From the IMG/VR virus record IMGVR_UViG_3300020472_000011, positions 52,052 through 116,051 of that record: DNA of 64,000 bases, one strand, 5' to 3'. Each line of letters begins with the position of its first letter. Positions within the stretch are counted from its first letter, which is position 1. The notes beneath the pieces are model-generated. The model searched no databases, was not told the DNA's origin, and worked only from the letters and a program-made list of their open reading frames with translations. The translations under genes were made by a program, and so were the position numbers. This DNA comes from a virus. This document shows positions 1 to 64,000 of this stretch, piece by piece.

Positions 1-2664
1 TAATTGAGTACTTCCTGTTCTGTTTTTAACTACAACCTTACCACTAGCACCACTACCATACAGGATGTTTAAACCATTAGCACTAGCATCATCTATAAAT
101 GATGTACCACCAGATGCTGTAGTATGACTAATATACAATCTAGGTGCATATGATCCACTGTCTCCACCGAAACAAGCACCACCAGTATAGAAATCTACAT
201 TTGCAGTTTGGCAATCTAAATTACCACCTAACTGTGGAGAAGTATCTTCTACAACATTATCAAGACCACCTGTTGCAACAGTTCCATTTATCCAAGCTGT
301 ACCACTCCATTTCAATACTGAATTAATTGCTGGTGATCCTGTTATAGTTACATCATCAAGTTCTCCCATAGAGAGACCAGTTATGTAACTACTAAGATCT
401 GGAGGAGTATATGTGAATACACCATTTGTGTTGTTGTATGCAAGTCCACCACCACCTGAAGCAGTAGCATTAGAACCAATAGAGAATACTGTTAGGTCTG
501 TACTTACAGAAGAAAGATCAGGAGGAGTGTATGAGAACACACCAGTGCCATTATTATATGATAATGCTGATGTACCTGCTGCGTTAGTTGTTACAGAAAG
601 ATCTGTTAATGATATACCAGAACCACCTGTTGCTGTTTGGTCAGCAGCAGCAATCCATTTAGATGTACCAGCATCCCATTTCAATACGTGTCCATCAGTA
701 GGGGTTCCAGCATTAACGTCAGCAAGATCGTTGAGGTTCTCAGAAGTAATGTCTATTGAAGTTAGATATGTACTACTATCAACAGAACCATCTGCTTTTA
801 AGAATTGTGATGATGTTCCACTTGTCTTGACAAATTTGTTACCAGTTATATCACCAGTAGATCCACTAATAGATGCTCTCCATACGTTAGTAGCGAGGTT
901 ACCAATATAAAGTCCAACACCATCAGCAGTATTGATTCCAACACCAGCACTAGCATTTAAACTGATAGCATAAGCTCCAGCATTTTGTACATCTAAACGA
1001 GCAGCACCAGTACCACCAGTAAAGATAGTTGTTGCAACATTCGTTGTTGATCCATTGGTTGTAACATCCTGAAGATCTGCTGTCTCAGTATATCCAGTTA
1101 GATACCCAGATAGATCTGGAGGTGAGTATGTTAGTACACCTGTACTATCATCATAGGTTATACCACCATCTCCAGCCGCAGCACCTTCTGCACCAACAGA
1201 AATATCTGTTAATTGAATAAAGTTACCTACAACTGCTGGACTGAATGTGAATACACCAGTTATATCATTGTATGAAAGTGATCCACCACCAGTAGCAGTA
1301 CCATTAGCACCTACAGAAAGATCTGTTAATGCTATACCTTCTCCTCCTCCACCTGCACTAGAAGCATTTACCCATTTACTAGTAGCAGCATCCCATTTAA
1401 TAGTTTGTGTATCTTGTAGAGATGTAATATTAACATTGGCAAGATTATCTAAGTCAAAATCTAACCAATCAAGACCAGCAGCTCCATTAGCACCTAATAC
1501 CTGTCCTAATGTTCCTTTATCACCACTAGCATCCTTTATGGTAGTACCAGCATTGAAGTACAGACAATTATCTGATTTATACCAAACAAGATCATTAGTA
1601 CCACCCTTAAATGTAGCATCACCATCAGTAGTTGATCCATCAGAAGTGACAGTACCAATAATATTCAATCCAGTAGATGCCAATTCAGCTACTGTAGTAG
1701 ATCCAGAAATCCAATTAAGAGTAGTTGATGTTATATCAATATTACCAGGACCACTATTAGGAGCAGAAATAATATCAAACTGTCCTTTCCTCTCCTGAAG
1801 GATTGACGTTGTGCCATCATGATATAACTGGATATCATCATGACTTCCTAATTTTAGTCTATTATCAGTAGTACTTGAACTATCACCAAATTCAATAGTC
1901 TTATTATTAACATCAAGATTACCACCAAGTTGAGGTGTTAAATCTTCAACTATATCATTAATTCCTGATGCACCACCATCATCTGCTACAATGAAACTTG
2001 AACTAGATGCTTGATATTTAAGTATTTTACCGTCTGCTACTCCAGTTGTATCAACATCACTATGATCATTAATACTATGAGTCGGTAATGATGTTATGAA
2101 AGAAGATAGATCTGGTGGAGTATATGTGAATACACCTGTGGCATTAGCATATGATAATGCTCCACCAGCAGAAGCAGTAAGAGTATTGACAGAAAGATCT
2201 GATAATGCTACGTAGTTACTTACATCCTGTGGTGTGAATGTGAATACACCAGTTAAGTTATTATATGAAAGTCCTTGATTACCAGCTGGCATCTGAGTAA
2301 CAGAAATATCTGTTAAAGCAATCCAGTTAGCAGAGTTATCTGTTACTACACTATAATTTCCAGAACCATCAGTCTTCATCAGACCAGCAGTAGTGAAGTC
2401 TGCATCCTGAATAGCATCACCAATTGATGTTATAAAGTTTGATAAATCTGGTGGAGTATATGTCAGTACACCACTAGTATTATCATAAGATAAGTCAGCA
2501 GTACCTGCATTGAGTTTGGTAACTGATATATCAGTCAGTTCGATGAAGGTAGAGTTTAAAGTCGTCTGATTTGTCACAAACGTATCAAACTCAGACCCTA
2601 TCTGGTTTATCTTCTGCCTTTGAACTTCAAAGGTATCAGTCTTATTAACTACTATGGCTGCCAT
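1..2664 (-). CDS. Repeat-rich virion structural/tail-fibre protein (C-terminus beyond window)
   Basis: The frame stays open from an ATG at 2664 to the left edge, so at least 888 codons are present and the C-terminus is missing. The N-terminus begins MAAIVVNKTDTFEVQRQK. About seven copies of a unit of the type LSYNNxTGVFTYTPPDLS follow, spaced through 380-2480, alternating with linkers such as LKWDAGTSKW. A motif GSHDDIQLYHDG lies near 1810-1855. Such repeats are typical of long fibre or neck-decorating proteins of T4-like cyanophages. The start overlaps the upstream 72-residue gene by 20 bases, and I see no strong ribosome-binding site. It is probably the last large gene of the late tail operon visible here. 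Virion location is inferred from repeat type and neighbours. Confidence 0.75.
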   Translation of the reverse strand, partial: MAAIVVNKTDTFEVQRQKINQIGSEFDTFVTNQTTLNSTFIELTDISVTKLNAGTADLSYDNTSGVLTYTPPDLSNFITSIGDAIQDADFTTAGLMKTDGSGNYSVVTDNSANWIALTDISVTQMPAGNQGLSYNNLTGVFTFTPQDVSNYVALSDLSVNTLTASAGGALSYANATGVFTYTPPDLSSFITSLPTHSINDHSDVDTTGVADGKILKYQASSSSFIVADDGGASGINDIVEDLTPQLGGNLDVNNKTIEFGDSSSTTDNRLKLGSHDDIQLYHDGTTSILQERKGQFDIISAPNSGPGNIDITSTTLNWISGSTTVAELASTGLNIIGTVTSDGSTTDGDATFKGGTNDLVWYKSDNCLYFNAGTTIKDASGDKGTLGQVLGANGAAGLDWLDFDLDNLANVNITSLQDTQTIKWDAATSKWVNASSAGGGGEGIALTDLSVGANGTATGGGSLSYNDITGVFTFSPAVVGNFIQLTDISVGAEGAAAGDGGITYDDSTGVLTYSPPDLSGYLTGYTETADLQDVTTNGSTTNVATTIFTGGTGAARLDVQNAGAYAISLNASAGVGINTADGVGLYIGNLATNVWRASISGSTGDITGNKFVKTSGTSSQFLKADGSVDSSTYLTSIDITSENLNDLADVNAGTPTDGHVLKWDAGTSKWIAAADQTATGGSGISLTDLSVTTNAAGTSALSYNNGTGVFSYTPPDLSSVSTDLTVFSIGSNATASGGGGLAYNNTNGVFTYTPPDLSSYITGLSMGELDDVTITGSPAINSVLKWSGTAWINGTVATGGLDNVVEDTSPQLGGNLDCQTANVDFYTGGACFGGDSGSYAPRLYISHTTASGGTSFIDDASANGLNILYGSGASGKVVVKNRTGSTQL

Positions 2665-2863
2665 CGGACTTTATCAATTGTTTTAAGAGGGTCTTGAGTT
2701 CATGTAGTTCACTTTTAACATAGTCCAATTCATGCTCCATATTACGGTACTTGTTTCTGGATGCTTTATATTTGGCAAAGGAAGACCTGTCAGTATTTAT
2801 TATTGCACCTGTATTTACATCACGATATAGATGGTCTTCATTCTCAACTTTCAAATGATTCAT
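2645..2863 (-). CDS. Small coiled-coil protein, unknown function
   Basis: A 72-residue protein starting at the ATG at 2863, one base after the stop of the 2,701-residue structural gene. The C-terminal half is a probable coiled coil (heptads around YVKSELHELKTLLKQL). The middle segment DRSSFAKYKASRNKYR is basic. Its 3' end overlaps the next fibre gene by 20 bases, which suggests translational coupling within the tail operon. Small coiled-coil proteins between baseplate and fibre genes are common in cyanophages, but I do not recognise a named family. A structural or chaperone role is only inferred from position. Confidence 0.7.
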   Translation of the reverse strand: MNHLKVENEDHLYRDVNTGAIINTDRSSFAKYKASRNKYRNMEHELDYVKSELHELKTLLKQLIKSDGSHSS

Positions 2864-2864
2864 A

Positions 2865-5800
2865 TCAATAAGATGCTACTGCCCTCATATCTTGAATCTT
2901 AGGAACGAATGCAGGATTATTAGATTTCATAACAATCTTAATTGCATAAGAAGAAAATTCAGGTAGATTTTCTATGCTGTAAGATAGTTCTTGATATGAT
3001 GATTGTTTCTCTGTAATACCACTAATAGAATTTTCAGAAGAAGCAATAGTATCAACATCAGGTTCACCTGAAGTATTGAAATAAATCCATTCAATATCTT
3101 CGAAGTTTTCCTGTGAGGAAGACTTCTTGAGTTTATAAAGTATCTGCAAATTCTTAGTATCAGTTACATTAGCAGTGAGTTTTACATCAATAGATGTAGC
3201 TGGATTTTCAATAGAAATCTCTTTAGTGACATATTTAGAAATTCCAGAACTATTCTTAGACTGTAACTCAGAAATAAAGTCAATACCATCATCGTATGAT
3301 ACATGAGAGACTTCAATGAAACTTGCTTCATCTACTGGTTGATTTGGATATGAAATCAAATCACCAACTCTAAAGATATCATTCAACTGATCATCTACAC
3401 TAGCATTTCTATCGAAACTACTACTATCAATAAGTCTTCCAGTATAATCATTATTAATTGGTTGCTTATCATTAACAGTAGTTAATTCAGCAGACTTAGT
3501 ATTCCACAATACTATCTTACCAGAAATCTTATTGTCATATGTTTGAGCTGGAACTGATGGGTTCCTTGCAGTTACATATGTTGGAGGTGTAGTAGTATTT
3601 GGTATATCAAACTCAAACTTAGTAAGACCACCTGTTCCAACTTTAATATCACCAGCAAAAGTATCACTACTAAATGTCAATACTTCTCCAGCAACAAATG
3701 TATTAACAGTTGTTATTTTAACAAACACAGTACTACCATCAACCTTGACAATAGTTCCTTCTGCTTTAGATGTAACACCAACAATAGTTTGACTATTGTT
3801 AATTATTTCAGCACCTTGTAGACCAGAAGCAGTGAATGAATATACAGGCAAGAAAGTTACAATTTGATTTCTTCTACCATAACGATCCTCTGAACCTGTA
3901 GCAGATTCAATACGATTAGTAATAGTCTTGACAGATGCTCTTGAAAGATCAATAACTGGTGAAAGATGAGTAACAGTACTTGATAGATCAAGTTTATAAA
4001 GTAATGAATTGTCAATACCATTAGCAGTTTCATTAATCTTAGAAGCAACAATCTTCTGATTAATAAAATAGAAGTCTTCATTTAAGAAAGTCTTCTCATA
4101 ATCAGTTTGTGAGTATGATATAAAGGTTCCAACATTATCATCTATTGGTGAAATATTTGTAGTCTTAACAAAACTATCAATCTTAGTTTGACTGAAAGTT
4201 AAGTTAGATACAGAAGCAAATACCTTTTCAAACTTTCTATTGTATGTCGCTAGTACATTTGTACCACCACCAAAGGAATTACCAGATGCCCTACTAGCTC
4301 CAGTGATGTTATAGTAATCAACACCAGTATTAGAAACCTTATAAAGATTACTGTTTAGTGAGGAAGCAGTTACACCACCAACATCAACTGCATTCTTGAA
4401 GTAAACCCATGACTTATCAACATCAAAACCATTGTCTCTATGGTTAACCTTAACAACATAATTGTTATTCTTGAATAGTGTTGATGTAGCAGTAGTATTT
4501 GCTTCTGCATTAGTTTCAATAGGATGATGGTCAAGTGGTTCAAATCCTAGATCAGCATTAGAAAGTAGTAAACTTGCAGTTCTGCTAATATCAAACTCTG
4601 CACGATTCAATACAAACTTAACATCTTCAAATATATCCTCAGTCCAATCACCTGTGTTTTGTGATCTGAATAGAGATCCCAAAGATGGTTGAGTTGTAAC
4701 AATTTGACTAGTAGCAATTTCAACTCCACCTAATTGAGAAGACCATAATTCATAATCAACTGAGTCTGTCTCAATAGCAAGAGCATATTCAGTATCGTTC
4801 TCAAGATATACAGGGAAATCAAATTCAAACTTAGTAGGAGTTATAGATTGTGTTTCTCCTTCTATATCAATAGCAACACCCATTCTAACTGCTGGTGTAT
4901 CAATAATAATTTGAGATTCAATTACAGCACCAGCATTACCAGATCCTGTTCCTCTAAGAACAATAGATGGTGGTTCAGTATAACCAGAACCAGAAAGTGT
5001 CATCTCTGCATCATATACAAGACCCTGTGAAACTCTAACTGTAGCAGTAGCATTACCACCACCAGGAAGTTGTGGACTTTCAATAGTGATAATAGCAGAA
5101 TCATATCCACTACCTGTATTGACAACATTCAATCCAGTTACACGACCAGAATCCTTAGCAATAGTTAATGTAAATTCTGTATTGTTAGCATTATTATTTT
5201 GTGTAATAGATGTAACGTTTAATAGTTCATCTTGTACAAAGTTCTTACCGTTGTTGTTATCCAAGACAACTGTATACACCTGATCATTCGTGAGTGTATA
5301 TAAACCTGTTGTACTAGCAACAATTTCAATATTATTTTTATCAATTACCTTACTGATAGGACCAGAAGCATTTGATTTAGATCCAGTTACATTCTCACCT
5401 TTAGTGATCGTAAGTGTATCACTTGCGACTACTTTTAAGAATGTCTCTGGTGTCAATACCTTTTGAGTACCAGGAATAATGTTCTTACCTGGCTTTCCAC
5501 TAACAACATCAGTTAAATAAACTCTCAATGGAATATTATCACTCTTCTTATTAAAGAATAGATCTAGACTTGTTACAAATGCACCACCGTCAAACCCATC
5601 AACCAAGAATGTTTGAGCGAATGGATTTGGTCTTATAGGATTCTGTGTATTGCTACCTACAATCTGTGTACCTTCATTTGCTTTAAAGAATGCAGGTCTT
5701 GTAGATATAATAGAAGAAGGATTCTCAGGTACTATACCAGTAGCATAGAATTTTACTTCAGCGAATGTCTCTACAGACTCTGTTTCAGCATCAGTTGAAC

Positions 5801-8800
5801 TAGATGTAAATCTAATTGTCTTAACACCTGTGCTGAACCTTAATTCATCAGCATCGGTATCATATGATACAGTATCAACACTACCAGACCATACAGCATT
5901 CTCTCTAGGTGGATTACCAGCAGGAATAAGAATAACACCACTAGCATTACCATTATTATCTGTAGTAATAGCACCATTAAATGCTGATAATGAGTTAGCA
6001 GCAATACCAGTATACTTAAGGTCAGGATTTACCCATCTAGCAACATCTCTACCTTCCATAAAGACATAAACCCTTGTATTTGGTTTTAGTCTATTAATTT
6101 TAAATTTAACAGGAATACTTCTAGCAAAGTATGATAATGATGTAGCAACAACATTTGATCCTACACCCTTAGTTACTAGTCCCTTACCAACTTCATTGTT
6201 TTGTGGACTAATATTTGAAGATGTACCTACACTAGCAGTAGCAACATTAGAATCTGCAATACTAGAGTTAACTTCGGCAAATGATCCAATATTATAGAAT
6301 GCTTGGTTAGCACCTAACCAATTAACTTTATATGAATTATAAAGACTTGAGAATGCTTCTTTTAAGTTTTCCTTAGCAAGGAAAATAGAATATAGATTAG
6401 TGTTGTTATCTGTTACCAAAGGTTCAACACTACTGTCATACCAAGAATCTACATTAGGACCAATAAAGGAATCTCCAACATACTGAAGAACAACAAATGG
6501 GTTAGGATTAACTGTCTTAGTAGCAAAGTTGTTTCCTAGTAATTCTAATTCGTGATATGGTAGAGTAACTACATCACCAGACTTCTGATATCCAGAAACA
6601 GATCTCTGATCATCTCTAGTATTAACTTCAACTAGATCAATAGAATCTTCTTTTGCCTGTGAACGCAATACAGATTGTTGTGTATCAATAGAACACTTAT
6701 AATCTAATGACTTTAAGGATCCAATCCTATGAGTCTCAAAATTGTCCACAACGAAACCACTCTTAAAGCGATTGACACCAGCAGAATCAGTAATCTGCAT
6801 ATTCAGTGCTTGTTGCTCAAGAATGCTTAACGTTGTGTAATATTCTAATCTCTCAATACGTTTCTCCAACTTACCAATGTCACGCATTGTGTAACGACGG
6901 TTATCAACTGGAGTAATTCTTACATCCTTACCTGTCTCTGTGAAAGCAGGGATGTACATATAATACAATGCAATAGCATCACTAATAACATCTGGTTTAG
7001 ATGGGTTAAGTGATGAATTACCTTGTTTAATAATGAATTGACCTTTCTTATTCAAGAACAATCCATCAATCCTATCAAGATATTGTGTCTGTGTAAATGA
7101 GAATGTATATTCTAACCCAACATCAGGAGCAGGAGTACTAGAAACAATACCACCAGTTCCAGTGAATGATCTAGCATTAGGTGCAGACAACAATGATGTA
7201 TTCTGATATCCACCTATGATTGCATTGTTATCTACTTTAGGTCTAAAGTCTAAAACATCCTTAAGTGATATCTTACCAAGTACAGGTGAGTTAAATGATG
7301 GAATCTCTTCTGAACCAACACCAGCTTCATGTAAATATGAATCTACTGTAATAAAATCTCCAGAAGTATGGTCAAAGTAATCAAAAGCAATTACTAACTG
7401 ACCTGTTGGTGCTTCGAAACCTGGTTTGATGACAAGTCTAGAGATATCATATATTGTGTCTCTTTGACCATCGTCAAATGTAAACCTATTAGTAACATCA
7501 GTACCAGTAACCAAGTTACCTGACTTATCAACTACAGGAGGTGTTGAACTAGATCCTTCATAGACATACCTCAAGTTAAATGCATCAGCATAACTGTATA
7601 CATCTAAAGACTCTGTATCATAGTCTCTACCTCTGAAAGGTATAATTTTATCTCCAAGAGCTTCAACAATAATTCTCTTGTTTAAATTTGCTGTCTTAAG
7701 TCTTGGTTTTGCTTTAGTAACTTCAAGAGTAGCAGTTAACTTAAGTGTTGGATATGTTGTATATGATGCAGATCCAAAATAGTTTGCAGGTAGATTCAAC
7801 TTAACACTACCAGATGTCAAACCACTAGCAGCATCAGTAGATGCCTTTATCTCAACTTGATCTGAAGTAATGAAAACTATATCACCAGCAGTAACATCAG
7901 GAGCATCTCCTGCATCAAGTATTGTGATTAAGAAGTTACTTTCACTAAATGATACAAATCTTTGAGTTCCAAATGGGAGTTGAGCAGCAAAAGTAATAGA
8001 ACCAGAACCACCAGAACCAGTAGATATAAAGTCTCTTCTGAGATAGTAGGTAATCTTAGAATCATCAGGAGATGCAACAATAGAACTTATCTGATTAGAA
8101 CCAGTCTTATAAAGTAAAGTTCCTTGATTGAAGTTCTCAATAGATGGTCTTACTCTAACAACACTAGCATTAGTAACATTATTAGGTAATGATCTATCTA
8201 AGTAAATCCTTGATTTATATACACCAGCAGGTTTAGTAGATTGTTGTACAACACCTCTTACAAGATTTCCAGTATCATCTGTAAACTGAACCAAATCTCC
8301 ATGAATAACAAATGTTGTTGCATTTCCACCAAATCCTGTACACTCAATATACTTTCTTCCTTTGTTTCCACTGAAAGTAAAATCAGTTACTGAAACAACC
8401 TCAGAATACTTTTCTTTGTTAATCTCAATATCTGCTGTGAATGTATTAGCATTACCAGATCCAAATTGAGAGTAGAATGACTTAACATTCTGTGGGGTAT
8501 ATGTTGTAACAGCATTCCTTACCAATACTGGAGTTACAACTGCTTGACTGGTTGAACCAGTATCAACAATTTCAACTAATGGTGGTTGTGAGTATTCAAC
8601 TAAAGCAGCATCTCTATTAACAATAGAAACTCTCCATACTAACTGGTCACCACTAACATCAACCTTTATTTTGGAGTTATCATACTCAACACCATCAACT
8701 CTAATAGTAGCATCAAGTGAATGATTTGCTCCTCTACTATTAACAACAAAATGTGATATAGTATTATCTTTAGCGATCCTCAATGTATTGCCACTTTCAT

Positions 8801-10970
8801 CAGCAATAACTTCACCACTCTTAAATACACCAAATAAACCTTTAACCATAAGGGTTTTATTTGAAGTATATGATCCTGTAGATGTTCCTTCTATGACACC
8901 ATAAGCACCACTAGCAAGACCTCTAACATATTGTCCTGGACTAAAACTACCAGAGATTGAAATCTTATCATCTAACTGTATCTTAGTAAAGAAGTTAGGA
9001 TCAAAGTAAGATAGTCCAAATGTACTATTATATGTTGCATCACCATTTGATAGTCTTCCTTTAGATACCACAATATCAGTATCAGAATTGAATCCAGCAC
9101 CTCTCTCTAATAGAGTATAGTTACTAGGTTTTGCTATACCTATAACTGGAGTAATTGTGTCGTTATAATCAACAATCTTACCAAAAGGAACAGAACCAGG
9201 TGTCTCAGCATCATTCTCATTGATGTAGATAAACCTGTACTTATTAGCATCAGTCTCATCATATTCAATAAGAAAATCATCTAGAAGATCTTTTTGTGCA
9301 GTTACAGTTATTTCTAGGAATGTAACTGTATCATCTGGGTTTGCTTCTATTCTAGGAACTTTAGAATAAGATAGGACATTAAAACTATTTGCTATAATAG
9401 TAGTTCCACGTGATTGAATATACCAAAGAGTTGGAATACCATCAGCAGTAGTTCTAAAGTTAGCACCAGTAAGACCTGCTACACGTGTTGCATAGTTATT
9501 ATCAACTTCAATATAGATTGTTTTGATACCTTGATTAATATCAAAGAAAGAACCTCTCCTATTAATAGTCTGCTTAGGATCAGTATCCATCTCAGTATTA
9601 TTCATACCAATAGATCCGTCATTAAATGCAGCAGACAGAAATACATTAGGGTATGATGTAAGTTCAGATCCTTCTGAGTTTACTGGTATCGAACTGTAGT
9701 TATTAGTAATTCTATAGGTTGGTAGACCTTTAGTTTTAAGACGTATATCTTCTCTGTTTAGAGTTTCACGTGCTTTATCAACGTCAATATATTTGGTCTC
9801 TTTGTTGACAATCTCGTAACCCTTAATATATGCCTTACCTGGACCAACACTAGCAACTAACTTCTTACCAGCATCAGATTCCGATAAACCATTTACTAGA
9901 CCCTCTGCATCCTTTCCATAGATACCAAGATTACCATTCTTCTGATAATACTCCCTTACATCAAGAGAGAAGTTGTCAACAATATAATCACCAGACTCAT
10001 CATAAGTTCTACGTGCAAGAGTCTGTTCTAATAGATTATAATCAGTTTGTGTTACTTGTGTTTGTACTACACCATTCTTTATTTGGAGTAGTTTTATAAA
10101 ATTCTTATCTGTCTTCTCGTCTAATGAGTATACAACGAGACTCAACTTGATACTTAACCTATGTGCTCCAGGCGCAGAATAATTTGAAGATCCTATTGAA
10201 TTGTCATATAGACTTGCATCTTCTTCAGGAGTTACAATACTCTCATTAATTTTAAATCCAACTTTAGCAGATGGAGAATTATAATATTTGTCGATGACCA
10301 ATAACTGTGCATCGTTTCTTACAAAATACCCATTAACAAAATAAATTCCTTCTTCTACTTTAACAGCAGAAGCATATCCCATTGCAGGACTCTCTAATGA
10401 CGACGATGTACCTGTGTCAGGATCAGTAATAGAAATACTAGTAGGAAGTACGCTTCCATCGGTTCCCACCACCATCAGTGGCGTATTAACACCGTCTACA
10501 ACCTCTAAGGTCTCACCTTGACGGAATGTTTCCTCATTACCTGCATCACCACTGTTAGTGTATGTAACATATAATACATCAGCAGCAGTTTCTGTTGCAG
10601 TAGCAGATTGAAGGATAGTTGCAATAACTCCAGAAGTTAATCCTCTAACCTGACGATTTATTAATTGTGATACATCATATTTCTTATAAACTATCTGACC
10701 ATTTTGGTTTGTAGGTATCTCAGATACTGAAGATAGTTTAACAAAATGTAATTTGTTATTAAAACCAATTTCACCAGGAATAACTAATTCACCCTGTTTA
10801 AACGCATACTTACCAAACTGCTCAATTTGATTTTGCAGTAATGACTGAAGCTGCGTTAACTCTCTCGCTTGGATAGAATATCCAGGTCGAAAGAGTACTT
10901 TGTAAAAGTTTTTGTCAGTATCAAAATCGTCGTGATATGGTGCGACATTAAGGTTCGTCTTTTGAGGCAT
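2865..10970 (-). CDS. Large baseplate/tail structural protein with DUF4815-type N-terminus
   Basis: A 2,701-residue protein with ATG at 10970, 30 bases after the gp8-like gene. Residues about 10-55 (YHDDFDTDKNFYKVLFRPG, then ARELTQLQSLLQNQIEQFG) match the DUF4815-type signature seen in cyanophage structural proteins. The rest is beta-rich with many Gly/Ser/Thr segments and at least two GSGY-x(6-7)-P units near residue 1,990. A helical stretch near residue 1,375 carries RDIGKLEKRIERLEYYT. There are no membrane segments. Lying directly downstream of gp8, it probably extends the wedge or anchors fibres, occupying the map position of T4 gp9/gp10. I cannot show homology to those by eye. Structural role is likely; the exact T4 equivalent is open. 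Confidence 0.8.
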   Translation of the reverse strand: MPQKTNLNVAPYHDDFDTDKNFYKVLFRPGYSIQARELTQLQSLLQNQIEQFGKYAFKQGELVIPGEIGFNNKLHFVKLSSVSEIPTNQNGQIVYKKYDVSQLINRQVRGLTSGVIATILQSATATETAADVLYVTYTNSGDAGNEETFRQGETLEVVDGVNTPLMVVGTDGSVLPTSISITDPDTGTSSSLESPAMGYASAVKVEEGIYFVNGYFVRNDAQLLVIDKYYNSPSAKVGFKINESIVTPEEDASLYDNSIGSSNYSAPGAHRLSIKLSLVVYSLDEKTDKNFIKLLQIKNGVVQTQVTQTDYNLLEQTLARRTYDESGDYIVDNFSLDVREYYQKNGNLGIYGKDAEGLVNGLSESDAGKKLVASVGPGKAYIKGYEIVNKETKYIDVDKARETLNREDIRLKTKGLPTYRITNNYSSIPVNSEGSELTSYPNVFLSAAFNDGSIGMNNTEMDTDPKQTINRRGSFFDINQGIKTIYIEVDNNYATRVAGLTGANFRTTADGIPTLWYIQSRGTTIIANSFNVLSYSKVPRIEANPDDTVTFLEITVTAQKDLLDDFLIEYDETDANKYRFIYINENDAETPGSVPFGKIVDYNDTITPVIGIAKPSNYTLLERGAGFNSDTDIVVSKGRLSNGDATYNSTFGLSYFDPNFFTKIQLDDKISISGSFSPGQYVRGLASGAYGVIEGTSTGSYTSNKTLMVKGLFGVFKSGEVIADESGNTLRIAKDNTISHFVVNSRGANHSLDATIRVDGVEYDNSKIKVDVSGDQLVWRVSIVNRDAALVEYSQPPLVEIVDTGSTSQAVVTPVLVRNAVTTYTPQNVKSFYSQFGSGNANTFTADIEINKEKYSEVVSVTDFTFSGNKGRKYIECTGFGGNATTFVIHGDLVQFTDDTGNLVRGVVQQSTKPAGVYKSRIYLDRSLPNNVTNASVVRVRPSIENFNQGTLLYKTGSNQISSIVASPDDSKITYYLRRDFISTGSGGSGSITFAAQLPFGTQRFVSFSESNFLITILDAGDAPDVTAGDIVFITSDQVEIKASTDAASGLTSGSVKLNLPANYFGSASYTTYPTLKLTATLEVTKAKPRLKTANLNKRIIVEALGDKIIPFRGRDYDTESLDVYSYADAFNLRYVYEGSSSTPPVVDKSGNLVTGTDVTNRFTFDDGQRDTIYDISRLVIKPGFEAPTGQLVIAFDYFDHTSGDFITVDSYLHEAGVGSEEIPSFNSPVLGKISLKDVLDFRPKVDNNAIIGGYQNTSLLSAPNARSFTGTGGIVSSTPAPDVGLEYTFSFTQTQYLDRIDGLFLNKKGQFIIKQGNSSLNPSKPDVISDAIALYYMYIPAFTETGKDVRITPVDNRRYTMRDIGKLEKRIERLEYYTTLSILEQQALNMQITDSAGVNRFKSGFVVDNFETHRIGSLKSLDYKCSIDTQQSVLRSQAKEDSIDLVEVNTRDDQRSVSGYQKSGDVVTLPYHELELLGNNFATKTVNPNPFVVLQYVGDSFIGPNVDSWYDSSVEPLVTDNNTNLYSIFLAKENLKEAFSSLYNSYKVNWLGANQAFYNIGSFAEVNSSIADSNVATASVGTSSNISPQNNEVGKGLVTKGVGSNVVATSLSYFARSIPVKFKINRLKPNTRVYVFMEGRDVARWVNPDLKYTGIAANSLSAFNGAITTDNNGNASGVILIPAGNPPRENAVWSGSVDTVSYDTDADELRFSTGVKTIRFTSSSTDAETESVETFAEVKFYATGIVPENPSSIISTRPAFFKANEGTQIVGSNTQNPIRPNPFAQTFLVDGFDGGAFVTSLDLFFNKKSDNIPLRVYLTDVVSGKPGKNIIPGTQKVLTPETFLKVVASDTLTITKGENVTGSKSNASGPISKVIDKNNIEIVASTTGLYTLTNDQVYTVVLDNNNGKNFVQDELLNVTSITQNNNANNTEFTLTIAKDSGRVTGLNVVNTGSGYDSAIITIESPQLPGGGNATATVRVSQGLVYDAEMTLSGSGYTEPPSIVLRGTGSGNAGAVIESQIIIDTPAVRMGVAIDIEGETQSITPTKFEFDFPVYLENDTEYALAIETDSVDYELWSSQLGGVEIATSQIVTTQPSLGSLFRSQNTGDWTEDIFEDVKFVLNRAEFDISRTASLLLSNADLGFEPLDHHPIETNAEANTTATSTLFKNNNYVVKVNHRDNGFDVDKSWVYFKNAVDVGGVTASSLNSNLYKVSNTGVDYYNITGASRASGNSFGGGTNVLATYNRKFEKVFASVSNLTFSQTKIDSFVKTTNISPIDDNVGTFISYSQTDYEKTFLNEDFYFINQKIVASKINETANGIDNSLLYKLDLSSTVTHLSPVIDLSRASVKTITNRIESATGSEDRYGRRNQIVTFLPVYSFTASGLQGAEIINNSQTIVGVTSKAEGTIVKVDGSTVFVKITTVNTFVAGEVLTFSSDTFAGDIKVGTGGLTKFEFDIPNTTTPPTYVTARNPSVPAQTYDNKISGKIVLWNTKSAELTTVNDKQPINNDYTGRLIDSSSFDRNASVDDQLNDIFRVGDLISYPNQPVDEASFIEVSHVSYDDGIDFISELQSKNSSGISKYVTKEISIENPATSIDVKLTANVTDTKNLQILYKLKKSSSQENFEDIEWIYFNTSGEPDVDTIASSENSISGITEKQSSYQELSYSIENLPEFSSYAIKIVMKSNNPAFVPKIQDMRAVASY

Positions 10971-11000
10971 TGCAACCAGTCTCTAATAACGGTGGGTAAA

Positions 11001-12761
11001 TTAGAATTCGATTACTAGTTTGATGTCCTCAATTTGGTCAGCAGCTCTAGTAATTTGTCTTCTGTTCTCTATGTATACGATTTCGCCAGAGTTTGCAGCG
11101 AGTTCGGGAGATGCAAGACCGCCTGTAAATCCAATGTCAGACACGGTTCCATTAGCACCAGTATCTATATTTCCACTAGCTGTGGATGATTGACCTACAA
11201 CGGCATTTGCTGCATTCGATTCGAATGCTCTAACAACTCCAGTGTCACTATGTAACTCTGGTGATTGGTAATACTTAAGTACTCCTGTAGTACCATCCCA
11301 AGAAACAACTTTACCATATGCTGTTCCACCAGTAACTGACTGGAAGATATCTTCATCTACAGTATAATCTGCTGTTGCTCCATTAACTTTTAGTACAGCT
11401 GTACCACGTAATGTTGAAGCAGAAGCAAAGTTAGTTGTTCCGAAATCATATGGATCTTGGATAATTCCAATTCTACGGAAGTCATTATCAACAGGGAAGT
11501 CTCCACTACCCTCATCATATGTCAAACGTACATTTGTCATGACACGTTTAGAGAATAACTCATTCTCTGCGTCAGAACCATGTCCTCCTGTTGGAGAAAT
11601 AACAACCTCTATGGAAGCAACTCCAGTGAATGCACTAGCAGCAGATGTAAGACCTGCATCAGTAAATACTTTACCAGTTTCTAGAATTGTTGATCCATAA
11701 GTATATCCACTACCTACAGCTTCCATTTCAGCAGTAGTGATGGTTCCAGAACCGTCTGTAGCGAATTTAACAATAGCACCTGACCCATCACCATATACAG
11801 GAGTATAAAGTGTTGCAGTAGCAGGAAGAGCAGCACCAGCATCTTCAACAACTGGTACATGTACACCACCATCAACTGCCTGTCCAATTACAGTCACCCT
11901 ACTTGCTTCAGTTGCCTCAACAATAGGCATGAAGTCTGTTGATAGGAATGATAGAACATCTGCTGTAGGAAGTGTAAACATATGCTTCCAAACATATCCA
12001 GCAGTACCAGAAGGTTCTGAGTAGATACCAGAAGCAAATGCACCTTGTCCACTAGCAGGTTGTGACTTAGGCTCATAAGTAGCGTTCTGTCCTGTTGGAT
12101 TAGCAGGAGTCTCGCCATTATAAAGACACTTAAAGACTTCGTAGGAAGAGTTCATTACATAGAACTTACCATCAGAGAGACTAGTTTGACCAGTAGCAGA
12201 TGACTTACCAACTGCACCACCGCCACCTGGAGTAGGTGCGTATGATGGACGGTACATGTCATATTTTGGATTTAGTGAAAGATTCCAGTTATAACGTGGA
12301 ACAACTAGACGTGCAAATGGTCCTGTAATACGCTTGGCAGCAATCAGTTCATTATAAATTGCTAGTTTCTCGGAATAGTTATCAATTGGAGCAGGAGGTG
12401 CTTCTTCAGTAGCATACCTATAAACTCCAGACTTAGCAGTAGCACTTGAAGTACCACCAGTGATGGTAGTTCCAAATGAAGGTGTAGTTGTAGCAGTAGG
12501 AAGAACGTTGTTAACCAGAATACTATTCTCATTAACCTCAGCAACTGTTGCTGACCATCCACCACCCGAAACAGTTTCACCTGCTGCGAATGTACCGTCT
12601 ACATTGAATACTTCAACGTAAGCATCCCATTTTGCAGATCTTCCAACGAAGAAATACATTCGAGTTCGAGCTGCATCCGCATCGTTTGCACCTTCGCTCA
12701 AGGATTCTAGGAATTGCTTCGCATTGAAGATCCTAAATTTTTCTGAAATAATAGCTGCCAT
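11001..12761 (-). CDS. 8: Baseplate wedge subunit gp8-like
   Basis: A 586-residue protein, longer than T4 gp8 (334). Several landmarks of T4 gp8 are in the right order: GRSAKWDAY near residue 40 (T4 GRSxPW), VPRYNW near 146 (T4 IPRRDW), GYVWKHMFTLP near 255 (T4 GYVWEYLFEIP), RRIGIIQDP near 428 (T4 RQISIITNP) and a C-terminus GEIVYIENRRQ...DQIEDIKLVIEF that parallels GEMIYMENRPP...DQTEEINILFTF. The extra length comes mainly from inserted beta-rich segments between these landmarks, including one GSGYTYGS unit. In T4, gp8 joins gp7, gp10, gp6 and gp53 in the wedge. The order gp25-gp6-gp7-gp8 supports this call. Two TATAAATA late promoters lie just upstream. Confidence 0.88.
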   Translation of the reverse strand: MAAIISEKFRIFNAKQFLESLSEGANDADAARTRMYFFVGRSAKWDAYVEVFNVDGTFAAGETVSGGGWSATVAEVNENSILVNNVLPTATTTPSFGTTITGGTSSATAKSGVYRYATEEAPPAPIDNYSEKLAIYNELIAAKRITGPFARLVVPRYNWNLSLNPKYDMYRPSYAPTPGGGGAVGKSSATGQTSLSDGKFYVMNSSYEVFKCLYNGETPANPTGQNATYEPKSQPASGQGAFASGIYSEPSGTAGYVWKHMFTLPTADVLSFLSTDFMPIVEATEASRVTVIGQAVDGGVHVPVVEDAGAALPATATLYTPVYGDGSGAIVKFATDGSGTITTAEMEAVGSGYTYGSTILETGKVFTDAGLTSAASAFTGVASIEVVISPTGGHGSDAENELFSKRVMTNVRLTYDEGSGDFPVDNDFRRIGIIQDPYDFGTTNFASASTLRGTAVLKVNGATADYTVDEDIFQSVTGGTAYGKVVSWDGTTGVLKYYQSPELHSDTGVVRAFESNAANAVVGQSSTASGNIDTGANGTVSDIGFTGGLASPELAANSGEIVYIENRRQITRAADQIEDIKLVIEF

Positions 12762-12802
12762 AGCACTGGTCTCTAAATGTTAAATTAAGACTAAATCCGA
12801 GT

Positions 12803-12820
12803 TATTTATATTTATTTATA
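12803..12820 (-). promoter_or_regulatory. Two tandem T4-type late promoters (TATAAATA) before gp8
   Basis: Read on the minus strand, two exact TATAAATA octamers lie at 12820-12813 and 12810-12803, ten bases apart. They match the T4 late promoter consensus recognised by gp55-type sigma with gp33/gp45. They overlap the stop codon of the gp7 gene and lie about 40-60 bases upstream of the gp8 start, so gp8 and downstream genes could be transcribed independently of the upstream wedge genes. Confidence 0.65.
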
Positions 12821-15800
12821 GGGCATTCCTGATGTACTGTCCCACGAGATGTTCCTCGATAGGAGTACCATTTACGCCTCTAGTACATCCTGTAAAACGA
12901 TCACTCAACTTACCTGTATATGTTATCTGCTCACGTCCAACTAGAATAGTTCCTGTTGCTGCAAAATTGGTAGTGTTTGCATAGACGATAGCACCTGATG
13001 CAACATAACCTGCATCTCCGTCATCTGGTAAGTCAGCAGTGTTCAACTGACTTATATAGTAGTTAATGGATGGATTAACAAAATTCCATTTGACATTACC
13101 TACCCACAAAGTATTTTTTGAGTTTTCAATCTCTTCAATAGTGATTCCCCACATAGAAACCTCTTCCACAGTATACTCGGAAACTGGTCTACCACCTGTT
13201 GAAAGTACATCTCCTGTGTTATAAGTAACACGATTAAATGTCTCAGGTGTTGGTCCTAAAATTGCGGAACCATAAGTGTTAAAGTATGATTTATATGTAT
13301 CGACTGCACCAGTTTCGATATATTTCACAATTTCTTTTTTAACGTCAATATCAAGATTGATACTTGAACGTATTACTCTACTTCTTTCTATTTCAATCTC
13401 AACCGATGTTCCCATAAGGGCAGATGTGACTGAAGTAGGCCATGATATAATGAGTTCCTTAGTTAATACATTGCCACTGAGATCAGCAACTTTCTGTATT
13501 GTAGAAACTACAACAGGTTTATTGGTAACAAGACCAATACTACCAGTTCCACCACCGATGATACCAATATCACCAATTATCTCAACACCCTTAAATGTGT
13601 CTATCTCAGTAGTAACTGTGACAGGTGATGATTTTAATACCGCAGTAGAGAAGATAAGACCAACCATACTGTCGATCTTTCTATCAGGTCTCTTGATGAT
13701 CTTATACTTTCTGGCAACACTAACCTTTGGTGCATTAGTATATCCAGATCCAGAATGTATAAGTTTGATATCAATAACCTGACCTTTGCTGACTATTACC
13801 TCAGCATGTGCTCCACCACCATTACCATCTTCAGGAATGAAATGTAGTACAGGTGTACTATCGTAACCATACGCAGTAGTGGGTTCTAATATACCCTCAT
13901 CATAATATAATTTGAGATTCTTCTTATTCCATTCCAAACTTACAACTTTACCATTATCAATAGTGCAAGTAACACTTAAACCTACACCTCTAGTATCACC
14001 ATTGTAATTGGTAGTTGATACAGAACCAAAGAACTTAGAAGATATCTCAGCACCAGGATTGTAATTCTTTGGATTTACATATCTTGGTAACCCTTGAATA
14101 TCTCTCCAAGAATCTTCTCCATCTATCTTTATGACATCACCCTTATTAAGGCGAGATATCAAATTATGAGATTTATAGAATGTATCATCTGCTTTCGTAC
14201 TATCATATAACCACTGAGATGCATTTCTCTGCATTCTATGACTACCATACTCATCTTTCTGATATTCTAAAATACCATAAAGAGAAATAGAGAACTCATC
14301 AGAGAAGTTGATATAATCACTAGAGAAATATATTGGTTCATTGCCATTAAATACAGGATTGTTACCAGCAATAGTTAACATACATGATGTAACAGTATCA
14401 ATCTCTATCTTCTTGATTTCACCAATCATATGTTTGACAGTACCAACCTTTTGATATGCAAATCTACGGAAATCATATTTGGTATCAAACCAACTCCTTA
14501 GATCTCTGAAATCATTCAAACTATTAGAATCATTGATTCTTAATGATAATCTATTGAAATAAGTACCTGGTTCAAAATCATGTAATGTAACTGTCTGCTG
14601 TACATCTCTACCATAAAGAACTATAATCTCTACCTTACGGTCTCGATTTATCTTTCTAGTAAATCTAATAGCAGGTCCAGTGATAATATAAGAATCAGTG
14701 TCTCTCTGTAATACACCATCTACAAAAACATATGCATAATCTGGATCATCAATCTTCTTAACCTCTTTAGTAACACTATCAAGTATTAAGAAAGGACCAG
14801 CAGATCCATCCAATATACCAGAAGTTTCTATTTCACATCTGATATAGTTACCAATACCATGTAAAGCAATATTATCTACTGCTAATGGTTCTTGGACAGT
14901 CTTAGTGTTCTCTTGCTGTTGCCAAACAGGTGCTCCAGTAAATACAATCTTATTTGGTGTAGTAGTTCTATCGATAGAATAGTTACTATCATGTTGTACG
15001 ATACCACTCACTGAGACTATTAAATTCTCATTAGGATCAGTAACTACTTCTTCACCATCATCATAATATAGATCAAATATCTTGTTCTCGTTGTTAACAT
15101 AGTCAGGAAGAGATGTTGTAGCAGTTCCTGGACCTGTTATGATAGTTTGTTTAAGATTCTCATATAGAGAATCTAAAGCAGACTCTACATCTGCACACTT
15201 AGGAGTGAAAGGACTACCTGTACGAATATTGAGATTGATATATGGATCTAATGATGTATATTCGCCAGCAGTCAAAGTATTCCTCATTGCTTTAACAGCA
15301 AGGTCTTTTGCTTTCTCAAATGCTTTGATAGTAGGTTCAATCTCACCTGTAATGAAATCTAAAAGATCATTATTGTAATATGATTCACCACCAGCAATTG
15401 TTTTAGAGTTACCACCAAATCTCAAATCATGCTCAAATGAGTCTACTATGAGACCAATGTCTCTATGGCATGTTGGACCTAATGTACCCCAAGAAAGATT
15501 TGGATATTCTGCTTTAATGAAACCTAATGTCTCTGACTGAATATATGCTCTATTCATTGATAACTGGTTAGCAGCATCAATCCAAGTACCAGATCTCTGG
15601 TAGATATTTCTTAGTTTCTTAAGATACCTATCATTCAATGCAGCAGTCTTAAATTCAAACCATCTACAATAGAATTTAACCTGTGGTATATCCTGACCAA
15701 GTTGGTTTCTTGGACCTAATGGAGGTGAAGAGAATATAATGTTACTACCATTGATAGCATATGATGAACCAGGTTCTTGTATAATACCATCAAGAGTTAT

Positions 15801-18800
15801 AGTCAGTGCTTGTGTATTATATGGAGATACAGCATTTCCATTCACATCTACTAGAACGAATGATGTCTGCCCTTCGAGATTACCCTTATCAGTAAATCCA
15901 CCAGTAAAGTCTGCATTAAGGAATAGTTGCTTAGCTCTAATCTCTTCAGTAGAGAACGTATCACGTGATACAGAACCTAATCCCTGTTCAATCTTAAGTT
16001 GTTCTGTCTTAATAATATTAACGGTTATCTGCTTCTTAGTGCTAACAACAGTAATCTTATTTTTATTTGGATCCCATAATTGAATCCTACTTGATCTATC
16101 ACTAGATGTGATAGGTGACATACTAGCCTGTGCATCAGATTCAATAAGTACTTCACCAAATAACTGGAATCCAGCAGGGTGAGTAGTTTTCTTTATTAAA
16201 TCTCTCCAGACATCAATTGAAGTCTTTGACTTAACAACATATGAATAGTCCTGATAATAATATGTGTCAGTGATCTTTTGATTAGATGAACTAACAATAC
16301 CCTGATCATCACTATATGATCCAAGATTATCAAAATACGTTTTGATATTTGGTGTAAACTCAGTATATGAAATACTTTCTAGTTTTGCAGTATTCCCTTT
16401 AGCAAGACCCTTAATCTCTAAACCTTCTCTAAAGAGACCAGTTACATCTTTAACAGAAAGTATATTTGATCCATCTCTCCATGCAGTAACTGTTGCTCTA
16501 GCAGTATCTCCTTGAACTATAGTTTCACCAATTCTAAACGTAGTAAAATCAGATACCTTAAGTATATAATTTGATCTAATAGTAGAATCTAATGTAGTAT
16601 CATTATGATAAGCACCACCATTGTTAATGATGCGTATATTTCTAGGAATACCAATATCAACACTAGAAAGATATACTCTAATGTCAGATTCTACAATAGT
16701 TACTTCTGGTGCAGCAGTATAATCAGATCCAGCATCTGTTATAATAATACCAGTAAGTGATCCATTGTTCACTACTGGAGTAAGAACTGCATTACCTTCA
16801 ACAATTACTTTTGGTTTAGAATAATTTGATCCAGCATTGACTATAGTTACACCACTAATAGAACCATTGTAAACCTCAGTGATAGCAGTGGATCTCAGCG
16901 TTTCAGTTGGAGTAACACCAACTACTAAAGGTAATTTCTTATATTCCCCACCAACGTTGATAACATTGATCTTGTCAATAGCACCAACAGAGAACTTAGA
17001 CATAGATTTATATGTGACAGTTCCAGAACCGTCATGTGGTGCTGTCACACCAGTATCATATACAACTGTATCATTTGTTACATATAATGCTTTCTTGATA
17101 CCTTGAAGTGGATCGTCAACCACATTCAAATAACCAGTCTCCCTAGATGTGTCACCATTTCTATCAAAATAATAATACTTGGAATAACTTAATGGTACTT
17201 TTGTACTATAGGTGTTTGTAGCGACTCTAGCACCAAATCCTAATTTAAGATCGACTATATTGTTAGAATCAAGTTTCTCTGGAGTGTTAATGTTATAATT
17301 GATACTAGGAGATATATCAAATTCTCTGTCACTCATTGAAGAGTGAGATACATCAAACTTGTAACTATAGAATTTCTTAATGTTTAGTATAGGATTTCTG
17401 GAGAAATTTATTTGATCTGTGGAAAACTCAAATACTTCAATTGGATCACCCTTTGTACTTACACGTACAAGTCTCTTATCTTCACTTGTATCATAGAATA
17501 CAGTACTCAACGAAACAGGAATAATTGTGGATAATGTGTCATCATAATCCCAAACAACTTGTGCTTTCTGTGTAACAGGATCATATGACTGTATAACTGG
17601 ATCTCCAGCAAGATCACCAATCTTATAACCTTTGTTGAGAGTATATCCTGGAACATCCAAAGTGATTGTAGCACCATTATAGTGATCTACTGCTTTGGTT
17701 CCTTTTTGTCCTCTCTGTACAGTGAATTCTTGATTTGCAACATTCTTCTCTTGTAAGAATAGAATCTCATCATCGATTTTAATGTAATCACCTTTTGTAA
17801 ATCCAATGTTACTAGCAAAATTAACAATAGTGTTAGTTACTCCTAATCCAATATGATCAACTTCAACCTGTAGTGCAGGTGTAGTCAAATCAGTTTTTGC
17901 TAGATCAGCATCACCAACAGTTAATATATCAGATTTCTTATATCCAGTTCCTTTATTCTTAACAGCAACAGAAACAACACTACCTGAAACATCAACCTCG
18001 AAGTCTGCTGTTGCTCCACTACCAGAACCACCTTTCAAAGCAATATTACGATAGTTGTCAGGAGTAGCAAAGTTATCTGTATAATCCTCACCACCATTAA
18101 GAATACTTATTCTTCCTATACCAGAATCATTTAATGTTGTAGATACTGCTGGTGATACCAAAGTGACTTCCTGATATATTCTACTTCTAACATACTGTGT
18201 AGTTGTAGTGACACTATCATCAGGGATAATATCAATTTCAATATCATCACCAATACCAACACCATGACTACCATTAGTTTTTAATAGTGCTACATGGTCA
18301 TTGATAGTGAATATGTTAAGTCCAGCACTCAATGAATTAGTACTGAGAAGTTTAGAACCAACACTATCAATCAAATTACTACTTCTAATGAAATAGTCAT
18401 CAGTAACAACAAAATCACCAGTTGTTACTTTAACCTTAACTGTATTCTTACTTGCAGTACTTTCTAATACTTCTCCAATAGCAATAGTAGTAGCAACACC
18501 ATCTGTGTATGCTAGATTTGCTCCTTTGGTATAAGATGAATTTTCATCAAGTATTAAAGTTATAACTTTAGTATTAGAGTATAATTGATCTGTAGATGTA
18601 AAGACACCATTTACATCTCTAAGAGTAAATGTACTACCACTAAAGACATTACCAACAATCTTACCAGTAGAACCAGTATTTGTTTGTGTTATAGTATCTC
18701 CATCAAAAAGATATGCTGTATTAGATAGATTGATCAATAATCCTTGAGTCTCTTGTGACTCAATAGATTCTACTACCTTTCCTTTTACAGAAGAAACCTC

Positions 18801-21377
18801 AGCAGTAACATCATGACCACCTGTACCTTTATTATTAATCTCAACTGTAGACCCAACTGAGAATGTTGAGGTACTAGATACAACCTCTACACTAGAGATG
18901 CTACCAGTATTGATCTCATCAACGATTAAAGTTGTTTTATCTCCATTCTTAGAAATACCAGTAGTTCTCAACCTAGTTGATGACTTTGGTACATCATTAT
19001 GAGTTAATGATTGATTGTAATTTGAATCTCTAGGTACTCCATAATAATTCTCACCTAAGATATATGGGAATACTGGAGTAGAACCATCAACAGTAACAAA
19101 ATATGCATACACACCATTAGGATACTCAGGTGTCAAACAGAACCTACCATTATTGTGATCTAGAGTTCCTCTCTTATGAGTATATTCATAATCTTCGAAG
19201 AATGTACCTAGAGGATATGTTGATTTTAATGGACCTTGACTTCTAGCAGAGCGTAAAGAGTAACTACTAGTCATCAGTGTAACAGCACTAGAAGCGTCTA
19301 GAGGATCACCGTATCCATAAGCACCATAAATGGGGTTGCCATCATATGCGTACCCTAAGAGAGGCGAATGGGACGCTCCAGTATCATTTGCTCTGTATGC
19401 AGCAGGTACAGGATCCGTACCAGTTAACTTAATCCTGTCTTTAGTCCAAGAACGTATAGAAGCAGTTGCAGTAGCACCAGATCCAACAGCAATAATATCA
19501 ACACGTATATTACCAGCACTATAACCACTACCAGCAGTTACTATGTTGCATGCGGTTAATTCACCATCATTAGACACTTCAGTTGTGTATTCCGCAAATC
19601 TTCCCTTACCTGCTAAATCTAAAATTCTAACCACAGGTGGAGATGAGTAATATTCACCTGTATCCGTTACTACAATACTAGTGATAGCACCATTGGTTAT
19701 AACTGGAGTAACTACTGCACCTCTACCAGAAGTGATCTCTACAGTGGGTGTAGAGGTGTACAGCATTGGTGTATCAATAATAACTGATTCGACTACCTGA
19801 CCTGCTAACTTTGCCCTTGCAAGGGTAGAAGAGTCGTTTATAAGAACAAATGGTTCTTTAACATATCCGCTACCCCTAGTAATAACATCAACTTTCTGAA
19901 TTGCACCATTAAGTATACTATCAGTGTGCCTTGCACCCATAGCAATACTACCATCAAGGAAGATACCAATATCTTTATTGTTGGTTTTGTAGATTTCAGT
20001 AGTTAATGTAGGTTCTTTAGGAATAATACGTAACTGATTGTTTGGTAACGCAATGTAGTAATCATCACCATCTTCAAAGATTGCTTTTATAGAAGTTAGA
20101 TCCCATCTGATATTATTAGATGAATCAAAAATCTTTACGTCAGTATTAACAAAACCAGGATCAGATATCTCAAGTTTCTCCCCAACATTAGCATATGGAC
20201 TTGGGTGTGTAGGAGAAGCATTGTATAATACTCCAAGAATCAATACAGAGTCCGTACCGACAGTAACTTCCGCAGCGTCATATACTAAGTCACCAACATA
20301 ATGTGAGGAAGATGCGGATCTAGTCTTAATTACGAACTGATCTATAGTCTTTTCATCAAAAGTGAAGGTTTCATTGCCAATAGTGAACTTTCCTTTGTCA
20401 CTCCAACCCAATGTAGAGAATACATCAACAGAAGTGCTCTGATAATCTATATCAGTAGTAAGAGTAGTCTTTGATGATAATGAGAACGTTCCGTTAACTG
20501 TTTCCTCAGCAAGGATCAATTCATACAAATCCTCACCATCAAACGTTCCATTGAAAAGTACATTATCTATAACCGCCGAAGCGTAGGCCCCGTCTACGTT
20601 TTGGACGATGCTTTTTCCAATAAATGACTCTGGAGTACCAGAAAGGAGTTTTGCCTTAAGAGAATAATTTTTTATCCAAGTAGACTCAGATGACTTAAGA
20701 GTCTGTTCTCTAGGATATTTTACTTCAGGTTCTGGATCATTTTTAACCAAGCATTTGAAGAGAAACTTGATTGATTGAGCAGTACCCTTAGATTTGTAAA
20801 AATCTGCAATATTTTTGATCAAATTGCGTTGATCAACACTATCATTAAGAAACGCAGTTGGAAAATCAGGTAAATACTGAGATTCAAAACTCTTTACTAG
20901 AGCAAAGAGAAAAAGATTGCTTATATTATGTACTTTTGCAGAAATTTGATGATCTGCTGCATTAGTAGTGACGAATGTAGACTCCTTATAGAGATCTCCC
21001 AACTCAGTGTTCCCTGAGACTCCTCTACTGACCTCTAGGAACTGTGTAGCTGATTTAGACTTATAGAAACATATCTCATCATCAACGTGCAAATAACCAC
21101 TATCAGGGAATCCACTGGTGTCCCCCACAGTTAGTGACACATCCGTTGCTTGTGCGAACTGGGTTAATGGTACACTCTGTTTGAGGATACTCTTTTCATA
21201 AAAATCGATATCACGATATGTTGCGAGATGATTCGCAATATCTAATGGTTGTCCTTGTAACTCTAACTGTTCATAGTATTTTTGTATGAACTTACCAAAC
21301 AGCTCATACTCCTCACCGATAAAAGCAGCGAGTTGATTTTCTATTAATAGTGAGGTTTTCTTCGCAGTCTGTTGCAC
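12816..21377 (-). CDS. 7: Giant baseplate wedge protein, gp7 position, with YHYH-like domain
   Basis: A 2,853-residue protein starting at a GTG at 21377 that overlaps the gp6 stop (TAGTG). T4 gp7 is 1,032 residues, so this version is nearly three times longer. The N-terminal 70 residues are helical (ENQLAAFIGEEYELFGKFI). About residues 665-785 hold YAYDGNPIYGAYGYGDP, NNGRFC and FPYILGENYYG, the framework of a YHYH-type domain, with YAYF where YHYH would stand. Several GSGY/DTGEY...PxVxI units (near residues 505-620, 1,120-1,165 and 1,470-1,560) are shared with other tail genes of the window. The gp7 call rests on position between gp6 and gp8 and on the cyanophage pattern of a very large wedge-initiator protein; sequence similarity to T4 gp7 is not evident by eye. 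Confidence 0.75.
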   Translation of the reverse strand: MQQTAKKTSLLIENQLAAFIGEEYELFGKFIQKYYEQLELQGQPLDIANHLATYRDIDFYEKSILKQSVPLTQFAQATDVSLTVGDTSGFPDSGYLHVDDEICFYKSKSATQFLEVSRGVSGNTELGDLYKESTFVTTNAADHQISAKVHNISNLFLFALVKSFESQYLPDFPTAFLNDSVDQRNLIKNIADFYKSKGTAQSIKFLFKCLVKNDPEPEVKYPREQTLKSSESTWIKNYSLKAKLLSGTPESFIGKSIVQNVDGAYASAVIDNVLFNGTFDGEDLYELILAEETVNGTFSLSSKTTLTTDIDYQSTSVDVFSTLGWSDKGKFTIGNETFTFDEKTIDQFVIKTRSASSSHYVGDLVYDAAEVTVGTDSVLILGVLYNASPTHPSPYANVGEKLEISDPGFVNTDVKIFDSSNNIRWDLTSIKAIFEDGDDYYIALPNNQLRIIPKEPTLTTEIYKTNNKDIGIFLDGSIAMGARHTDSILNGAIQKVDVITRGSGYVKEPFVLINDSSTLARAKLAGQVVESVIIDTPMLYTSTPTVEITSGRGAVVTPVITNGAITSIVVTDTGEYYSSPPVVRILDLAGKGRFAEYTTEVSNDGELTACNIVTAGSGYSAGNIRVDIIAVGSGATATASIRSWTKDRIKLTGTDPVPAAYRANDTGASHSPLLGYAYDGNPIYGAYGYGDPLDASSAVTLMTSSYSLRSARSQGPLKSTYPLGTFFEDYEYTHKRGTLDHNNGRFCLTPEYPNGVYAYFVTVDGSTPVFPYILGENYYGVPRDSNYNQSLTHNDVPKSSTRLRTTGISKNGDKTTLIVDEINTGSISSVEVVSSTSTFSVGSTVEINNKGTGGHDVTAEVSSVKGKVVESIESQETQGLLINLSNTAYLFDGDTITQTNTGSTGKIVGNVFSGSTFTLRDVNGVFTSTDQLYSNTKVITLILDENSSYTKGANLAYTDGVATTIAIGEVLESTASKNTVKVKVTTGDFVVTDDYFIRSSNLIDSVGSKLLSTNSLSAGLNIFTINDHVALLKTNGSHGVGIGDDIEIDIIPDDSVTTTTQYVRSRIYQEVTLVSPAVSTTLNDSGIGRISILNGGEDYTDNFATPDNYRNIALKGGSGSGATADFEVDVSGSVVSVAVKNKGTGYKKSDILTVGDADLAKTDLTTPALQVEVDHIGLGVTNTIVNFASNIGFTKGDYIKIDDEILFLQEKNVANQEFTVQRGQKGTKAVDHYNGATITLDVPGYTLNKGYKIGDLAGDPVIQSYDPVTQKAQVVWDYDDTLSTIIPVSLSTVFYDTSEDKRLVRVSTKGDPIEVFEFSTDQINFSRNPILNIKKFYSYKFDVSHSSMSDREFDISPSINYNINTPEKLDSNNIVDLKLGFGARVATNTYSTKVPLSYSKYYYFDRNGDTSRETGYLNVVDDPLQGIKKALYVTNDTVVYDTGVTAPHDGSGTVTYKSMSKFSVGAIDKINVINVGGEYKKLPLVVGVTPTETLRSTAITEVYNGSISGVTIVNAGSNYSKPKVIVEGNAVLTPVVNNGSLTGIIITDAGSDYTAAPEVTIVESDIRVYLSSVDIGIPRNIRIINNGGAYHNDTTLDSTIRSNYILKVSDFTTFRIGETIVQGDTARATVTAWRDGSNILSVKDVTGLFREGLEIKGLAKGNTAKLESISYTEFTPNIKTYFDNLGSYSDDQGIVSSSNQKITDTYYYQDYSYVVKSKTSIDVWRDLIKKTTHPAGFQLFGEVLIESDAQASMSPITSSDRSSRIQLWDPNKNKITVVSTKKQITVNIIKTEQLKIEQGLGSVSRDTFSTEEIRAKQLFLNADFTGGFTDKGNLEGQTSFVLVDVNGNAVSPYNTQALTITLDGIIQEPGSSYAINGSNIIFSSPPLGPRNQLGQDIPQVKFYCRWFEFKTAALNDRYLKKLRNIYQRSGTWIDAANQLSMNRAYIQSETLGFIKAEYPNLSWGTLGPTCHRDIGLIVDSFEHDLRFGGNSKTIAGGESYYNNDLLDFITGEIEPTIKAFEKAKDLAVKAMRNTLTAGEYTSLDPYINLNIRTGSPFTPKCADVESALDSLYENLKQTIITGPGTATTSLPDYVNNENKIFDLYYDDGEEVVTDPNENLIVSVSGIVQHDSNYSIDRTTTPNKIVFTGAPVWQQQENTKTVQEPLAVDNIALHGIGNYIRCEIETSGILDGSAGPFLILDSVTKEVKKIDDPDYAYVFVDGVLQRDTDSYIITGPAIRFTRKINRDRKVEIIVLYGRDVQQTVTLHDFEPGTYFNRLSLRINDSNSLNDFRDLRSWFDTKYDFRRFAYQKVGTVKHMIGEIKKIEIDTVTSCMLTIAGNNPVFNGNEPIYFSSDYINFSDEFSISLYGILEYQKDEYGSHRMQRNASQWLYDSTKADDTFYKSHNLISRLNKGDVIKIDGEDSWRDIQGLPRYVNPKNYNPGAEISSKFFGSVSTTNYNGDTRGVGLSVTCTIDNGKVVSLEWNKKNLKLYYDEGILEPTTAYGYDSTPVLHFIPEDGNGGGAHAEVIVSKGQVIDIKLIHSGSGYTNAPKVSVARKYKIIKRPDRKIDSMVGLIFSTAVLKSSPVTVTTEIDTFKGVEIIGDIGIIGGGTGSIGLVTNKPVVVSTIQKVADLSGNVLTKELIISWPTSVTSALMGTSVEIEIERSRVIRSSINLDIDVKKEIVKYIETGAVDTYKSYFNTYGSAILGPTPETFNRVTYNTGDVLSTGGRPVSEYTVEEVSMWGITIEEIENSKNTLWVGNVKWNFVNPSINYYISQLNTADLPDDGDAGYVASGAIVYANTTNFAATGTILVGREQITYTGKLSDRFTGCTRGVNGTPIEEHLVGQYIRNAL

Positions 21378-23182
21378 TACTCTTTAATCGCTGTAAATTT
21401 ACTATTTGCTACATCTACGTCAAGATATACTTCTCTAAGTACAGTGACATCGTTAGATGCAGGTTTTACACGCAGTTCAATACGATTATCTGAAAAACTT
21501 CCTTGAATGATTGTCAAATCATACAATACAATCTCACCATGATCATAATTAACGTCACCCAAAGAGTCATTTAAGACAATTTTTTCGCCTGTTACTGAAT
21601 CTAGTCTATATAGGACTATTTTGCCAGATCTATCCTCCAAATACGTGGTATAGTTTGGGTATTCTAGTGTTATGAAACCTGTAGATGATACAACTGGTTC
21701 ATCACATTCAATCTCAAATGCATTCTGATAACATATCTCGTAGAAGGAAGATGAATTCAACTGTGCATAGAAATCTTTCCTTAGTGTGATTGAGGTTAGG
21801 TTAGATTTGATTGCTCTATCTGATTCGTCAATGACACTAATGAATTTCGAATATCTGAACTTACCATTGAACTTTTCAGTCTGAGAAGTCTTCAAATATT
21901 CAAGTATCGCCTTAGCACCATTAGATGCTATTTGTTGCGGAAGTAATTCTGTTAGAGTACCATCGAAATTGATTTTCGAATCCATTTCAACATATAGAAT
22001 AGATGGATCCACCAATACAGGTCTCACAGATCCTACAGAATACTTCTTCAGGTCATCCTGTATCTGTTTCTTTGTATAAGCAGATAGGAATGAAGCATCA
22101 GATGGTTTAATTGAGAGAAACACCTTACCAAAGTCAGGTGGAACCTGTTCTTCACCACCAAATACAATAATATCACTAATAGCAGGGTATACATTACGTG
22201 CAATAACCTCATAATCAGAACTAGTCACTGCTCTGTTCTGAGAAGAGAAGAATTTGGGAGCAAGATACTTGATTTTAGAGATACTCTCTATATCTTCACC
22301 ACCATATGCTTTTTGTATTGTAGTTATGTTCTTTACACTATACGGAACATTAATGTTAATAGTACCGTCTGTTAATACACCACCAAATGTAAATGCCTTA
22401 GCACCATTGACATCTTTGCCATGAGTGATCACATAAGACATTTCAATGATATTACCATTCTCAAGTTTTTCACCTAAGATACCATCACCAAATATTACTT
22501 CATAGTTCTCATCTTCAATCTCATTCACAAAGTAAATTTTAGAATTACTATCAATAGTTGGATCTAAAATATTATCTGCTTTCTTAAACTCAGTAGAAAT
22601 ACTAGTATTACTATTATCAAATATTCTAATAGTGAGTGTATTGATATCTACATTAGAGTTTTCAATTAAAAATCTCTGACCCTTAACAGCACTATTATAT
22701 GTTGTTATAGTATTAAGAAGAGTACCCTCTACTAATTCAACATCTTCAAACACAGCAACGTTATTTGCTACCTCTGCTCTGTAGTCCTTTGTAGCAACAA
22801 ACTGATAACTAGTCTCATCTAAATTTGTTAAAAATCCACTACCCTTTTTCAAAGTAACAGAATCAGGTGCATTATTAGGAATATTGACATTAAAACTAAG
22901 ATTAGACTTTGCAGCAGTAATTGACTTTGGAGTATAACCTAACTGTTTCGCCAGAGACACCACATTGTCTCTCAGAGACGCAGAATCCAAGAACAGTTCA
23001 TTCACTACCATATTGGTATTGAACGCTGTATAGTACGTATTATAGGCAAGTACGTCTAGTAGTTGACTTAGTGCAGATCCTTCAAAATCATAATCAGTAA
23101 AATCTGTCTCTGCCCTCATGTAATCTTTGAGTGCAGTTTTTATATCAACAAAGTCTAAATTGTTTAACTGTGTGTATGGCAT
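21377..23182 (-). CDS. 6: Baseplate wedge subunit gp6
   Basis: A 601-residue protein, close to T4 gp6 (660). The N-terminus shows the gp6/baseplate-J type signature: FEGSALSQLLDVLAYNTYY and NELFLDSASLRDNVVSLAKQLGYTP (residues about 34-85). A central part includes FGDGILGEKLENGN (near 230) and YGGEDIESISKIKYLAPKF (near 290), both usual for this family. In T4, gp6 dimers link neighbouring wedges and form the inner baseplate ring. It is coupled on both sides by one-base overlaps, with the gp25 stop at its start and the GTG of gp7 at its end, so the three wedge proteins should be made together. Confidence 0.93.
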   Translation of the reverse strand: MPYTQLNNLDFVDIKTALKDYMRAETDFTDYDFEGSALSQLLDVLAYNTYYTAFNTNMVVNELFLDSASLRDNVVSLAKQLGYTPKSITAAKSNLSFNVNIPNNAPDSVTLKKGSGFLTNLDETSYQFVATKDYRAEVANNVAVFEDVELVEGTLLNTITTYNSAVKGQRFLIENSNVDINTLTIRIFDNSNTSISTEFKKADNILDPTIDSNSKIYFVNEIEDENYEVIFGDGILGEKLENGNIIEMSYVITHGKDVNGAKAFTFGGVLTDGTININVPYSVKNITTIQKAYGGEDIESISKIKYLAPKFFSSQNRAVTSSDYEVIARNVYPAISDIIVFGGEEQVPPDFGKVFLSIKPSDASFLSAYTKKQIQDDLKKYSVGSVRPVLVDPSILYVEMDSKINFDGTLTELLPQQIASNGAKAILEYLKTSQTEKFNGKFRYSKFISVIDESDRAIKSNLTSITLRKDFYAQLNSSSFYEICYQNAFEIECDEPVVSSTGFITLEYPNYTTYLEDRSGKIVLYRLDSVTGEKIVLNDSLGDVNYDHGEIVLYDLTIIQGSFSDNRIELRVKPASNDVTVLREVYLDVDVANSKFTAIKE

Positions 23183-23577
23183 TATCTCGTTCTAGCTAGA
23201 AAGAAGTCTACTGTGACTGGTGGAATCGAAGTTCCAATAATTTTATAGGTTAATTCAACATCAAATCCATTTTCAGCATCATTAGGTATTGCTCTACAAG
23301 AACTAATCCTAATTCTTGGTTCGAATCTACCAAGACATTGCCTAATTGATGTTGTTATCAGTCCTGCTGTAGCAAAATCTAGCGGTTCAAACAAAAAACG
23401 GCGAAGACTGCTACCCAAATCGGGTTGAAACAGTCTTTCGCCTCTGTCGGTTAATAATAATGTCGTTATAGACTGCTTAATCGCAGCACTATCCTTTGTA
23501 ACTACTACATCGTCAGTTACAGGGTGCTTTTTAAAAGCTAAAGATAAATCCTTGAAGGACTGCGTTAACTTCGCCAC
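23182..23577 (-). CDS. 25: Baseplate wedge subunit gp25 (T4 gp25/lysozyme-like fold family)
   Basis: 131 residues, the same size as T4 gp25 (132). The family core is clear: LLTDRGERLFQPDLGSSL (41-58) followed by RRFLFEP, and the EPR motif at 86-88 (GRFEPRIRI). In T4, gp25 sits at the core of the wedge and primes sheath polymerisation; relatives occur in contractile injection systems. The start codon is GTG at 23577 (GTG GCG AAG). A CTAAATA sequence about 25 bases upstream is a possible but weak late-promoter variant. The TAATG junction with gp6 suggests coupled translation. Confidence 0.95.
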   Translation of the reverse strand: MAKLTQSFKDLSLAFKKHPVTDDVVVTKDSAAIKQSITTLLLTDRGERLFQPDLGSSLRRFLFEPLDFATAGLITTSIRQCLGRFEPRIRISSCRAIPNDAENGFDVELTYKIIGTSIPPVTVDFFLARTR

Positions 23578-23604
23578 ACAAGTAGAAAGAATATTCCTAC
23601 TTAT

Positions 23605-23901
23605 TTAGACGCTATAAAACGTATAATTCAAAAATAACTCTTCTCCCTTCTTAATAGCTCTAATAGTCCTCATATGATATATTTGCCCCCACTCCTCAGT
23701 TTCAAAGTCTTTAATGCAATTGGGTTCATATGAATGATTTACAAATCCACCCAAAGGTGTCCTCATAATCGTATCATCCACTACTACGTGGGATATACCC
23801 AGATAAACATCATCTGGAATATCCTCCAATGCAAAAAGACCTTGACCTGCTATAGGACTATCTTTTATATGTAAGAATTTCGGTAATGCTTGATATGTCA
23901 T
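23605..23901 (-). CDS. SET-domain protein (putative lysine methyltransferase)
   Basis: 98 residues covering a minimal SET core. Visible are an N-terminal GQGLFALEDIPDD segment (19-31; the family usually shows G-x-G-hydrophobic-A), the NHSYEPNC motif (55-62; S-adenosylmethionine and pseudoknot region), and GEELFLNY (86-93) with the usual catalytic-site tyrosine. SET proteins transfer a methyl group from SAM to lysine side chains. There is no pre- or post-SET zinc region and no signal sequence. It sits inside the late baseplate operon, 27 bases upstream of gp25, so the substrate could be a virion or a host protein. Similar short SET proteins occur in cyanophages. Domain call is firm; activity and target are unknown. 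Confidence 0.85.
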   Translation of the reverse strand: MTYQALPKFLHIKDSPIAGQGLFALEDIPDDVYLGISHVVVDDTIMRTPLGGFVNHSYEPNCIKDFETEEWGQIYHMRTIRAIKKGEELFLNYTFYSV

Positions 23902-23931
23902 AATGTATCACTCGGAGATTCGGCGTTCGGG

Positions 23932-24081
23932 TCAGAACTGTTTAGGATGAGTTACTACATCACCATGTATCTCACCAATGTCATCTATATGTGCATGATC
24001 GATCTTCTCGATATGCAAATGTTCTAAAGCATTAGCAATTCGTTCAAGAGAATTAGCAATGCGAGAAAAATCTTCACTCAT
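23932..24081 (-). CDS. Small 49-residue amphipathic/coiled-coil protein
   Basis: Start ATG at 24081 in a TAATG overlap with the upstream 49-residue gene; stop TGA at 23932-23934. The protein reads MSEDFSRIANSLERIANALE followed by HLHIEKIDHAHIDDIGEIHG. The first half is a short amphipathic helix with an internal repeat (RIANSLE/RIANALE), and the second half is rich in His, Asp and Ile. It sits in the late operon between the PAAR tip gene and the SET gene. I do not recognise a family. Coding status is supported by the exact coupling and by protein-like composition. Confidence 0.6.
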   Translation of the reverse strand: MSEDFSRIANSLERIANALEHLHIEKIDHAHIDDIGEIHGDVVTHPKQF

Positions 24082-24230
24082 TAAACTCTCCCCTGTCCTC
24101 TATAACGCTTCTTAGCCTTGTTTCTGCTAGTTGCAGAATACTTAGTATGCTGACCAGTCCCTTGACGAGTCTTTTTAGGATGTGCCTCAATCGTAACGAG
24201 ACCACCACTTATATTTTTACGGATTGCCAT
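24081..24230 (-). CDS. Small very basic protein (49 aa)
   Basis: ATG at 24230, stop TAA sharing one base with the next start. The protein begins MAIRKNISGGLVTIEAHPKK and ends RNKAKKRYRGQGRV; about a quarter of residues are Lys or Arg, with only one acidic residue. The C-terminal K/R cluster suggests nucleic-acid or polyanion binding, or packing against the tail. The start is preceded at 24252-24257 by a TATAAT hexamer. I know similar short basic proteins from cyanophage tail operons, but no assigned function. Confidence 0.65.
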   Translation of the reverse strand: MAIRKNISGGLVTIEAHPKKTRQGTGQHTKYSATSRNKAKKRYRGQGRV

Positions 24231-24251
24231 AAACTAAAATAAACTATCATA

Positions 24252-24257
24252 ATTATA
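24252..24257 (-). promoter_or_regulatory. TATAAT -10 element upstream of the 49-aa basic gene
   Basis: On the minus strand the sequence GTGTTATAATTATGATAG lies about 22 bases upstream of the ATG at 24230, between it and the PAAR gene stop. No clear -35 is visible. It may be an internal promoter of the late operon. Confidence 0.35.
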
Positions 24258-24269
24258 ACACAAGATTCT

Positions 24270-24575
24270 TCATCCTGCAATAACACTGGTATCGCCTGAA
24301 TTGATACTGCCACCAGCACTGCATGATATACCATCACCAACTCTGGCAAGTGCTTTCCCATTCACCTGAACACTTGAGGATCCTTCTGTTACTTTCGTAG
24401 CATGAGGCAAACACTTATCACCTGCTGGTGCATTATGTGTAACGAGATTACTACCTACGACAGCAACGTCCTTTCCATTAATCTGCACAGAAGAATCACC
24501 ATCATTGATAGTGGTGGTTGCATCACACCCATGTCCAGTAGTTACTTCACTTCCTTTAGTCGCTGCTGCTGGCAT
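24270..24575 (-). CDS. PAAR-motif tail-tip protein (gp5.4-like)
   Basis: 101 residues, the usual size of a single PAAR domain. It shows the alternating Gly/Asn-rich turns of this fold: ATKGSEVTTGHGC, VQINGKDVAVVGSN, PHATKVTEGSSSVQVNGK and RVGDGISCSAGG. The family forms a sharp cone capped by a metal ion at the tip of phage and type VI spikes; in T4 gp5.4 plays this part. Start ATG at 24575 follows GGAGGATAACG, a good ribosome-binding site. It lies in the late operon upstream of SET and gp25. Confidence is high from length, composition and location. Confidence 0.9.
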   Translation of the reverse strand: MPAAATKGSEVTTGHGCDATTTINDGDSSVQINGKDVAVVGSNLVTHNAPAGDKCLPHATKVTEGSSSVQVNGKALARVGDGISCSAGGSINSGDTSVIAG

Positions 24576-24666
24576 CGTTATCCTCCAATGCTATCTGTAC
24601 ACTATCGATAAACTTACCCATAGAAAGATGTAGAGTGTTTATCGATATAATGTCATGAATCATCAT
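24556..24666 (-). CDS. Possible 36-residue leader gene overlapping PAAR
   Basis: A short open frame from ATG-ATG at 24666/24663 to TAA at 24556-24558. It encodes MMIHDIISINTLHLSMGKFI followed by DSVQIALEDNDASSSD. It fills the otherwise empty 110 bases between the upstream coiled-coil gene and PAAR, overlapping the PAAR start by 20 bases and carrying the PAAR ribosome-binding site inside it, which could couple the two. The peptide has a plausible amphipathic helix and acidic tail. No family recognised; a leader role is possible. Confidence 0.45.
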   Translation of the reverse strand: MMIHDIISINTLHLSMGKFIDSVQIALEDNDASSSD

Positions 24667-24685
24667 GATCTCTCTATACTTTTCT

Positions 24686-24904
24686 TCATCCACCTGAATA
24701 CTTTCCTAAAATATCAATCTTCTCATATATGTCATCAAGAGTCTTCGCTAACGTCAAGTAATCCTTCGAGTGCGGTGGCTTGTACATCAACTGTGGGTGT
24801 TCTAAATTCTTCACCCTCTCCTCCAAGCTGTTCAATCTCTTGTGCAGCGTCTGGAGTTGCTCGTTTGACCTGTTCGTTAGTGAGTGGTTGTCTACTGTCA
24901 TCAT
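24686..24904 (-). CDS. Small coiled-coil protein, overlapping reading frame
   Basis: 72 residues from ATG at 24904. A clear coiled-coil segment (EQLQTLHKRLNSLEERVKNL, about residues 14-33) is followed by HPQLMYKPPHSKDYLTLAKT and a C-terminal helix. The first 170 bases overlap the 3' part of the 90-residue gene in another frame. Both frames give protein-like sequences, so this may be a true dual-coding segment. It belongs to the small-protein cluster that begins the late baseplate operon. Function unknown. Confidence 0.55.
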   Translation of the reverse strand: MMTVDNHSLTNRSNEQLQTLHKRLNSLEERVKNLEHPQLMYKPPHSKDYLTLAKTLDDIYEKIDILGKYSGG

Positions 24905-25007
24905 CTATTCCTGAAAATCGTTTGCTTGCTGCGTTTTCAAATTCATCACAAAAGTTGTCGAAATCTGCTAACGCCTTTTCATAGTAGTTTAGTTGTTCTT
25001 TGGTCAT
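24735..25007 (-). CDS. Acidic small protein, unknown function
   Basis: 90 residues from ATG at 25007, in an ATGA overlap with the upstream coiled-coil gene. The N-terminal part is helical and acidic (KEQLNYYEKALADFDNFCDE), the middle reads RQPLTNEQVKRATPDAAQEI, and the C-terminus ends LLDVSEDS. The strict overlap and composition support coding. Its last 170 bases are also covered by the frame of the 72-residue coiled-coil protein. I do not recognise the family; it may be a tail-assembly helper by position. Confidence 0.6.
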   Translation of the reverse strand: MTKEQLNYYEKALADFDNFCDEFENAASKRFSGIDDDSRQPLTNEQVKRATPDAAQEIEQLGGEGEEFRTPTVDVQATALEGLLDVSEDS

Positions 25008-25237
25008 AATCCCATTCCTTTGCCGAAACTTGACACTGGTTTACCTCCTGACATACCTGGCAAGTCTGCAAGGGGGTCGTTTACAGGATCCTGTTTGAAC
25101 CTTGAGTCTAATTCGAATTGTTCGAATCGTTTCTCTAAAACACTCAAACGGCGATCTAGTTGTCTTTCGACATCATTGATTCTATTTTGCAGTTGCATCA
25201 TCTGCATTAGAATCTCACTTGTAGTAACTTCTGCCAT
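25004..25237 (-). CDS. Coiled-coil small protein
   Basis: 77 residues from ATG at 25237. Residues about 10-45 form a strong predicted coiled coil (MMQLQNRINDVERQLDRRL and SVLEKRFEQFEL). The rest is a Pro/Gly-rich tail (DLPGMSGGKPVSSFGKGMGL). It overlaps the next gene by four bases and lies four bases after the upstream membrane-protein gene. Coiled-coil oligomers of this sort often act as structural connectors, but no family is assigned. Confidence 0.65.
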   Translation of the reverse strand: MAEVTTSEILMQMMQLQNRINDVERQLDRRLSVLEKRFEQFELDSRFKQDPVNDPLADLPGMSGGKPVSSFGKGMGL

Positions 25238-25240
25238 TTT

Positions 25241-25426
25241 TTAAAGTATGATTATAGTAAGTATAACACCCTCAGCGAAACTTAACCACTGTATTTGATA
25301 GTTTGACAACCCAGTCTTTTTCTGAAACCATCGGATGCTCTTTTTATGAAGCATTGCAGTTCCGATGCGTCTCTGGTTAAACCATCTCGCAACCTTCTCT
25401 GCTTTACTTAATTCTCTATATGCCAT
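25241..25426 (-). CDS. Small basic protein with C-terminal hydrophobic helix
   Basis: 61 residues from the ATG at 25426 (MAYRELSKAEKVARWFNQRR). The open frame extends further upstream (to 25513) but those codons give a low-complexity Lys/Phe-rich stretch, so the later start is preferred. The N-terminal two-thirds is basic and Trp-rich (KKSIRWFQKKTGL); the last 15 residues (LSFAEGVILTIIIL) could be a short membrane anchor. First gene of the late baseplate operon, about 75 bases after a GATAAATA late promoter. Function unknown. Confidence 0.65.
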   Translation of the reverse strand: MAYRELSKAEKVARWFNQRRIGTAMLHKKSIRWFQKKTGLSNYQIQWLSFAEGVILTIIIL

Positions 25427-25501
25427 GATAAACTTTTTGGGCGATTTTTTTGCTGGAAAATTTTTTCCAAAACTAAGGTTTTGAAATTTTAATTTTGTAA
25501 T

Positions 25502-25509
25502 TATATTTA
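25502..25509 (-). promoter_or_regulatory. T4-type late promoter (GATAAATA) opening the baseplate operon
   Basis: On the minus strand, GATAAATATAAT lies 76 bases upstream of the first gene of the late operon, in the only sizeable gap between the accessory genes and the tail genes. GATAAATA fits the NATAAATA late consensus; the overlapping TATAAT at 25501-25496 could also serve a host-type sigma factor. Confidence 0.65.
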
Positions 25510-25586
25510 TCACGCTCTGGGAAACGTTTGTAGGTTACAAAGGTTCCACGTTTTTCGCTCGGCGACCCCATCGGTCGGGGGATCAC

Positions 25587-25612
25587 AAAAAAACCCTGTC
25601 TTTCGGACAGGG
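25587..25612 (-). terminator. Rho-independent terminator after the accessory cluster
   Basis: Minus strand: CCCTGTC-CGAAA-GACAGGG followed by seven T. The 7-bp perfect stem (25594-25612) and T-run lie 14 bases downstream of the 87-residue gene, separating accessory genes from the late operon. Confidence 0.85.
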
Positions 25613-25625
25613 TGTGTTATAATTG

Positions 25626-25889
25626 TTACATCCAGCAACCGTTGAGACTGTCGCCCCAACCGTTCCTAAAATACTCCTCACGCTCACGGTCTCTGATTTG
25701 AGGGTCGCCTAAGTCATCCATGACATCTTGTAAAAAGTTGACTGGTGAAACTTCGACTGTGTGAGGTGCGATACCTGCACTCGCTCTGTCATGTTCTTGT
25801 GTCATGCGAGCGAGGATTGATTTCATTGCTGCCTGTACAACAGGGTCACGGCGAGCAGATTCGTTTGTGAGAAAGATGTTTTTGTTCAT
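25626..25889 (-). CDS. Hypothetical acidic protein (87 aa)
   Basis: Chosen start ATG at 25889 (MNKNIFLTNESARRDPVVQA), because a TATAAT at 25901-25896 sits only six bases upstream and any earlier start would precede the promoter. The protein is mainly helical in the first half (AAMKSILARMTQEHDRAS), then an acidic linker (DVMDDLGDPQIRDREREEYF) and NGWGDSLNGCWM at the end. Such spacing would give a leaderless or nearly leaderless transcript. Last gene of the accessory cluster before a strong terminator. No family recognised. Confidence 0.65.
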   Translation of the reverse strand: MNKNIFLTNESARRDPVVQAAMKSILARMTQEHDRASAGIAPHTVEVSPVNFLQDVMDDLGDPQIRDREREEYFRNGWGDSLNGCWM

Positions 25890-25895
25890 GCTCTT

Positions 25896-25901
25896 ATTAT
25901 A
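25896..25901 (-). promoter_or_regulatory. TATAAT -10 element six bases before an ATG
   Basis: CTCTATAATAAGAGCATG on the minus strand. The hexamer matches the -10 of other cassettes in this region, but the ATG follows at the expected transcription start, so initiation would yield a leaderless mRNA. No obvious -35. Confidence 0.5.
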
Positions 25902-25938
25902 GAGGATAGGGTGACGGTTGCCCATCACCCTGTTACAA

Positions 25939-26070
25939 TCAGTAACACAATTCACAACGTATGCCAGCACCTTGATAGAATGCAAGCATGTCCAACGCTT
26001 TCTCTTTACAAGAAAATGAAATTGTTCTTGCGTTGCGTTGGTCGTTGGGTGTCCAGTAGCGAATGCTCAT
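25939..26070 (-). CDS. Hypothetical protein (43 aa)
   Basis: ATG at 26070 shares a base with the stop of the upstream 101-residue gene (TAATG); stop TGA at 25939-25941. The sequence MSIRYWTPNDQRNARTISFS then CKEKALDMLAFYQGAGIRCE looks like a small alpha/beta protein with three Cys residues. Coupled expression with its neighbour is likely. Too short for a family call. Confidence 0.6.
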   Translation of the reverse strand: MSIRYWTPNDQRNARTISFSCKEKALDMLAFYQGAGIRCELCY

Positions 26071-26375
26071 TAGTTAAAAACTGCGTTGGTTTGCACTTGT
26101 GAGATTAGCACACTGTCTTGCCTGAACTGTTTCTTATACGCTGCTGCGATACAGTTCAAACTAAGCATGTGTGTGTCAACCTCTGAATCGGCACACTCAA
26201 GATAAAATATCTTGGTTTGCTCTAGTTCACCCTTCCAGAGACCTTCGCCGTCTATGAATGTGCCATACTCAAAGTGTGGCATAATCTCACGGCGAATAAA
26301 CTCATCCATCATGAAATCGGTAACTGTGCCATTGTTGGGAATGTCACGACCCATGATTAGTTCGAGTCTTTTCAA
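26070..26375 (-). CDS. Hypothetical protein (101 aa), TTG start
   Basis: The frame begins with TTG at 26375, preceded by AGAGGCAT. The leader ACACAACACAGAGG aligns with ACAACACACAAAGG in front of the ATG of the gene at 27887, which supports the TTG. The alternative is ATG at 26354 (MGRDIPNNGTVTDFMMDEFI). The protein contains RREIMPHFEYGTFIDGEGLW and a Cys-containing C-terminal half. It is followed by a coupled 43-residue gene. I do not recognise a family. Confidence 0.65.
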   Translation of the reverse strand: MKRLELIMGRDIPNNGTVTDFMMDEFIRREIMPHFEYGTFIDGEGLWKGELEQTKIFYLECADSEVDTHMLSLNCIAAAYKKQFRQDSVLISQVQTNAVFN

Positions 26376-26401
26376 AATGCCTCTGTGTTGTGTACTCTCT
26401 T

Positions 26402-26407
26402 ATTATA
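26402..26407 (-). promoter_or_regulatory. TATAAT promoter of the 26375 gene cassette
   Basis: Minus strand CCCTCTATAATAAGAGAGTACAC. It lies immediately after the T-run of the preceding terminator and 26 bases upstream of the TTG start. Same leader type as at 27914-27919. No -35 consensus; a phage activator or minimal promoter is possible. Confidence 0.6.
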
Positions 26408-26412
26408 GAGGG

Positions 26413-26435
26413 AAAAAGACCCCTGTGAAGGGGTC
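26413..26435 (-). terminator. Hairpin terminator GACCCC...GGGGTC
   Basis: Minus strand GACCCC-TTCACA-GGGGTC followed by five T. The 18-base hairpin is identical to the one at 27932-27949. It ends the transcript of the 59-residue gene whose stop lies at 26458. Confidence 0.8.
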
Positions 26436-26439
26436 GTGT

Positions 26440-26457
26440 ACCAGTTTGTCAACTGGT
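26440..26457. repeat. Stop-codon dyad, copy A
   Basis: ACCAGTT-TGTC-AACTGGT, a perfect 7-bp inverted repeat abutting the stop codon of the 59-residue gene (26458-26460) and followed by the terminator. A member of the CAGTT-NNNN-AACTG family found at several gene ends between 26 and 35 kb. Confidence 0.7.
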
Positions 26458-26637
26458 CTATGCGAACAATGGACGCATGTAATCTTTGAATTCTTCGCAC
26501 ATAGCAACAGCGAGTATGCGTAATTGCTTTTCATCACTGTTGTTGCCGTCTGCTCTCAATTCGTCATAACATGCTTGCCTTATTCCTAAGTCTGTGATGT
26601 CGTACTCATGAAGTTTGACGTGCTTGAAAAAACTCAT
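26458..26637 (-). CDS. Hypothetical protein (59 aa)
   Basis: ATG at 26637 in an ATGA overlap with the upstream gene; TAG at 26458-26460. MSFFKHVKLHEYDITDLGIR then QACYDELRADGNNSDEKQLR. Probably a small helical protein. Third gene of a three-gene transcript (27019 to 26458) closed by a dyad and a terminator. No family recognised. Confidence 0.6.
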   Translation of the reverse strand: MSFFKHVKLHEYDITDLGIRQACYDELRADGNNSDEKQLRILAVAMCEEFKDYMRPLFA

Positions 26638-26849
26638 AGATTCTCCTTAATAGTGTGTGCTTTTTGTGTTACTAACTCAGAGACAATATCAAAGAGTTCG
26701 TAATAGTTAACCCCTTCCCAGTCTGTCCAATCACAGACATAATCAAAAGAGTTATAGTCAACTGTGTTGTCTATGTTGGTTGGGGCAGACTTAAGTTGAT
26801 TGTCTTTACCAAACCAAAAAGTGCGTCCAAAGAATTCAGATTGTACCAT
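26634..26849 (-). CDS. Hypothetical protein (71 aa), aromatic-rich
   Basis: Start ATG at 26849 (MVQSEFFGRTFWFGKDNQLK), three bases after the upstream stop, with GGGAG 13 bases upstream. The protein is rich in Phe, Trp, Tyr and Asp (NSFDYVCDWTDWEGVNYYEL) and ends in a helix. The ATGA overlap with the next gene indicates coupling. Function unknown. Confidence 0.6.
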   Translation of the reverse strand: MVQSEFFGRTFWFGKDNQLKSAPTNIDNTVDYNSFDYVCDWTDWEGVNYYELFDIVSELVTQKAHTIKENL

Positions 26850-26851
26850 GT

Positions 26852-27019
26852 TTAGTTGTACTCCCAAAATGCTGGTTCACAAACCTTATCAGTCAAGGTG
26901 TTGTAATCCTCGTTGTTAACATTCTCTGGAAGACCCATATCGTTGAAGTATCTTATTATCTCAACCAATGCAGTCTCCTCTGCTTCGGTGATACTTAAGG
27001 TGCGAATCGTTTCAGACAT
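26852..27019 (-). CDS. Hypothetical acidic protein (55 aa)
   Basis: ATG at 27019, TAA at 26852-26854. MSETIRTLSITEAEETALVE then IIRYFNDMGLPENVNNEDYN. An acidic N-terminal helix followed by a loop-rich C-terminus ending PAFWEYN. First of three adjacent genes. Too short to assign. Confidence 0.6.
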   Translation of the reverse strand: MSETIRTLSITEAEETALVEIIRYFNDMGLPENVNNEDYNTLTDKVCEPAFWEYN

Positions 27020-27064
27020 GTAATAGAAAAAATGTGTGATAGAGAGGACTTACAACTTCAAAAC

Positions 27065-27193
27065 TCAAGCAACTAAGTTGACAGTTTCAAACTGTGAGTA
27101 CAAGAGGTCTCCAAACATAAAGAGCAGTTTTCCACAGCGTGACCCGAAGATCATCTGATTGTTGCTCACCCCTGCCTTGCGTTTGCCTCTCAT
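27065..27193 (-). CDS. Small basic protein (42 aa)
   Basis: ATG at 27193 with TATAAT only six bases upstream (27205-27200); TGA at 27065-27067. MRGKRKAGVSNNQMIFGSRC then GKLLFMFGDLLYSQFETVNL. A basic N-terminus precedes a hydrophobic stretch. An ACAGTTT-C-AAACTGT dyad lies within its last codons (27081-27095). A later start at M14 is possible if leaderless translation does not occur. Confidence 0.5.
   Translation of the reverse strand: MRGKRKAGVSNNQMIFGSRCGKLLFMFGDLLYSQFETVNLVA
27081..27095. repeat. Dyad ACAGTTT-C-AAACTGT inside a gene end
   Basis: Perfect 7-bp arms with a one-base centre, 14 bases before the stop of the 42-residue gene. It shares the CAGTT/AACTG arms of the stop-codon dyad family but lacks the 4-base TGTN loop, so membership is uncertain. 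Confidence 0.4.
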
Positions 27194-27199
27194 ATTATT

Positions 27200-27205
27200 A
27201 TTATA
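27200..27205 (-). promoter_or_regulatory. TATAAT six bases before an ATG
   Basis: Minus strand CAATTGCTATAATAATAATATG. As at 25896-25901, the -10 hexamer leaves no room for a normal leader before the ATG at 27193. Confidence 0.5.
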
Positions 27206-27238
27206 GCAATTGGGTTGGACTTATCTACATGAGTTGTG

Positions 27239-27254
27239 CCACTTTGTGAACTGG
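27239..27254. repeat. Stop-codon dyad, degenerate copy B
   Basis: CCACTT-TGTG-AACTGG, 6-bp arms with one mismatch, one base after the TGA of the 41-residue gene. Same loop (TGTG) and position as the other copies, but no hairpin terminator follows before the next TATAAT. Confidence 0.55.
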
Positions 27255-27255
27255 T

Positions 27256-27381
27256 TCAATCCATGTAAGAAATCTCAATCATTGCACAATCATTTGTATG
27301 TGCCTCTATAATAGGGGCATCCTCTTCGGGGTGCTCATCATAGTAAGCAAGTTCATTTTTTAAATACTCTTCCCAGTCCAT
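27256..27381 (-). CDS. Small acidic protein (41 aa)
   Basis: ATG at 27381 preceded by GGAG eight bases upstream and by TATAAT at 27412-27407; TGA at 27256-27258. The protein reads MDWEEYLKNELAYYDEHPEE then DAPIIEAHTNDCAMIEISYM; about a quarter of residues are Asp or Glu. The promoter-plus-RBS arrangement supports it as an independent gene. Function unknown; a host-factor-binding mimic would be speculation. Confidence 0.6.
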   Translation of the reverse strand: MDWEEYLKNELAYYDEHPEEDAPIIEAHTNDCAMIEISYMD

Positions 27382-27508
27382 GATCAGTCTCCGTAGGATG
27401 TTCTATATTATAACATGAATCAACATGCTCCCACGCTTTCTTAGCAAAAAGAAACAAAAACAAGGTCATGTACTCTTCATTGCAATAAGACGCAATGTAA
27501 CGTGCCAT
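27353..27508 (-). CDS. Possible 51-aa gene overlapping the next
   Basis: ATG at 27508, TGA at 27353-27355, overlapping the 41-residue gene by 29 bases. MARYIASYCNEEYMTLFLFL then FAKKAWEHVDSCYNIEHPTE. A hydrophobic LFLFLF run is flanked by charged residues. No good ribosome-binding site, and the promoter of the next gene lies inside it, so it may not be real. Confidence 0.4.
   Translation of the reverse strand: MARYIASYCNEEYMTLFLFLFAKKAWEHVDSCYNIEHPTETDHGLGRVFKK
27407..27412 (-). promoter_or_regulatory. TATAAT promoter of the 41-aa acidic gene
   Basis: Minus strand CATGTTATAATATAGAACATCC, 25 bases upstream of ATG 27381 and followed by a GGAG ribosome-binding site. Confidence 0.55.
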
Positions 27509-27531
27509 AGTATTAAAGGGGTAAGGTTAAT

Positions 27532-27555
27532 AAAAAGAGGGGTCGTGATGACCCC
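27532..27555 (-). terminator. Hairpin terminator GGGGTC...GACCCC
   Basis: Minus strand GGGGTC-ATCAC-GACCCC-TCTTTTT, 11 bases after the stop of the 106-residue gene. Confidence 0.8.
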
Positions 27556-27566
27556 TTATAATGATA

Positions 27567-27887
27567 TCATCTTTGGATGACGTATCCATCAAAGAATAGG
27601 TCAGTTTGAGAATTGTCACCGATGTACCAGGTGAAATCTCTCTGAAATATTCTGAGACCGTACCCAAAGAAATTCTCTAGCAACGCATTCAGTCTTGACT
27701 TAGTGGTGACAGTCTCCCAACCTGCACTAGACAGTTGAAGATCGCCATTGTCATGTACTGTTGCGATGTGATTGTTATGCAAGTAAACCTCAGACCTGTT
27801 ACCCATGCGATCAACCCGTGTATTTGAATTGGACCAGGTGATGCGGTTGTTAACTGCTGAGTTCATTTGCTGTTCAATCTTACGCAT
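27567..27887 (-). CDS. Hypothetical protein (106 aa)
   Basis: ATG at 27887 with AAAGGA five bases upstream, TATAAT at 27919-27914 and its own terminator, so it is a complete single-gene cassette. Residues include TWSNSNTRVDRMGNRSEVYL, a beta-rich middle (HNNHIATVHDNGDLQLSSAG), then LNALLENFFGYGLRIFQRDF. The pattern suggests a small beta-sheet domain followed by a helix. No family recognised; an early or middle gene is likely from its promoter. Confidence 0.7.
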   Translation of the reverse strand: MRKIEQQMNSAVNNRITWSNSNTRVDRMGNRSEVYLHNNHIATVHDNGDLQLSSAGWETVTTKSRLNALLENFFGYGLRIFQRDFTWYIGDNSQTDLFFDGYVIQR

Positions 27888-27913
27888 AAGTCCTTTGTGT
27901 GTTGTACTCTTCT

Positions 27914-27919
27914 ATTATA
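27914..27919 (-). promoter_or_regulatory. TATAAT promoter of the 106-aa gene
   Basis: Minus strand ATGTGTATAATAGAAGAGTAC, placed after a terminator T-run and 27 bases before the ATG at 27887. The leader ACAACACACAAAGG resembles that of the 26375 gene. Confidence 0.6.
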
Positions 27920-27924
27920 CACAT

Positions 27925-27949
27925 AAAAAAAGACCCCTGTGAAGGGGTC
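27925..27949 (-). terminator. Hairpin terminator, duplicate of 26418-26435
   Basis: GACCCC-TTCACA-GGGGTC followed by seven T on the minus strand, identical over 18 bases to the hairpin at 26418-26435. It ends the 48-residue gene. Confidence 0.85.
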
Positions 27950-27951
27950 GG

Positions 27952-27973
27952 GTGACAGTTTGTTTACTGGCAC
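27952..27973. repeat. Stop-codon dyad, copy C
   Basis: GTGACAGT-TTGTTT-ACTGGCAC: outer GTG/CAC and inner CAGT/ACTG arms with one internal mismatch. It contains the TAA stop of the 48-residue gene and is followed by the terminator. Confidence 0.6.
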
Positions 27974-28110
27974 ATGCTTTCGAATCTCATTTGGACTGCT
28001 CTTTCGATGTCCTCGTTGTTCATCATTGCAATGTCACCTGTGTCGGTGATCTCTGCCATTACGTCTTCGTAGCATGACTCTAGTAATGACTCGTGATGAA
28101 GTGTTGACAT
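27964..28110 (-). CDS. Small acidic protein (48 aa)
   Basis: Start ATG at 28110 (MSTLHHESLLESCYEDVMAE); the frame is open further upstream, but those codons overlap the promoter. ITDTGDIAMMNNEDIERAVQ and MRFESMCQ complete it. Acidic and probably helical. It stands alone between its own TATAAT and terminator, and its last two codons lie in a dyad. Function unknown. Confidence 0.65.
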   Translation of the reverse strand: MSTLHHESLLESCYEDVMAEITDTGDIAMMNNEDIERAVQMRFESMCQ

Positions 28111-28135
28111 AAACCTGATTTGTGTGTACTCCTTA

Positions 28136-28141
28136 ATTATA
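28136..28141 (-). promoter_or_regulatory. TATAAT promoter of the 48-aa gene
   Basis: Minus strand AATGTGTATAATTAAGGAGTAC, 25 bases upstream of ATG 28110, directly after the CCCC-GGGG terminator. Confidence 0.6.
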
Positions 28142-28147
28142 CACATT

Positions 28148-28169
28148 AAAAAACCCCGTTAGGGGTTTT
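28148..28169 (-). terminator. Hairpin terminator CCCC-TAAC-GGGG
   Basis: Minus strand AAAACCCC-TAAC-GGGGTTTTTT. An 8-bp stem counting A-T pairs, with T-runs on both strands, so it may act in either direction. Confidence 0.75.
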
Positions 28170-28194
28170 GTAACAGATTCGTAACAATTTAGTG

Positions 28195-28212
28195 GTCAGT
28201 TTGTGAACTGTC
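28195..28212. repeat. Stop-codon dyad, copy D
   Basis: G-T-CAGTT-TGTG-AACTG-T-C; the inner arms are perfect. It encodes the last residues (RQFTN) and TGA of the 89-residue gene, so the repeat is part of the coding sequence. Confidence 0.65.
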
Positions 28213-28465
28213 TCACCCACTTGTTGAGTTTGGTTAGGTCAGATGTTAGCATAGTGATCTCATAAGAATGAATTGACCAACGTGCTTTGATGTCTGACCA
28301 GTAGCGATTAGGACTGATTAACTTAGCAGCACTTGGTCTGCGTGGTGTCGTTGTCTTAACTGCTTTGGGTGTTGCTGTTTTCTTAGCAACTGGTTTTACA
28401 GTAACCTTGCGTGTGCGTCTCTTACGAGGTGCAGTTGCTGGTTTGGTTGCTGTAGCGACTGTCAT
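28196..28465 (-). CDS. Basic protein with histone H1-like N-terminal tail (89 aa)
   Basis: ATG at 28465. The first 50 residues are Lys, Ala, Pro, Thr and Arg-rich (TATKPATAPRKRRTRKVTVK, then PVAKKTATPKAVKTTTPRRP) without acidic residues, resembling histone H1/HupB-type DNA-binding tails. The last 40 residues form a small folded part (YWSDIKARWSIHSYEITMLT). It is an independent cassette with TATAAT upstream and a dyad plus terminator at its end. A nucleoid- or DNA-binding role is inferred from composition only. Confidence 0.7.
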   Translation of the reverse strand: MTVATATKPATAPRKRRTRKVTVKPVAKKTATPKAVKTTTPRRPSAAKLISPNRYWSDIKARWSIHSYEITMLTSDLTKLNKWVRQFTN

Positions 28466-28489
28466 TAATTAAATGCGTGTGACTCGTTC

Positions 28490-28495
28490 ATTATA
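28490..28495 (-). promoter_or_regulatory. TATAAT promoter of the H1-like gene
   Basis: Minus strand CATTTTATAATGAACGAGTC, 24 bases upstream of ATG 28465 and directly after the AGCACCT hairpin. Confidence 0.6.
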
Positions 28496-28498
28496 AAA

Positions 28499-28523
28499 TG
28501 AAAAAAGCACCTCGAAAGGTGCT
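28499..28523 (-). terminator. Hairpin terminator AGCACCT...AGGTGCT
   Basis: Minus strand AGCACCT-TTCG-AGGTGCT then a T-run. A 7-bp perfect stem with a UUCG tetraloop, about 53 bases downstream of the 59-residue gene. Confidence 0.85.
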
Positions 28524-28548
28524 TTGTAATGAATTGAAACAATTTGGG

Positions 28549-28566
28549 GACAGTTTGTGAACTGTC
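28549..28566. repeat. Stop-codon dyad, perfect copy E
   Basis: GACAGTT-TGTG-AACTGTC, perfect 7-bp arms, nine bases after the stop of the 59-residue gene. Best-preserved member of the family. Confidence 0.75.
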
Positions 28567-28575
28567 ATACTCTAA

Positions 28576-28755
28576 TTAATAACTATGATTGAAATTATCA
28601 TTATGATAATAACTATCATCATAATTCTTGAACTTAGTAACTTTCTTTTTCTTAATCCTCCTTACATTCTTTACATCTAAACCGTAATCGTCGAAGTCAT
28701 TAACAAAATTATCCTTAAGTTTGGATGATTTGTTATGCTTACTGTGTCTTGCCAT
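28576..28755 (-). CDS. Small basic protein (59 aa)
   Basis: ATG at 28755, TAA at 28576-28578. MARHSKHNKSSKLKDNFVND followed by VRRIKKKKVTKFKNYDDSYY: a strongly basic centre and a Tyr/Asn/His-rich C-terminus. Possibly nucleic-acid binding. An AATAAATA late-like element lies 22 bases upstream. No family recognised. Confidence 0.65.
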   Translation of the reverse strand: MARHSKHNKSSKLKDNFVNDFDDYGLDVKNVRRIKKKKVTKFKNYDDSYYHNDNFNHSY

Positions 28756-28775
28756 TGTTATTAACTAGCGATGGA

Positions 28776-29024
28776 CTATTTATTCTCAACTAGGACACCT
28801 GATCGTATGGATTGATTAACATATCGCCCCACAGATCCTCCCTCTAATAGTAACTCATGTGCTGTTAATACTTCACATAGTTTATTAGTGAATTCAGTGA
28901 TATTTTGGCAGTTAAATACATATTCTTTGTCTATATTACTATTATATACTATTTTCACAGTGTTGTCAAGGGTTTCGACTGATTTAATTGCAGTTGATGT
29001 GAATTTATCGTAAATAGTTGACAT
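28776..29024 (-). CDS. Hypothetical protein (82 aa), possibly KTSC-like
   Basis: ATG at 29024. The N-terminal half STAIKSVETLDNTVKIVYNS followed by EYVFNC has the alternating pattern of a KTSC-type small beta domain (S-x-A-I...V-x-V-x-Y...Y-x-F). The C-terminus is ELLLEGGSVGRYVNQSIRSG. Transcription from the TATAAT at 29210-29205 would give a leader of about 175 bases carrying the short tandem repeats of the candidate origin region. Family assignment is tentative. Confidence 0.6.
   Translation of the reverse strand: MSTIYDKFTSTAIKSVETLDNTVKIVYNSNIDKEYVFNCQNITEFTNKLCEVLTAHELLLEGGSVGRYVNQSIRSGVLVENK
28777..28784 (-). promoter_or_regulatory. Late-like promoter AATAAATA
   Basis: Minus strand GAATAAATAGTCC. 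It fits NATAAATA, overlaps the stop of the 82-residue gene and lies 22 bases upstream of ATG 28755. The AT-rich setting makes chance matches possible. Confidence 0.4.
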
Positions 29025-29139
29025 TTTAGTGTGTTTGTGTTAGGTTAAACTCGAAAAAACTCGAAAAATGGTTAAATGTTAAAAAATAGCTTTCTTAAAC
29101 TTCTTAAAAGTCTTAAAAACCCATTTTTTCGTCTTTTTG

Positions 29140-29148
29140 TTTTCCACA
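29140..29148 (+). promoter_or_regulatory. DnaA-box-like TTTTCCACA (1)
   Basis: Exact match to the cyanobacterial-type DnaA box, followed three bases later by the inverted near-box TTGTGAAAA. Confidence 0.5.
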
Positions 29149-29204
29149 GGGTTGTGAAAAACTCAAAAAGTCATAAAAGTGAACATCCTCCGAACTACTC
29201 TCTT

Positions 29205-29210
29205 ATTATA
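29205..29210 (-). promoter_or_regulatory. TATAAT promoter inside the non-coding region
   Basis: Minus strand CCATTATAATAAGAGAGTAG followed by GGAGGATG. Probably drives the 82-residue gene through a long leader; the GGAGG is followed by two very short frames (seven and three codons). Confidence 0.5.
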
Positions 29211-29242
29211 ATGGGTCTTCGTGTCTTTTCGAGGTCTTTTGT

Positions 29243-29263
29243 GCCACTTTGAGGACTGTCACA
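29243..29263. repeat. Degenerate copy of the stop-codon dyad
   Basis: GTGCCACTTTGAGGACTGTCA: resembles GTGCCACTTTGTGAACTGG at 27236-27254 but with broken arms. No recognised gene ends here, so it may mark a lost gene. Confidence 0.35.
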
Positions 29264-29346
29264 AGGTGACTTGACATTCGGTAGGTGGCGGCCTAAGACA
29301 ACATCATGAGAGCACGTTACTTATATTTTTTAATACATTTTAAATG

Positions 29347-29355
29347 TTTTCCACA
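29347..29355 (+). promoter_or_regulatory. DnaA-box-like TTTTCCACA (2)
   Basis: Exact 9-base match, facing the inverted box at 29370-29378 with 14 bases between them. Confidence 0.5.
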
Positions 29356-29369
29356 ATACCTCAAAAACC

Positions 29370-29378
29370 TGTGGAAAA
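29370..29378 (-). promoter_or_regulatory. DnaA-box-like TTTTCCACA (3)
   Basis: Exact match on the minus strand (TGTGGAAAA on plus), forming a convergent pair with box 2. Confidence 0.5.
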
Positions 29379-29419
29379 CTCAGTGATACCAATGTGCGGA
29401 TGTACATAGAACAACTGTA

Positions 29420-29605
29420 CTATTCCTGTAGTTCATCCAAACGATATTGCCTACGTCCATGACGTGTGTTATACTGTCTATCGAGTATTAATTTAATATC
29501 TCTGAGTGATGCTGACAGTAATGCTCCATCTGCATTATCTTCAAATAAATCCTCCAAGTGTGCTATGTGTTCTAGTGCAAATAACACTTTAGTTTGATTG
29601 TTCAT
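29420..29605 (-). CDS. Hypothetical helical protein (61 aa)
   Basis: Start ATG at 29605 (MNNQTKVLFALEHIAHLEDL), two bases after the upstream stop. The first half is an amphipathic helix; the end is basic (RQYNTRHGRRQYRLDELQE). An alternative TTG at 29611 overlaps the upstream gene. It closes the oxygenase gene group just before the non-coding region. No family recognised. Confidence 0.6.
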   Translation of the reverse strand: MNNQTKVLFALEHIAHLEDLFEDNADGALLSASLRDIKLILDRQYNTRHGRRQYRLDELQE

Positions 29606-29607
29606 CT

Positions 29608-29769
29608 TCAACGTAGTTTACCTCTTACTAATTGTATTTGTATTGGTTCATTTAATCTATCCAATACTGATTGTACTGTGTATGCAGTGAATACTTGTGG
29701 TGCTATGAATGCTAACATTGCTACTATCCAGAACATGTAGTAGTAATTCTCTTTGTTTTGTGTTCTCAT
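29608..29769 (-). CDS. Single-pass membrane protein (53 aa)
   Basis: ATG at 29769 in an ATGA overlap with the upstream gene; TGA at 29608-29610. MRTQNKENYYYMFWIVAMLA and FIAPQVFTAYTVQSVLDRLN: one transmembrane helix at about residues 11-30 with a positively charged N-terminus, then a soluble C-terminal part. Probably inserted in the host inner membrane. Function unknown. Confidence 0.6.
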   Translation of the reverse strand: MRTQNKENYYYMFWIVAMLAFIAPQVFTAYTVQSVLDRLNEPIQIQLVRGKLR

Positions 29770-30023
29770 TGTGGATAATTGGGTGGCATAGGTGTGTGTC
29801 TTTCAACTAAATCTTGAGCACCTGTTTCATATTCAGGTGTAAATGCATGACGTGATTGATATTCAGCATTTATTTGTTGTCTAGCATTAGGACGTGATTG
29901 TAATGCACGTCTTAAATCATTTAACTCTTCATTTAATACATCATCAGTGACAGTATACTGTTCACAATTAACTAATTGAATGAGTATGTTGAGTTGTTTG
30001 TCTGTTAATCGAATTGATTTCAT
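29766..30023 (-). CDS. Hypothetical protein (85 aa)
   Basis: ATG at 30023 and ATGA overlaps on both sides. MKSIRLTDKQLNILIQLVNC and VLNEELNDLRRALQSRPNAR form two helices; the tail is polar and Pro-rich (ERHTPMPPNYPQ). Coupled to the oxygenase upstream and the membrane protein downstream. No family recognised. Confidence 0.65.
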   Translation of the reverse strand: MKSIRLTDKQLNILIQLVNCEQYTVTDDVLNEELNDLRRALQSRPNARQQINAEYQSRHAFTPEYETGAQDLVERHTPMPPNYPQ

Positions 30024-30589
30024 CGTCTGAATGTAAGATTGAATGATAGTGATACACGTTGGTGGTTTGTTTCATTTATACGTGTACCATGCATTAAGAA
30101 TGAGGGCCATAATAACAATTTACCTTTAGTTGGTGTGACTTGTCGTGCCATATCTAAATGTGCAATGATATAATTATTCTCACTCACGTAATGGGGTGAA
30201 TGAAAATATATATTACCATCCTTAGAGTTGGTACTTATATAATACACCCCTGAGATATCACTGCCACCATGACTGTGCAGGTGAGCATACTGTCCATTTG
30301 TAGTTGACGTGTACCAAGATGCAGTAATATAATAATCATCTATGTGTTTGATACCAATTTCTTGGAGGTACTTATGTACATGTGATTTAAGAAATGATTG
30401 AAACACATGTGAGTTATCTAATACATTAGACTCAAATGGATGAGGTGTGAGGTGATGTGTATCAGCACTCCAACCTTCACGATGGGCAAACTCACTCAAT
30501 GGAAGATCATTGTTCAAGTCTTTCCTTTCTTTTATTGTCTCACATTCGTATTCATATAATGGGAGAGGAAACCATTGACCAGTTGTCAT
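30020..30589 (-). CDS. 2OG-Fe(II) oxygenase family protein (1)
   Basis: 189 residues, a usual length for the putative 2OG-Fe(II) oxygenase group common in marine phages. It shows ASWYTSTTNGQYAHLHSHGG (90-109), where H103, H105 and H107 are candidates for metal binding; SGVYYIS (113-119); GNIYFHSP (125-132); and GKLLLWPSFLMHGTR (156-170), with H167 as the distal iron ligand, then R178 in NHQRVSLSFN as candidate for 2-oxoglutarate binding. The family oxidises substrates using O2 and 2-oxoglutarate; protein or nucleic-acid targets are known in some members. Directly coupled to a second family member upstream. Confidence 0.8.
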   Translation of the reverse strand: MTTGQWFPLPLYEYECETIKERKDLNNDLPLSEFAHREGWSADTHHLTPHPFESNVLDNSHVFQSFLKSHVHKYLQEIGIKHIDDYYITASWYTSTTNGQYAHLHSHGGSDISGVYYISTNSKDGNIYFHSPHYVSENNYIIAHLDMARQVTPTKGKLLLWPSFLMHGTRINETNHQRVSLSFNLTFRR

Positions 30590-31116
30590 AATTTTAAATT
30601 GTGTAGTTTACGATCAAATCCAATATTACCTGCTAATACTATTCTATTCAAACATTTATTCATAGGGACGTGATGCATAATACATGCAGGAAATACTACT
30701 ATTTTACCTGCTACTGCATCAATCTCTGTATTACTTGTAGATAATACTAGTGGTGATGATCCTTCGGGTGTATTCACAAAATATACCCAACCCCATGCAT
30801 TTGGATGATGACAGTGTTTTCTAGCATACTCATCATGATCATACTTAGAGAACCACGTATCAATATGACTCCACCACATGTCTTTCCAATATTGTTCATC
30901 AATACCAGGAAATGATATGATGGCATCCTTCACATAGTTCTGAATGATAGTAATATTTGGTGAGTATGTTTGCCACGCTGAGTGCTTGGCCATGACATTT
31001 GTTTTATATGACATGCTATACTCAACATCTTCAGCATCACGCATAAGTCTTTTATTTAATGTCTTATGATGTGGTACTGTTGATATTATGATATCATGTT
31101 GTTCAGTAACGATCAT
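30586..31116 (-). CDS. 2OG-Fe(II) oxygenase family protein (2)
   Basis: Start chosen at ATG 31116 (MIVTEQHDIIISTV), which overlaps the preceding gene by 14 bases; the frame reaches 31164 but without better support. 176 residues. HDEYARKHCHHPNAWGWVYF (94-113) holds the likely metal-binding His residues, followed by GKIVVFPACIMHHVPMN (137-153) with the distal His and R158. The pattern is parallel to its downstream neighbour, but overall identity is low, so this is probably an old duplication or a separate family member rather than a recent copy. Substrate unknown. Confidence 0.72.
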   Translation of the reverse strand: MIVTEQHDIIISTVPHHKTLNKRLMRDAEDVEYSMSYKTNVMAKHSAWQTYSPNITIIQNYVKDAIISFPGIDEQYWKDMWWSHIDTWFSKYDHDEYARKHCHHPNAWGWVYFVNTPEGSSPLVLSTSNTEIDAVAGKIVVFPACIMHHVPMNKCLNRIVLAGNIGFDRKLHNLKL

Positions 31117-31309
31117 GGGTGAACTCGTAGTCAGGTTTCTCGTATTCAATTGCAATTGATTCAAATATTGTCATCAATGCCTTTGAATACATTCTGTACC
31201 CACTACCAACATACAGTTGACCTAGTAGGACAGATACAGTTGCTGAACTCCAGAAGAAGTAATACCATTTACTTTTCATTTGAGCACGTATCTTTGTCTT
31301 GTCTAACAT
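31103..31309 (-). CDS. Small protein with a membrane segment (68 aa)
   Basis: The frame is open from ATG 31327, but that codon lies only three bases after the -10 box, so ATG 31309 (MLDKTKIRAQMKSKWYYFFW) is preferred. A transmembrane helix follows (WYYFFWSSATVSVLLGQLYV), then YRMYSKALMTIFESIAIEYE. First gene of the oxygenase group; its stop overlaps the next start. It may recruit the downstream enzymes to the membrane, which is speculative. Confidence 0.55.
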   Translation of the reverse strand: MLDKTKIRAQMKSKWYYFFWSSATVSVLLGQLYVGSGYRMYSKALMTIFESIAIEYEKPDYEFTHDRY

Positions 31310-31330
31310 AATATTGTAGTATTTCATTCC

Positions 31331-31359
31331 ATTATAAAACCCCTGACAGTATTTGTCAA
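31331..31359 (-). promoter_or_regulatory. Consensus sigma70-type promoter (TTGACA-17-TATAAT)
   Basis: TTGACA at 31359-31354, a 17-base spacer and TATAAT at 31336-31331: the only perfect host-type promoter seen in the window. It drives the membrane protein and oxygenase genes and is embedded in the terminator of the upstream gene. Confidence 0.8.
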
Positions 31360-31362
31360 GGG
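31336..31362 (-). terminator. Hairpin terminator sharing bases with the promoter
   Basis: Minus strand CCCTTGACA-AATAC-TGTCAGGGG-TTTT: nine pairs with one G-U. The -35 hexamer forms part of the ascending arm, and the T-run runs into the -10. It lies 20 bases after the 54-residue gene. Confidence 0.7.
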
Positions 31363-31381
31363 TTTGTTGTGATATTTAATT

Positions 31382-31546
31382 TTAGCGTGGCAGTAAACTT
31401 TTACATATTCGTTTATCGCCGTGATTCATCTCTTCATCGATAACACAGTCGTAATAGTCATTTAGTTGAATGAGTTGATCCTGTGTATTATCTGACTCAA
31501 TGTGATTCCAACTTGCTAATTGATTCTGAGAGATGAGATTATGCAT
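31382..31546 (-). CDS. Hypothetical protein (54 aa)
   Basis: ATG at 31546, TAA at 31382-31384. MHNLISQNQLASWNHIESDN then TQDQLIQLNDYYDCVIDEEM, ending KRICKSLLPR. A polar helical protein with a basic tail. A CATAAATA late-like box lies 74 bases upstream. No family recognised. Confidence 0.6.
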   Translation of the reverse strand: MHNLISQNQLASWNHIESDNTQDQLIQLNDYYDCVIDEEMNHGDKRICKSLLPR

Positions 31547-31619
31547 ATACTACCTCGTAAGTGAATTAAAAACATAACAAAGTGACTTTGGGTGCATTCT
31601 GTTTTCCTAATTCTACCAC

Positions 31620-31627
31620 TATTTATG
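31620..31627 (-). promoter_or_regulatory. Late-like promoter CATAAATA
   Basis: Minus strand CCACATAAATAGTGG in a 125-base gap between two small genes that otherwise shows nothing. Fits NATAAATA. Confidence 0.45.
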
Positions 31628-31671
31628 TGGAATGTGTGACAATTCTCTCTGTATGTAACAAGAATTTATGC

Positions 31672-31833
31672 CTATTTCTCCTCTAAGATATAATCAATAC
31701 AGTTTGGGTGTTCATGAATATATGGGACATCCTCAATTGCTTCAGATCTTGCTTCGTATGAGTCTTTTGCATACTCACATACTTCATGTGTATGCATTTC
31801 ATAGTCATGATAACCAACAACGTAATGTGACAT
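31672..31833 (-). CDS. Hypothetical protein (53 aa)
   Basis: ATG at 31833, TAG at 31672-31674. MSHYVVGYHDYEMHTHEVCE, YAKDSYEARSEAIEDVPYIH, then EHPNCIDYILEEK. Rich in His, Tyr and acidic residues, with an alpha/beta pattern. It follows the 41-residue membrane gene by 25 bases. Such short proteins recur in cyanophages without assigned function. Confidence 0.65.
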   Translation of the reverse strand: MSHYVVGYHDYEMHTHEVCEYAKDSYEARSEAIEDVPYIHEHPNCIDYILEEK

Positions 31834-31855
31834 TGTAATATCTCGTGGTATAATA

Positions 31856-31863
31856 TATTTATT
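31856..31863 (-). promoter_or_regulatory. Late-like promoter AATAAATA
   Basis: Minus strand ACAAATAAATATATTATACC, overlapping the stop of the 41-residue membrane gene; TATATTATA follows directly. 23 bases before ATG 31833. Confidence 0.4.
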
Positions 31864-31984
31864 TGTTTCGTTTATCTTTCTTCACTGATTCTTCTGCTAG
31901 TGTTTCGATGAGCAGATATAACCAGATGCCACCCAACACCATGATAATGAATAATCTTATATTCTCAGCGTTGATGACTATCAT
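31859..31984 (-). CDS. Membrane peptide (41 aa)
   Basis: ATG at 31984 in an ATGA overlap with the preceding gene; TAA at 31859-31861. MIVINAENIRLFIIMVLGGI then WLYLLIETLAEESVKKDKRN: one transmembrane helix (about 10-27) followed by an acidic and then basic tail. Coupling supports that it is translated. Possible host-membrane effector; function unknown. Confidence 0.6.
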   Translation of the reverse strand: MIVINAENIRLFIIMVLGGIWLYLLIETLAEESVKKDKRNK

Positions 31985-32145
31985 GGTATGTCATGCTGTT
32001 TCTTCCAAGCAGCATACATTTTACCATAAATCATGCCTTCATGCGATTTGAGAGGTGATCCTTCAAGAATCTCCCTCTCTCGCTCGTTAATCACATTAAA
32101 TGCATCTGAGAGATATTCTCTCTCCCAACCATTTACTTCAGTCAT
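31981..32145 (-). CDS. Hypothetical protein (54 aa)
   Basis: ATG at 32145, TGA at 31981-31983. MTEVNGWEREYLSDAFNVIN, EREREILEGSPLKSHEGMIY, GKMYAAWKKQHDIP. A charged helical protein. It overlaps neighbours by 8 bases (upstream) and 4 bases (downstream), typical of this compact block. Confidence 0.6.
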   Translation of the reverse strand: MTEVNGWEREYLSDAFNVINEREREILEGSPLKSHEGMIYGKMYAAWKKQHDIP

Positions 32146-32272
32146 GTGTCTGTTTATTGCAAAGTTTGTTAATCATTTCAATCTCTGCTAGAATACGTTG
32201 TGCTAGTTCATCATCATGATTGGCTTGTGCCTCACAGTATTGTAGAACCAGATCTCTCATGGTGTCATCCAT
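32138..32272 (-). CDS. Hypothetical helical protein (44 aa)
   Basis: ATG at 32272, TGA at 32138-32140. MDDTMRDLVLQYCEAQANHD then DELAQRILAEIEMINKLCNK. Two probable helices. Eight-base overlaps on both sides, the same geometry as its neighbours. Confidence 0.6.
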   Translation of the reverse strand: MDDTMRDLVLQYCEAQANHDDELAQRILAEIEMINKLCNKQTHD

Positions 32273-32492
32273 TTGAGATAGATTCATAGAGTTCAGTGAG
32301 CTCATTTGCGTTATAAAAATGAGTGGACTCGTTTATGTATAAGTCGGGATTCATCCACTCAATGTATTCATTAGCAAAATCTATGGCATCATCGTGACGT
32401 TCTTCCTTAATTAATTGAAAGAATCGATCTTCAACCCAGTCACAGATTGCATCCCTCTGTTGAGAGATGCGTAGTGCGTCAATGTTATTCAT
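32265..32492 (-). CDS. Hypothetical acidic protein (75 aa)
   Basis: Start ATG at 32492 (MNNIDALRISQQRDAICDWV) gives an 8-base overlap with the upstream gene, as in the neighbouring junctions; ATG 32501 and 32519 are alternatives. EDRFFQLIKEERHDDAIDFA and NEYIEWMNPDLYINESTHFY follow. Acidic, mainly helical. No family recognised. Confidence 0.6.
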   Translation of the reverse strand: MNNIDALRISQQRDAICDWVEDRFFQLIKEERHDDAIDFANEYIEWMNPDLYINESTHFYNANELTELYESISNG

Positions 32493-32718
32493 CAGAGTCA
32501 TGCCTATATGCTGGAACACCTGCTGGATCTAACCATTTGGTGTACTCTACATCTTCTAAGCATGCATCTAATTGCATTGCATTGTCCAGATAATACATGT
32601 CATTGTATCGTCTAGTGTACTCATTAAATTTCTGAATACGATAGTCTGGTTTACCATTGATTTCAAGTGTACCGTCTTGTACGTATCGATACGGAAATCT
32701 CTCTAGTATAATGTCCAT
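32485..32718 (-). CDS. Hypothetical protein (77 aa)
   Basis: ATG at 32718, sharing a base with the upstream stop. MDIILERFPYRYVQDGTLEI, NGKPDYRIQKFNEYTRRYND, MYYLDNAMQLDACLEDVEYT. Tyr-rich alpha/beta protein with acidic C-terminus. No family recognised. Confidence 0.65.
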   Translation of the reverse strand: MDIILERFPYRYVQDGTLEINGKPDYRIQKFNEYTRRYNDMYYLDNAMQLDACLEDVEYTKWLDPAGVPAYRHDSDE

Positions 32719-33014
32719 TACACACGCTCCAATGATAGTTTATTATTCAAATGATCATACTCAACAAGGCGTAAACCCTGTGGTATCAAGGACTCTACTG
32801 CTTTAACAAACTCAAGAGTGAAACGAGATTGATAAGTCCAAAATGCTCTGTAATCTCTAGACTCAGGATCAGCGTTAGTATTAAGGCGAACGGTAAATGC
32901 AGAACGTTCGTTGTCCGTATTAATAGGAGAGAGTAATTCTTTAACATGAGATACTACCAGTGGTGATAGGCGTTGTGCTTTAAGTTGTTGATTGTAGAAC
33001 TTTTTTGATGACAT
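32718..33014 (-). CDS. Hypothetical protein (98 aa)
   Basis: ATG at 33014. MSSKKFYNQQLKAQRLSPLV, then FTVRLNTNADPESRDYRAFW and LEFVKAVESLIPQGLRLVEY. Helix-strand-helix pattern. It heads the run of six overlapping small genes that ends at 31859. Function unknown. Confidence 0.65.
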   Translation of the reverse strand: MSSKKFYNQQLKAQRLSPLVVSHVKELLSPINTDNERSAFTVRLNTNADPESRDYRAFWTYQSRFTLEFVKAVESLIPQGLRLVEYDHLNNKLSLERV

Positions 33015-33067
33015 AATGATAAAAGTACTGAGTGTAGTGTAACAGAGAATGGGACGAAAGTCAAGGA

Positions 33068-33466
33068 CTATCTCATGTAGAGATAGCCACCTGACCAGTC
33101 TGCCCTTGCTAATGCTGTTTGATATGATGCTTCATCTAACAAATTATATCTAGCATACTTTGCTGGTCCTTGCCAACCTGCTGGTTTGTATACTTCACCT
33201 GTCTTTTTATCTACAAATGCATGTACACCACCGTCACGATACTCATTTCTATTTTGGAATGTATCATAGTCCTGTTGAATTAGTTTGTAATACTTGCGAC
33301 CACTCTGTATTCTAAACTTCATTAGTTTAGCAGTACCGTTGTCAATCTCTGCAAGTTGTCTTAAACTATAATCAGATGGATTTCTGATGTAAGTTTGTCT
33401 TGAATAATCTTTGTAGTCATTCTCAAGAGCATTTACTAGGTCTTGAGTTCTTTCTGCTACGGTCAT
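33068..33466 (-). CDS. Conserved cyanophage-type hypothetical protein (132 aa)
   Basis: Start ATG at 33466 (MTVAERTQDLVNALENDYKD) with AAAGGAA eight bases upstream and TATAAT at 33499-33494; the longer frame would precede the promoter. The C-terminal half KKTGEVYKPAGWQGPAKYAR followed by YNLLDEASYQTALARADWSG GYLYMR-type ending (GGYLYMR) is a pattern I recall from small conserved proteins of cyanophages and their hosts. Single-gene unit with its own promoter. Molecular role unknown. Confidence 0.72.
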   Translation of the reverse strand: MTVAERTQDLVNALENDYKDYSRQTYIRNPSDYSLRQLAEIDNGTAKLMKFRIQSGRKYYKLIQQDYDTFQNRNEYRDGGVHAFVDKKTGEVYKPAGWQGPAKYARYNLLDEASYQTALARADWSGGYLYMR

Positions 33467-33493
33467 GGTAGTGTTCCTTTGGTTGATGTACTT

Positions 33494-33499
33494 ATTATA
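33494..33499 (-). promoter_or_regulatory. TATAAT promoter of the 132-aa gene
   Basis: Minus strand TGCACTATAATAAGTACATC, 27 bases before ATG 33466, following a hairpin (33531-33548) at the end of the upstream gene. Confidence 0.6.
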
Positions 33500-33530
33500 G
33501 TGCATACGAAAGCGGATGCAATAGAATGTG

Positions 33531-33548
33531 GACACTCTCTTGAGTGTC
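33531..33548. repeat. Stop-codon hairpin GACACTC-TCTT-GAGTGTC
   Basis: Perfect 7-bp dyad overlapping the stop of the 64-residue gene (33547-33549). Different arms from the CAGTT family but same position relative to stop codon and promoter; no T-run. Confidence 0.6.
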
Positions 33549-33741
33549 ACAGTCTTTCTACTTCATCCCAGTATGACCTGTATATTAATATATTAACTTG
33601 ACCTACACCATTACGCTTATTCTTATCTTCCCACTCTCGAACGCACAACGTAAAGTATGCTGTGTCTATAAATGTGATGAACCCTTCATCATCATTGAAT
33701 CTAACACGATCACCGACCGCAAAAGGAAACTTCTTTGGCAT
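33547..33741 (-). CDS. Small SH3-like beta protein (64 aa)
   Basis: Start ATG at 33741 (MPKKFPFAVGDRVRFNDDEG), chosen because the product matches a known small cyanophage protein pattern; the frame is open to 33807. FAVGDRVRF...GFITFIDTAYFTLCV has the look of a KOW/SH3-like barrel start (G-D-x-V-x-F). The C-terminus is WEDKNKRNGVGQVNILIYRS. Possible nucleic-acid or ribosome-related binding; unproven. Confidence 0.65.
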   Translation of the reverse strand: MPKKFPFAVGDRVRFNDDEGFITFIDTAYFTLCVREWEDKNKRNGVGQVNILIYRSYWDEVERL

Positions 33742-33743
33742 TG

Positions 33744-33962
33744 TTATAAAGCAAACTTGCTTATAGAAATACACGTCATGAATGATAGCATAATAACCAC
33801 ATCCCATCCTTTAGTACGAATGAAGTATGGTATGCTGATAACATCAGCAAATGCATGTAATACTGTACCAGTAATCACATTGACATGTAGTATAACAAAG
33901 TAAGAGACTACTATCAGCACAGACCCAATGATCCTACTGATAGTATCCGCTTTCAAATTCAT
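33744..33962 (-). CDS. Small membrane protein (72 aa)
   Basis: ATG at 33962 in TAATG overlap. MNLKADTISRIIGSVLIVVS then YFVILHVNVITGTVLHAFAD, FIRTKGWDVVIMLSFMTCIS. Two or three hydrophobic segments (about 11-28, 29-46, 57-72). Probably an inner-membrane protein. Family not assigned. Confidence 0.65.
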   Translation of the reverse strand: MNLKADTISRIIGSVLIVVSYFVILHVNVITGTVLHAFADVISIPYFIRTKGWDVVIMLSFMTCISISKFAL

Positions 33963-34213
33963 TAATCTACCTCATATTCAAAATAGATGCCATGATATGT
34001 GTTAAATGTATCAATATCAAGGAATTCTCCGTCTTGATATTTCATACATGGTTCACCTTCAGGAGCAACGATAAACTCTTCACAAAAGTATTCTACTGAT
34101 ACACCTAAGTCATCAGCAGCACCAATGAGTTCATCAGTTTGCTCTTCATTACAACCAATAACATGTTTGCAGTATGAAATGTTATTAGTGAAGTCTTGAA
34201 TCAATTCGTTCAT
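33962..34213 (-). CDS. Hypothetical acidic protein (83 aa)
   Basis: Start ATG at 34213 gives an ATGA overlap with the upstream gene; ATG 34225 is the alternative. MNELIQDFTNNISYCKHVIG, DELIGAADDLGVSVEYFCEE, DGEFLDIDTFNTYHGIYFEY. Strongly acidic with three Cys residues. Small acidic phage proteins sometimes bind host enzymes, but nothing specific is visible. Confidence 0.6.
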   Translation of the reverse strand: MNELIQDFTNNISYCKHVIGCNEEQTDELIGAADDLGVSVEYFCEEFIVAPEGEPCMKYQDGEFLDIDTFNTYHGIYFEYEVD

Positions 34214-34368
34214 AGTAAGTTCCATGCTAATTTGGGTACAGATTCATCACAGTGAGCACATGATAGTGCAGACCACGCAAAGTGGTATACTCTTGATGGT
34301 TGATCACAACAAGGGCAGATAATAATCTTCCCATTTGATGTGCTTCTTGTTTTTGAAGTGACTTTCAT
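34210..34368 (-). CDS. Zinc-ribbon-like small protein (52 aa)
   Basis: Start ATG at 34368 (MKVTSKTRSTSNGKIIICPC); the frame is open to 34422 but a TATACT box lies between. C18-x2-C21 and C37-x2-C40 form a candidate zinc ribbon (CPCC...CAHC). Basic N-terminus. May bind nucleic acid or a polymerase subunit. A stop-codon dyad and the TATACT box separate it from the gene upstream. Confidence 0.6.
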   Translation of the reverse strand: MKVTSKTRSTSNGKIIICPCCDQPSRVYHFAWSALSCAHCDESVPKLAWNLL

Positions 34369-34390
34369 TGGGTGACTTGTTGATGTACCT

Positions 34391-34396
34391 AGTATA
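34391..34396 (-). promoter_or_regulatory. TATACT -10 element of the zinc-ribbon gene
   Basis: Minus strand TCTGTACTATACTAGGTACA, 22 bases upstream of ATG 34368, after the dyad at 34429-34444. Confidence 0.45.
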
Positions 34397-34428
34397 GTAC
34401 AGATCAGACCATTGTCACTCAAATTGAA

Positions 34429-34444
34429 ACAGTTTGTTAACTGT
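34429..34444. repeat. Stop-codon dyad, copy F
   Basis: ACAGTT-TGTT-AACTGT, perfect 6-bp arms, four bases after the stop of the 117-residue gene (34449-34451). The flank AAATTGAAACAGTTTG resembles GAATTGAAACAATTTG near copy E. Confidence 0.65.
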
Positions 34445-34448
34445 CACA

Positions 34449-34802
34449 CTAGAGGCTGCTACCCCTGTGGAATTTTGCTATATCTGACATAGTAATGTTA
34501 GCAGCATAACTATATTGCTTTTGCTCTGCTTTACCAGGTATAGTGGTTGGAGTGTACTCATAACCTTCTTCAGGTGATGGTGTCCAATCAGGTTTCTGAT
34601 TCCACTCATTCCAATCCTCCTCATTTAATAGGACTGTCTTGGGTGCTTTGCCACTCATCTTAGCAGCATCATCAGCATGTTGTTGGTGATATGATTGTAG
34701 TCTCTCTAATTCTGAGTCTAGATCAGCATGAAACTCATCAACAGATGCATCATCAAGATACATTTGTATTGCTTCTGCTAACATCGTTCTTCTACTTTTC
34801 AT
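34449..34802 (-). CDS. Hypothetical acidic protein (117 aa)
   Basis: Start ATG at 34802 (MKSRRTMLAEAIQMYLDDAS) in an ATGA overlap with the upstream gene; the frame extends to 34871 without better support. DLDSELERLQSYHQQHADDA is helical, followed by a Pro/Trp/Glu-rich low-complexity stretch (EWNQKPDWTPSPEEGYEYTP) and a C-terminal SDIAKFHRGSSL. Fourth gene of the methylase group. No family recognised. Confidence 0.6.
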   Translation of the reverse strand: MKSRRTMLAEAIQMYLDDASVDEFHADLDSELERLQSYHQQHADDAAKMSGKAPKTVLLNEEDWNEWNQKPDWTPSPEEGYEYTPTTIPGKAEQKQYSYAANITMSDIAKFHRGSSL

Positions 34803-34999
34803 ACTGGTCTCCGTAAGGTCGTTAAGTATTCTAATACATGTGCTCTTACTTCCATCAGTTCGTTGAAACACTTCTGATTATGAGCACAACCACGTAACTG
34901 GTTATCAGGTTTGTGTACTGATTCTATGTATAAATCCAGTCCACGATTCCATTTCTGGTCATGTGATTCATGGTCATCAATGGTCTTTTGATCTTTCAT
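34799..34999 (-). CDS. Hypothetical protein (66 aa)
   Basis: ATG at 34999 in ATGA overlap with the methyltransferase stop. MKDQKTIDDHESHDQKWNRG, LDLYIESVHKPDNQLRGCAH, NQKCFNELMEVRAHVLEYLT. Polar N-terminus and a helical C-terminus ending LRRPV. Coupled to the methyltransferase, but no motif points to a shared function. Confidence 0.6.
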   Translation of the reverse strand: MKDQKTIDDHESHDQKWNRGLDLYIESVHKPDNQLRGCAHNQKCFNELMEVRAHVLEYLTTLRRPV

Positions 35000-35775
35000 A
35001 AGAACTTCTTAAGTGGTGTGTGACGTTTAATACGATCATTTGCCATCTTAACATACTCTTCGTGAATTTCAATACCAATATACTTTCTGTCATGATCTAG
35101 ACATGATATCGCAGTAGTACCTGACCCCATGAATGGGTCTAGAACTACATCATTCACAAATGAATAGTATTGTACAATCTTATCTGATAGTTCTTTAGGG
35201 TATGGTGCTAGATGCTTTGATGTAGTCTCAGGATTAAACTGCCATACATTTGATCTTTCATAACCATCAGCAACTAATGATTGTTCTAATATATCAGGAG
35301 CATAGGAACGCACTGTCTTATCTATAAGAAATGGTGCAGGTTTCTTGAATATTAATATAGTCTCTGTAACAAGGTTTGGTTTATATGCTACTGGTTTACG
35401 ATGCTGATAGAATCCACCGTTACGATTAACAGCAGATCCTTCTGGTTTCAACCATATAATATCATCAATGTATTGCCATCCCAATCTCTCCATAATACTA
35501 AAGAAGTGGAATGGTATCGCAAGTCTCTTACTTTCATGTGCTCTTGACTCACGTGCTTGTATTACTGGTGATAAATTAACAGCACACATCCTTCCTTGTA
35601 CTGTGACTCTGTGAACTTCACGGAATATATCCTCAAGGAATTGTAGATACTTATCATATGTTGGCCACTGTGCGTATGCCTTTGCATTAAAATATGGAGG
35701 AGATGTACACGTAAGGTGTATACTATCTCCATCCATCTCAGTTAAATGATTTAATGCATCATCATGTATGATCAT
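34996..35775 (-). CDS. DNA methyltransferase (N4/N6 amino-methylase) 1
   Basis: 259 residues. Catalytic motif TSPPYF at 24-29 and SAM-binding motif DPFMGSGTT at 213-221: catalytic motif first, SAM motif last, as in the beta-type order of amino-methylases. SPPY is most common in N4-cytosine enzymes, but N6-adenine is not excluded. NVWQFNPETTSKHLAPYPKE (near 177-196) is the usual segment before motif I. No separate target-recognition domain is obvious. It overlaps the HNH gene upstream and a small gene downstream by ATGA. Probably protects phage DNA from restriction or marks it. Sequence specificity unknown. Confidence 0.9.
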   Translation of the reverse strand: MIIHDDALNHLTEMDGDSIHLTCTSPPYFNAKAYAQWPTYDKYLQFLEDIFREVHRVTVQGRMCAVNLSPVIQARESRAHESKRLAIPFHFFSIMERLGWQYIDDIIWLKPEGSAVNRNGGFYQHRKPVAYKPNLVTETILIFKKPAPFLIDKTVRSYAPDILEQSLVADGYERSNVWQFNPETTSKHLAPYPKELSDKIVQYYSFVNDVVLDPFMGSGTTAISCLDHDRKYIGIEIHEEYVKMANDRIKRHTPLKKFL

Positions 35776-36191
35776 CCAATGCTCCTCGATGATGATTTGT
35801 TACTGTTGCAGTCTCCATTTAATATTGATTTACGTCCATGACATAGTTTACAGTATGTCTTGACATTACTAGGAACATTATTATGATGATCACCATCTAA
35901 ATGGTCTAGGTCAAGACTAGTCTCAAATCCTACAAATGTGGATACAGGACATGTCCATCCTAGATGACCATCGTTGTTTTCGCAATAGTTCTTTTTATGT
36001 CTTGTAACATTAGGTCTATCAACTCCTTTCTTACGTGCAGTGGCACAACTAGAACATTCTGATTTGAATGACCAGTACTTCCACTCTCTTACCTGTACAT
36101 TATTATTACAACCATCATTGACACATGTAGGGAGTGTGTGTCCTTCAGAAAAGAATCTTGCTTTTTGTTGTTGTGATACTGTAGAAGGCAT
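35772..36191 (-). CDS. HNH-type zinc nuclease-like protein (139 aa)
   Basis: The C-terminal half holds the HNH-type core: DLDHLDGDHHNN (94-105), N109 and CKLCHGRKS (114-122). C23/C28 and C46/C49 in the first half could bind another zinc. The order resembles small HNH proteins of cyanophages that lie next to modification genes. It could be a homing or nicking endonuclease, or a restriction partner of the adjoining methyltransferase, with which it overlaps by ATGA. Activity is inferred. Confidence 0.72.
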   Translation of the reverse strand: MPSTVSQQQKARFFSEGHTLPTCVNDGCNNNVQVREWKYWSFKSECSSCATARKKGVDRPNVTRHKKNYCENNDGHLGWTCPVSTFVGFETSLDLDHLDGDHHNNVPSNVKTYCKLCHGRKSILNGDCNSNKSSSRSIG

Positions 36192-36210
36192 CGTTTAAAA
36201 TATAATGGGG

Positions 36211-36415
36211 TGTTGAGAGAAACGTGGGGCAATGATCTAGGTTTCACCCAGTTGCCCAAATTTACCCTATGGGAATCGCTTACACCTGAACCCCCACCAC
36301 TTTCAACCATCTGTCATGTGCAGTAATAGGTTTCTACCAACGGTCATGTGTCTGCTTCTAAGTCAGACTAGTCAGTAGGTTTGGGGCATAGGAACCACAT
36401 CAGTTCCTCTCAACA
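36211..36415. ncRNA. Candidate structured RNA with pairing ends
   Basis: A 227-base gene-free stretch. Its borders are a perfect 9-bp inverted repeat, TGTTGAGAG (36211-36219) and CTCTCAACA (36407-36415). Possible inner helices are GTGGGG/CCCCAC (36224-36229 with 36292-36297), GGAAC/GTTCC (36391-36395 with 36403-36407, sharing one base with the outer stem), CCC-TAT-GGG (36265-36273) and AGGT/ACCT. The segment looks more GC-rich than its surroundings. On minus, TATACT (36425-36420) lies just outside; on plus, TATAAT (36201-36206) does. Either strand could be transcribed; minus agrees with all neighbours. No known RNA family recognised. Confidence 0.45.
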
Positions 36416-36418
36416 TTC

Positions 36419-37351
36419 TTAGTATAACGGTAATTTGTTTGGAATGGTGCGAATACGGTCACTTATTAAACTGTCATACTCCTTATGCAATTCACACCCA
36501 ATATATGCTCTACTATGTTTCTTAGCAACATATGCGGTAGTGCCACTACCCATGAACGGATCTAATACTATATCACCCTTCTCCGAACCTGCGAGGATGC
36601 ATGGTTCAATGAGTTCTTCGGGATATGTAGCAAAGTGAGCACCCTTGTATGGTTTCTTATTTACTGACCAGACAGAGCGTTTATTGCGTTTTGTATATGA
36701 TTTTGTAAGACCTGTATGCGGTTGGAGTCCTGTTCCTGGATTGTGGTACTTACCATTTGTTCTGTCTCTTGTTCCCCAGTCTTTTGCTGGTTCTTTGATT
36801 GCTTCGTTATCATAGTGATAGTATTTACTCTTACTTAGTAAAAAGATATACTCATGTGCTTTAGTACAACGATCTCTAACTGACTCTGGCATTGGATTAG
36901 GTTTATGCCATATAATATCCTGCCTTAGATACCAACCATCAGCACGTAGTGCAAATGCAAGCATCCAAGGTATACCAATAAGATCTTTATCTTTGTATCC
37001 TACAAGTTTATTAGATCTACGTGGTGTAGTCTTAGGTAAGTCTTGTCTATTATTAGAGAATGTCTGCTTAGGTATACATCCATCCTTCCTGTAATTATAA
37101 TATGAATCACCAATGTTTAACCACAGTGTACCATCATCAGTAAGACAATCTCTTACTAAACGAAAGACCTTAACCATATTATCAATATACTCTTCAGGTG
37201 ATTGTTCCTGACCTAACTGTTTATCTTCATCACCATAGTTTCTCAAACCATAGTAAGGTGGAGATGTGACACACATACGTGCCTTCTGTTCTTCATTTGC
37301 AATTATCTTGAGTGATTCAAGACAGTCACCAAATAATATGTAATCTTTCAT
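36419..37351 (-). CDS. DNA methyltransferase (N4/N6 amino-methylase) 2
   Basis: 310 residues. TSPPYYGLRNYG at 29-40 (catalytic motif IV) and DPFMGSGTT at about 264-272 (SAM-binding motif I) near the C-terminus, again the beta-type order. SPPYYGLRNYG is a frequent signature of type II/III-like site-specific amino-methylases. DGTLWLNIGDSYY (near 93-105) and IIWHKPNPMPESVRDR (near 145-160) fit the family. It has no cognate nuclease overlapping it. Clearly different in sequence from the other methylase of the window, so the two probably recognise different sites. Confidence 0.92.
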   Translation of the reverse strand: MKDYILFGDCLESLKIIANEEQKARMCVTSPPYYGLRNYGDEDKQLGQEQSPEEYIDNMVKVFRLVRDCLTDDGTLWLNIGDSYYNYRKDGCIPKQTFSNNRQDLPKTTPRRSNKLVGYKDKDLIGIPWMLAFALRADGWYLRQDIIWHKPNPMPESVRDRCTKAHEYIFLLSKSKYYHYDNEAIKEPAKDWGTRDRTNGKYHNPGTGLQPHTGLTKSYTKRNKRSVWSVNKKPYKGAHFATYPEELIEPCILAGSEKGDIVLDPFMGSGTTAYVAKKHSRAYIGCELHKEYDSLISDRIRTIPNKLPLY

Positions 37352-37578
37352 TAATAGTGTTTCATCATTAAATTGAAGGCAACGTCATAACTACATGCCT
37401 TGAGTATTTCACCATTGTGAATGACCATGTACCTGTTATGCATACCAGCACAAGGAACAGCGGCCCATTCACCATAAGGATTTTGAGTAACAAATCCTGG
37501 CATCATAAACTTATCGTCTAATAGATACGGATTGTCTAATTTCTCTAACTTTGGTTTCCTCTTGGGATGTTTTGCCAT
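37351..37578 (-). CDS. Hypothetical protein (75 aa)
   Basis: ATG at 37578; its stop shares a base with the methyltransferase start (TAATG). MAKHPKRKPKLEKLDNPYLL is basic; then MMPGFVTQNPYGEWAAVPCA and MHNRYMVIHNGEILKACSYD give a small beta-rich domain. It overlaps the upstream gene by 34 bases. No family recognised. Confidence 0.6.
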   Translation of the reverse strand: MAKHPKRKPKLEKLDNPYLLDDKFMMPGFVTQNPYGEWAAVPCAGMHNRYMVIHNGEILKACSYDVAFNLMMKHY

Positions 37579-37904
37579 ACTATATCACCGTATGTATCTA
37601 CGACATACGCATTTATGAAATGATCTGAGTCAGGACAGTCCTCCTCTTTGGGGAACCAAGCAGCAGCATTCACTGTTGCAGCGTCCTCAGTCTCAAACCT
37701 GATTGTAGTATACACGCCCTGTTTCATTATGTCAAGTGCATACTCATCAATGAATTCTTCGTACCATGTATTGACAGTTGCTTTCTTAGTCGCATCAAGA
37801 GCATTATACTTACCAAGATCAAAGTACACCAAGTGACATTGATTCCTATTGGCATAGTACTCCATCAAATCAAATTGTGATAGTTCGTTGCCTTGTATAA
37901 TCAT
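37545..37904 (-). CDS. Hypothetical protein (119 aa)
   Basis: ATG at 37904 in ATGA overlap with the chaperone-like gene. MIIQGNELSQFDLMEYYANR, then VNTWYEEFIDEYALDIMKQG and SDHFINAYVVDTYGDIVWQN. Acidic alpha/beta protein. Position after a fibre-assembly gene could suggest a tail role, but it also begins the methylase group. Not assigned. Confidence 0.62.
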   Translation of the reverse strand: MIIQGNELSQFDLMEYYANRNQCHLVYFDLGKYNALDATKKATVNTWYEEFIDEYALDIMKQGVYTTIRFETEDAATVNAAAWFPKEEDCPDSDHFINAYVVDTYGDIVWQNIPRGNQS

Positions 37905-38773
37905 GATTCTAGTGCGTCATTCGCTTCTTTAATAATTTTCTCTAAGAATGCCTTATTATCATCGAGATTTGGATTCATATTAGTATTCCCTTTCTCCTCC
38001 ATAGTCTTGAATGCCTCATACTGTGTCAATAGGTCATTAAAATAAGTGGCATCTGTCTCTGACTTAAGTGTCAAGAAATATGCTATCTTATCTTTAAACT
38101 TCTTAAGACGATGCTTACCCATCTCAATGAATTGACCAGCAGTTGCAAGATAATCTTCAGTTGGGAAGTCTACCTTGTATATTTTATTGTAAAACTCAGG
38201 AGCAATGGGAAACTTAGTATTCTCAGTGTCTGTACTAAACTCAGTAGACTCAGTTAGTTCTCTTAGTTTAGTTCTATACAATGTATACTGTGCTTTAGTA
38301 TCAGCATCAATTGGTGCGTCAGGCAACTGTGTCCAGTCTGTTTCATCTAAGAGGAAATTTCTTGCTAGTCTTACACTTAATGGTGTTACTGCTTTCTGCT
38401 TAGAATACATTCTAGAGAGTTCTTCATTGAACTCAACATTCTCAAGTGCATCAACTACATAGAATCCATCAATCAATTTATCTTTAAGATCACTTGCTTC
38501 AGAAGCACCAACTGCTTCCATTTCATAGTCAACCCATGAATATGTGTTAGTCTTAAAGTCTTTTACATACTTCCTACGTTTAGCAACGTATGAGTCGTTA
38601 GTAAAATACTGAAACGTGATAAGTTTATCCTTGTCACTATCCCATAAAGGATATAACAATGGAGTGAGCGTATCCTTCCAATATGATTCAGGAATAGTCT
38701 TTGGTGTACCGTTGTACTCAATCTCCTGATTGATTACATCTAACTGTACTTGCAGTACTGGTGCATCTGCCAT
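37901..38773 (-). CDS. Tail-fibre assembly chaperone-like protein
   Basis: 290 residues from ATG 38773, preceded by ACGGAGATAC. Residues 134-172 (VRLARNFLLDETDWTQLPDA then DADTKAQYTLYRTKLREL) match the tail-assembly chaperone pattern (R...LL..TDWTQLPD....K..Y..YR..LR) found beside phage fibre genes. The N-terminal 120 residues (QYFTNDSYVAKRRKYVKDFK) and C-terminal helices are phage-specific. It directly follows three collar-domain fibre genes, the expected place for a chaperone that folds or attaches them. Confidence 0.75.
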   Translation of the reverse strand: MADAPVLQVQLDVINQEIEYNGTPKTIPESYWKDTLTPLLYPLWDSDKDKLITFQYFTNDSYVAKRRKYVKDFKTNTYSWVDYEMEAVGASEASDLKDKLIDGFYVVDALENVEFNEELSRMYSKQKAVTPLSVRLARNFLLDETDWTQLPDAPIDADTKAQYTLYRTKLRELTESTEFSTDTENTKFPIAPEFYNKIYKVDFPTEDYLATAGQFIEMGKHRLKKFKDKIAYFLTLKSETDATYFNDLLTQYEAFKTMEEKGNTNMNPNLDDNKAFLEKIIKEANDALES

Positions 38774-38798
38774 TGTATTATTAGTATCTCCGTAGTAT

Positions 38799-41700
38799 TT
38801 AGAAAGCTTTGATCAAGTACTTGCATAATGTGTATGGTGTAAGCAATGGAACATCTATATCAGGGTCAATGGTGGCCTGTGGTTCTATCTTAGTAGTTGA
38901 TTTTAATGTCAACGTTGCTTCAGATGGTGATGCACCAGAACTATATGTAATACCTGGTCCAGTCTCACCTTGAATAGTATATGATAGTGAATCAACAGCA
39001 GGTTTACTGATCTTACCAGCAGTAGCAACAAATACAAGACCTGTTACCTTCTCATTCCAATAAATGAATTCACATATACCATAATGGTCACTGTCTGCAT
39101 CATTATCATTAGCAGCACTAGGTGTAGCACGTGGTTGTTCAATCTTTATCTTAGTACCAACTGCTTTAGCATCTGTTGGTAATGCTACTGAATAAGTATA
39201 CCATTTAGTATCACCACTACCACCATCCCAAGATGTACCTACTATAGGAACATCACCAATGATAGGATCAGTTCTAACTGAGTTTGGTGTGATAATAGTA
39301 TCAATCAATGTCCATCCAGTTGAATCAGCTGCCTGAAAATATACACGCAACACTTCTTCTGGTACATTACCACCATTAACACCATTACCTCTACATGCTT
39401 TGATTGAGAAGTAATTTGTGTTGGTAGTATCAACTGGTTTCAATTCAATGAATCTTGTGCCAGTTGAACCACTGAGACCACCAAACTTGACATAGTTGGT
39501 ATATACCTGTGAACTATTAGCAGCAAGGAATAATGCATCAACATTTTCTGCTTGTGTATCAATGGTGGATGTGACCTTAGTTTTTCCACCAGCACCATTC
39601 ATAACATAAACGTATGGTATCTCTGTATATCCAGCACCAGAAGAATCTAAACTGACTGCTGTTACTTTACTATTTGCTACAGTTACTGATGCTTGAGCAG
39701 CAGTGGTAGCACCACCACCAACAATATAAACATCTGGTACTTGTGTGGTTGGTAGTTTGAAATCACCAGCAGCACCTGTACCACCACCATTACCAACAAT
39801 ATTTACATCCCATACTGTTGATGTTTGTGATCCAGATGTAATGATATCACCTTCTGATATACCTGTTGATCCACCAGTATATCCAACAATCTTACCTAAT
39901 CCAATTTTAGCGTATCCACTTTCAGCACTACTTGTAGTACCAGTGGTTTGTCCACCTGGATTTATACCTAAACCTGCACCACCAACTGTTACTGATATAG
40001 ATCCAGGATTGTTTAACCAAGTCCAATCAATATCACCAGCCCAGAGAGCACCGCCACCGCCACCACCTCCTCCAGAGGTCCAGTAGTCATTATTATATAC
40101 AGCAGTTATATTAGCCCAACCATTACCATTATTAGTTCCACCATAATCATTTGAATGACTAAATGAATTGAGAGTGAAGTAATCAGTACGATAGGAACTA
40201 ACTCCTGATTGTCCTGAACCACCACCTTGGTGTCCTCCGTCTCCACCAGGAGCACCTCCAGGACCACCTGATGCACCACCGTTTCCTATACCACCAAATG
40301 TAATACCGTTTCTGGCGACTCCTGAGCCACCGCCACCGCCTCCACCACCGATACATCCGTAGTGTCCACCTGTACCACCGCCACCTGGACCAAGTGCCTG
40401 TGTTGTGCCGTCTGGTTGAGAATATCCTGATGGTGGTCCTGATCCATTCACACCAGCACCTCCGTCATATCCAGATGCACCAGCACCACCACCTCCTCCA
40501 GCACCAATTAATATTTGTGTACCTCTCTTAATCATAGAGGATCCACCTCCACCTCCACCATCTGCTTCTTGGTGTCCTTCACCACCATATCCACCATTAC
40601 CACCAGCAGTTGAACTACCATTCATTCTACCACCAGCAGCAGTACCACGTACAAATGACCATCCACCTGCATAGAATCCTTCTAACTCATCTGACACCAT
40701 ATCAACAACAATGGTTGCACCATTATATCCTGTGTAACCACCACGACCAGCAGCTCCACCTTTACCTCCATTAAGAGTTATTTGTACTGATGTTGGATTT
40801 GCTACAGCTCCTGTGTTAAATGAACCATCTGATGTAAGAGTTTCAGTATATGTACCACTCTGTCCACCTTGTAATAGGTTTATACCAGCAGTACCAGCAC
40901 CATATCCATTACCATTTCCAGCACCACCAGCACCACCACCGTCAGGATTATCTGGGTAGTCTACTAATGGGAAACCATCTGGAGTTTGACCATTACCACC
41001 AGTACCACCTGTCTGACCATCAAAACTACCAGTAGCATAGATAGCAGCACTTCCAGATTCAGCTGCTGTTCCTCCTATACCACCAGCTCCCCCTATTTGA
41101 CCATTAGAAGCTCCACCTTTCGCTCCACCTTCAGCAGTTAATGTCAACACACTACCAACTGTCATTACAGTGTCACCACCATCATTACCTTGAACATTAC
41201 CAGCAGCACCTGATCCTCCACCACCTACAAGTTCATAGATCAGTTTGTCAGGTGTACCAGTTATATTTCCTAAGTTTATGGAGTATGATCCAGCTGAGGT
41301 AAATTCCCACTCATCTGAATAATCATACACAGGAGTACCACCAGTATTAACTGCTCTACCACCAATCTGTGATGATCCAGTGAATATACTCATGGTTGGA
41401 TCTGGTATATAAGTTTGAAACTCATATGTACCAGCGTCAGAAGCACCTGATGCCATGTAGAATTGTTCAGTAGAAGCTACAGTTGGATCTTTAAGTGATC
41501 CACAACCACCAGCACCACCAACTGCATCAAATACATCATAGGTAGCAATAGTATTATCTGTAATAGGATTTCTTAACAGTCCATGCTTGTGTGTGAATAC
41601 AATACCACCAGTAGGATACCATCTACTTAATCTACCTCTACCTTCACGATAGTCTTGGAGATATCTATCACCTGATGATTCTGCTTGATAGATATTAAAT

Positions 41701-42617
41701 CCTGGTTGTGCATGATACACTGAATGATTATGTTGGAACACACCAGAGATTTTAGTCTCTCTCATAGATATCTCAACCTGTTGCTGTCCTATCATTGAAC
41801 ACTCAACAGTCTCAACAACATTCTCATATCCAGTAGTAACTATTCTACCAAGTGAAAAGAATTCATCTTGTTGTTCCTTAGCAAGATACCATGCACCACC
41901 TGTAGTACCAACACCAAGTTGTGAGTTACCTATGTTAGGTGAGTTCTGACCAAATACAGGACCATTACCAACTACTTTCTTAGTAACCATATCAGGTACA
42001 CAGAATGTTCCTAAGTATGGGTCACCCCACATGTCCAATACATTAACAGTAGTGATGCCTAGTATTGAACCTTCTTCATCTAATCTTACAGCAAATGATG
42101 CACCACTTCCACCACCACCACTCAATGTTAATGTTGGTGCTGATGTGTATCCCTTACCAGCAAGAAGAACATTAATCTGTTTTATTTTACCTGCTTCAAC
42201 AATAGCCTGACATGTTGCTGTTACTCCACCAGCAGGAGGAGCAGAAATTGTTATTGAAGGAGCAGATGTGTAACCTGATCCACCATCAACTACATCAATG
42301 CCACTACTAGATCTACCACCATACTTATTACCAAGTATTTCAAATAAACTTGGAAAATCACTTATATTATACTCAGAACCATCACAATAAAGATAACCAT
42401 GATGTGTATATGCAGGGTCATCACCTAATAGATATGCATCACCAGCAGATTCTGTTAATATTGGGAATGCTGTAGCACCATACTTAACAAAACTATGGTC
42501 GAATGAATTCTGACCAGTTTTTAAATTGGGTACAATAGCACCCACTGGTGTAGTATCTACGGTAAGATCTGTGTAGAATCCTTGTCTAGGATTTCTATAT
42601 GCTTGAGAGACGGTCAT
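38799..42617 (-). CDS. Tail-collar fibre protein with long glycine-rich domain
   Basis: 1,272 residues, ATGA overlap with the previous collar gene. The N-terminal collar domain shows VGAIVPNLKT (about 27), then GYLYCDGSEYNISDFPSLFE and ILGNKYGG (about 74-101). Two GxGYTSAPTxT units follow (about 112-170). Residues about 455-900 are extremely Gly-rich (runs such as GGGGGGGSG and GGTGGNG), similar in composition to phage adhesin polyglycine regions. The C-terminus has a GAGYTEIPYVYV unit, a beta domain, and ends PYTLCKYLIKAF, parallel to its two neighbours. Probably a receptor-binding or fibre-tip protein. The Gly-rich function is inferred. Confidence 0.82.
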   Translation of the reverse strand: MTVSQAYRNPRQGFYTDLTVDTTPVGAIVPNLKTGQNSFDHSFVKYGATAFPILTESAGDAYLLGDDPAYTHHGYLYCDGSEYNISDFPSLFEILGNKYGGRSSSGIDVVDGGSGYTSAPSITISAPPAGGVTATCQAIVEAGKIKQINVLLAGKGYTSAPTLTLSGGGGSGASFAVRLDEEGSILGITTVNVLDMWGDPYLGTFCVPDMVTKKVVGNGPVFGQNSPNIGNSQLGVGTTGGAWYLAKEQQDEFFSLGRIVTTGYENVVETVECSMIGQQQVEISMRETKISGVFQHNHSVYHAQPGFNIYQAESSGDRYLQDYREGRGRLSRWYPTGGIVFTHKHGLLRNPITDNTIATYDVFDAVGGAGGCGSLKDPTVASTEQFYMASGASDAGTYEFQTYIPDPTMSIFTGSSQIGGRAVNTGGTPVYDYSDEWEFTSAGSYSINLGNITGTPDKLIYELVGGGGSGAAGNVQGNDGGDTVMTVGSVLTLTAEGGAKGGASNGQIGGAGGIGGTAAESGSAAIYATGSFDGQTGGTGGNGQTPDGFPLVDYPDNPDGGGAGGAGNGNGYGAGTAGINLLQGGQSGTYTETLTSDGSFNTGAVANPTSVQITLNGGKGGAAGRGGYTGYNGATIVVDMVSDELEGFYAGGWSFVRGTAAGGRMNGSSTAGGNGGYGGEGHQEADGGGGGGSSMIKRGTQILIGAGGGGGAGASGYDGGAGVNGSGPPSGYSQPDGTTQALGPGGGGTGGHYGCIGGGGGGGGSGVARNGITFGGIGNGGASGGPGGAPGGDGGHQGGGSGQSGVSSYRTDYFTLNSFSHSNDYGGTNNGNGWANITAVYNNDYWTSGGGGGGGGALWAGDIDWTWLNNPGSISVTVGGAGLGINPGGQTTGTTSSAESGYAKIGLGKIVGYTGGSTGISEGDIITSGSQTSTVWDVNIVGNGGGTGAAGDFKLPTTQVPDVYIVGGGATTAAQASVTVANSKVTAVSLDSSGAGYTEIPYVYVMNGAGGKTKVTSTIDTQAENVDALFLAANSSQVYTNYVKFGGLSGSTGTRFIELKPVDTTNTNYFSIKACRGNGVNGGNVPEEVLRVYFQAADSTGWTLIDTIITPNSVRTDPIIGDVPIVGTSWDGGSGDTKWYTYSVALPTDAKAVGTKIKIEQPRATPSAANDNDADSDHYGICEFIYWNEKVTGLVFVATAGKISKPAVDSLSYTIQGETGPGITYSSGASPSEATLTLKSTTKIEPQATIDPDIDVPLLTPYTLCKYLIKAF

Positions 42618-43990
42618 ATCTTAATTAGGTATTCCATGATAATAAATGGAGAACATGCAGAATCAATTGATACTGATGAATCTTCTCCTATGGTCATGGT
42701 AGTTTGTAGGTTTTCTGGTGGAATAACAATAGCATTTGTCTTCACCTTATAATTATGATCACCTTTTTCTATATCAATACGATGGTTATGTATTGTTGGG
42801 TCAGCAGTTTGAGATAACTCATCTGTTTCTGTTACTACATTATCAACGTCTGGTGTACAGCGAGATTCAGTAACAGCATCATTTGATTGCAATGGAACTA
42901 CATCATATAAACTATTACCAGCAAAATCTATAGGAACACCTTGAGCACCCTGAACATATGTTGGTTGAACAGTTATCATTGATCCTGTTGCAGCAGCACC
43001 ACCACCTGAGAAGCATCCAATCAAAGGAATGATCCAACTATTCTTATACTTTGCAGTATTAGATCCATCAGCAGAACCTCCTATTGTACTTCTATCAAGT
43101 AGAGGTCCAGTCAATACTCTATCAAGTAGACAATGATATTTGAATGAATTGATTGCTTGAGAATCTGGAGGGAAAATACAACCACCATAATATATGGTTG
43201 CAGTTAATGGTGAGTTCTGTGTTCCAGCAACACCATTTCTCCATGCATCTATTGCAAGACAAGGTTGTGATCCTGATCCTGGATACCCAGTACTATTTGT
43301 AGTACCCTCAACCCAATCACTAATAGGAATAGTTGAAGCATTTCTCCTACCAGTTTGTCCTGCTGTTAAAGGATTTTGACTATTAGTTTCTGTAGTAGTC
43401 AACAATCTAGATCTTACACCAGAGTGGAAATGTGCATGTGGATGGATAGAATTCTCTTCTACACCTTCAGAATCTGTACGATGTGTGTCACCAGCATATG
43501 ACCAAGATGGTTTACCACGAACAGGAATCTCTTGACTTGGTACTGAAATAGATCCACTATAATCTATTCTAACTGTAGTACCAATTGCTGATACTGCTTC
43601 AATACCAATACCTGAACGACTTATCTCATTACCCAGAGCATTATCTAATCTTATATTATTATATAAACCTGCGTTAGCACCTGAAGTTGGTTCAGGATAC
43701 TTAGAACCAAGATCAGGAACCATGAATTGATCATCTTGTAGTGTATCAAATGGTGTGCCATCAGCATTATTTCTAATGAACTTACATGCTGTACCTACAC
43801 CACAAATAGCAGCAAGTTGTGGATAATCATCTGCATAATATTTCGTGCCATCACACTTTAGATATCCAGCAGGTAAATTTTTTATATTAACAGAAGTATC
43901 TGGTGTACCATTATATTCTACTGGCCACACAATTACTTGACCTGTCAACTGACCATACTTTGCTCTTTCTTTAGCGTAAAATGTTGTCAT
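42614..43990 (-). CDS. Tail-collar fibre protein (458 aa)
   Basis: ATG at 43990 in TAATG overlap. Collar domain: GQVIVWPVEYNGT (17-29), LPAGYLKCDGTKYYADDYPQ (39-58) and FMVPDLGS (about 89). The middle includes HPHAHFHSGVRS and further His-rich turns typical of collar/fibre-tip proteins with metal sites. The C-terminus SACSPFIIMEYLIKI is like those of the two flanking genes. One of three consecutive paralogues, so the virion may carry a hetero-oligomeric or alternative adhesin set. Confidence 0.82.
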   Translation of the reverse strand: MTTFYAKERAKYGQLTGQVIVWPVEYNGTPDTSVNIKNLPAGYLKCDGTKYYADDYPQLAAICGVGTACKFIRNNADGTPFDTLQDDQFMVPDLGSKYPEPTSGANAGLYNNIRLDNALGNEISRSGIGIEAVSAIGTTVRIDYSGSISVPSQEIPVRGKPSWSYAGDTHRTDSEGVEENSIHPHAHFHSGVRSRLLTTTETNSQNPLTAGQTGRRNASTIPISDWVEGTTNSTGYPGSGSQPCLAIDAWRNGVAGTQNSPLTATIYYGGCIFPPDSQAINSFKYHCLLDRVLTGPLLDRSTIGGSADGSNTAKYKNSWIIPLIGCFSGGGAAATGSMITVQPTYVQGAQGVPIDFAGNSLYDVVPLQSNDAVTESRCTPDVDNVVTETDELSQTADPTIHNHRIDIEKGDHNYKVKTNAIVIPPENLQTTMTIGEDSSVSIDSACSPFIIMEYLIKI

Positions 43991-45651
43991 TAGAATGCCT
44001 TGATTATGAATGTCATCGTTAATGAAGGTTGTGTAATGTCACATGAAATATTTAGAGCATTTTCTAAACTTTGTGCCTGTAATGCAGAACCATCTGCGTT
44101 GTCAGCAGTATGTGATGGAGGACCAGCCATTGATCCTATACCCTGAGCAATTTCAAAACTACTATGGTTATGTGCTCTGTAAGCAGATTCAATTGGATTC
44201 TTATTTGCAGCAGATTGGTTTAATGAAGTTGGCCATGCAGCATGTCTAAACTTAAGATCATATGTACCAGATACTAATGCAGCTGAGTTAAGAGTTATTT
44301 CCCACTGTGGTGTAGGATTAACAGAAAATTCTTCTGCTGGTTCCATTGTCTGAACATATGTACCTTCTCTTAATACATCATACTTATCATCATCAATAAC
44401 TGGTGTAACATACATCAATGGAGTTATCTTATCCCACTGATTCCATGTATCTTGTCCAGAACCATATGCTCTTCTAATATCAGTACCAGAAGGTATTATA
44501 ATCTTAGCAGTACTATCTAATATACATCCAGTAACACTAAACACTGGTGCAGTTTCAGGATCGTCTACCAAACCATCAGATCTTTGTGGTGATGATGTAT
44601 CATATCCAAAGAAGTTTGGTCTAGATCTAAACTCCATTGGTCTTGGGAAGTATCCAGTATGAGCTGGAACTTTATGTGTATCTACTGGTTCAACGGCTGA
44701 TAGTTGATCTGTATTTCCTCTACTAAAAATTGTTTGTGCGTATGTTGTACTACCATGTCCAGATCCTCTGTCATTGGTATTAGTACGCCAATTGTTTGCA
44801 CCAGCAGGTACATGACCCCAGTAGTCTTTATTGGTACTGTCTGTTATGAACTCTTGGAAACTATCACAACGTGGTAAAGTATATTCATGAGTTTCATCAC
44901 CATAAAATGACAGTCTAGTAGCACCTTCTTGCCAGTTTGTTGGGTTTTGTTCTCTCATAGCACATGTGGTTGGTCCATCAGTAGCACACTGCATGGTAAC
45001 AGAACCAGTCATTTCAATACCTTGGTCAGTCCTGAATATCTGTGGACTGTTAGGGTTCACGTTAACAGATGTAATCCTATCTGAGTGACCATGAGCAGGA
45101 GTATGATTGATACCTAACTTACGATTCAATGTGTATATTGTCTCAATAAAATCAGGAGCAAATAAAGATATATTAGTAAACTTAAAATATAAGTTACCAG
45201 ATATATTAAGTGTGAAATCAATATCAGCAGTTGCTTCGTAAGTTGTAGTAACTGGATTTGTCTCACCATAATCAGCAACCAAATTACCAATTACACTTTG
45301 TGCATCATCCTGACCCATCTGATACTTTGTTTTAGTAAGATCAGAATTCTCTAAGTCAATAAGAGTTCTACTTGACAGTTGAGGTAATCTAAACGTAGCA
45401 TTTTGATAACCATAATAAGGGAATTGATAATGATCTCCATTAGCATCAGTCATGTTACCACCATATGTGTCACCTAAATTTGATGCCAACAATGGATAGT
45501 CAGATGCTTGTTCAGTTTGACCTGCACATATTATCCAACCTTTAGGTATATTAGATGCAAGGAAACCAGTACCACCGTCACCGCCCCAAGGTAGGATAGT
45601 TCCTACCTTTGCAGTTCTCATACTTTTAATAGAATCGTAGAGTGCAGTCAT
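43990..45651 (-). CDS. Tail-collar fibre protein (553 aa)
   Basis: ATG at 45651, three bases after the giant gene. Collar domain: KVGTILPWGGDGG (16-28), IPKGWIICAGQTEQASDYPL (35-54), LGDTYGG and FRLPQLSSR. HTPAHGHSD (near 178) and YRAHNHSS are His-rich turns as in other collar proteins. The C-terminus SLTMTFIIKAF matches the ending of its neighbours. The order giant protein, three collar proteins, chaperone suggests one fibre-assembly unit. Confidence 0.82.
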   Translation of the reverse strand: MTALYDSIKSMRTAKVGTILPWGGDGGTGFLASNIPKGWIICAGQTEQASDYPLLASNLGDTYGGNMTDANGDHYQFPYYGYQNATFRLPQLSSRTLIDLENSDLTKTKYQMGQDDAQSVIGNLVADYGETNPVTTTYEATADIDFTLNISGNLYFKFTNISLFAPDFIETIYTLNRKLGINHTPAHGHSDRITSVNVNPNSPQIFRTDQGIEMTGSVTMQCATDGPTTCAMREQNPTNWQEGATRLSFYGDETHEYTLPRCDSFQEFITDSTNKDYWGHVPAGANNWRTNTNDRGSGHGSTTYAQTIFSRGNTDQLSAVEPVDTHKVPAHTGYFPRPMEFRSRPNFFGYDTSSPQRSDGLVDDPETAPVFSVTGCILDSTAKIIIPSGTDIRRAYGSGQDTWNQWDKITPLMYVTPVIDDDKYDVLREGTYVQTMEPAEEFSVNPTPQWEITLNSAALVSGTYDLKFRHAAWPTSLNQSAANKNPIESAYRAHNHSSFEIAQGIGSMAGPPSHTADNADGSALQAQSLENALNISCDITQPSLTMTFIIKAF

Positions 45652-45654
45652 GTT

Positions 45655-48600
45655 TTATAGTTCTATTAACCACCATCCTCTTAGTGCTGGAGGAATGGTC
45701 TGTGCAGATGCAGAACCCTCAACGTCAACAGTACCAGCGTAAACTAGACCGAATGATGCGTTGCGTGTCTGAACAACTAATTCACCTGAATCCCATGCTG
45801 TTGATAAGGTTTGGCCAGCACCTGAACCAATCCTCGAACCACTTGTATCACCTTGAATAGCTACCGCTACATTATTTGCTTTCTTGGCTCGTAATATCAA
45901 ACTTGTATTATATGTTAGGTTACCACTAAGTTCAATGAATCTAATCATATCACCTGTCTGTGCATTATCTGGTAGGTATACAACCATGTTACTTCCAGAT
46001 GAAGCATTAACCATATAGTTTTGGTTAACCTGAAGTGGGTTGTCTTGCTGTTGACCAATACCAGTTGAAGGATCAAAGGCAACATAAGTATGTCTTCTAC
46101 CACCACCAGCAGTCCAGTATTTCTCAATACCGAATGAATCAATAGCGTTGTTCTGATAGATCTTGAAGTCTTTTGGACCAACAGTACCACCAGTACCAGC
46201 ACCACCTAAGTTATCTATATGGAATATAGGATCAATTGCTGATTCAACAGATAATACTTTACCAGCCTGATAGAAGGTTTCACCCATCAAGACGTTACCT
46301 TCTCTGTTGGTAACTCTGAATGAAGTCTCAGTTGAACAGACTCCATGCATCTGACAGTTATCATAGTAGATCTTAAGATCACCGTAGAATGCAGCAGCAC
46401 CCTTAAGTGTAAGACCAGCAGTATCTGTCTTAGGATCTTCTAGTGATCCATCACCTGAGTGACCATCATCGTTAGCGATGGACATGACCAGAGTCTTACC
46501 ATCAGAACCATACATTCTAACAGCACCACTGATAATCTCAAGATCCTGATTGATAGTAGTAGATCCACCACCAAATAGTTTGACAGGTGTAGTACCAGTT
46601 ACATTAGGTTCTCTAATCTGCTTAGGCATCTTGACTGCATAGAATGCATCAAGTGTTCCATCAACAGAATCAGGTAAGAAGAATTCGTTTCCTATTCTTA
46701 CAAGAGTTACATAATCAAGTTTAGGAGCAATCAGATCAGCATCAGCAAGTGAGATTTCAAGTCTAATATCACTATTATTTGGTGATCTAGCCTTGAGATC
46801 TGTTGCTCTGTCTGCCTGTGTTGCATCCATGTCATGTAGGAGAGTTGTAGTCCTATCATACTTGTCTAACTTAACAACGTTAGCACCGACAGAGAATGCT
46901 TGAGCACTCGTGCCTTCCATTCCACGACCACCATTAGTATACTCAGCATTAGATGCTGTTGGTAGTAACAACTCACCACCTGTACCTGTGTAAGGATCAT
47001 CAGTAAGTTGAATGATTTCAATAGCAGAAGTAGTAAAGATAGCAACCAAATCACCCTTAGTGAATGATGTTAGGTTACCTTGAATTTCAATGTTAGATGT
47101 TGCAGTTACAACGTTATCAGCAGTTGTTGTTAAAGGACCACCAGAGATAACAGACATTGGATTATGTCTGTATACATGGACTTCATCAACACCCTTAGTG
47201 TATGCAGCAGGTGATGTACCATACTGTTCAGCAAGCATGAAGATTGTACCATGATGGTTACCGACAGTTGTGTCACCTGTACAAGTGTCAACCTCGAAGG
47301 TTGTAATGTCAGAACCATTTGTTATAGTTAACTTCTTATTGGTTGTTGCATTAACATATGGTGTTGTGCAAGTACCGTTAAGGTTGAATGTACCGTTAAT
47401 TGTGGTAGTTCCACCAGCACCAGCAGTTATATTACCAGTTGTAGAATCAACTTCAAAGACTGTCTCTTCTTGTGCTGTGTCACAACCATTCTTAATGGTT
47501 AGTTTCTTAGCAACCTGAGATAGGAGAGTCTTGACCTTAAACATCTCACCTTGATCAAAGATGCCATTAGCAGGGCTAGTAGTATCTTCACGATCAATAA
47601 TTACATAATCACCAAGTGCGATGTTACCACCGAACTGTGCTAGGTATACATTATCCTCAGCACCTGTAGCATCTATAGTTGTAGTAGTCCAAGTAGCATT
47701 ATACTGTACTGTACACTTGTAGATAGCAGTAGTATCTGGATGATCAGATCTAGTAGAGGTGTATGTACCAAATGGTAGTCTTTCAACTACAATCCAGTAA
47801 GGTGCAACGTTAATTCTTGGAAGAGAAATAACTTTAACAAATTCTGGATGCTTAGTACCACCTGAATCATCAGTATCAATGAGTAGTATATCTTGCTCTG
47901 TAATATACTGAGCACCATTACTATCGAACGGACGATTCTTAAGTGGTAAGTAATACTGATCACCACTCAAACCTGTTAGAGTTAAAGGTTCAACAGTTCC
48001 AGCAATCTGTGTAATTGGATTCTGGAATACAGATCCACCCCAATCACCAGTACCAGCTGTATCAACTGCGTTGTAGTTCTCATCAGTGTTAGAGAGTCTC
48101 TTGACTTCAATCAAATCAACATTACTGTTGAATATATTGTTACCAAGATCTCCACTAGCATGAGCGAATGCAGTAGATCCAGTTTGTGATCTGTATGCTG
48201 TGAATGAGTAAGATGCAAATCCACCACAGAGTGTGATATCAGAGTTAAATCTAGCAGCAGAATCAACGACTAGGTTGTTTCTAATTGTAGTCTTACCACC
48301 TTTACCAGCGATTGTGATCTCAGAAGCATTAGTAGCAAAGTCAAGTTTAGATGTAGCAGAGTTACCAGCAAAGAACTCAACAGTTCCAGCAGTAGATGTC
48401 AACTTAACAGTGTCAAGTAGTCCTCTAACTGTACCTAACTGGAAGTCTCCCTTAGTCTTGAATGACTTAGTACCTATAAGTGTATATGATAATGATTCGT
48501 TATTCTCATAAGCACCACCTATCTGTACCTTAGAAATATTGGTAGACATTGTAGGTGTAAACCCAATGTCAATATTACTATGGAATGAGAAGTTACCTAT

Positions 48601-51600
48601 CTTGATAAACTGATCAGATGGAGTTGCATCTGCAATCTTAATAGTAGTACCAAGTGGTGCAATCTCTACTTCACCAGTGAACGGAGTTCCACCAGCATTA
48701 GGGAAGAATTGAACCTTACCTGTAGTAATAGATGTTCTAATCTGTGCAGTATTGGCTCCACCACCACCATTGATTTCGATATCTTCTTCGAACCTAGCAT
48801 CACCAGTGAACCTAGACTCACCATCAACAACTAATGCTCTATCTAATTCAGCATCAGTTACATTAACACCAACACGTCCACCGTTAGCGGTAGAAACTCT
48901 GAAGGTTGACTCATCTGTTGGTGAGGAAGAATCTCCACCAACCATGAATGCATCAGTACGATCTTGATATGTTCTAGTAGCATCAGTTGCATGTGATGCA
49001 TAATCAGTGATCTTCTTACCACTAATGAATGCAGTACCAACAACATCAAGGTTTGCACGTGGGTTTGTCTTAGCATCAACGAAGTTTTGTTTGTAAGATT
49101 CTTTATCAGATCTACCAACTGTGTTAATACCAAATTTGTAATCACCAATAGCATCAGTCTCTGTTCTAATTGCTTCAGCACCAATAACACCCCACTCTTT
49201 CCAGTTGGAATTGGAGTATTCAAGTGTAATATTAGCATTAGCTGCAACTTCATCAGACCACATTCTTGGGTTCTGATTGTTAACAGTATTCTTAGTTGCA
49301 CCAATAGCAAACTGTAATGTATTAGCAGCAGGATTAAATCCATTGGATATAACTTGCCATGTACCATTGAAGTCACTATCAGTGAATCCACTGAATCTAA
49401 GTTCAGAAGATGATGTGATACCAAGTTGCTGGTTTGTTAATGTAGCCCATGTAATTGTAATAACGTTAGTGTTATTAAATGCAAGGGATTCAGGAACAGC
49501 ATTACCAATTGTAGTGTAGTAGTTTGAATAGATCCAACCAAGTGATCCAGACTTACCAATACTTCCACCCTTAAGGAGCATGTCACCAGAATCAGGAGCA
49601 CCAGCATTACCATAAGAAACAATCTGACTTGCATTAAATGCACCAGTTTGATCAGGAGTAATATTAGAAGGTGTAGAACCTGTGATATGTGTTAAGAACT
49701 TGTATGCTTGACCATCTCTGCGACTGTTGAACTGGAAAATTGCTGCGGAAATTTTATTCCTAGCAATGACAACATCACCACCAGTTTCGACATTTCTGAC
49801 GAATGCTGATCTATCAAGAGAACCATCATCAATAGCAGGATCAACGAAGGAAGAAATTACCAACGCAGGGTTGTTCCTAACAGTTCCAAGAACATTAATC
49901 AGAACTGGTGAGTTAAATGTACTTCTCTTATCCTGAGCCTCACCACCATTAACAGTGATGTACTCATTAAATGTAACAGGAGTATCAAACGTTGTAACTA
50001 GATTACCTAGTGTCTCGTCATCATCATCAGAATCTTGTAATGTTGCAGACTCAAGGAATACTTCTTCACCAGTGATAGCATCAATCTTACGGTTACCAAT
50101 GTATAGGTCACCATTAGAGTTAAGACCAGTGTAGAATACTAAACCACCATTCTGCTTCTTAGACTGTGCATAGAAGTCTTGTATCTCTGTGAGTACAACC
50201 TCTTGACGTTGAGGTAGACCAGTTGAGTAGTTACCTGGACCAAAACCAAGATATTCAAACGTGTGGTTACCAGCTCTTGCGATAGATGGTCTTCGAAGTT
50301 CAACATAGTATCGTTGATCTGCTACGACTGTACTATCACCAGAGATAGGAATTAATCTATCTTCAGATCCAGAAGCAGCGTTACCCTTCTGTGCTTTGAT
50401 TCTATTATCAATAGAAGATGATACTTGTGTATAAGTATTGTCTCCGAATGCATTGTTCTTAACTAGATCAATGACACTCTCTTGAGTTAGTGAACCCTTG
50501 AAGTCATTAACTCTTACAAGACCATGAACATAGTTATCAGCAGCAGAATATGTCTGAGGTGGATCAACTAATGTTGCATCCAACTGCTGATACCAGAGAG
50601 GATCGTTCTTATAGTTTAATGGATATAGTGAGGAGATAGGCTGAGAGAACTTAAAGTTCCTGAAGTTGCCTAAATTACCAGCACCTTGAGGTAGTGGTGA
50701 AATGTTACCACGAACAGCAGTTAGATAATAGATACCATCTTGCTGACCATAGATACGTTTCTGAATCTCTTGTGTATTGAAGACATAGAATGTGTCATCA
50801 ATCTGACCAACATCTTCTACTGACTCAACATAGTATTGGATACTTGCATCGTCTTCAATAATATCACCTGGTGTGATAGTATAAACACCAGCACCATTCT
50901 GTCTGTAATAGAATTCAGGATATTCTTTCTTAATAAGATCCTTAAGTACCAATGACTTACCCATGTCAGCATCAGCAAGTAGATCAGCGAATGCTGTACC
51001 CTGACTGAACCTTGTGTTGTCAATAGCATCATAGTCAATCTTACCAACAACATCCTTAAGGATCATGTGCCATGTAGTAGTACCAGGTACATTCATGATG
51101 GCATGTAGATAACCATAACCACTAGAATTACCAGCCCACTCGACCTTGTTACCTTCTACAGATTGTGTCTTGTTAGCAGTGAATGTTCCACCTTGAGGTG
51201 CAGTAATCTTAATAGTATTAAACTTAGTGTTAAGTAATGCAGGATTAGTAACACCATGTTCAAACACAGTTAGTTCTAAGTAGTCAGTTAATCCACCAGT
51301 CTGAACATATCTACCAGACTGAATAGTCATAGAGATATAGTTCTGTGTTGTAATAACTTTCTTAAACTGTGTATTACCTACGACATCCTTCTTGTATGGA
51401 TCGTATGCAATCTCATCATTAAGACTATTAGAAATGAACTCTTGCTTAGTATATCCAATGTACTCATTAGATTGTATTGGGTTAGAGAAACGTGCCTTAG
51501 TTGTACCACCAGAGACAGGCTTAAGACTTATCTTCTGAGGTACTATTCTTCTAGTTTCATCAGTCCTTGTCTTGATAGTGAATCCGTTAAGTGGATCACG

Positions 51601-54600
51601 AACAGATTGTAAATACTGAGGTATAACATAACGTAAACGATATAGTCTATCGTTAGCAGGTCTCTCATCCTTAATTCTTTCGAACCAAGAATCATTTGTC
51701 TTATCAATACCATCAGCATACTCTCTAAGTCTCTTGATGATTTGATCTGTACCGTTGCTATTCTCAACCTGTAAGTACCACTTACCATATATTACTGGGT
51801 TAGTATTAGGATTAACAAACGTTGGATCAAATCTCATTGGAGACTGACGCTTGTTAGCAAATACGTTAAAGTCGTAAGTACCTGGTTGATATGTTATTGG
51901 GTTAACACCTTGCTCTGCATCACTCTTAGTCTTATGGATAGTAAAGACTTTCTCTGTTTGATACCTAGCAAAGAAGTACTTGTTACCTAACAGTCTACCT
52001 TGACTATCTGCAACAGTATTATCACTAGCATATGCTGCACCAACTAGAGGTAGAGCACCACCTTCTCTTTTTCTAAAGAATACTGTGTGTCCAGTAATGT
52101 TAGAGAATGGAACATCAAAGATGTGTGGAACATCTGTACGGATGTTTGTATTACTTACACCATCAAGTACACAACCATATTGATGTAGATCATAGTTATC
52201 ATCAAGAACAAACTGATAGATATCAATCTCTATGTCTGGATGTATATCTTCTACTTCAGCAGAGTGTAGGTAGATACCAGCAGCAGCATTCTCTTTGCTG
52301 CTTGCAAGCATAATCTTAGTCTGATCACTTCCATTGAATACAGCATTAGCAGAATAATTTTCTGGTTGTGTATTTCTTGCTGGAGCAATTACATAGTACT
52401 CTTGGTTGGTAGCAAATCCATTAGGAAGTCTAACGAAACGCTTATCAACATCAACATAAGAATTGGTTTGTGTATCATAACGTGGACGTGGAACCAATCT
52501 AATTGGTGTGCCTGTCTCAAGATCATGTGGATTAGCACCAACTCCTTGTGTCAAGGTAAAGACTGTTGCTCTAGATGATAATGATGTAGTTAACTGTGAT
52601 GGTTGACTACGTGGTACACTACCCAATCCAGTTTGGATAATTGTGCTAATATTAGCGAAGTACTGACGAATAGCATTTGCTTGATCAACACACTGAGGAT
52701 ACGTTGTATTCTGTGTGATAGTATTGTCAACTGTTCTAGTAAGAGTTGTGTATACTGCATCAGCAAACTCAAAGTGTAAGTAAGAGTTAGTGCTAGTTGC
52801 GTTAGCATTAATAGAAGGACCAAACTCTAGACCAAGAGGAACAGGGTTCCTTTCAACACTGTCAAGATAAGAAGCAGAATTGATAGTTCCAGTGATTATC
52901 TGGTAGAGAGTTGTGATTGTAGATGCAACCTGTTGACAAGCACCATTAGAAATGGTTCTTGTTACACCATCAAGAGATGTTGGTGTTTCAACTGTATCAA
53001 TAACAATCTTGAATAGTGAATTAAGTGTTGATCTTACATCTTCACATGATCCAACTGAAGGAGTTCTTGTAACTCCACCAATTACAATCTTCTCTGATGC
53101 ACTGACGAAGGTATGAGTTGAGATATCAGATGATATACCAACATTAACCGTGATTGTGGTAGCAGTAGTGCCAGTAATGGTAGGATCATTGTTTGAAGCT
53201 GGGTCGGTTGAACGTGGATAAGTATGATTTGTTGCGTTGTTATCTCTCTCACATGTAAATGTTAGTGAGTTATCAACGATGTGTACACTAGTTCCATTTG
53301 TATAACTATGAGCACCAATATCAAGTGTTAACGAACCAGTTGTAGGATCATAAGTTGATGTGGTTACTGTATGGTTTTTACCAGATAATGTACTAGGATC
53401 TGTAATAGCATCAGTTACAATCTTAGTAAGAACACCAACAGCAGATCTCATGTCCTCACAAGGACCAACAGAATCTGTACGTGTTATACCTTGTAGTGAT
53501 GTTGAATCAGATATTGTGCCAGTTAAGATAGCAACTAAAGTATCAATAGCACTCAATACAACATTACAATCTCCATTAATAACACCATTAGTAATGGTAA
53601 GATCTCTTGTCTGAGTTAATGATGTGTGACCACCAACAGTAACTTCTACGTTAGTAGCAATCTCTTTGATGATGTCACGTACTGCATTGAATGCAAAGAT
53701 AGTTTCACTTTCAGATCCAGCAGCATGAGCACCAGCAACATAAAGGTTAGCAGCATCCCATACTCTATGGTTACCACCATAACCTGTGTTATGTGCAACA
53801 ACTTTAACTACATCTTTAAGATCATCTAAACAATCAGTAGAACTGTAACCAGCTTGCCATGAATATGAAGGGAACTGAGCAATCATTCTACCCAGTGCTA
53901 CCTCTGCTGCAAACTCAACGTTATCCAAGATTAGATTCTTAGCATCAGCATGTCTGCTACTTACATGAGGAGCAACCTCACCAGTAATAGTAGTGTCCCT
54001 AACCTGTGTACGTCCATGAGAACCAAGTGTTACAATGTTCTCATTCCTAGCGATTTGAATCATCAAATCACGTGCATGATTAAGTGCTTGGGTAGTTTGT
54101 GCTTCTTCTCCAGCAACCTCTTGAACCATACCCTGTACATAGAGATCGGTCATCTCCCAAACTCTATCGTTACCACCATATGCTAGGTTGTATGAAACTT
54201 CTTCAACGAAGTCTACGATGTCATCTTTACAATCCTGTTGGTTACCTGTTGGAGGAACAAATCCAGGATGTTGTACCAACATTCTCTCGTATGCTTCATC
54301 AGCAATGAGTAGTTTGTTAGCAACAACTAAGTTACGAGCATCAGCAAATTTATTTGATGGTGCAGGGTTAACTTCATTGAATGTAATACTCTTATCAAAT
54401 ACCTGTGGAAGACCATGATGTCCAGTAACAAGAATCTTCTGGTTTCTAAGTGCTTGAGCAGCCATTTCACGTGCTTGCTCAAATACATAATTGGTTTCAT
54501 CTTCTTCACCAGCTACATGAGCACCAGTCTTGTATGAGTATGCTGCATCCCATGTCTTATCATTACCACCATAAGCAATGTTATCAGCAACTGCTTCAAG

Positions 54601-57600
54601 TAGATCAACAACATCATCAATACAATCTTGATTGTGATACTGTTGATTACCAGCAACTGTGAATACTTTGTGTATGGAATTGTTTACTGCACTAACAAAC
54701 TTATGGAAGTAAGAACCACCAGTTTGAATAGCACCAGCAGACGCACTCTTGAATTGGTGTGGATACTGATTAGATAGAGTAGCAACACCTACATTAACTG
54801 TAAATGTTCCAGTTTCTTTCTGAACATTACCAGCAACTGATCTTACAAATGTATGATTAGCAGTAGGATAATGTCTGATTGAATTAGCAGTAGCACTTAC
54901 AAATGTATGTGGTGATGCTGGTTCGAAATGAACAGCATTAGCAACAGAATTTACAAATGTATGAGTATATCTCTGGTTGTAGATGATAGCATTAGCAGTT
55001 GCATTAACAAAGGTATGATCATACTGATCATTAGCAGCAGCTGCACCAACATTAACTGTAATTGTTGTAGTTGTAGCATCCTTAATTTCTATATCACTAT
55101 TGTATGCTGGATCAGTAACTCTAGGATATGAGTGGTTAGTTGCATTAGCATCTTTAGCACACTGGAATGTTAAAGAATCAGGTGCTATCTTAATCTTCTC
55201 ACCATTTTGTAGATCATGTACTCCAATAGTAAGAGTCATATCACCAGTGATTGCATTATAAGATGCAGCAGTAGGAGTATAGTTAGTTAATTGTGAAGCA
55301 CCAATATTAACTGTAACAGTTCCATTCTGTCTATGTAATCCATTAGCAACAGCAGATACAAATGAATGTACTGACTTATCCTGAGAAATACCTACATTAA
55401 CTTCAAATGTATTAGTAGTCTTATCAGCAATCTTCAACCACCTTGAACTTACAGGGTCAAATCCTGCCCGTGGATATTTTTTCTGACTTACGTTACCATC
55501 AAGGTCACATGTCAGTGTTAAAGATTCATCATCTAACTTAATATAATCACCATTAGAGAATCCATGATTGTTAACTGTTAGTTTAAGAACACCTGTCTCA
55601 GGAGTATATTCTGCACCACTAACACTATGCATAGATGCACCAACACTATTAACAGTGATTGATTTTTCACCTGCATATGGATCTATTCCAGGACGTGGGT
55701 AACTATGGTTAGAAGTATGATTATCCTTAGAACATGTAAAGGTTAGTGAATTATCCTTAAGAATAATACCTGCACCTTCACGAAGACCATGCTGACCTAT
55801 TGTAAGAATAAGATCACCAGTGGTTGAGTTATAGTCAGCAGCACTAGGAGTCCATGTCTGATTATCTCCAGCATTACCAACATTAACTGTAATTGTATTT
55901 GCAGTCCTAGCAATAATATCTACAGATCTTCCAGATACTCTATCACTAGCAGTCTGACGTGTGATTCCATCAGCAACACCACTTATAAATGCATGTGTGT
56001 CTGTGTTAGTAGAAGGTAAAGCTTCAAGACATTGGAACTCAAATGAATCAACACCTGTCTCTGTTACCTTAATCCATGTACCACTTACAGGATCACTAGG
56101 ACGTGGATATGATTTCTCAGCAGCAGTACCTGTTGCTCCATTAAATCCACAACTGAATGTTAGAGCACCATCAGCGATCTTAACAAAGTCACCAGTTTTT
56201 AATCCATGATTAGCAGTTGTTGTAATAGAAACAATACCTGTTGTAGGATTATATGTTGTGCCAGTAGTTGCAGTAAGACCTTTAGATGCTGGACGTGGAT
56301 AAAGTTTATTGGACTGCTCTTCATCCATCTGACACTTAAATGTCAGTGAGTTATCATCAATAGTAATACCATCACCAACTGCAAGAGAATGACTACCAAT
56401 TGTTAGAGTAAGATCTCCAGTTGCAGGATCATAATTTGCTCCTGTTGGTGTAAATACATTCTCGGTTATGTCAGCAGTTACAGCACCATAATCAGCAGAA
56501 ACAAATGTATGACCATAGTTACCACCACTGGTTATAGCGTCAGCAGTTGCAGAGACAAATGCATGAACAGTAGTGTTAGAAGACTTACCAACATCAAGAG
56601 TAATTGTTGTTGCTGTTACAGCTGTAATATCTACAGGTGAATCATAAGACTTATCTTTCTTCTGAGTAATACCACCAGCGACAGCAGATACAAATGTATG
56701 ATCTGTAGTGTTGGTTGAAGGTGCAGAATCTAATACTTGGATATCAAATGTATTTGTCTGTGTATTAGAAATCTTAACCCACTTGTTACTGATAGGATCA
56801 GATGCTCTTGGGTATGTGTGGTTAGTAGCATGACTATCTTGAGCACATGTAAATGTTAGAGAATCATCTGCTAACTTAACCCAATCACCATCACGCATTC
56901 CGTGACCAGCAACAGTAACTGTAATGATACCAGTATCAGGATCATAGGCAGCCATGGTTGCTGTATGACTTTCAATTGTTGTTCTAGGATATGCATGGTT
57001 AGTAGCATTATTGTCCTGACCACATGTGAATGTGACTCCAGCATCAGCAATCTTAACAGACTCACCAACAGTTAGGTTATGAGAACCAATGGTCAATGTC
57101 ATTAAACCATTTGCAGGATCAAAAGATGCATCCGTTGGAGTGTGACTGACTAAAGGTGAAGCACCAACATTAACTGTAACTGTTGTAGCATCAGCAGCAG
57201 TAACTACTGTACCTGTTGAGTAGATAGGATCACTAGAACGAGGATAAGTCTTAATGTCAGAAGTACCACCCATTGCACAACGGAACTTCAATGAATCCTG
57301 TGCTATAGTAATATTCTTACCAACAGGAATGTTATGATTAGGAATAGTCAATACTAACTGACCAGTTGCAGCTGTGTATGTGGCAGCAGTAGGTGTATAT
57401 GTTTGAGAAGCACCAGCCTGACCAACATTAACTTTGAAAGTATTTGTTGTTGCATCAGAAATTACTAACCACTTACCATTGCTAGGATCTTTAAGTCTTG
57501 GATATGCATGCTCAGTTGCATGGTTATCCATATCACATGTAAATGTGAGTGATCCATCAGCAATTTTAATTCTATCACCATTGGTGAATCCATGATTAGC

Positions 57601-60600
57601 AACAGTAAGAACTAGATCACCAGTGGAAGGATTGTATGAAGCATCTGTTGAACTATGATAAGAAGAACCAACTGACTTAACAGGTAGAGATGATGTTCCA
57701 GCAGGATCAGTAGGTCTAGGATAAGCATGGTCTGTAGCATTATTATCTGCATTACATGAGAACTTGATAGAGTTACCAATAATTCTAACGTCTTGACCTG
57801 GTTCCAAATCATGTGATCCAACTGTGACTGTCATGTCACCAGTAGAAGGATTGTAAGTTGCATCACTTACATCAAGATTACCTTGACCTGTAGTACCAAT
57901 ATTAACAGTAAACTGATTAGTAGATGCTGCTAGAACTGGTAGATCTTCCTGATATGCAGGGTCACTAATACGTGGATATGCATGTTGACTGTTGTGACCA
58001 TCCATGTCACAAGTAAAGTTCAATGCACCATAGTCAATTCTTACACGATCATTAGCCTTCTTAATACCATTTGGATTAGAAGATATGAATGTGTGTGCAT
58101 AGTTTCCACCAGTAGTAATTGCATTAGGTATAGCAGATACAAATTGATGTGCAGTAGTGTTAGAAGATGTACCAACATCTAAAGTTACTGTTCCATCGTA
58201 TCTTGTTAATCCATTAGCAACAGCACTTACAAATATATGTGCGTAGTTACCACCAGAAATTAAAGCACCACTAGTAGCAGATACAAATTGATGTAGATAG
58301 TTACCACCTGTCTTAAGAGCACCTGCATCAGCAGACTTAAATGTATGAACATATCCACCACCAGACTTAACAGCACCTGCTAGTGCAGATACGAAAGTAT
58401 GTACGTCTGTAGTCTTGCTTGAAGGTCCAACATTAACTGTAATAGTATCAGCAGTAACACCAGTGATTTCTATTGCCTGATCATATGATCTGTCAACCTT
58501 AGAAGTAATACCGTTGTTGCTTCCAGTTATGAATGTATGAGCAGTAACGTTAGTAGAAGGAATGACATCCAATACTTGTACATCAAATGTAGTTCCAGTT
58601 ACATTAGAAACCTTCAACCACTTACTACTTACTGGATCAGTTACACGAGGATATGTGTGGTTGGTGCTGTTATTATCCTCCATACATGTGAAGGTAAATG
58701 CACCAGTAGCAAACTGAACATAGTCACCATTCTTGATGTTATGAGCAGCAGTTGTTACACTCAATATACCTGTAGTTGGATCATATGTTGTACCAGCAGC
58801 AGCTGTGTGTGTTTCAGTAGCAGATCTAGGATAAGACTTAGCACTCTGACTACCAGTAGAGAATCCAACGAATACTGTCATTGTTGTACCAGTGACAGAA
58901 TCTAAACCTAGTGTTTCATTACGGAATGGATCACCAGCACGAGGATATGTGTGTTGTGTAGCGTTGTTATCAGCATCACAAGTGAATGTTAATGCATCCT
59001 GATCAAATGTGATTGTACTATTTGCTTTCTTAAGACCACTAGCAGTTGCAGAAACAAATGTATGTGCATAGTTTCCACCAGATGTAACACAGTCAGCAGT
59101 TGCAGAAACAAATAAGTGTGCTGTAACATTAGTAGATGGGATTGTACTTAGTACCTGAACACTAATTGTTGTAGCAGTTACATCAGTAATAGCAAATGAT
59201 TTATCAGAGAATGGATCAGTTGTACGAGGATAAGTATGTGTTGTTTGATGATTATCTTCAGCACAAGTGAATGTTAGAGAGTTATCTGCAATCTTAACAG
59301 CAGTACCAACAGTCAAACTATGAGCACCAATGGTAAGTTCCATTATACCAGTGGTAGGATTATAATTTGCACCTGTAGGTGTATGCTGTATTAATGGAGA
59401 TGAACCAACATCAACTGAGAATGAATCTGTAGTAACATTAGAGATTTGTAACCACTTACCGAATGTAGGATCAGACTTACGTGGGTATGTCTTAGTAGAA
59501 ACATTGCCATCCATAGCACAGTTAAGTGATATGGAACCTTCTGCAAATTTAACTCTATCACCATTACTAAATCCATGATTAGCAATGGTAACAAGCATAG
59601 TACCAGTTGCAGCATTATATGTTGCATCTGTTACTGTATGTGTAGAAGCAGCATTCAAAGCATGTGCTCCAACTTCAAGAACCAATTCACCTGTGATAGG
59701 ATCGTATGTTGTTCCAGAAGCTGCTGTCAATGCTGTGCTACCATCAGCAGTAACACCACCAGCAGCACCAGTGATAAAGGTATGTGGAACATTACCATAA
59801 GTACAACTAAATGTTACACCAGCATCATCAATCTTGATTGACTCACCAACAGTTAGACTGTGGTTTCCAATCTTCAAGGTCATCTCACCTGTTGCAGGGT
59901 TGTATGAACCATCATCAACATTGTGACTTACTATTGGAGATTGACCAACATTAATAGTAATAGTTGTAGCTGACGCTGCTGTAATTTCAATAGAAGTATC
60001 ATTTACAGGGTCAGTAACACGAGGATAAGACTTGACACTATAGTTTCCATCCATCTCACAAGTAAACTTGAGAGAATTAGGATCAACCTTAACACTTGTG
60101 CCAGCAGTTAAACTGTGACTACCTATAGTTAATTCCATCAATCCTGTGTTAGGATCATAGGTAGCATTAGTTGGTGTAAACTCTACAATAGGAGACTTAC
60201 CAACATTAACTGTAATGTCACCACCTCTCTTAGAGATAGCATAGTTAGTTGCTCTCTTAAATGTATGAGCAGACTGTGGTAGATGCTTAACTGAATTTGT
60301 TAATGCAGATACGAATGTATGTGCTGACTGAGGCTTATATTCTACAGCATCAGTAAGAGCAGATACAAATGTGTGAGCATATCTATTAGCAGGATCAGCA
60401 TCGAAACCAACATTAATTGTTAGTGTTCCGTCTTGCTTTAAGATACCATTAGCAGAAGCAGATACAAATGTGTGTACTGAATTATCAGTAGAAGAACCAA
60501 CGTTAATGGTTAATGTATCAGTGCTTGCTGATAGGATAGGAACCCATCTGTTGCTGAGTGAATCAAAGTTGGTACGTGGATATGTCTTCTGACTTACGTT

Positions 60601-63600
60601 ACCATCAAGTTCACATGTTAATGTAATAGAATTATCTGCTACCTGAATGTAATCTCCTGGTGAGAATCCATGACTAGGAACAGTAACAACCATAACACCA
60701 GTAGAAGGTGTGTATGCAACATTAGTTGCTGTATGTTGCGAAGATCCAACTGCTGTAATAGCAATTGACTTACCAGCATAAGGGTCAGTACCAGGTCTAG
60801 GATATGAATGCTGAGTAGCACCACCATCTTTATCACAAGTAAATGTTAATGAGTTATCTTTTAATGTAATATCAGTACCAACACGCAATCCATGCTGACC
60901 AACAGTAAGAACCATCTCACCATTGTTCTGATTGTATGTTGCACCAGTAGGAGTAAAGTCCTTATTAGTACCAGCAGTACCTACATTAATTGTAAACTTA
61001 CCTGTATCAACTGATGTAATTGGAAGAGATCTTCCAGAAGCTTTATCTAAGTTTGCACGTGGATATGACTGAGCAACTTGGTTGTTGTCCATTGTGCAAG
61101 TGAATGATACAGCACCGTCATCCATGACGATTCCATCACCAACAGATAGATTATGAGCACCAACAGTAAGTTCTAAGTCACCAGTTGCAGGGTCATATGC
61201 AGCACCAGTTGGTGTAAACTCTACGTTAGATCCAGCATCTGCAATCTGAACTTTAAATGAATTCTGTGCTACATCATAGACAGATAACCAATCACCAGAA
61301 TAAGGATCAGTTGCACGTGGATACTTATGCTCGGAAGCATTACTATCCATGCCACATGTGAATGTTAGAGAGTTGTTGGCAATCTTAATGAGTTCTCCAT
61401 TTGTCAATCCATGATTAGCAACAGTGAACTCAAGTACACCTGTAGATGGGTTGTAGTTAGCATTAGAAATATCATAGTTACCACCAACACCTATAACTTC
61501 TAACCCAGTATTATACGCAGGGTCAGTTGTACGAGGATATGTGTGGTTAGAACTATTTCCATCCATACCACATGTGAATGTTAATGCATTATCATCAAAT
61601 CTAATATTCTCACCAACATCAATGTCATGGTTTCCATCAACACTAACTGTTAACTCACCACTTGCAGGATCATAAAGTGCGTTAGTAAGATCATATGTTA
61701 CCGCACCAGTAGTTCCAACATGTGCTTCAAAAGTATTGTTGGTTTTGTTTGTAATAGTAACCCACTTACCACTGATAGGGTCAGACTTACGTGGATATGA
61801 ATGCTCAGTAGCATTGTTATCCATTGCACAAGTAAAGACTAATGCATTGTCATCAATTCTTATCTTATCACCATTTTCAAATCCATGATTAGTAAGGGTG
61901 AATTCCATAGTACCCTTATCAGGGTTGTATCCAGCACCAGTAACTGTGTGCTTGGAACCATCTGCTACAATCTTAACAGAACTTTGATATGCTGGATCAG
62001 TTGAACGTGGATAAACATGTTGTGTGCCATAGTTATCTTGAGCACATGTAAATGTAAATGCTCCGTCTTCAACTCTTACATTCTGCCCTTCACCTAACTG
62101 GTGACCTGGAATAGTTGCAGTCAACAATCCAGTAGCAGGAACATATGCAGCAGCAGTTACATCATGTCCAATTAATAGAGACTTACCTACATCAATACTG
62201 AATGTATTTGTATCTGCCTCAGCAACTTCGACCCACTTATTACTAATAGGATCAGATGATCTAGGATATACATGAGTAGAAGCATCACCATCCATTGAAC
62301 ATGTCAATGTCAATGATTCATCTTCAATCTTAACCTTACTACCAGCAGCTAGACCATGACCATTAGATGTAATAGTCAACCAACCAGTTTCAGGATTATA
62401 ACTTGCATCTGAAGCTGTGATAGCACTAGCAGCAGTTAATCCATGACTCTGAATATCAAGAGTCAAATCACCTGTTGCTGGATCATACTCAGCATCAGTT
62501 GGTGTATATTCAGCAGTAGAAGAACGAACCAACATTCTCTCTACAGATTCAGCAGCAATCAAATTCTTGTTAGCAAGTATTAGATTACGTGCGTCACCAT
62601 TTCTGTCATTAACCACTTCAGGTGGTTCATAAGTGACAGTATTATCATATGTTTGAGTTAGACCATGACTACCAAAGATGAATGACTTCTCATTACGCAT
62701 GATCTGCACAGACATATCTCTGGCATATTCAATCGCACGAATGGTCTCTTCTTTCTTCTGTGAAATATACTGAACTGCACCACTATCATAGTGATATGCA
62801 GCATCCCATACTTCATCGTTACCACCATAAGCAGTATTCTCAGCAATTGCTTCAACGATGTCAACTAAGTCATCCCTACAATCCTGTGGACCGTATCCTG
62901 TTGGTGAAGTATAAGATGGGAAATCCAATACCATCCTATCAAATGCTTCAGCAGCAATGAATAGTTTGTTTGAAAGTAATAAGTTTCTAGCGTCACCATT
63001 ACGATCAGAGATTACCTTCTTACTAGAGAATGTTGCTTTCTGTCCAAGTTCAATCTCTGTTGATGAGATAACACTCTTAACATATGTGTTATCAGGAATA
63101 ACTGGAGATGCAGGACGTGTAGCACCAGCATTAAGTTTGTTGTCTGTAAACTGAGTAGGATCATAGTCAGCAACAGTCATACCTTGTACTAGACCACTGG
63201 TATCACCGACATCAACAATAGCAGTTCCAGCAGTAGTTTCTGCTCCAGTACGTAAGTATGTGAAGTTACGTATGGATGCAATAGCAAGATCTCTAGCGTA
63301 ATCGTAACCTTCTAGAGTTTCAGTAAGTTCTGATGTAATGTATGATAAATTGTTACCAACATAGTATGATTCACCAGCTTGGATAGTATTAATGTTACCA
63401 CCAAGTCTTAAATCCTGAATAGTAGCATCAAGTAGGTATCCAATGTCACGACGACACTTAACAATATCAATACCTTCTCTATCTAAGAGGTATGGATACT
63501 TATTAGTAATATATCCGTATGCCTCGTAAGCAATAAACTCTTTGTTTGCTTCAATAAGGTCAGCAGCATCTAGATCCTTATTGTTAATTGTAATACCAGT

Positions 63601-64000
63601 AGGATTAAGAATAGTTGCAGTAGCATTAAACTTCTTAAATCCATTAGGAGATAATGTTGACTGGAAAATATTACTACTTCCAGCAGATCTAGGAATTAAT
63701 TTTACATATAATTTTTCATCTGACCTAGCACCTATACGGAATCCATCAATAGATGCAGCAACACGTGTCTCTGGATTAAATGCTTCATCGTCTCCAAGAT
63801 AGATCTTAGTCTGGTCTGATGCACTATTAAGATTTTTTGTTGCTGGAATATCAATTGTATAATAAGCATTCTTCTTGATATTTCCAGTAGTTGTATCAAC
63901 AACCTGTGGAGGAACAATGTCAGTAATATATCCACCTTTATCTTGTGCAAAGGCAAAACCTTTATGACCGATAGCATGTAGTGATGTATTACCAAAGTTA
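45655..64000 (-). CDS. Giant virion structural protein (at least 6,114 codons; N-terminus beyond window)
   Basis: One frame is open from the right edge to the TAA at 45655. The ATG at 63180 is not a true start: reading upstream gives 273 more codons without a stop or Met, ending DVGDTSGLVQG directly before MTVADYDPTQF, and a conserved module spans the area. Layout: helical modules with DARNL...NK...RM...DC.DD.V...AYGGND (at least four, plus a related copy upstream); a long beta-repeat array (about 26 YPR motifs; 54655-62520) placed inside the second module; short R-T-x-S-x-G-x-C repeats (52850-53570) with one more beta repeat; then a long beta-rich region similar to cyanophage fibre proteins, ending LRGWWLIEL. 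Probably a very long fibre or tail-associated filament; no enzyme motif seen. Confidence 0.85.
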   Translation of the reverse strand, partial: NFGNTSLHAIGHKGFAFAQDKGGYITDIVPPQVVDTTTGNIKKNAYYTIDIPATKNLNSASDQTKIYLGDDEAFNPETRVAASIDGFRIGARSDEKLYVKLIPRSAGSSNIFQSTLSPNGFKKFNATATILNPTGITINNKDLDAADLIEANKEFIAYEAYGYITNKYPYLLDREGIDIVKCRRDIGYLLDATIQDLRLGGNINTIQAGESYYVGNNLSYITSELTETLEGYDYARDLAIASIRNFTYLRTGAETTAGTAIVDVGDTSGLVQGMTVADYDPTQFTDNKLNAGATRPASPVIPDNTYVKSVISSTEIELGQKATFSSKKVISDRNGDARNLLLSNKLFIAAEAFDRMVLDFPSYTSPTGYGPQDCRDDLVDIVEAIAENTAYGGNDEVWDAAYHYDSGAVQYISQKKEETIRAIEYARDMSVQIMRNEKSFIFGSHGLTQTYDNTVTYEPPEVVNDRNGDARNLILANKNLIAAESVERMLVRSSTAEYTPTDAEYDPATGDLTLDIQSHGLTAASAITASDASYNPETGWLTITSNGHGLAAGSKVKIEDESLTLTCSMDGDASTHVYPRSSDPISNKWVEVAEADTNTFSIDVGKSLLIGHDVTAAAYVPATGLLTATIPGHQLGEGQNVRVEDGAFTFTCAQDNYGTQHVYPRSTDPAYQSSVKIVADGSKHTVTGAGYNPDKGTMEFTLTNHGFENGDKIRIDDNALVFTCAMDNNATEHSYPRKSDPISGKWVTITNKTNNTFEAHVGTTGAVTYDLTNALYDPASGELTVSVDGNHDIDVGENIRFDDNALTFTCGMDGNSSNHTYPRTTDPAYNTGLEVIGVGGNYDISNANYNPSTGVLEFTVANHGLTNGELIKIANNSLTFTCGMDSNASEHKYPRATDPYSGDWLSVYDVAQNSFKVQIADAGSNVEFTPTGAAYDPATGDLELTVGAHNLSVGDGIVMDDGAVSFTCTMDNNQVAQSYPRANLDKASGRSLPITSVDTGKFTINVGTAGTNKDFTPTGATYNQNNGEMVLTVGQHGLRVGTDITLKDNSLTFTCDKDGGATQHSYPRPGTDPYAGKSIAITAVGSSQHTATNVAYTPSTGVMVVTVPSHGFSPGDYIQVADNSITLTCELDGNVSQKTYPRTNFDSLSNRWVPILSASTDTLTINVGSSTDNSVHTFVSASANGILKQDGTLTINVGFDADPANRYAHTFVSALTDAVEYKPQSAHTFVSALTNSVKHLPQSAHTFKRATNYAISKRGGDITVNVGKSPIVEFTPTNATYDPNTGLMELTIGSHSLTAGTSVKVDPNSLKFTCEMDGNYSVKSYPRVTDPVNDTSIEITAASATTITINVGQSPIVSHNVDDGSYNPATGEMTLKIGNHSLTVGESIKIDDAGVTFSCTYGNVPHTFITGAAGGVTADGSTALTAASGTTYDPITGELVLEVGAHALNAASTHTVTDATYNAATGTMLVTIANHGFSNGDRVKFAEGSISLNCAMDGNVSTKTYPRKSDPTFGKWLQISNVTTDSFSVDVGSSPLIQHTPTGANYNPTTGIMELTIGAHSLTVGTAVKIADNSLTFTCAEDNHQTTHTYPRTTDPFSDKSFAITDVTATTISVQVLSTIPSTNVTAHLFVSATADCVTSGGNYAHTFVSATASGLKKANSTITFDQDALTFTCDADNNATQHTYPRAGDPFRNETLGLDSVTGTTMTVFVGFSTGSQSAKSYPRSATETHTAAAGTTYDPTTGILSVTTAAHNIKNGDYVQFATGAFTFTCMEDNNSTNHTYPRVTDPVSSKWLKVSNVTGTTFDVQVLDVIPSTNVTAHTFITGSNNGITSKVDRSYDQAIEITGVTADTITVNVGPSSKTTDVHTFVSALAGAVKSGGGYVHTFKSADAGALKTGGNYLHQFVSATSGALISGGNYAHIFVSAVANGLTRYDGTVTLDVGTSSNTTAHQFVSAIPNAITTGGNYAHTFISSNPNGIKKANDRVRIDYGALNFTCDMDGHNSQHAYPRISDPAYQEDLPVLAASTNQFTVNIGTTGQGNLDVSDATYNPSTGDMTVTVGSHDLEPGQDVRIIGNSIKFSCNADNNATDHAYPRPTDPAGTSSLPVKSVGSSYHSSTDASYNPSTGDLVLTVANHGFTNGDRIKIADGSLTFTCDMDNHATEHAYPRLKDPSNGKWLVISDATTNTFKVNVGQAGASQTYTPTAATYTAATGQLVLTIPNHNIPVGKNITIAQDSLKFRCAMGGTSDIKTYPRSSDPIYSTGTVVTAADATTVTVNVGASPLVSHTPTDASFDPANGLMTLTIGSHNLTVGESVKIADAGVTFTCGQDNNATNHAYPRTTIESHTATMAAYDPDTGIITVTVAGHGMRDGDWVKLADDSLTFTCAQDSHATNHTYPRASDPISNKWVKISNTQTNTFDIQVLDSAPSTNTTDHTFVSAVAGGITQKKDKSYDSPVDITAVTATTITLDVGKSSNTTVHAFVSATADAITSGGNYGHTFVSADYGAVTADITENVFTPTGANYDPATGDLTLTIGSHSLAVGDGITIDDNSLTFKCQMDEEQSNKLYPRPASKGLTATTGTTYNPTTGIVSITTTANHGLKTGDFVKIADGALTFSCGFNGATGTAAEKSYPRPSDPVSGTWIKVTETGVDSFEFQCLEALPSTNTDTHAFISGVADGITRQTASDRVSGRSVDIIARTANTITVNVGNAGDNQTWTPSAADYNSTTGDLILTIGQHGLREGAGIILKDNSLTFTCSKDNHTSNHSYPRPGIDPYAGEKSITVNSVGASMHSVSGAEYTPETGVLKLTVNNHGFSNGDYIKLDDESLTLTCDLDGNVSQKKYPRAGFDPVSSRWLKIADKTTNTFEVNVGISQDKSVHSFVSAVANGLHRQNGTVTVNIGASQLTNYTPTAASYNAITGDMTLTIGVHDLQNGEKIKIAPDSLTFQCAKDANATNHSYPRVTDPAYNSDIEIKDATTTTITVNVGAAAANDQYDHTFVNATANAIIYNQRYTHTFVNSVANAVHFEPASPHTFVSATANSIRHYPTANHTFVRSVAGNVQKETGTFTVNVGVATLSNQYPHQFKSASAGAIQTGGSYFHKFVSAVNNSIHKVFTVAGNQQYHNQDCIDDVVDLLEAVADNIAYGGNDKTWDAAYSYKTGAHVAGEEDETNYVFEQAREMAAQALRNQKILVTGHHGLPQVFDKSITFNEVNPAPSNKFADARNLVVANKLLIADEAYERMLVQHPGFVPPTGNQQDCKDDIVDFVEEVSYNLAYGGNDRVWEMTDLYVQGMVQEVAGEEAQTTQALNHARDLMIQIARNENIVTLGSHGRTQVRDTTITGEVAPHVSSRHADAKNLILDNVEFAAEVALGRMIAQFPSYSWQAGYSSTDCLDDLKDVVKVVAHNTGYGGNHRVWDAANLYVAGAHAAGSESETIFAFNAVRDIIKEIATNVEVTVGGHTSLTQTRDLTITNGVINGDCNVVLSAIDTLVAILTGTISDSTSLQGITRTDSVGPCEDMRSAVGVLTKIVTDAITDPSTLSGKNHTVTTSTYDPTTGSLTLDIGAHSYTNGTSVHIVDNSLTFTCERDNNATNHTYPRSTDPASNNDPTITGTTATTITVNVGISSDISTHTFVSASEKIVIGGVTRTPSVGSCEDVRSTLNSLFKIVIDTVETPTSLDGVTRTISNGACQQVASTITTLYQIITGTINSASYLDSVERNPVPLGLEFGPSINANATSTNSYLHFEFADAVYTTLTRTVDNTITQNTTYPQCVDQANAIRQYFANISTIIQTGLGSVPRSQPSQLTTSLSSRATVFTLTQGVGANPHDLETGTPIRLVPRPRYDTQTNSYVDVDKRFVRLPNGFATNQEYYVIAPARNTQPENYSANAVFNGSDQTKIMLASSKENAAAGIYLHSAEVEDIHPDIEIDIYQFVLDDNYDLHQYGCVLDGVSNTNIRTDVPHIFDVPFSNITGHTVFFRKREGGALPLVGAAYASDNTVADSQGRLLGNKYFFARYQTEKVFTIHKTKSDAEQGVNPITYQPGTYDFNVFANKRQSPMRFDPTFVNPNTNPVIYGKWYLQVENSNGTDQIIKRLREYADGIDKTNDSWFERIKDERPANDRLYRLRYVIPQYLQSVRDPLNGFTIKTRTDETRRIVPQKISLKPVSGGTTKARFSNPIQSNEYIGYTKQEFISNSLNDEIAYDPYKKDVVGNTQFKKVITTQNYISMTIQSGRYVQTGGLTDYLELTVFEHGVTNPALLNTKFNTIKITAPQGGTFTANKTQSVEGNKVEWAGNSSGYGYLHAIMNVPGTTTWHMILKDVVGKIDYDAIDNTRFSQGTAFADLLADADMGKSLVLKDLIKKEYPEFYYRQNGAGVYTITPGDIIEDDASIQYYVESVEDVGQIDDTFYVFNTQEIQKRIYGQQDGIYYLTAVRGNISPLPQGAGNLGNFRNFKFSQPISSLYPLNYKNDPLWYQQLDATLVDPPQTYSAADNYVHGLVRVNDFKGSLTQESVIDLVKNNAFGDNTYTQVSSSIDNRIKAQKGNAASGSEDRLIPISGDSTVVADQRYYVELRRPSIARAGNHTFEYLGFGPGNYSTGLPQRQEVVLTEIQDFYAQSKKQNGGLVFYTGLNSNGDLYIGNRKIDAITGEEVFLESATLQDSDDDDETLGNLVTTFDTPVTFNEYITVNGGEAQDKRSTFNSPVLINVLGTVRNNPALVISSFVDPAIDDGSLDRSAFVRNVETGGDVVIARNKISAAIFQFNSRRDGQAYKFLTHITGSTPSNITPDQTGAFNASQIVSYGNAGAPDSGDMLLKGGSIGKSGSLGWIYSNYYTTIGNAVPESLAFNNTNVITITWATLTNQQLGITSSSELRFSGFTDSDFNGTWQVISNGFNPAANTLQFAIGATKNTVNNQNPRMWSDEVAANANITLEYSNSNWKEWGVIGAEAIRTETDAIGDYKFGINTVGRSDKESYKQNFVDAKTNPRANLDVVGTAFISGKKITDYASHATDATRTYQDRTDAFMVGGDSSSPTDESTFRVSTANGGRVGVNVTDAELDRALVVDGESRFTGDARFEEDIEINGGGGANTAQIRTSITTGKVQFFPNAGGTPFTGEVEIAPLGTTIKIADATPSDQFIKIGNFSFHSNIDIGFTPTMSTNISKVQIGGAYENNESLSYTLIGTKSFKTKGDFQLGTVRGLLDTVKLTSTAGTVEFFAGNSATSKLDFATNASEITIAGKGGKTTIRNNLVVDSAARFNSDITLCGGFASYSFTAYRSQTGSTAFAHASGDLGNNIFNSNVDLIEVKRLSNTDENYNAVDTAGTGDWGGSVFQNPITQIAGTVEPLTLTGLSGDQYYLPLKNRPFDSNGAQYITEQDILLIDTDDSGGTKHPEFVKVISLPRINVAPYWIVVERLPFGTYTSTRSDHPDTTAIYKCTVQYNATWTTTTIDATGAEDNVYLAQFGGNIALGDYVIIDREDTTSPANGIFDQGEMFKVKTLLSQVAKKLTIKNGCDTAQEETVFEVDSTTGNITAGAGGTTTINGTFNLNGTCTTPYVNATTNKKLTITNGSDITTFEVDTCTGDTTVGNHHGTIFMLAEQYGTSPAAYTKGVDEVHVYRHNPMSVISGGPLTTTADNVVTATSNIEIQGNLTSFTKGDLVAIFTTSAIEIIQLTDDPYTGTGGELLLPTASNAEYTNGGRGMEGTSAQAFSVGANVVKLDKYDRTTTLLHDMDATQADRATDLKARSPNNSDIRLEISLADADLIAPKLDYVTLVRIGNEFFLPDSVDGTLDAFYAVKMPKQIREPNVTGTTPVKLFGGGSTTINQDLEIISGAVRMYGSDGKTLVMSIANDDGHSGDGSLEDPKTDTAGLTLKGAAAFYGDLKIYYDNCQMHGVCSTETSFRVTNREGNVLMGETFYQAGKVLSVESAIDPIFHIDNLGGAGTGGTVGPKDFKIYQNNAIDSFGIEKYWTAGGGRRHTYVAFDPSTGIGQQQDNPLQVNQNYMVNASSGSNMVVYLPDNAQTGDMIRFIELSGNLTYNTSLILRAKKANNVAVAIQGDTSGSRIGSGAGQTLSTAWDSGELVVQTRNASFGLVYAGTVDVEGSASAQTIPPALRGWWLIEL
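53095..53375 (-). repeat. Single beta-repeat unit outside the main array
   Basis: Encodes STYDPTTGSLTLDIGAHSYT, SLTFTCERDNNATNHTYPRS and STHTFVSASEK, the same unit as in the main array, but alone between two R-T-x-S-x-G-x-C modules of the giant protein. Confidence 0.75.
54655..62520 (-). repeat. Protein-level tandem repeat array (about 26 units)
   Basis: Units of about 70-110 codons with the pattern YDPxTGxLxLTIGxHxL, then SLTFTCxxDNxATxHxYPR-x-DP, then TITVNVG and often HTFVSA. I counted about 26 YPR motifs and about 26 HxFVSA-like motifs across the giant protein. DNA identity between units is moderate, so the array is not a recent exact duplication. Confidence 0.8.

Follow-up and report, generated by a model that had tools for sequence, protein, structure and literature searches.

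Structured RNAs have been described both beside HNH genes and at the 5' ends of messages: HEARO, the omega RNA of IscB, adjoins an HNH gene, and the ompA leader stabilises its mRNA by a 5' stem, a helix at or adjoining the 5' end of the message. The nearest known kind to the RNA reported here is, however, that of the cyanophage cis-regulatory RNAs manA and wcaG, and it is neither of the two. Both are described as cis-regulatory candidates in cyanophages, manA being found in potential 5' UTRs and wcaG being a 98-position element of marine metagenomes and cyanophages (PMC2864571), and three other papers list manA, wcaG, glnA, abiF and other RNAs in cyanophages (PMC9964418, PMC10665884, PMC12197685). 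The manA model (RF01745) matched in 6 of the 15 records that we searched, once in each, and not in the record of the locus studied here; the six copies directly follow a TATAAT-like box and, as in our case, belong to T4-like cyanophages, but the recurring core of our RNA, labelled R1, stays below the gathering score of the manA covariance model and gives no match even at E<=10. The wcaG model (RF01761) was above its cut-off in 1 of the 15 records, with none in the record of this locus or in P-SSM2, and R1 does not match it either; ten module patterns, searched in the six manA loci and in the one wcaG locus checked, were found in none. Using the gathering thresholds of Rfam 15, which presumably covers introns, HEARO and riboswitches, we obtained no family match in the window (the whole stretch of 64,000 nucleotides analysed) and none in 14 related loci bar a tRNA elsewhere, and at E<=10 neither the segment nor its P-SSM2 relative (311 and 461 bases searched) matched any family. 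Membership of a known Rfam family is ruled out at both levels, the earlier note's remark that the segment resembled no family known to its author stands against Rfam 15, and R1 is a new RNA family outside Rfam. The literature searched, which covered few subscription papers, describes neither R1 nor an exchange of modules.

The window derives from a 116-kb virus record, kin to Prochlorococcus T4-like phages, of a T4-like marine cyanophage. From the ORF list and protein matches, an N6/N4 DNA methylase gene (310 aa, 36419..37351, minus strand) lies upstream and a gene for an HNH-endonuclease-like protein (139 aa, 35772..36191, minus strand) lies downstream of a gap that runs from the methylase stop to the HNH start and spans exactly 36192-36418, or 227 bases. 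The ORFs that run across it are short and mechanical (73 aa on the minus strand, 38 aa on the plus strand), which upholds the initial observation that it holds no convincing gene. Two related N6/N4 methylase genes (34999-35775 and 36422-37351, minus strand) flank the HNH gene together with the RNA, and further along, at 38799-42617 on the minus strand, the window encodes a 1272-aa glycine-rich protein with matches to virion structural and tail fibre families.

Similarity searches retrieved pieces of the segment from unannotated gaps of other cyanophages, including P-SSM2 and P-SSM5, and a 21-base core pattern matched at least 119 viral-contig stretches, the R1 core being present in P-SSM2 as well. 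Together with other loci these yielded 122 distinct copies of R1 (114 under stricter de-duplication), about one per genome record. A host origin was rejected, as the exact 21-base core had no match in genome contigs, a search that inexact copies would escape, and R1 had no match in plasmids. Covariation was assessed in 32 compact copies, selected for a short arm 1, on which a six-helix fold leaves 99.1% of 957 base-pair cells paired as against 88.5% in shuffles. Here 12 pairs and 119 cells are changed on both sides, and none of 500 shuffles reached 99.1% paired or 12 such pairs; when the structure was slid along the alignment as a control, the paired share dropped to 27.6-58.3%. In helix P3, four pairs are doubly changed in 9 to 20 sequences apiece, and none of their cells is broken. 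The nine full-length copies of the window's own type behave alike, with 440 of 440 cells paired and both sides changed in 10 pairs and 31 cells, a number of cells that 0 of 500 shuffles reached and a number of pairs that 5 of 500 did. The compensatory changes for which a covariance check had been proposed are thus present in both alignments, and the suggestion of a structured RNA of roughly 205 bases is borne out.

Folding of the single sequence against shuffled controls, also proposed at the outset, gave a more modest result: the minus strand is somewhat better than its shuffles (z of -1.98 over 227 nt and of -2.02 over 205 nt) and the plus strand is not (-0.28 and +0.14), while the minimum free energy fold (-67.1) differs from the comparative one, which scores -60.1 when forced. 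That the single-sequence z is only about -2 is what could be said for a chance structure or an assembly artefact, an explanation that we regard as barely conceivable in view of at least 119 contig stretches, the isolate genomes P-SSM2 and P-SSM5 and the covariation in both alignments. The strand, which had been left open, is narrowed to the minus strand by these z values and by the G-U pairs, which make sense on that strand only; at P1 columns 7/121, for instance, 11 of the 32 compact copies carry a G-U pair that would read A-C on the plus strand, and an RNA from the plus strand is ruled out. The segment is therefore a conserved structured RNA of the minus strand, for which the comparative evidence is strong and that from single-sequence folding modest.

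The window RNA, an R1 core with an F-type arm, measures about 203 nt from the first to the last base of its closing helix P1 (36212..36414, minus strand). In the comparative fold P1 joins RNA 1-12 (36403..36414) to RNA 192-203 (36212..36223) by 12 consecutive pairs, 11 Watson-Crick and one G-U, so that the complementarity noticed earlier between the ends is real and its length is 12 pairs and not 9 bases. Covariation defines the next three helices: P2 (36396..36398 with 36224-36226), which is of GUG/CAC or ACG/CGU type in relatives; P3 (36387..36392 with 36266-36271), where compensatory changes are strongest; and P4 (CCCC at 36383..36386 with GGGG at 36292-36295), which closes the exchangeable arm 1. 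This arm holds the F module (36334..36378), made of P6 (RNA 37-44/74-81) and P7 (RNA 47-51/61-65) with internal loops UA/ACAUGA and GAC..AGAAGC, then the P8/P9 hairpin (RNA 83-110, 36305..36332) of the comparative fold, and, between RNA 112 and 113 (36302..36303), the site at which the relative L003 has an exact 40-nt hairpin insertion. In the alignment, P4 is followed by the conserved unpaired block GUUCAGGUGUAAGCGAUUCC (36272..36291), whose 20 nt formed part of the pattern used to fetch the copies, so that some of its invariance was built in; the covarying helices lie outside that pattern. A second conserved block, GUAAAUUU (36258..36265), and arm 2, the P5 hairpin GGGCA..GGUGAAACC..UGCCC (36227..36257), supported by alignment and covariation, complete the fold; all these elements are on the minus strand. 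The sequence GTCATGTG does occur twice, as had been remarked, at 36313 and 36343; the latter copy is within the conserved part, whereas the former falls in a loop that varies, with other sequence in L216, L005, L197 and L228. As only the second copy is in the conserved part the repeat is incidental, and a functional repeat, not being conserved among relatives, is ruled out.

The sequence surroundings of R1 favour a 5' mRNA leader over a free-standing RNA: its start is usually about 7 nt past a -10-like box, and a same-strand gene follows its end. In the window the box is TATACT (36421..36426, minus strand), which overlaps the last methylase codons; 6 bases separate its end from P1, which starts 7 nt downstream, and the same spacing is seen in relatives. 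A -10-like hexamer had been proposed on each side of the segment: the one on the methylase side is retained, with its common spacing, and that on the HNH side proved to be mere AT-rich spacer (36192..36211, minus strand) between P1 and the HNH start codon. A consensus promoter scan called no promoter at the RNA start (36414), TATACT included, and a scan of 35700-36700 found no terminator. We compared 90 distinct upstream 40-mers (20 of the 122 copies were left out and 1 was at an edge), and TANNNT ends 6-8 nt before P1 in 53 of them, another module stands in tandem in 10, and four fit no type, although one of these, L172, resembles by eye the first promoter type. The remaining 23 have a second conserved sequence, GGGGGGACGCATAAAGTGTCCTTATAG-like and just before the RNA (for example in L149, L153, L217 and L223), which is perhaps a separate phage promoter type.

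On the other side, 95 copies had at least 600 nt downstream, and the longest ORF starting within 350 nt, with start codons as predicted, was on the same strand in 67, on the opposite strand in 10 and on neither in 18, a clear same-strand ORF just downstream being missing in 28 of the 95. In the 67 same-strand cases the next gene begins 21-348 nt away, and the genes concerned are diverse. In P-SSM2, two adjacent multi-module leaders, unannotated in the record, precede genes in the gaps PSSM2_068-070 and 070-071 (L140 / L280); R1 of this isolate occupies 56699-56819, with PSSM2_071 as its downstream gene. A promoter-like box and a same-strand gene thus accompany R1 in most copies, not in all. 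Such a position, together with conserved unpaired blocks amid strongly varying helices, would also suit a ligand-binding riboswitch in which GUUCAGGUGUAAGCGAUUCC and GUAAAUUU form an aptamer controlling translation of the downstream gene, and a cis-regulatory role was proposed for manA and wcaG of cyanophages (PMC2864571). We consider a riboswitch quite unlikely, since the window shows neither a terminator nor an obvious ribosome-site switch, the downstream genes are diverse and the 20-nt block owes part of its invariance to the fetching pattern.

With respect to its neighbours, R1 is present in 6 of 57 HNH loci and absent from 51 (5 of which have less than 300 nt upstream), and it is present in 6 of 80 methylase loci and absent from 74; because most relatives of the same genes do without it, R1 is dispensable. 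These counts rule out a general link to either gene, and they also lead us to reject an HNH-linked homing element or mobile RNA, for which consistent linkage was looked for and R1 found in only those 6 of 57 loci. Although the window RNA resembles HEARO in adjoining an HNH gene, it differs in having no Rfam match, in the 51 HNH loci that lack R1 and in the neighbour itself, a protein of 139 aa whose matches are phage HNH endonucleases. The same methylase-HNH junction could be recognised in 8 of the 57 HNH loci. Four of the eight relatives carry R1 there (L003, L004, L005 and L010), with an arm of 14 nt in L010 against 95 nt in the window RNA; three have no leader and a spacer of 19-20 nt (L006, L009 and L011); and in one, L012, another leader starts at this very position. 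Occupied and empty junctions alike have the box TATACTA, which indicates that the leader unit sits between a promoter-like box, there even without it, and the gene. The early idea of a small mobile or regulatory RNA agrees with the data in part: some relatives have the unit at one orthologous junction and others lack it, and its arms are swapped, but it looks like a 5' leader and not like a free-standing RNA. Directly 3' of the leader in L012 (2293-2500), L010 (2430-2500) and others we also observed a module C (..TTTCAGG.TT..GCGATAGGAAAC..), which to the eye resembles an H-type pseudoknot that shows compensatory changes; a second form of its search pattern gave zero matches.

Arm 1, defined as the stretch between the P4 strands, could be parsed in 117 of the 122 copies and takes 68 distinct forms, two of which (over 300 nt, L154 and L221) are parsing artefacts; an 18-nt form is common to 32 copies, and many other arms are long and nested. 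This diversity, the exchange at one locus, the occurrence of about one R1 per genome record and the fact that the downstream gene is not fixed would all be in keeping with a free-standing or processed small RNA acting in trans, for instance as a bait or inhibitor of a host defence or RNA-handling protein, with arm diversity reflecting an arms race. We think this rather unlikely, as the window has no terminator after the RNA (35700-36700) and the next gene follows so closely, within 21-348 nt, in the 67 same-strand cases. The hairpin modules of R1 arms also occur in other leader scaffolds. Module a (about 52 nt) is found directly in arm 1, at the tip of P8, in the F socket, in module e and alone, while the F module occurs in at least three scaffolds (R1, R2 and R3) over 39 distinct copies, one row of which (L139, 'other') is probably spurious; R2 with its F module is present in the isolates P-SSM7 and S-SSM4 too. 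The inner loop of F is empty in 14 of the 39 copies, and 25 carry a, e, f, g, i or another module in it, so the F module of the window RNA acts in relatives as a socket. For module f, flanks complementary over at least 4 bp were present in 13 of 13 contexts (500 shuffles: mean 4.3, maximum 8). None of the others goes beyond shuffles in this test (a, 1/16; b, 4/5; e, 3/3; c, 7/10; F, 41/249), probably because the pattern boundaries miss the stem ends.

In the relative L003 the surroundings of the RNA are 93% identical to the window, and its RNA departs from the window RNA at two points in 205 nt, an exact 40-nt hairpin insertion and a single substitution. An exact insertion of this kind, presence and absence at one junction and the finding of one module at several structural sites could point to selfish mobile hairpins, spread by recombination or template switching and of no benefit to the phage; this we hold to be very unlikely, since compensatory changes reveal selection on the fold, the flanks of module f are complementary in all 13 of its contexts and most copies directly follow -10-like boxes. 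A wider proposal, possible but with the odds somewhat against it, is that marine cyanophages have a combinatorial RNA system in which scaffold leaders, R1 among others, offer sockets where hairpins of a shared library are plugged, nested and exchanged, individual genes having their own interchangeable cassettes; this would amount to domain shuffling in RNA, possibly driven by an arms race against RNases or defences of the host.

For the window RNA itself we tentatively favour, at slightly less than even confidence, the reading that it is the 5' leader of the HNH mRNA and belongs to a new cyanophage class of scaffold plus exchangeable nested hairpin modules, acting in cis as a shield of the 5' end that tunes expression. 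Transcription would probably start at or adjoining base 36414 on the minus strand, so that the first bases of the message would be locked in the 12-bp helix P1, which would close a compact multi-helix RNA with the HNH start codon 20 nt past it. The closed leader may then hide the 5' end of the mRNA from host decay that depends on that end, of the RNase E type, and hiding it could tune the expression of individual phage genes, the arms presumably varying through module insertion, loss and recombination. As a 5'-stem stabiliser the ompA-type leader is similar in that the closing helix of R1 is at or adjoining the predicted 5' end of the mRNA, but R1 is far larger and has conserved unpaired blocks and exchangeable arms. 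Sensing of 5' ends by RNase E is described in PMC10989914. In Prochlorococcus infected by the cyanophage P-SSP7, RNase E rises, and the phage transcripts are covered by antisense RNAs that guard against its attack (PMC9692554). By analogy, a 5' leader that is closed would do the work of those antisense RNAs. It counts against shielding that plain protection of a 5' end would not require long invariant unpaired blocks or elaborate arms, and the conserved unpaired blocks argue for something binding the scaffold.

R1 is a widespread RNA class absent from Rfam, with arms exchanged in the manner of domains, in a well-studied phage group whose relatives infect Prochlorococcus and Synechococcus, which are among the most abundant phototrophs. 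Its allelic series at a single junction (no leader, R1, R1 carrying other arms, another leader) would offer a natural system for the evolution of structured RNA by module insertion, and also for how phages keep messages alive amid host RNA destruction. The window has a probable second leader RNA, suggested by its sequence and a weaker case than R1, at 27042-27191 on the minus strand, where TATAAT (27205-27200) is followed by an outer helix GAGAGG/CCUCUC and the RNA ends some 20 nt short of an ATG at 27019; the loci contain its GAAGTTGTAAGTCC module at 8 further places.

Follow-up and report, generated by a model that had tools for sequence, protein, structure and literature searches.

A 2,633-residue beta-repeat array in one loop of a phycobiliprotein-like helical module of a giant viral tail-type protein

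We describe a giant viral protein in which a helical module stops after its first helix and resumes only after 2,633 residues of beta repeats. Our results support the placement of this entire array within one loop of a single helical module. Related loci supply an unusually clear natural series, in which the module is empty or holds one, about 10, about 15 or 26–29 beta units. The series shows how repeats fill a virion domain that has been opened in a single loop, and it allows the growth of giant phage fibres to be addressed.

The window analysed here, a stretch of 64,000 nucleotides, is the terminal part of a 116,051-base virus record (IMGVR_UViG_3300020472_000011). The protein is encoded on the reverse strand by an ORF at 45655–63999, of which 6,114 residues are present. 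Because the contig stops at window base 64000, the 5′ end of the gene is cut and about 500 N-terminal residues are missing, as judged against the 6,620-residue frame of a close relative on contig G001. In the window protein, the profile of PHROG 4527 ('short tail fiber protein') matched residues 229–2999 of its C-terminal part, nearly the full extent of that part (E about 0), and residues 1–323 of its N-terminal part (2e-134). As these matches span the greater share of its length, the window protein belongs to this family; the array itself lies outside them. Other members include S-PM2, Syn1 and S-WAM2, in which the giant gene adjoins gp12; in the isolates, short-tail-fibre and tail-collar genes follow it. 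The window version differs from the nine isolates examined, all of which are without a long array at the split-module site, and its close relative is about 6,600 residues long instead of about 3,700–4,800. In our view the giant protein is likely to be of the tail-fibre type, and its virus a T4-like cyanophage (Kyanoviridae-type). The nearest relative of the window virus, G001, carries psbA, and the host is therefore most likely a cyanobacterium.

The helical motif described in the initial annotation was recovered by a motif search of the window protein. DARNL occurs at residues 336, 469 and 3220, with a DAKNL variant at 3352, and the intact pattern DARNL...RM...(13–17 residues)...DC.DD...YGGN starts at 336, 3220 and 3352, a divergent form lying near 144–279. 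All of the corresponding features are on the reverse strand. The divergent module M0 (63163–63570, residues 144–279) carries a phycobiliprotein-like motif, KCRRDIGY, with its bilin-type cysteine at residue 182 (codon 63454–63456). Module M1 (62596–62994, residues 336–468; Cys 374) is intact and has a short linker. Two further intact modules stand beyond the array: M3 (53947–54342, residues 3220–3351; Cys 3257), which gives the best PF00502 match of the contig, and M4 (53560–53946, residues 3352–3480; Cys 3390). Downstream of M4, an extra beta unit (53128–53373, residues 3543–3624) is flanked by other helical segments.

The second DARNL module is the one that is split. Its first part, M2a (62533–62595, residues 469–489), comprises helix 1, which is also found in natural relatives with short arrays, and stops at SVERM, residue 489. 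Its remainder, M2b (54343–54633, residues 3123–3219; Cys 3126), comprises helices 2–4 and a hairpin and reads NQDCIDDVV...AYGGND. Between them lies the array (54634–62532, residues 490–3122), so that the linker at this site measures 2,633 residues as opposed to 13–17 in the other modules of the protein. The split is no chance pattern of motifs, since the module profile agrees with it: residues 469–513 align with model positions 1–26 and residues 3105–3219 with positions 34–125, with 26–29 matches to a beta unit between the two halves, whereas the profile is contiguous everywhere else in the window protein. The earlier reading of a second module broken by a huge beta array and then resuming is thus confirmed, and the extent first given for the array, 54655–62520 or about 2,620 residues, was off by no more than 21 bases and 13 residues.

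The beta unit is about 83 residues long (consensus LTVTGATYNPTTGDLTLTIGNHGLKEGDSIKIADNSLTFTCAMDNNATEHSYPRATDPASNKSLEITAVTTNTITVNVG). The array also contains about 25 matches to an 18-residue HTFVSA-type motif, and it is rich in Thr, Ala, Ser and Gly. Amino-acid identity among its units averages 40% and reaches 61% at most; since the units differ to this degree, a collapse of reads is unlikely. Furthermore, the spacing of 2,752 residues between two GGN motifs is identical in contigs from five other marine metagenomes (L008, L009, L010, L012 and L014), which are 89–97% identical to the window over the flanking modules. An assembly artefact is ruled out by this equal array length and by the diversity of the units. 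Measured against the more distant of the same-length relatives, dN/dS in the array is about 0.26–0.30. Ig and FnIII domains were absent from the Pfam matches of the units. A match to Pfam E1_FCCH (3.7e-7 when summed, with no single significant stretch and no support from the fold) was rejected. Foldseek of the array model returned only generic beta-bead proteins, FnIII and phage-fibre bead proteins among them, with TM-scores of 0.16 or less among the matches listed.

Profile comparisons place the helical modules near the phycobiliproteins. The module profile gave 35 matches in the PDB up to E 10, all of them phycobiliproteins or their close relatives (best 0.0012), while for the M0-type profile the best value was 7.6e-5 and 60 of the 60 matches listed belonged to the phycobiliprotein family. 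PF00502 is the sole Pfam family recurring among the modules, with matches in 12 of 19 members in one set (best 8.1e-6) and 11 of 19 in the other (best 1.9e-6). When 102 modules were aligned by HHalign with phycoerythrins from cyanobacterial genomes, the probability was 96.1% (58 aligned columns at 31% identity; E 3.4e-9), against 0.5–0.6% for reversed-sequence controls; the aligned part consists of helix B, the next loop and helix E. The best module of the window, M3, reached E 2.9e-5 and 20.5 bits against PF00502, under the Pfam gathering cut-off of 22.2, which is passed by relatives in G002 (24.2 bits) and S-WAM2 (26.6 bits). For this reason we call the modules remote homologues of phycobiliproteins, as judged from sequence profiles, rather than members of the family. 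The module profile was positive in all 11 cyanophage genomes searched. Our search of the open-access literature turned up no account of phage tails with phycobiliprotein-like modules, and within that literature the kinship appears to be new.

Helices B and E align between the modules and phycobiliproteins, and the two also share the bilin-site cysteine with an aspartate three residues further on, a GG turn and a conserved asparagine in helix B. The cysteine is conserved in 98% and the aspartate in 99% of 425 distinct module rows, and the five modules of the window protein all have both. The percentages come from rows of an earlier profile, whose seeds had been picked on the GGN and DA motifs, without regard to the cysteine; we relied on them because the M0 alignment (A5) had been selected by a [KR]C.RD motif, which makes its invariant cysteine circular. 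There are also clear differences. Phycobiliproteins have 160–184 residues against about 130 in the modules, which occur in tandem within a virion protein; the N-terminal and C-terminal helices of phycobiliproteins are unmatched, and the full globin-like fold (helices X, Y, A and H) is absent from the module, which has four main helices. The array breaks the module in the B–E loop, directly before the bilin cysteine. A comparable position is known from the phycobilisome linker ApcE (LCM), whose phycobiliprotein-like domain has an insertion, the PB-loop of 55 residues at 81–136, shortly ahead of the canonical cysteine position at 153 (PMC5436742). The ApcE insertion is a partly disordered stretch, in contrast to the 2,633 residues of beta units in the window.

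Relatives with a short linker, which the initial annotation had proposed to look for, do exist. In L041, L045, L048–L054 and L058, the orthologous module (about 65% identity) is unbroken and its linker reads, for example, LIEYPGFAVPGGN; an alignment of relatives puts every array within the short-linker position. Over all loci retrieved, 299 distinct modules are intact and another 30 are split, each of the 30 at one and the same place (model positions 26–36|26–34). The gaps amount to 849–2,628 residues in the giant gene and to 111–114 residues in a second gene. A step of one unit is captured by two loci encoding the second giant protein, L031 and L032, in which the flanking DNA is 97% identical on both sides and the split position differs by one unit: L031 has a canonical linker of 27 bp (PAFSVPTGD), and L032 has 363 bp encoding one beta unit. 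Between L032 and L033, the insert is 95% identical while the left flank is only 82.5% identical, and this difference suggests that the insert moves by recombination. A second single unit occupies another loop of the split module in four relatives, and in L043 three units are located between modules. Given the one-unit pair, the second-loop units and the between-module units, the module loops are recurrent acceptor sites for the beta unit.

These relatives bear directly on the possibility that the two halves never formed one domain and that recombination set unrelated helical ends around a beta fibre. In favour of it, 2,633 residues separate the halves, which no solved structure shows packed together. 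However, the same sequence runs uninterrupted in orthologues and paralogues, L031 and L032 differ by the presence or absence of one unit, and helices B and E of phycobiliproteins align across the junction. We consider such a pairing of unrelated halves highly improbable.

The direction of change is another matter. In a tree of modules M3–M4, one branch separates the rows with an array from the empty rows with support of 100/97; the tree is unrooted, and its rows labelled 'other' are mostly truncated contigs. The same branch had received 96/84 in an earlier tree, in which L043, L115 and L120 were mistyped or contaminated by beta sequence. An unrooted tree would also accommodate an ancestral array, the shorter and empty versions being deletions, and so would the conservation of the array ends from the shortest version to that of 2,633 residues. 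Against this, empty orthologues and almost all paralogous modules have the canonical linker (P.F..PTGN), a precise regain of which through deletion is unlikely, and hundreds of paralogous modules are free of inserts. An ancestral array is therefore unlikely in our opinion, and growth appears to be a better account of the series than loss.

Structures were predicted with AlphaFold2 from natural versions with shorter inserts (L032 and L059). In the one-unit module of L032 (224 residues; mean pLDDT 81), helices 3–13 and 15–29 are followed by a beta domain at 49–135 and by helices 153–172, 178–187 and 195–213, with low-confidence hinges at 33–40 and 142–149. The model of L059 (1,119 residues in total) comprises M1 and M2 with an array of about 850 residues. 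Its M1 has helices 2–25, 37–56, 62–70 and 79–100; its M2 has helices at 146–173, almost exclusively strands at 177–1011, and then helices 1026–1045, 1051–1060 and 1069–1087. Both models give the expected four-helix pattern, with an all-beta insert separating helix 1 from helix 2, and the helix pattern of the split module equals that of the intact M1, in a long-array model with pLDDT of about 40–70 in the helical parts and pTM of 0.45. On these models, helix 1 would pack on helices 2–4 as one domain in the virion. Neither predicted structures in which the halves do not form one domain nor homologues in which they belong to different folds, the two outcomes named in the initial annotation as counting against its proposal, were seen. 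Foldseek of the single-insert model against the PDB gave no match under 0.001, phycobiliproteins being among the weak matches. Against viral models it matched cyanophage tail proteins; the column counts suggest that many of these matches concern the beta unit alone, and hence we do not take them as proof that the halves pack together.

An array grown within a surface loop had at first been pictured as projecting as a side filament. The loop site within one module stands, while the filament is not supported, given that both ends of the array share one loop. With both ends fixed there, the chain must come back, which is more in keeping with a closed bead loop or a hairpin doubled back on itself than with a free-tipped filament.

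Taken as a whole, the scenario of loop insertion and unit gain has, in our estimate, a probability of roughly 0.7. In this scenario the tandem helical modules are remotely related to the globin-like fold of phycobiliproteins and shortened relative to it; their helices are equated with B, E, F′ and F/G, of which the last two assignments are presumptive. Small beta units would have entered loops of these modules, and a unit series would have been established once in the lineage, at the B–E loop of module 2. Gain of units may then have lengthened this series to 2,633 residues, while both ends stayed conserved and the module remained intact around the array. The product would probably be a flexible bead chain that leaves and returns via one loop, and it could multiply the beta-domain contact surfaces on the tail with the fibre backbone unchanged.

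Ig-like and FnIII insertions are beta domains that decorate phage structural proteins, and the array resembles them as an addition of beta domains onto a virion protein. It shows no significant sequence match or specific fold match to them and, unlike them, it sits in the loop of a helical domain and is amplified to 26–29 units. The tail protein is most likely a helical scaffold displaying inserted beta domains, which the array multiplies, and the array itself may be adhesive. A non-adhesive array, acting as a spacer or shield that sets the reach of the fibre or protects the module, is possible but seems to us rather doubtful. No binding fold was recognised in the beta units by Pfam or Foldseek, the composition is rich in Thr, Ala, Ser and Gly, and array length is constant in close relatives, all of which would suit a spacer; the diversity of the units and the purifying selection acting on them exceed what a passive spacer would need.

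Finally, we would like to comment on the genes next to the giant gene. CpeT-type lyase genes lie 0.3–2.2 kb upstream of it in all seven isolates that have the giant gene and in all three IMG/VR contigs checked that reach the gene start; in G003, CpeT, a bilin reductase and CpeT stand beside it in this order. The role of cyanophage bilin genes is unresolved in the literature (PMC3037559, PMC2984593). One might accordingly speculate that captured phycobiliprotein modules still bind bilin, loaded by the phage bilin reductase and a T-type lyase, which would give a pigmented tail with the array beside the pigment pocket. The conserved cysteine and aspartate described above and the KCxRDIGY motif kept in M0-type modules would agree with this. 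Yet T-type lyases act at Cys-155 and not at the Cys-84-type site (PMC2327270), and for this reason bilin attachment by the phage CpeT was set aside as the main reading. Moreover, the S-BM3 module has the cysteine without any CpeT match, several phycobiliprotein helices are missing from the modules, and synteny alone may reflect inherited gene order. We consider a pigmented tail quite improbable. It is compatible with the insertion scenario and differs from it in the function assigned. If true, it would explain why bilin genes occur in phages, even those of Prochlorococcus hosts without normal phycobilisomes, and the position of these genes beside the giant gene offers a direct test of their long-open purpose.

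A divergent single module of the same kind is also present elsewhere in the window (15168–15578, reverse strand), inside another giant ORF (12816–21377).

One-unit presence/absence was observed at three loci encoding a second giant protein, at the module position corresponding to the split of module M2 in the tail protein (L031, 9.9-10.4 kb; L032, 9.5-10.2 kb; L033, 10.0-10.7 kb). Flanks of L031 and L032 are near-identical, the unit being present in L032 and absent in L031, while L032 and L033 have the insert in common at 95%, their left flank matching only at 82.5%. Judging from these patterns of identity, the single-unit insert seems to have been exchanged via recombination.

Single beta units also occur elsewhere. 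In related loci L115, L120, L097 and L133, the split M2 holds a second, single unit in a different loop, the one joining its short helix to its final helix, close to AHVAG|GEE. A lone copy of the array's unit lies within the giant tail protein of the window, downstream of module M4 (53128-53373).

Phycobiliprotein-like modules were present in all cyanophage genomes searched with the module profile, often spread over several giant structural proteins; in the window, another giant ORF (12816-21377) carries one divergent module of this kind. CpeT-type bilin lyase genes are situated immediately upstream of the giant tail gene in three relatives' contigs (G003, 35454-37381; G001, 51408-51836; G002, 106168-108579), with a bilin reductase gene between those of G003.

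The S-PM2 record (NC_006820.1) annotates a tRNA run within the open giant CDS (locus L005, 168556-173383). ARAGORN placed tRNAs upstream of this CDS and none inside it where the record has them; thus, the record's tRNA annotation looks shifted. At 54652-63999 of the window, PHROG labels given to the same modules, and to the same units, disagree ('head and packaging', 'baseplate wedge subunit', 'tail fiber').
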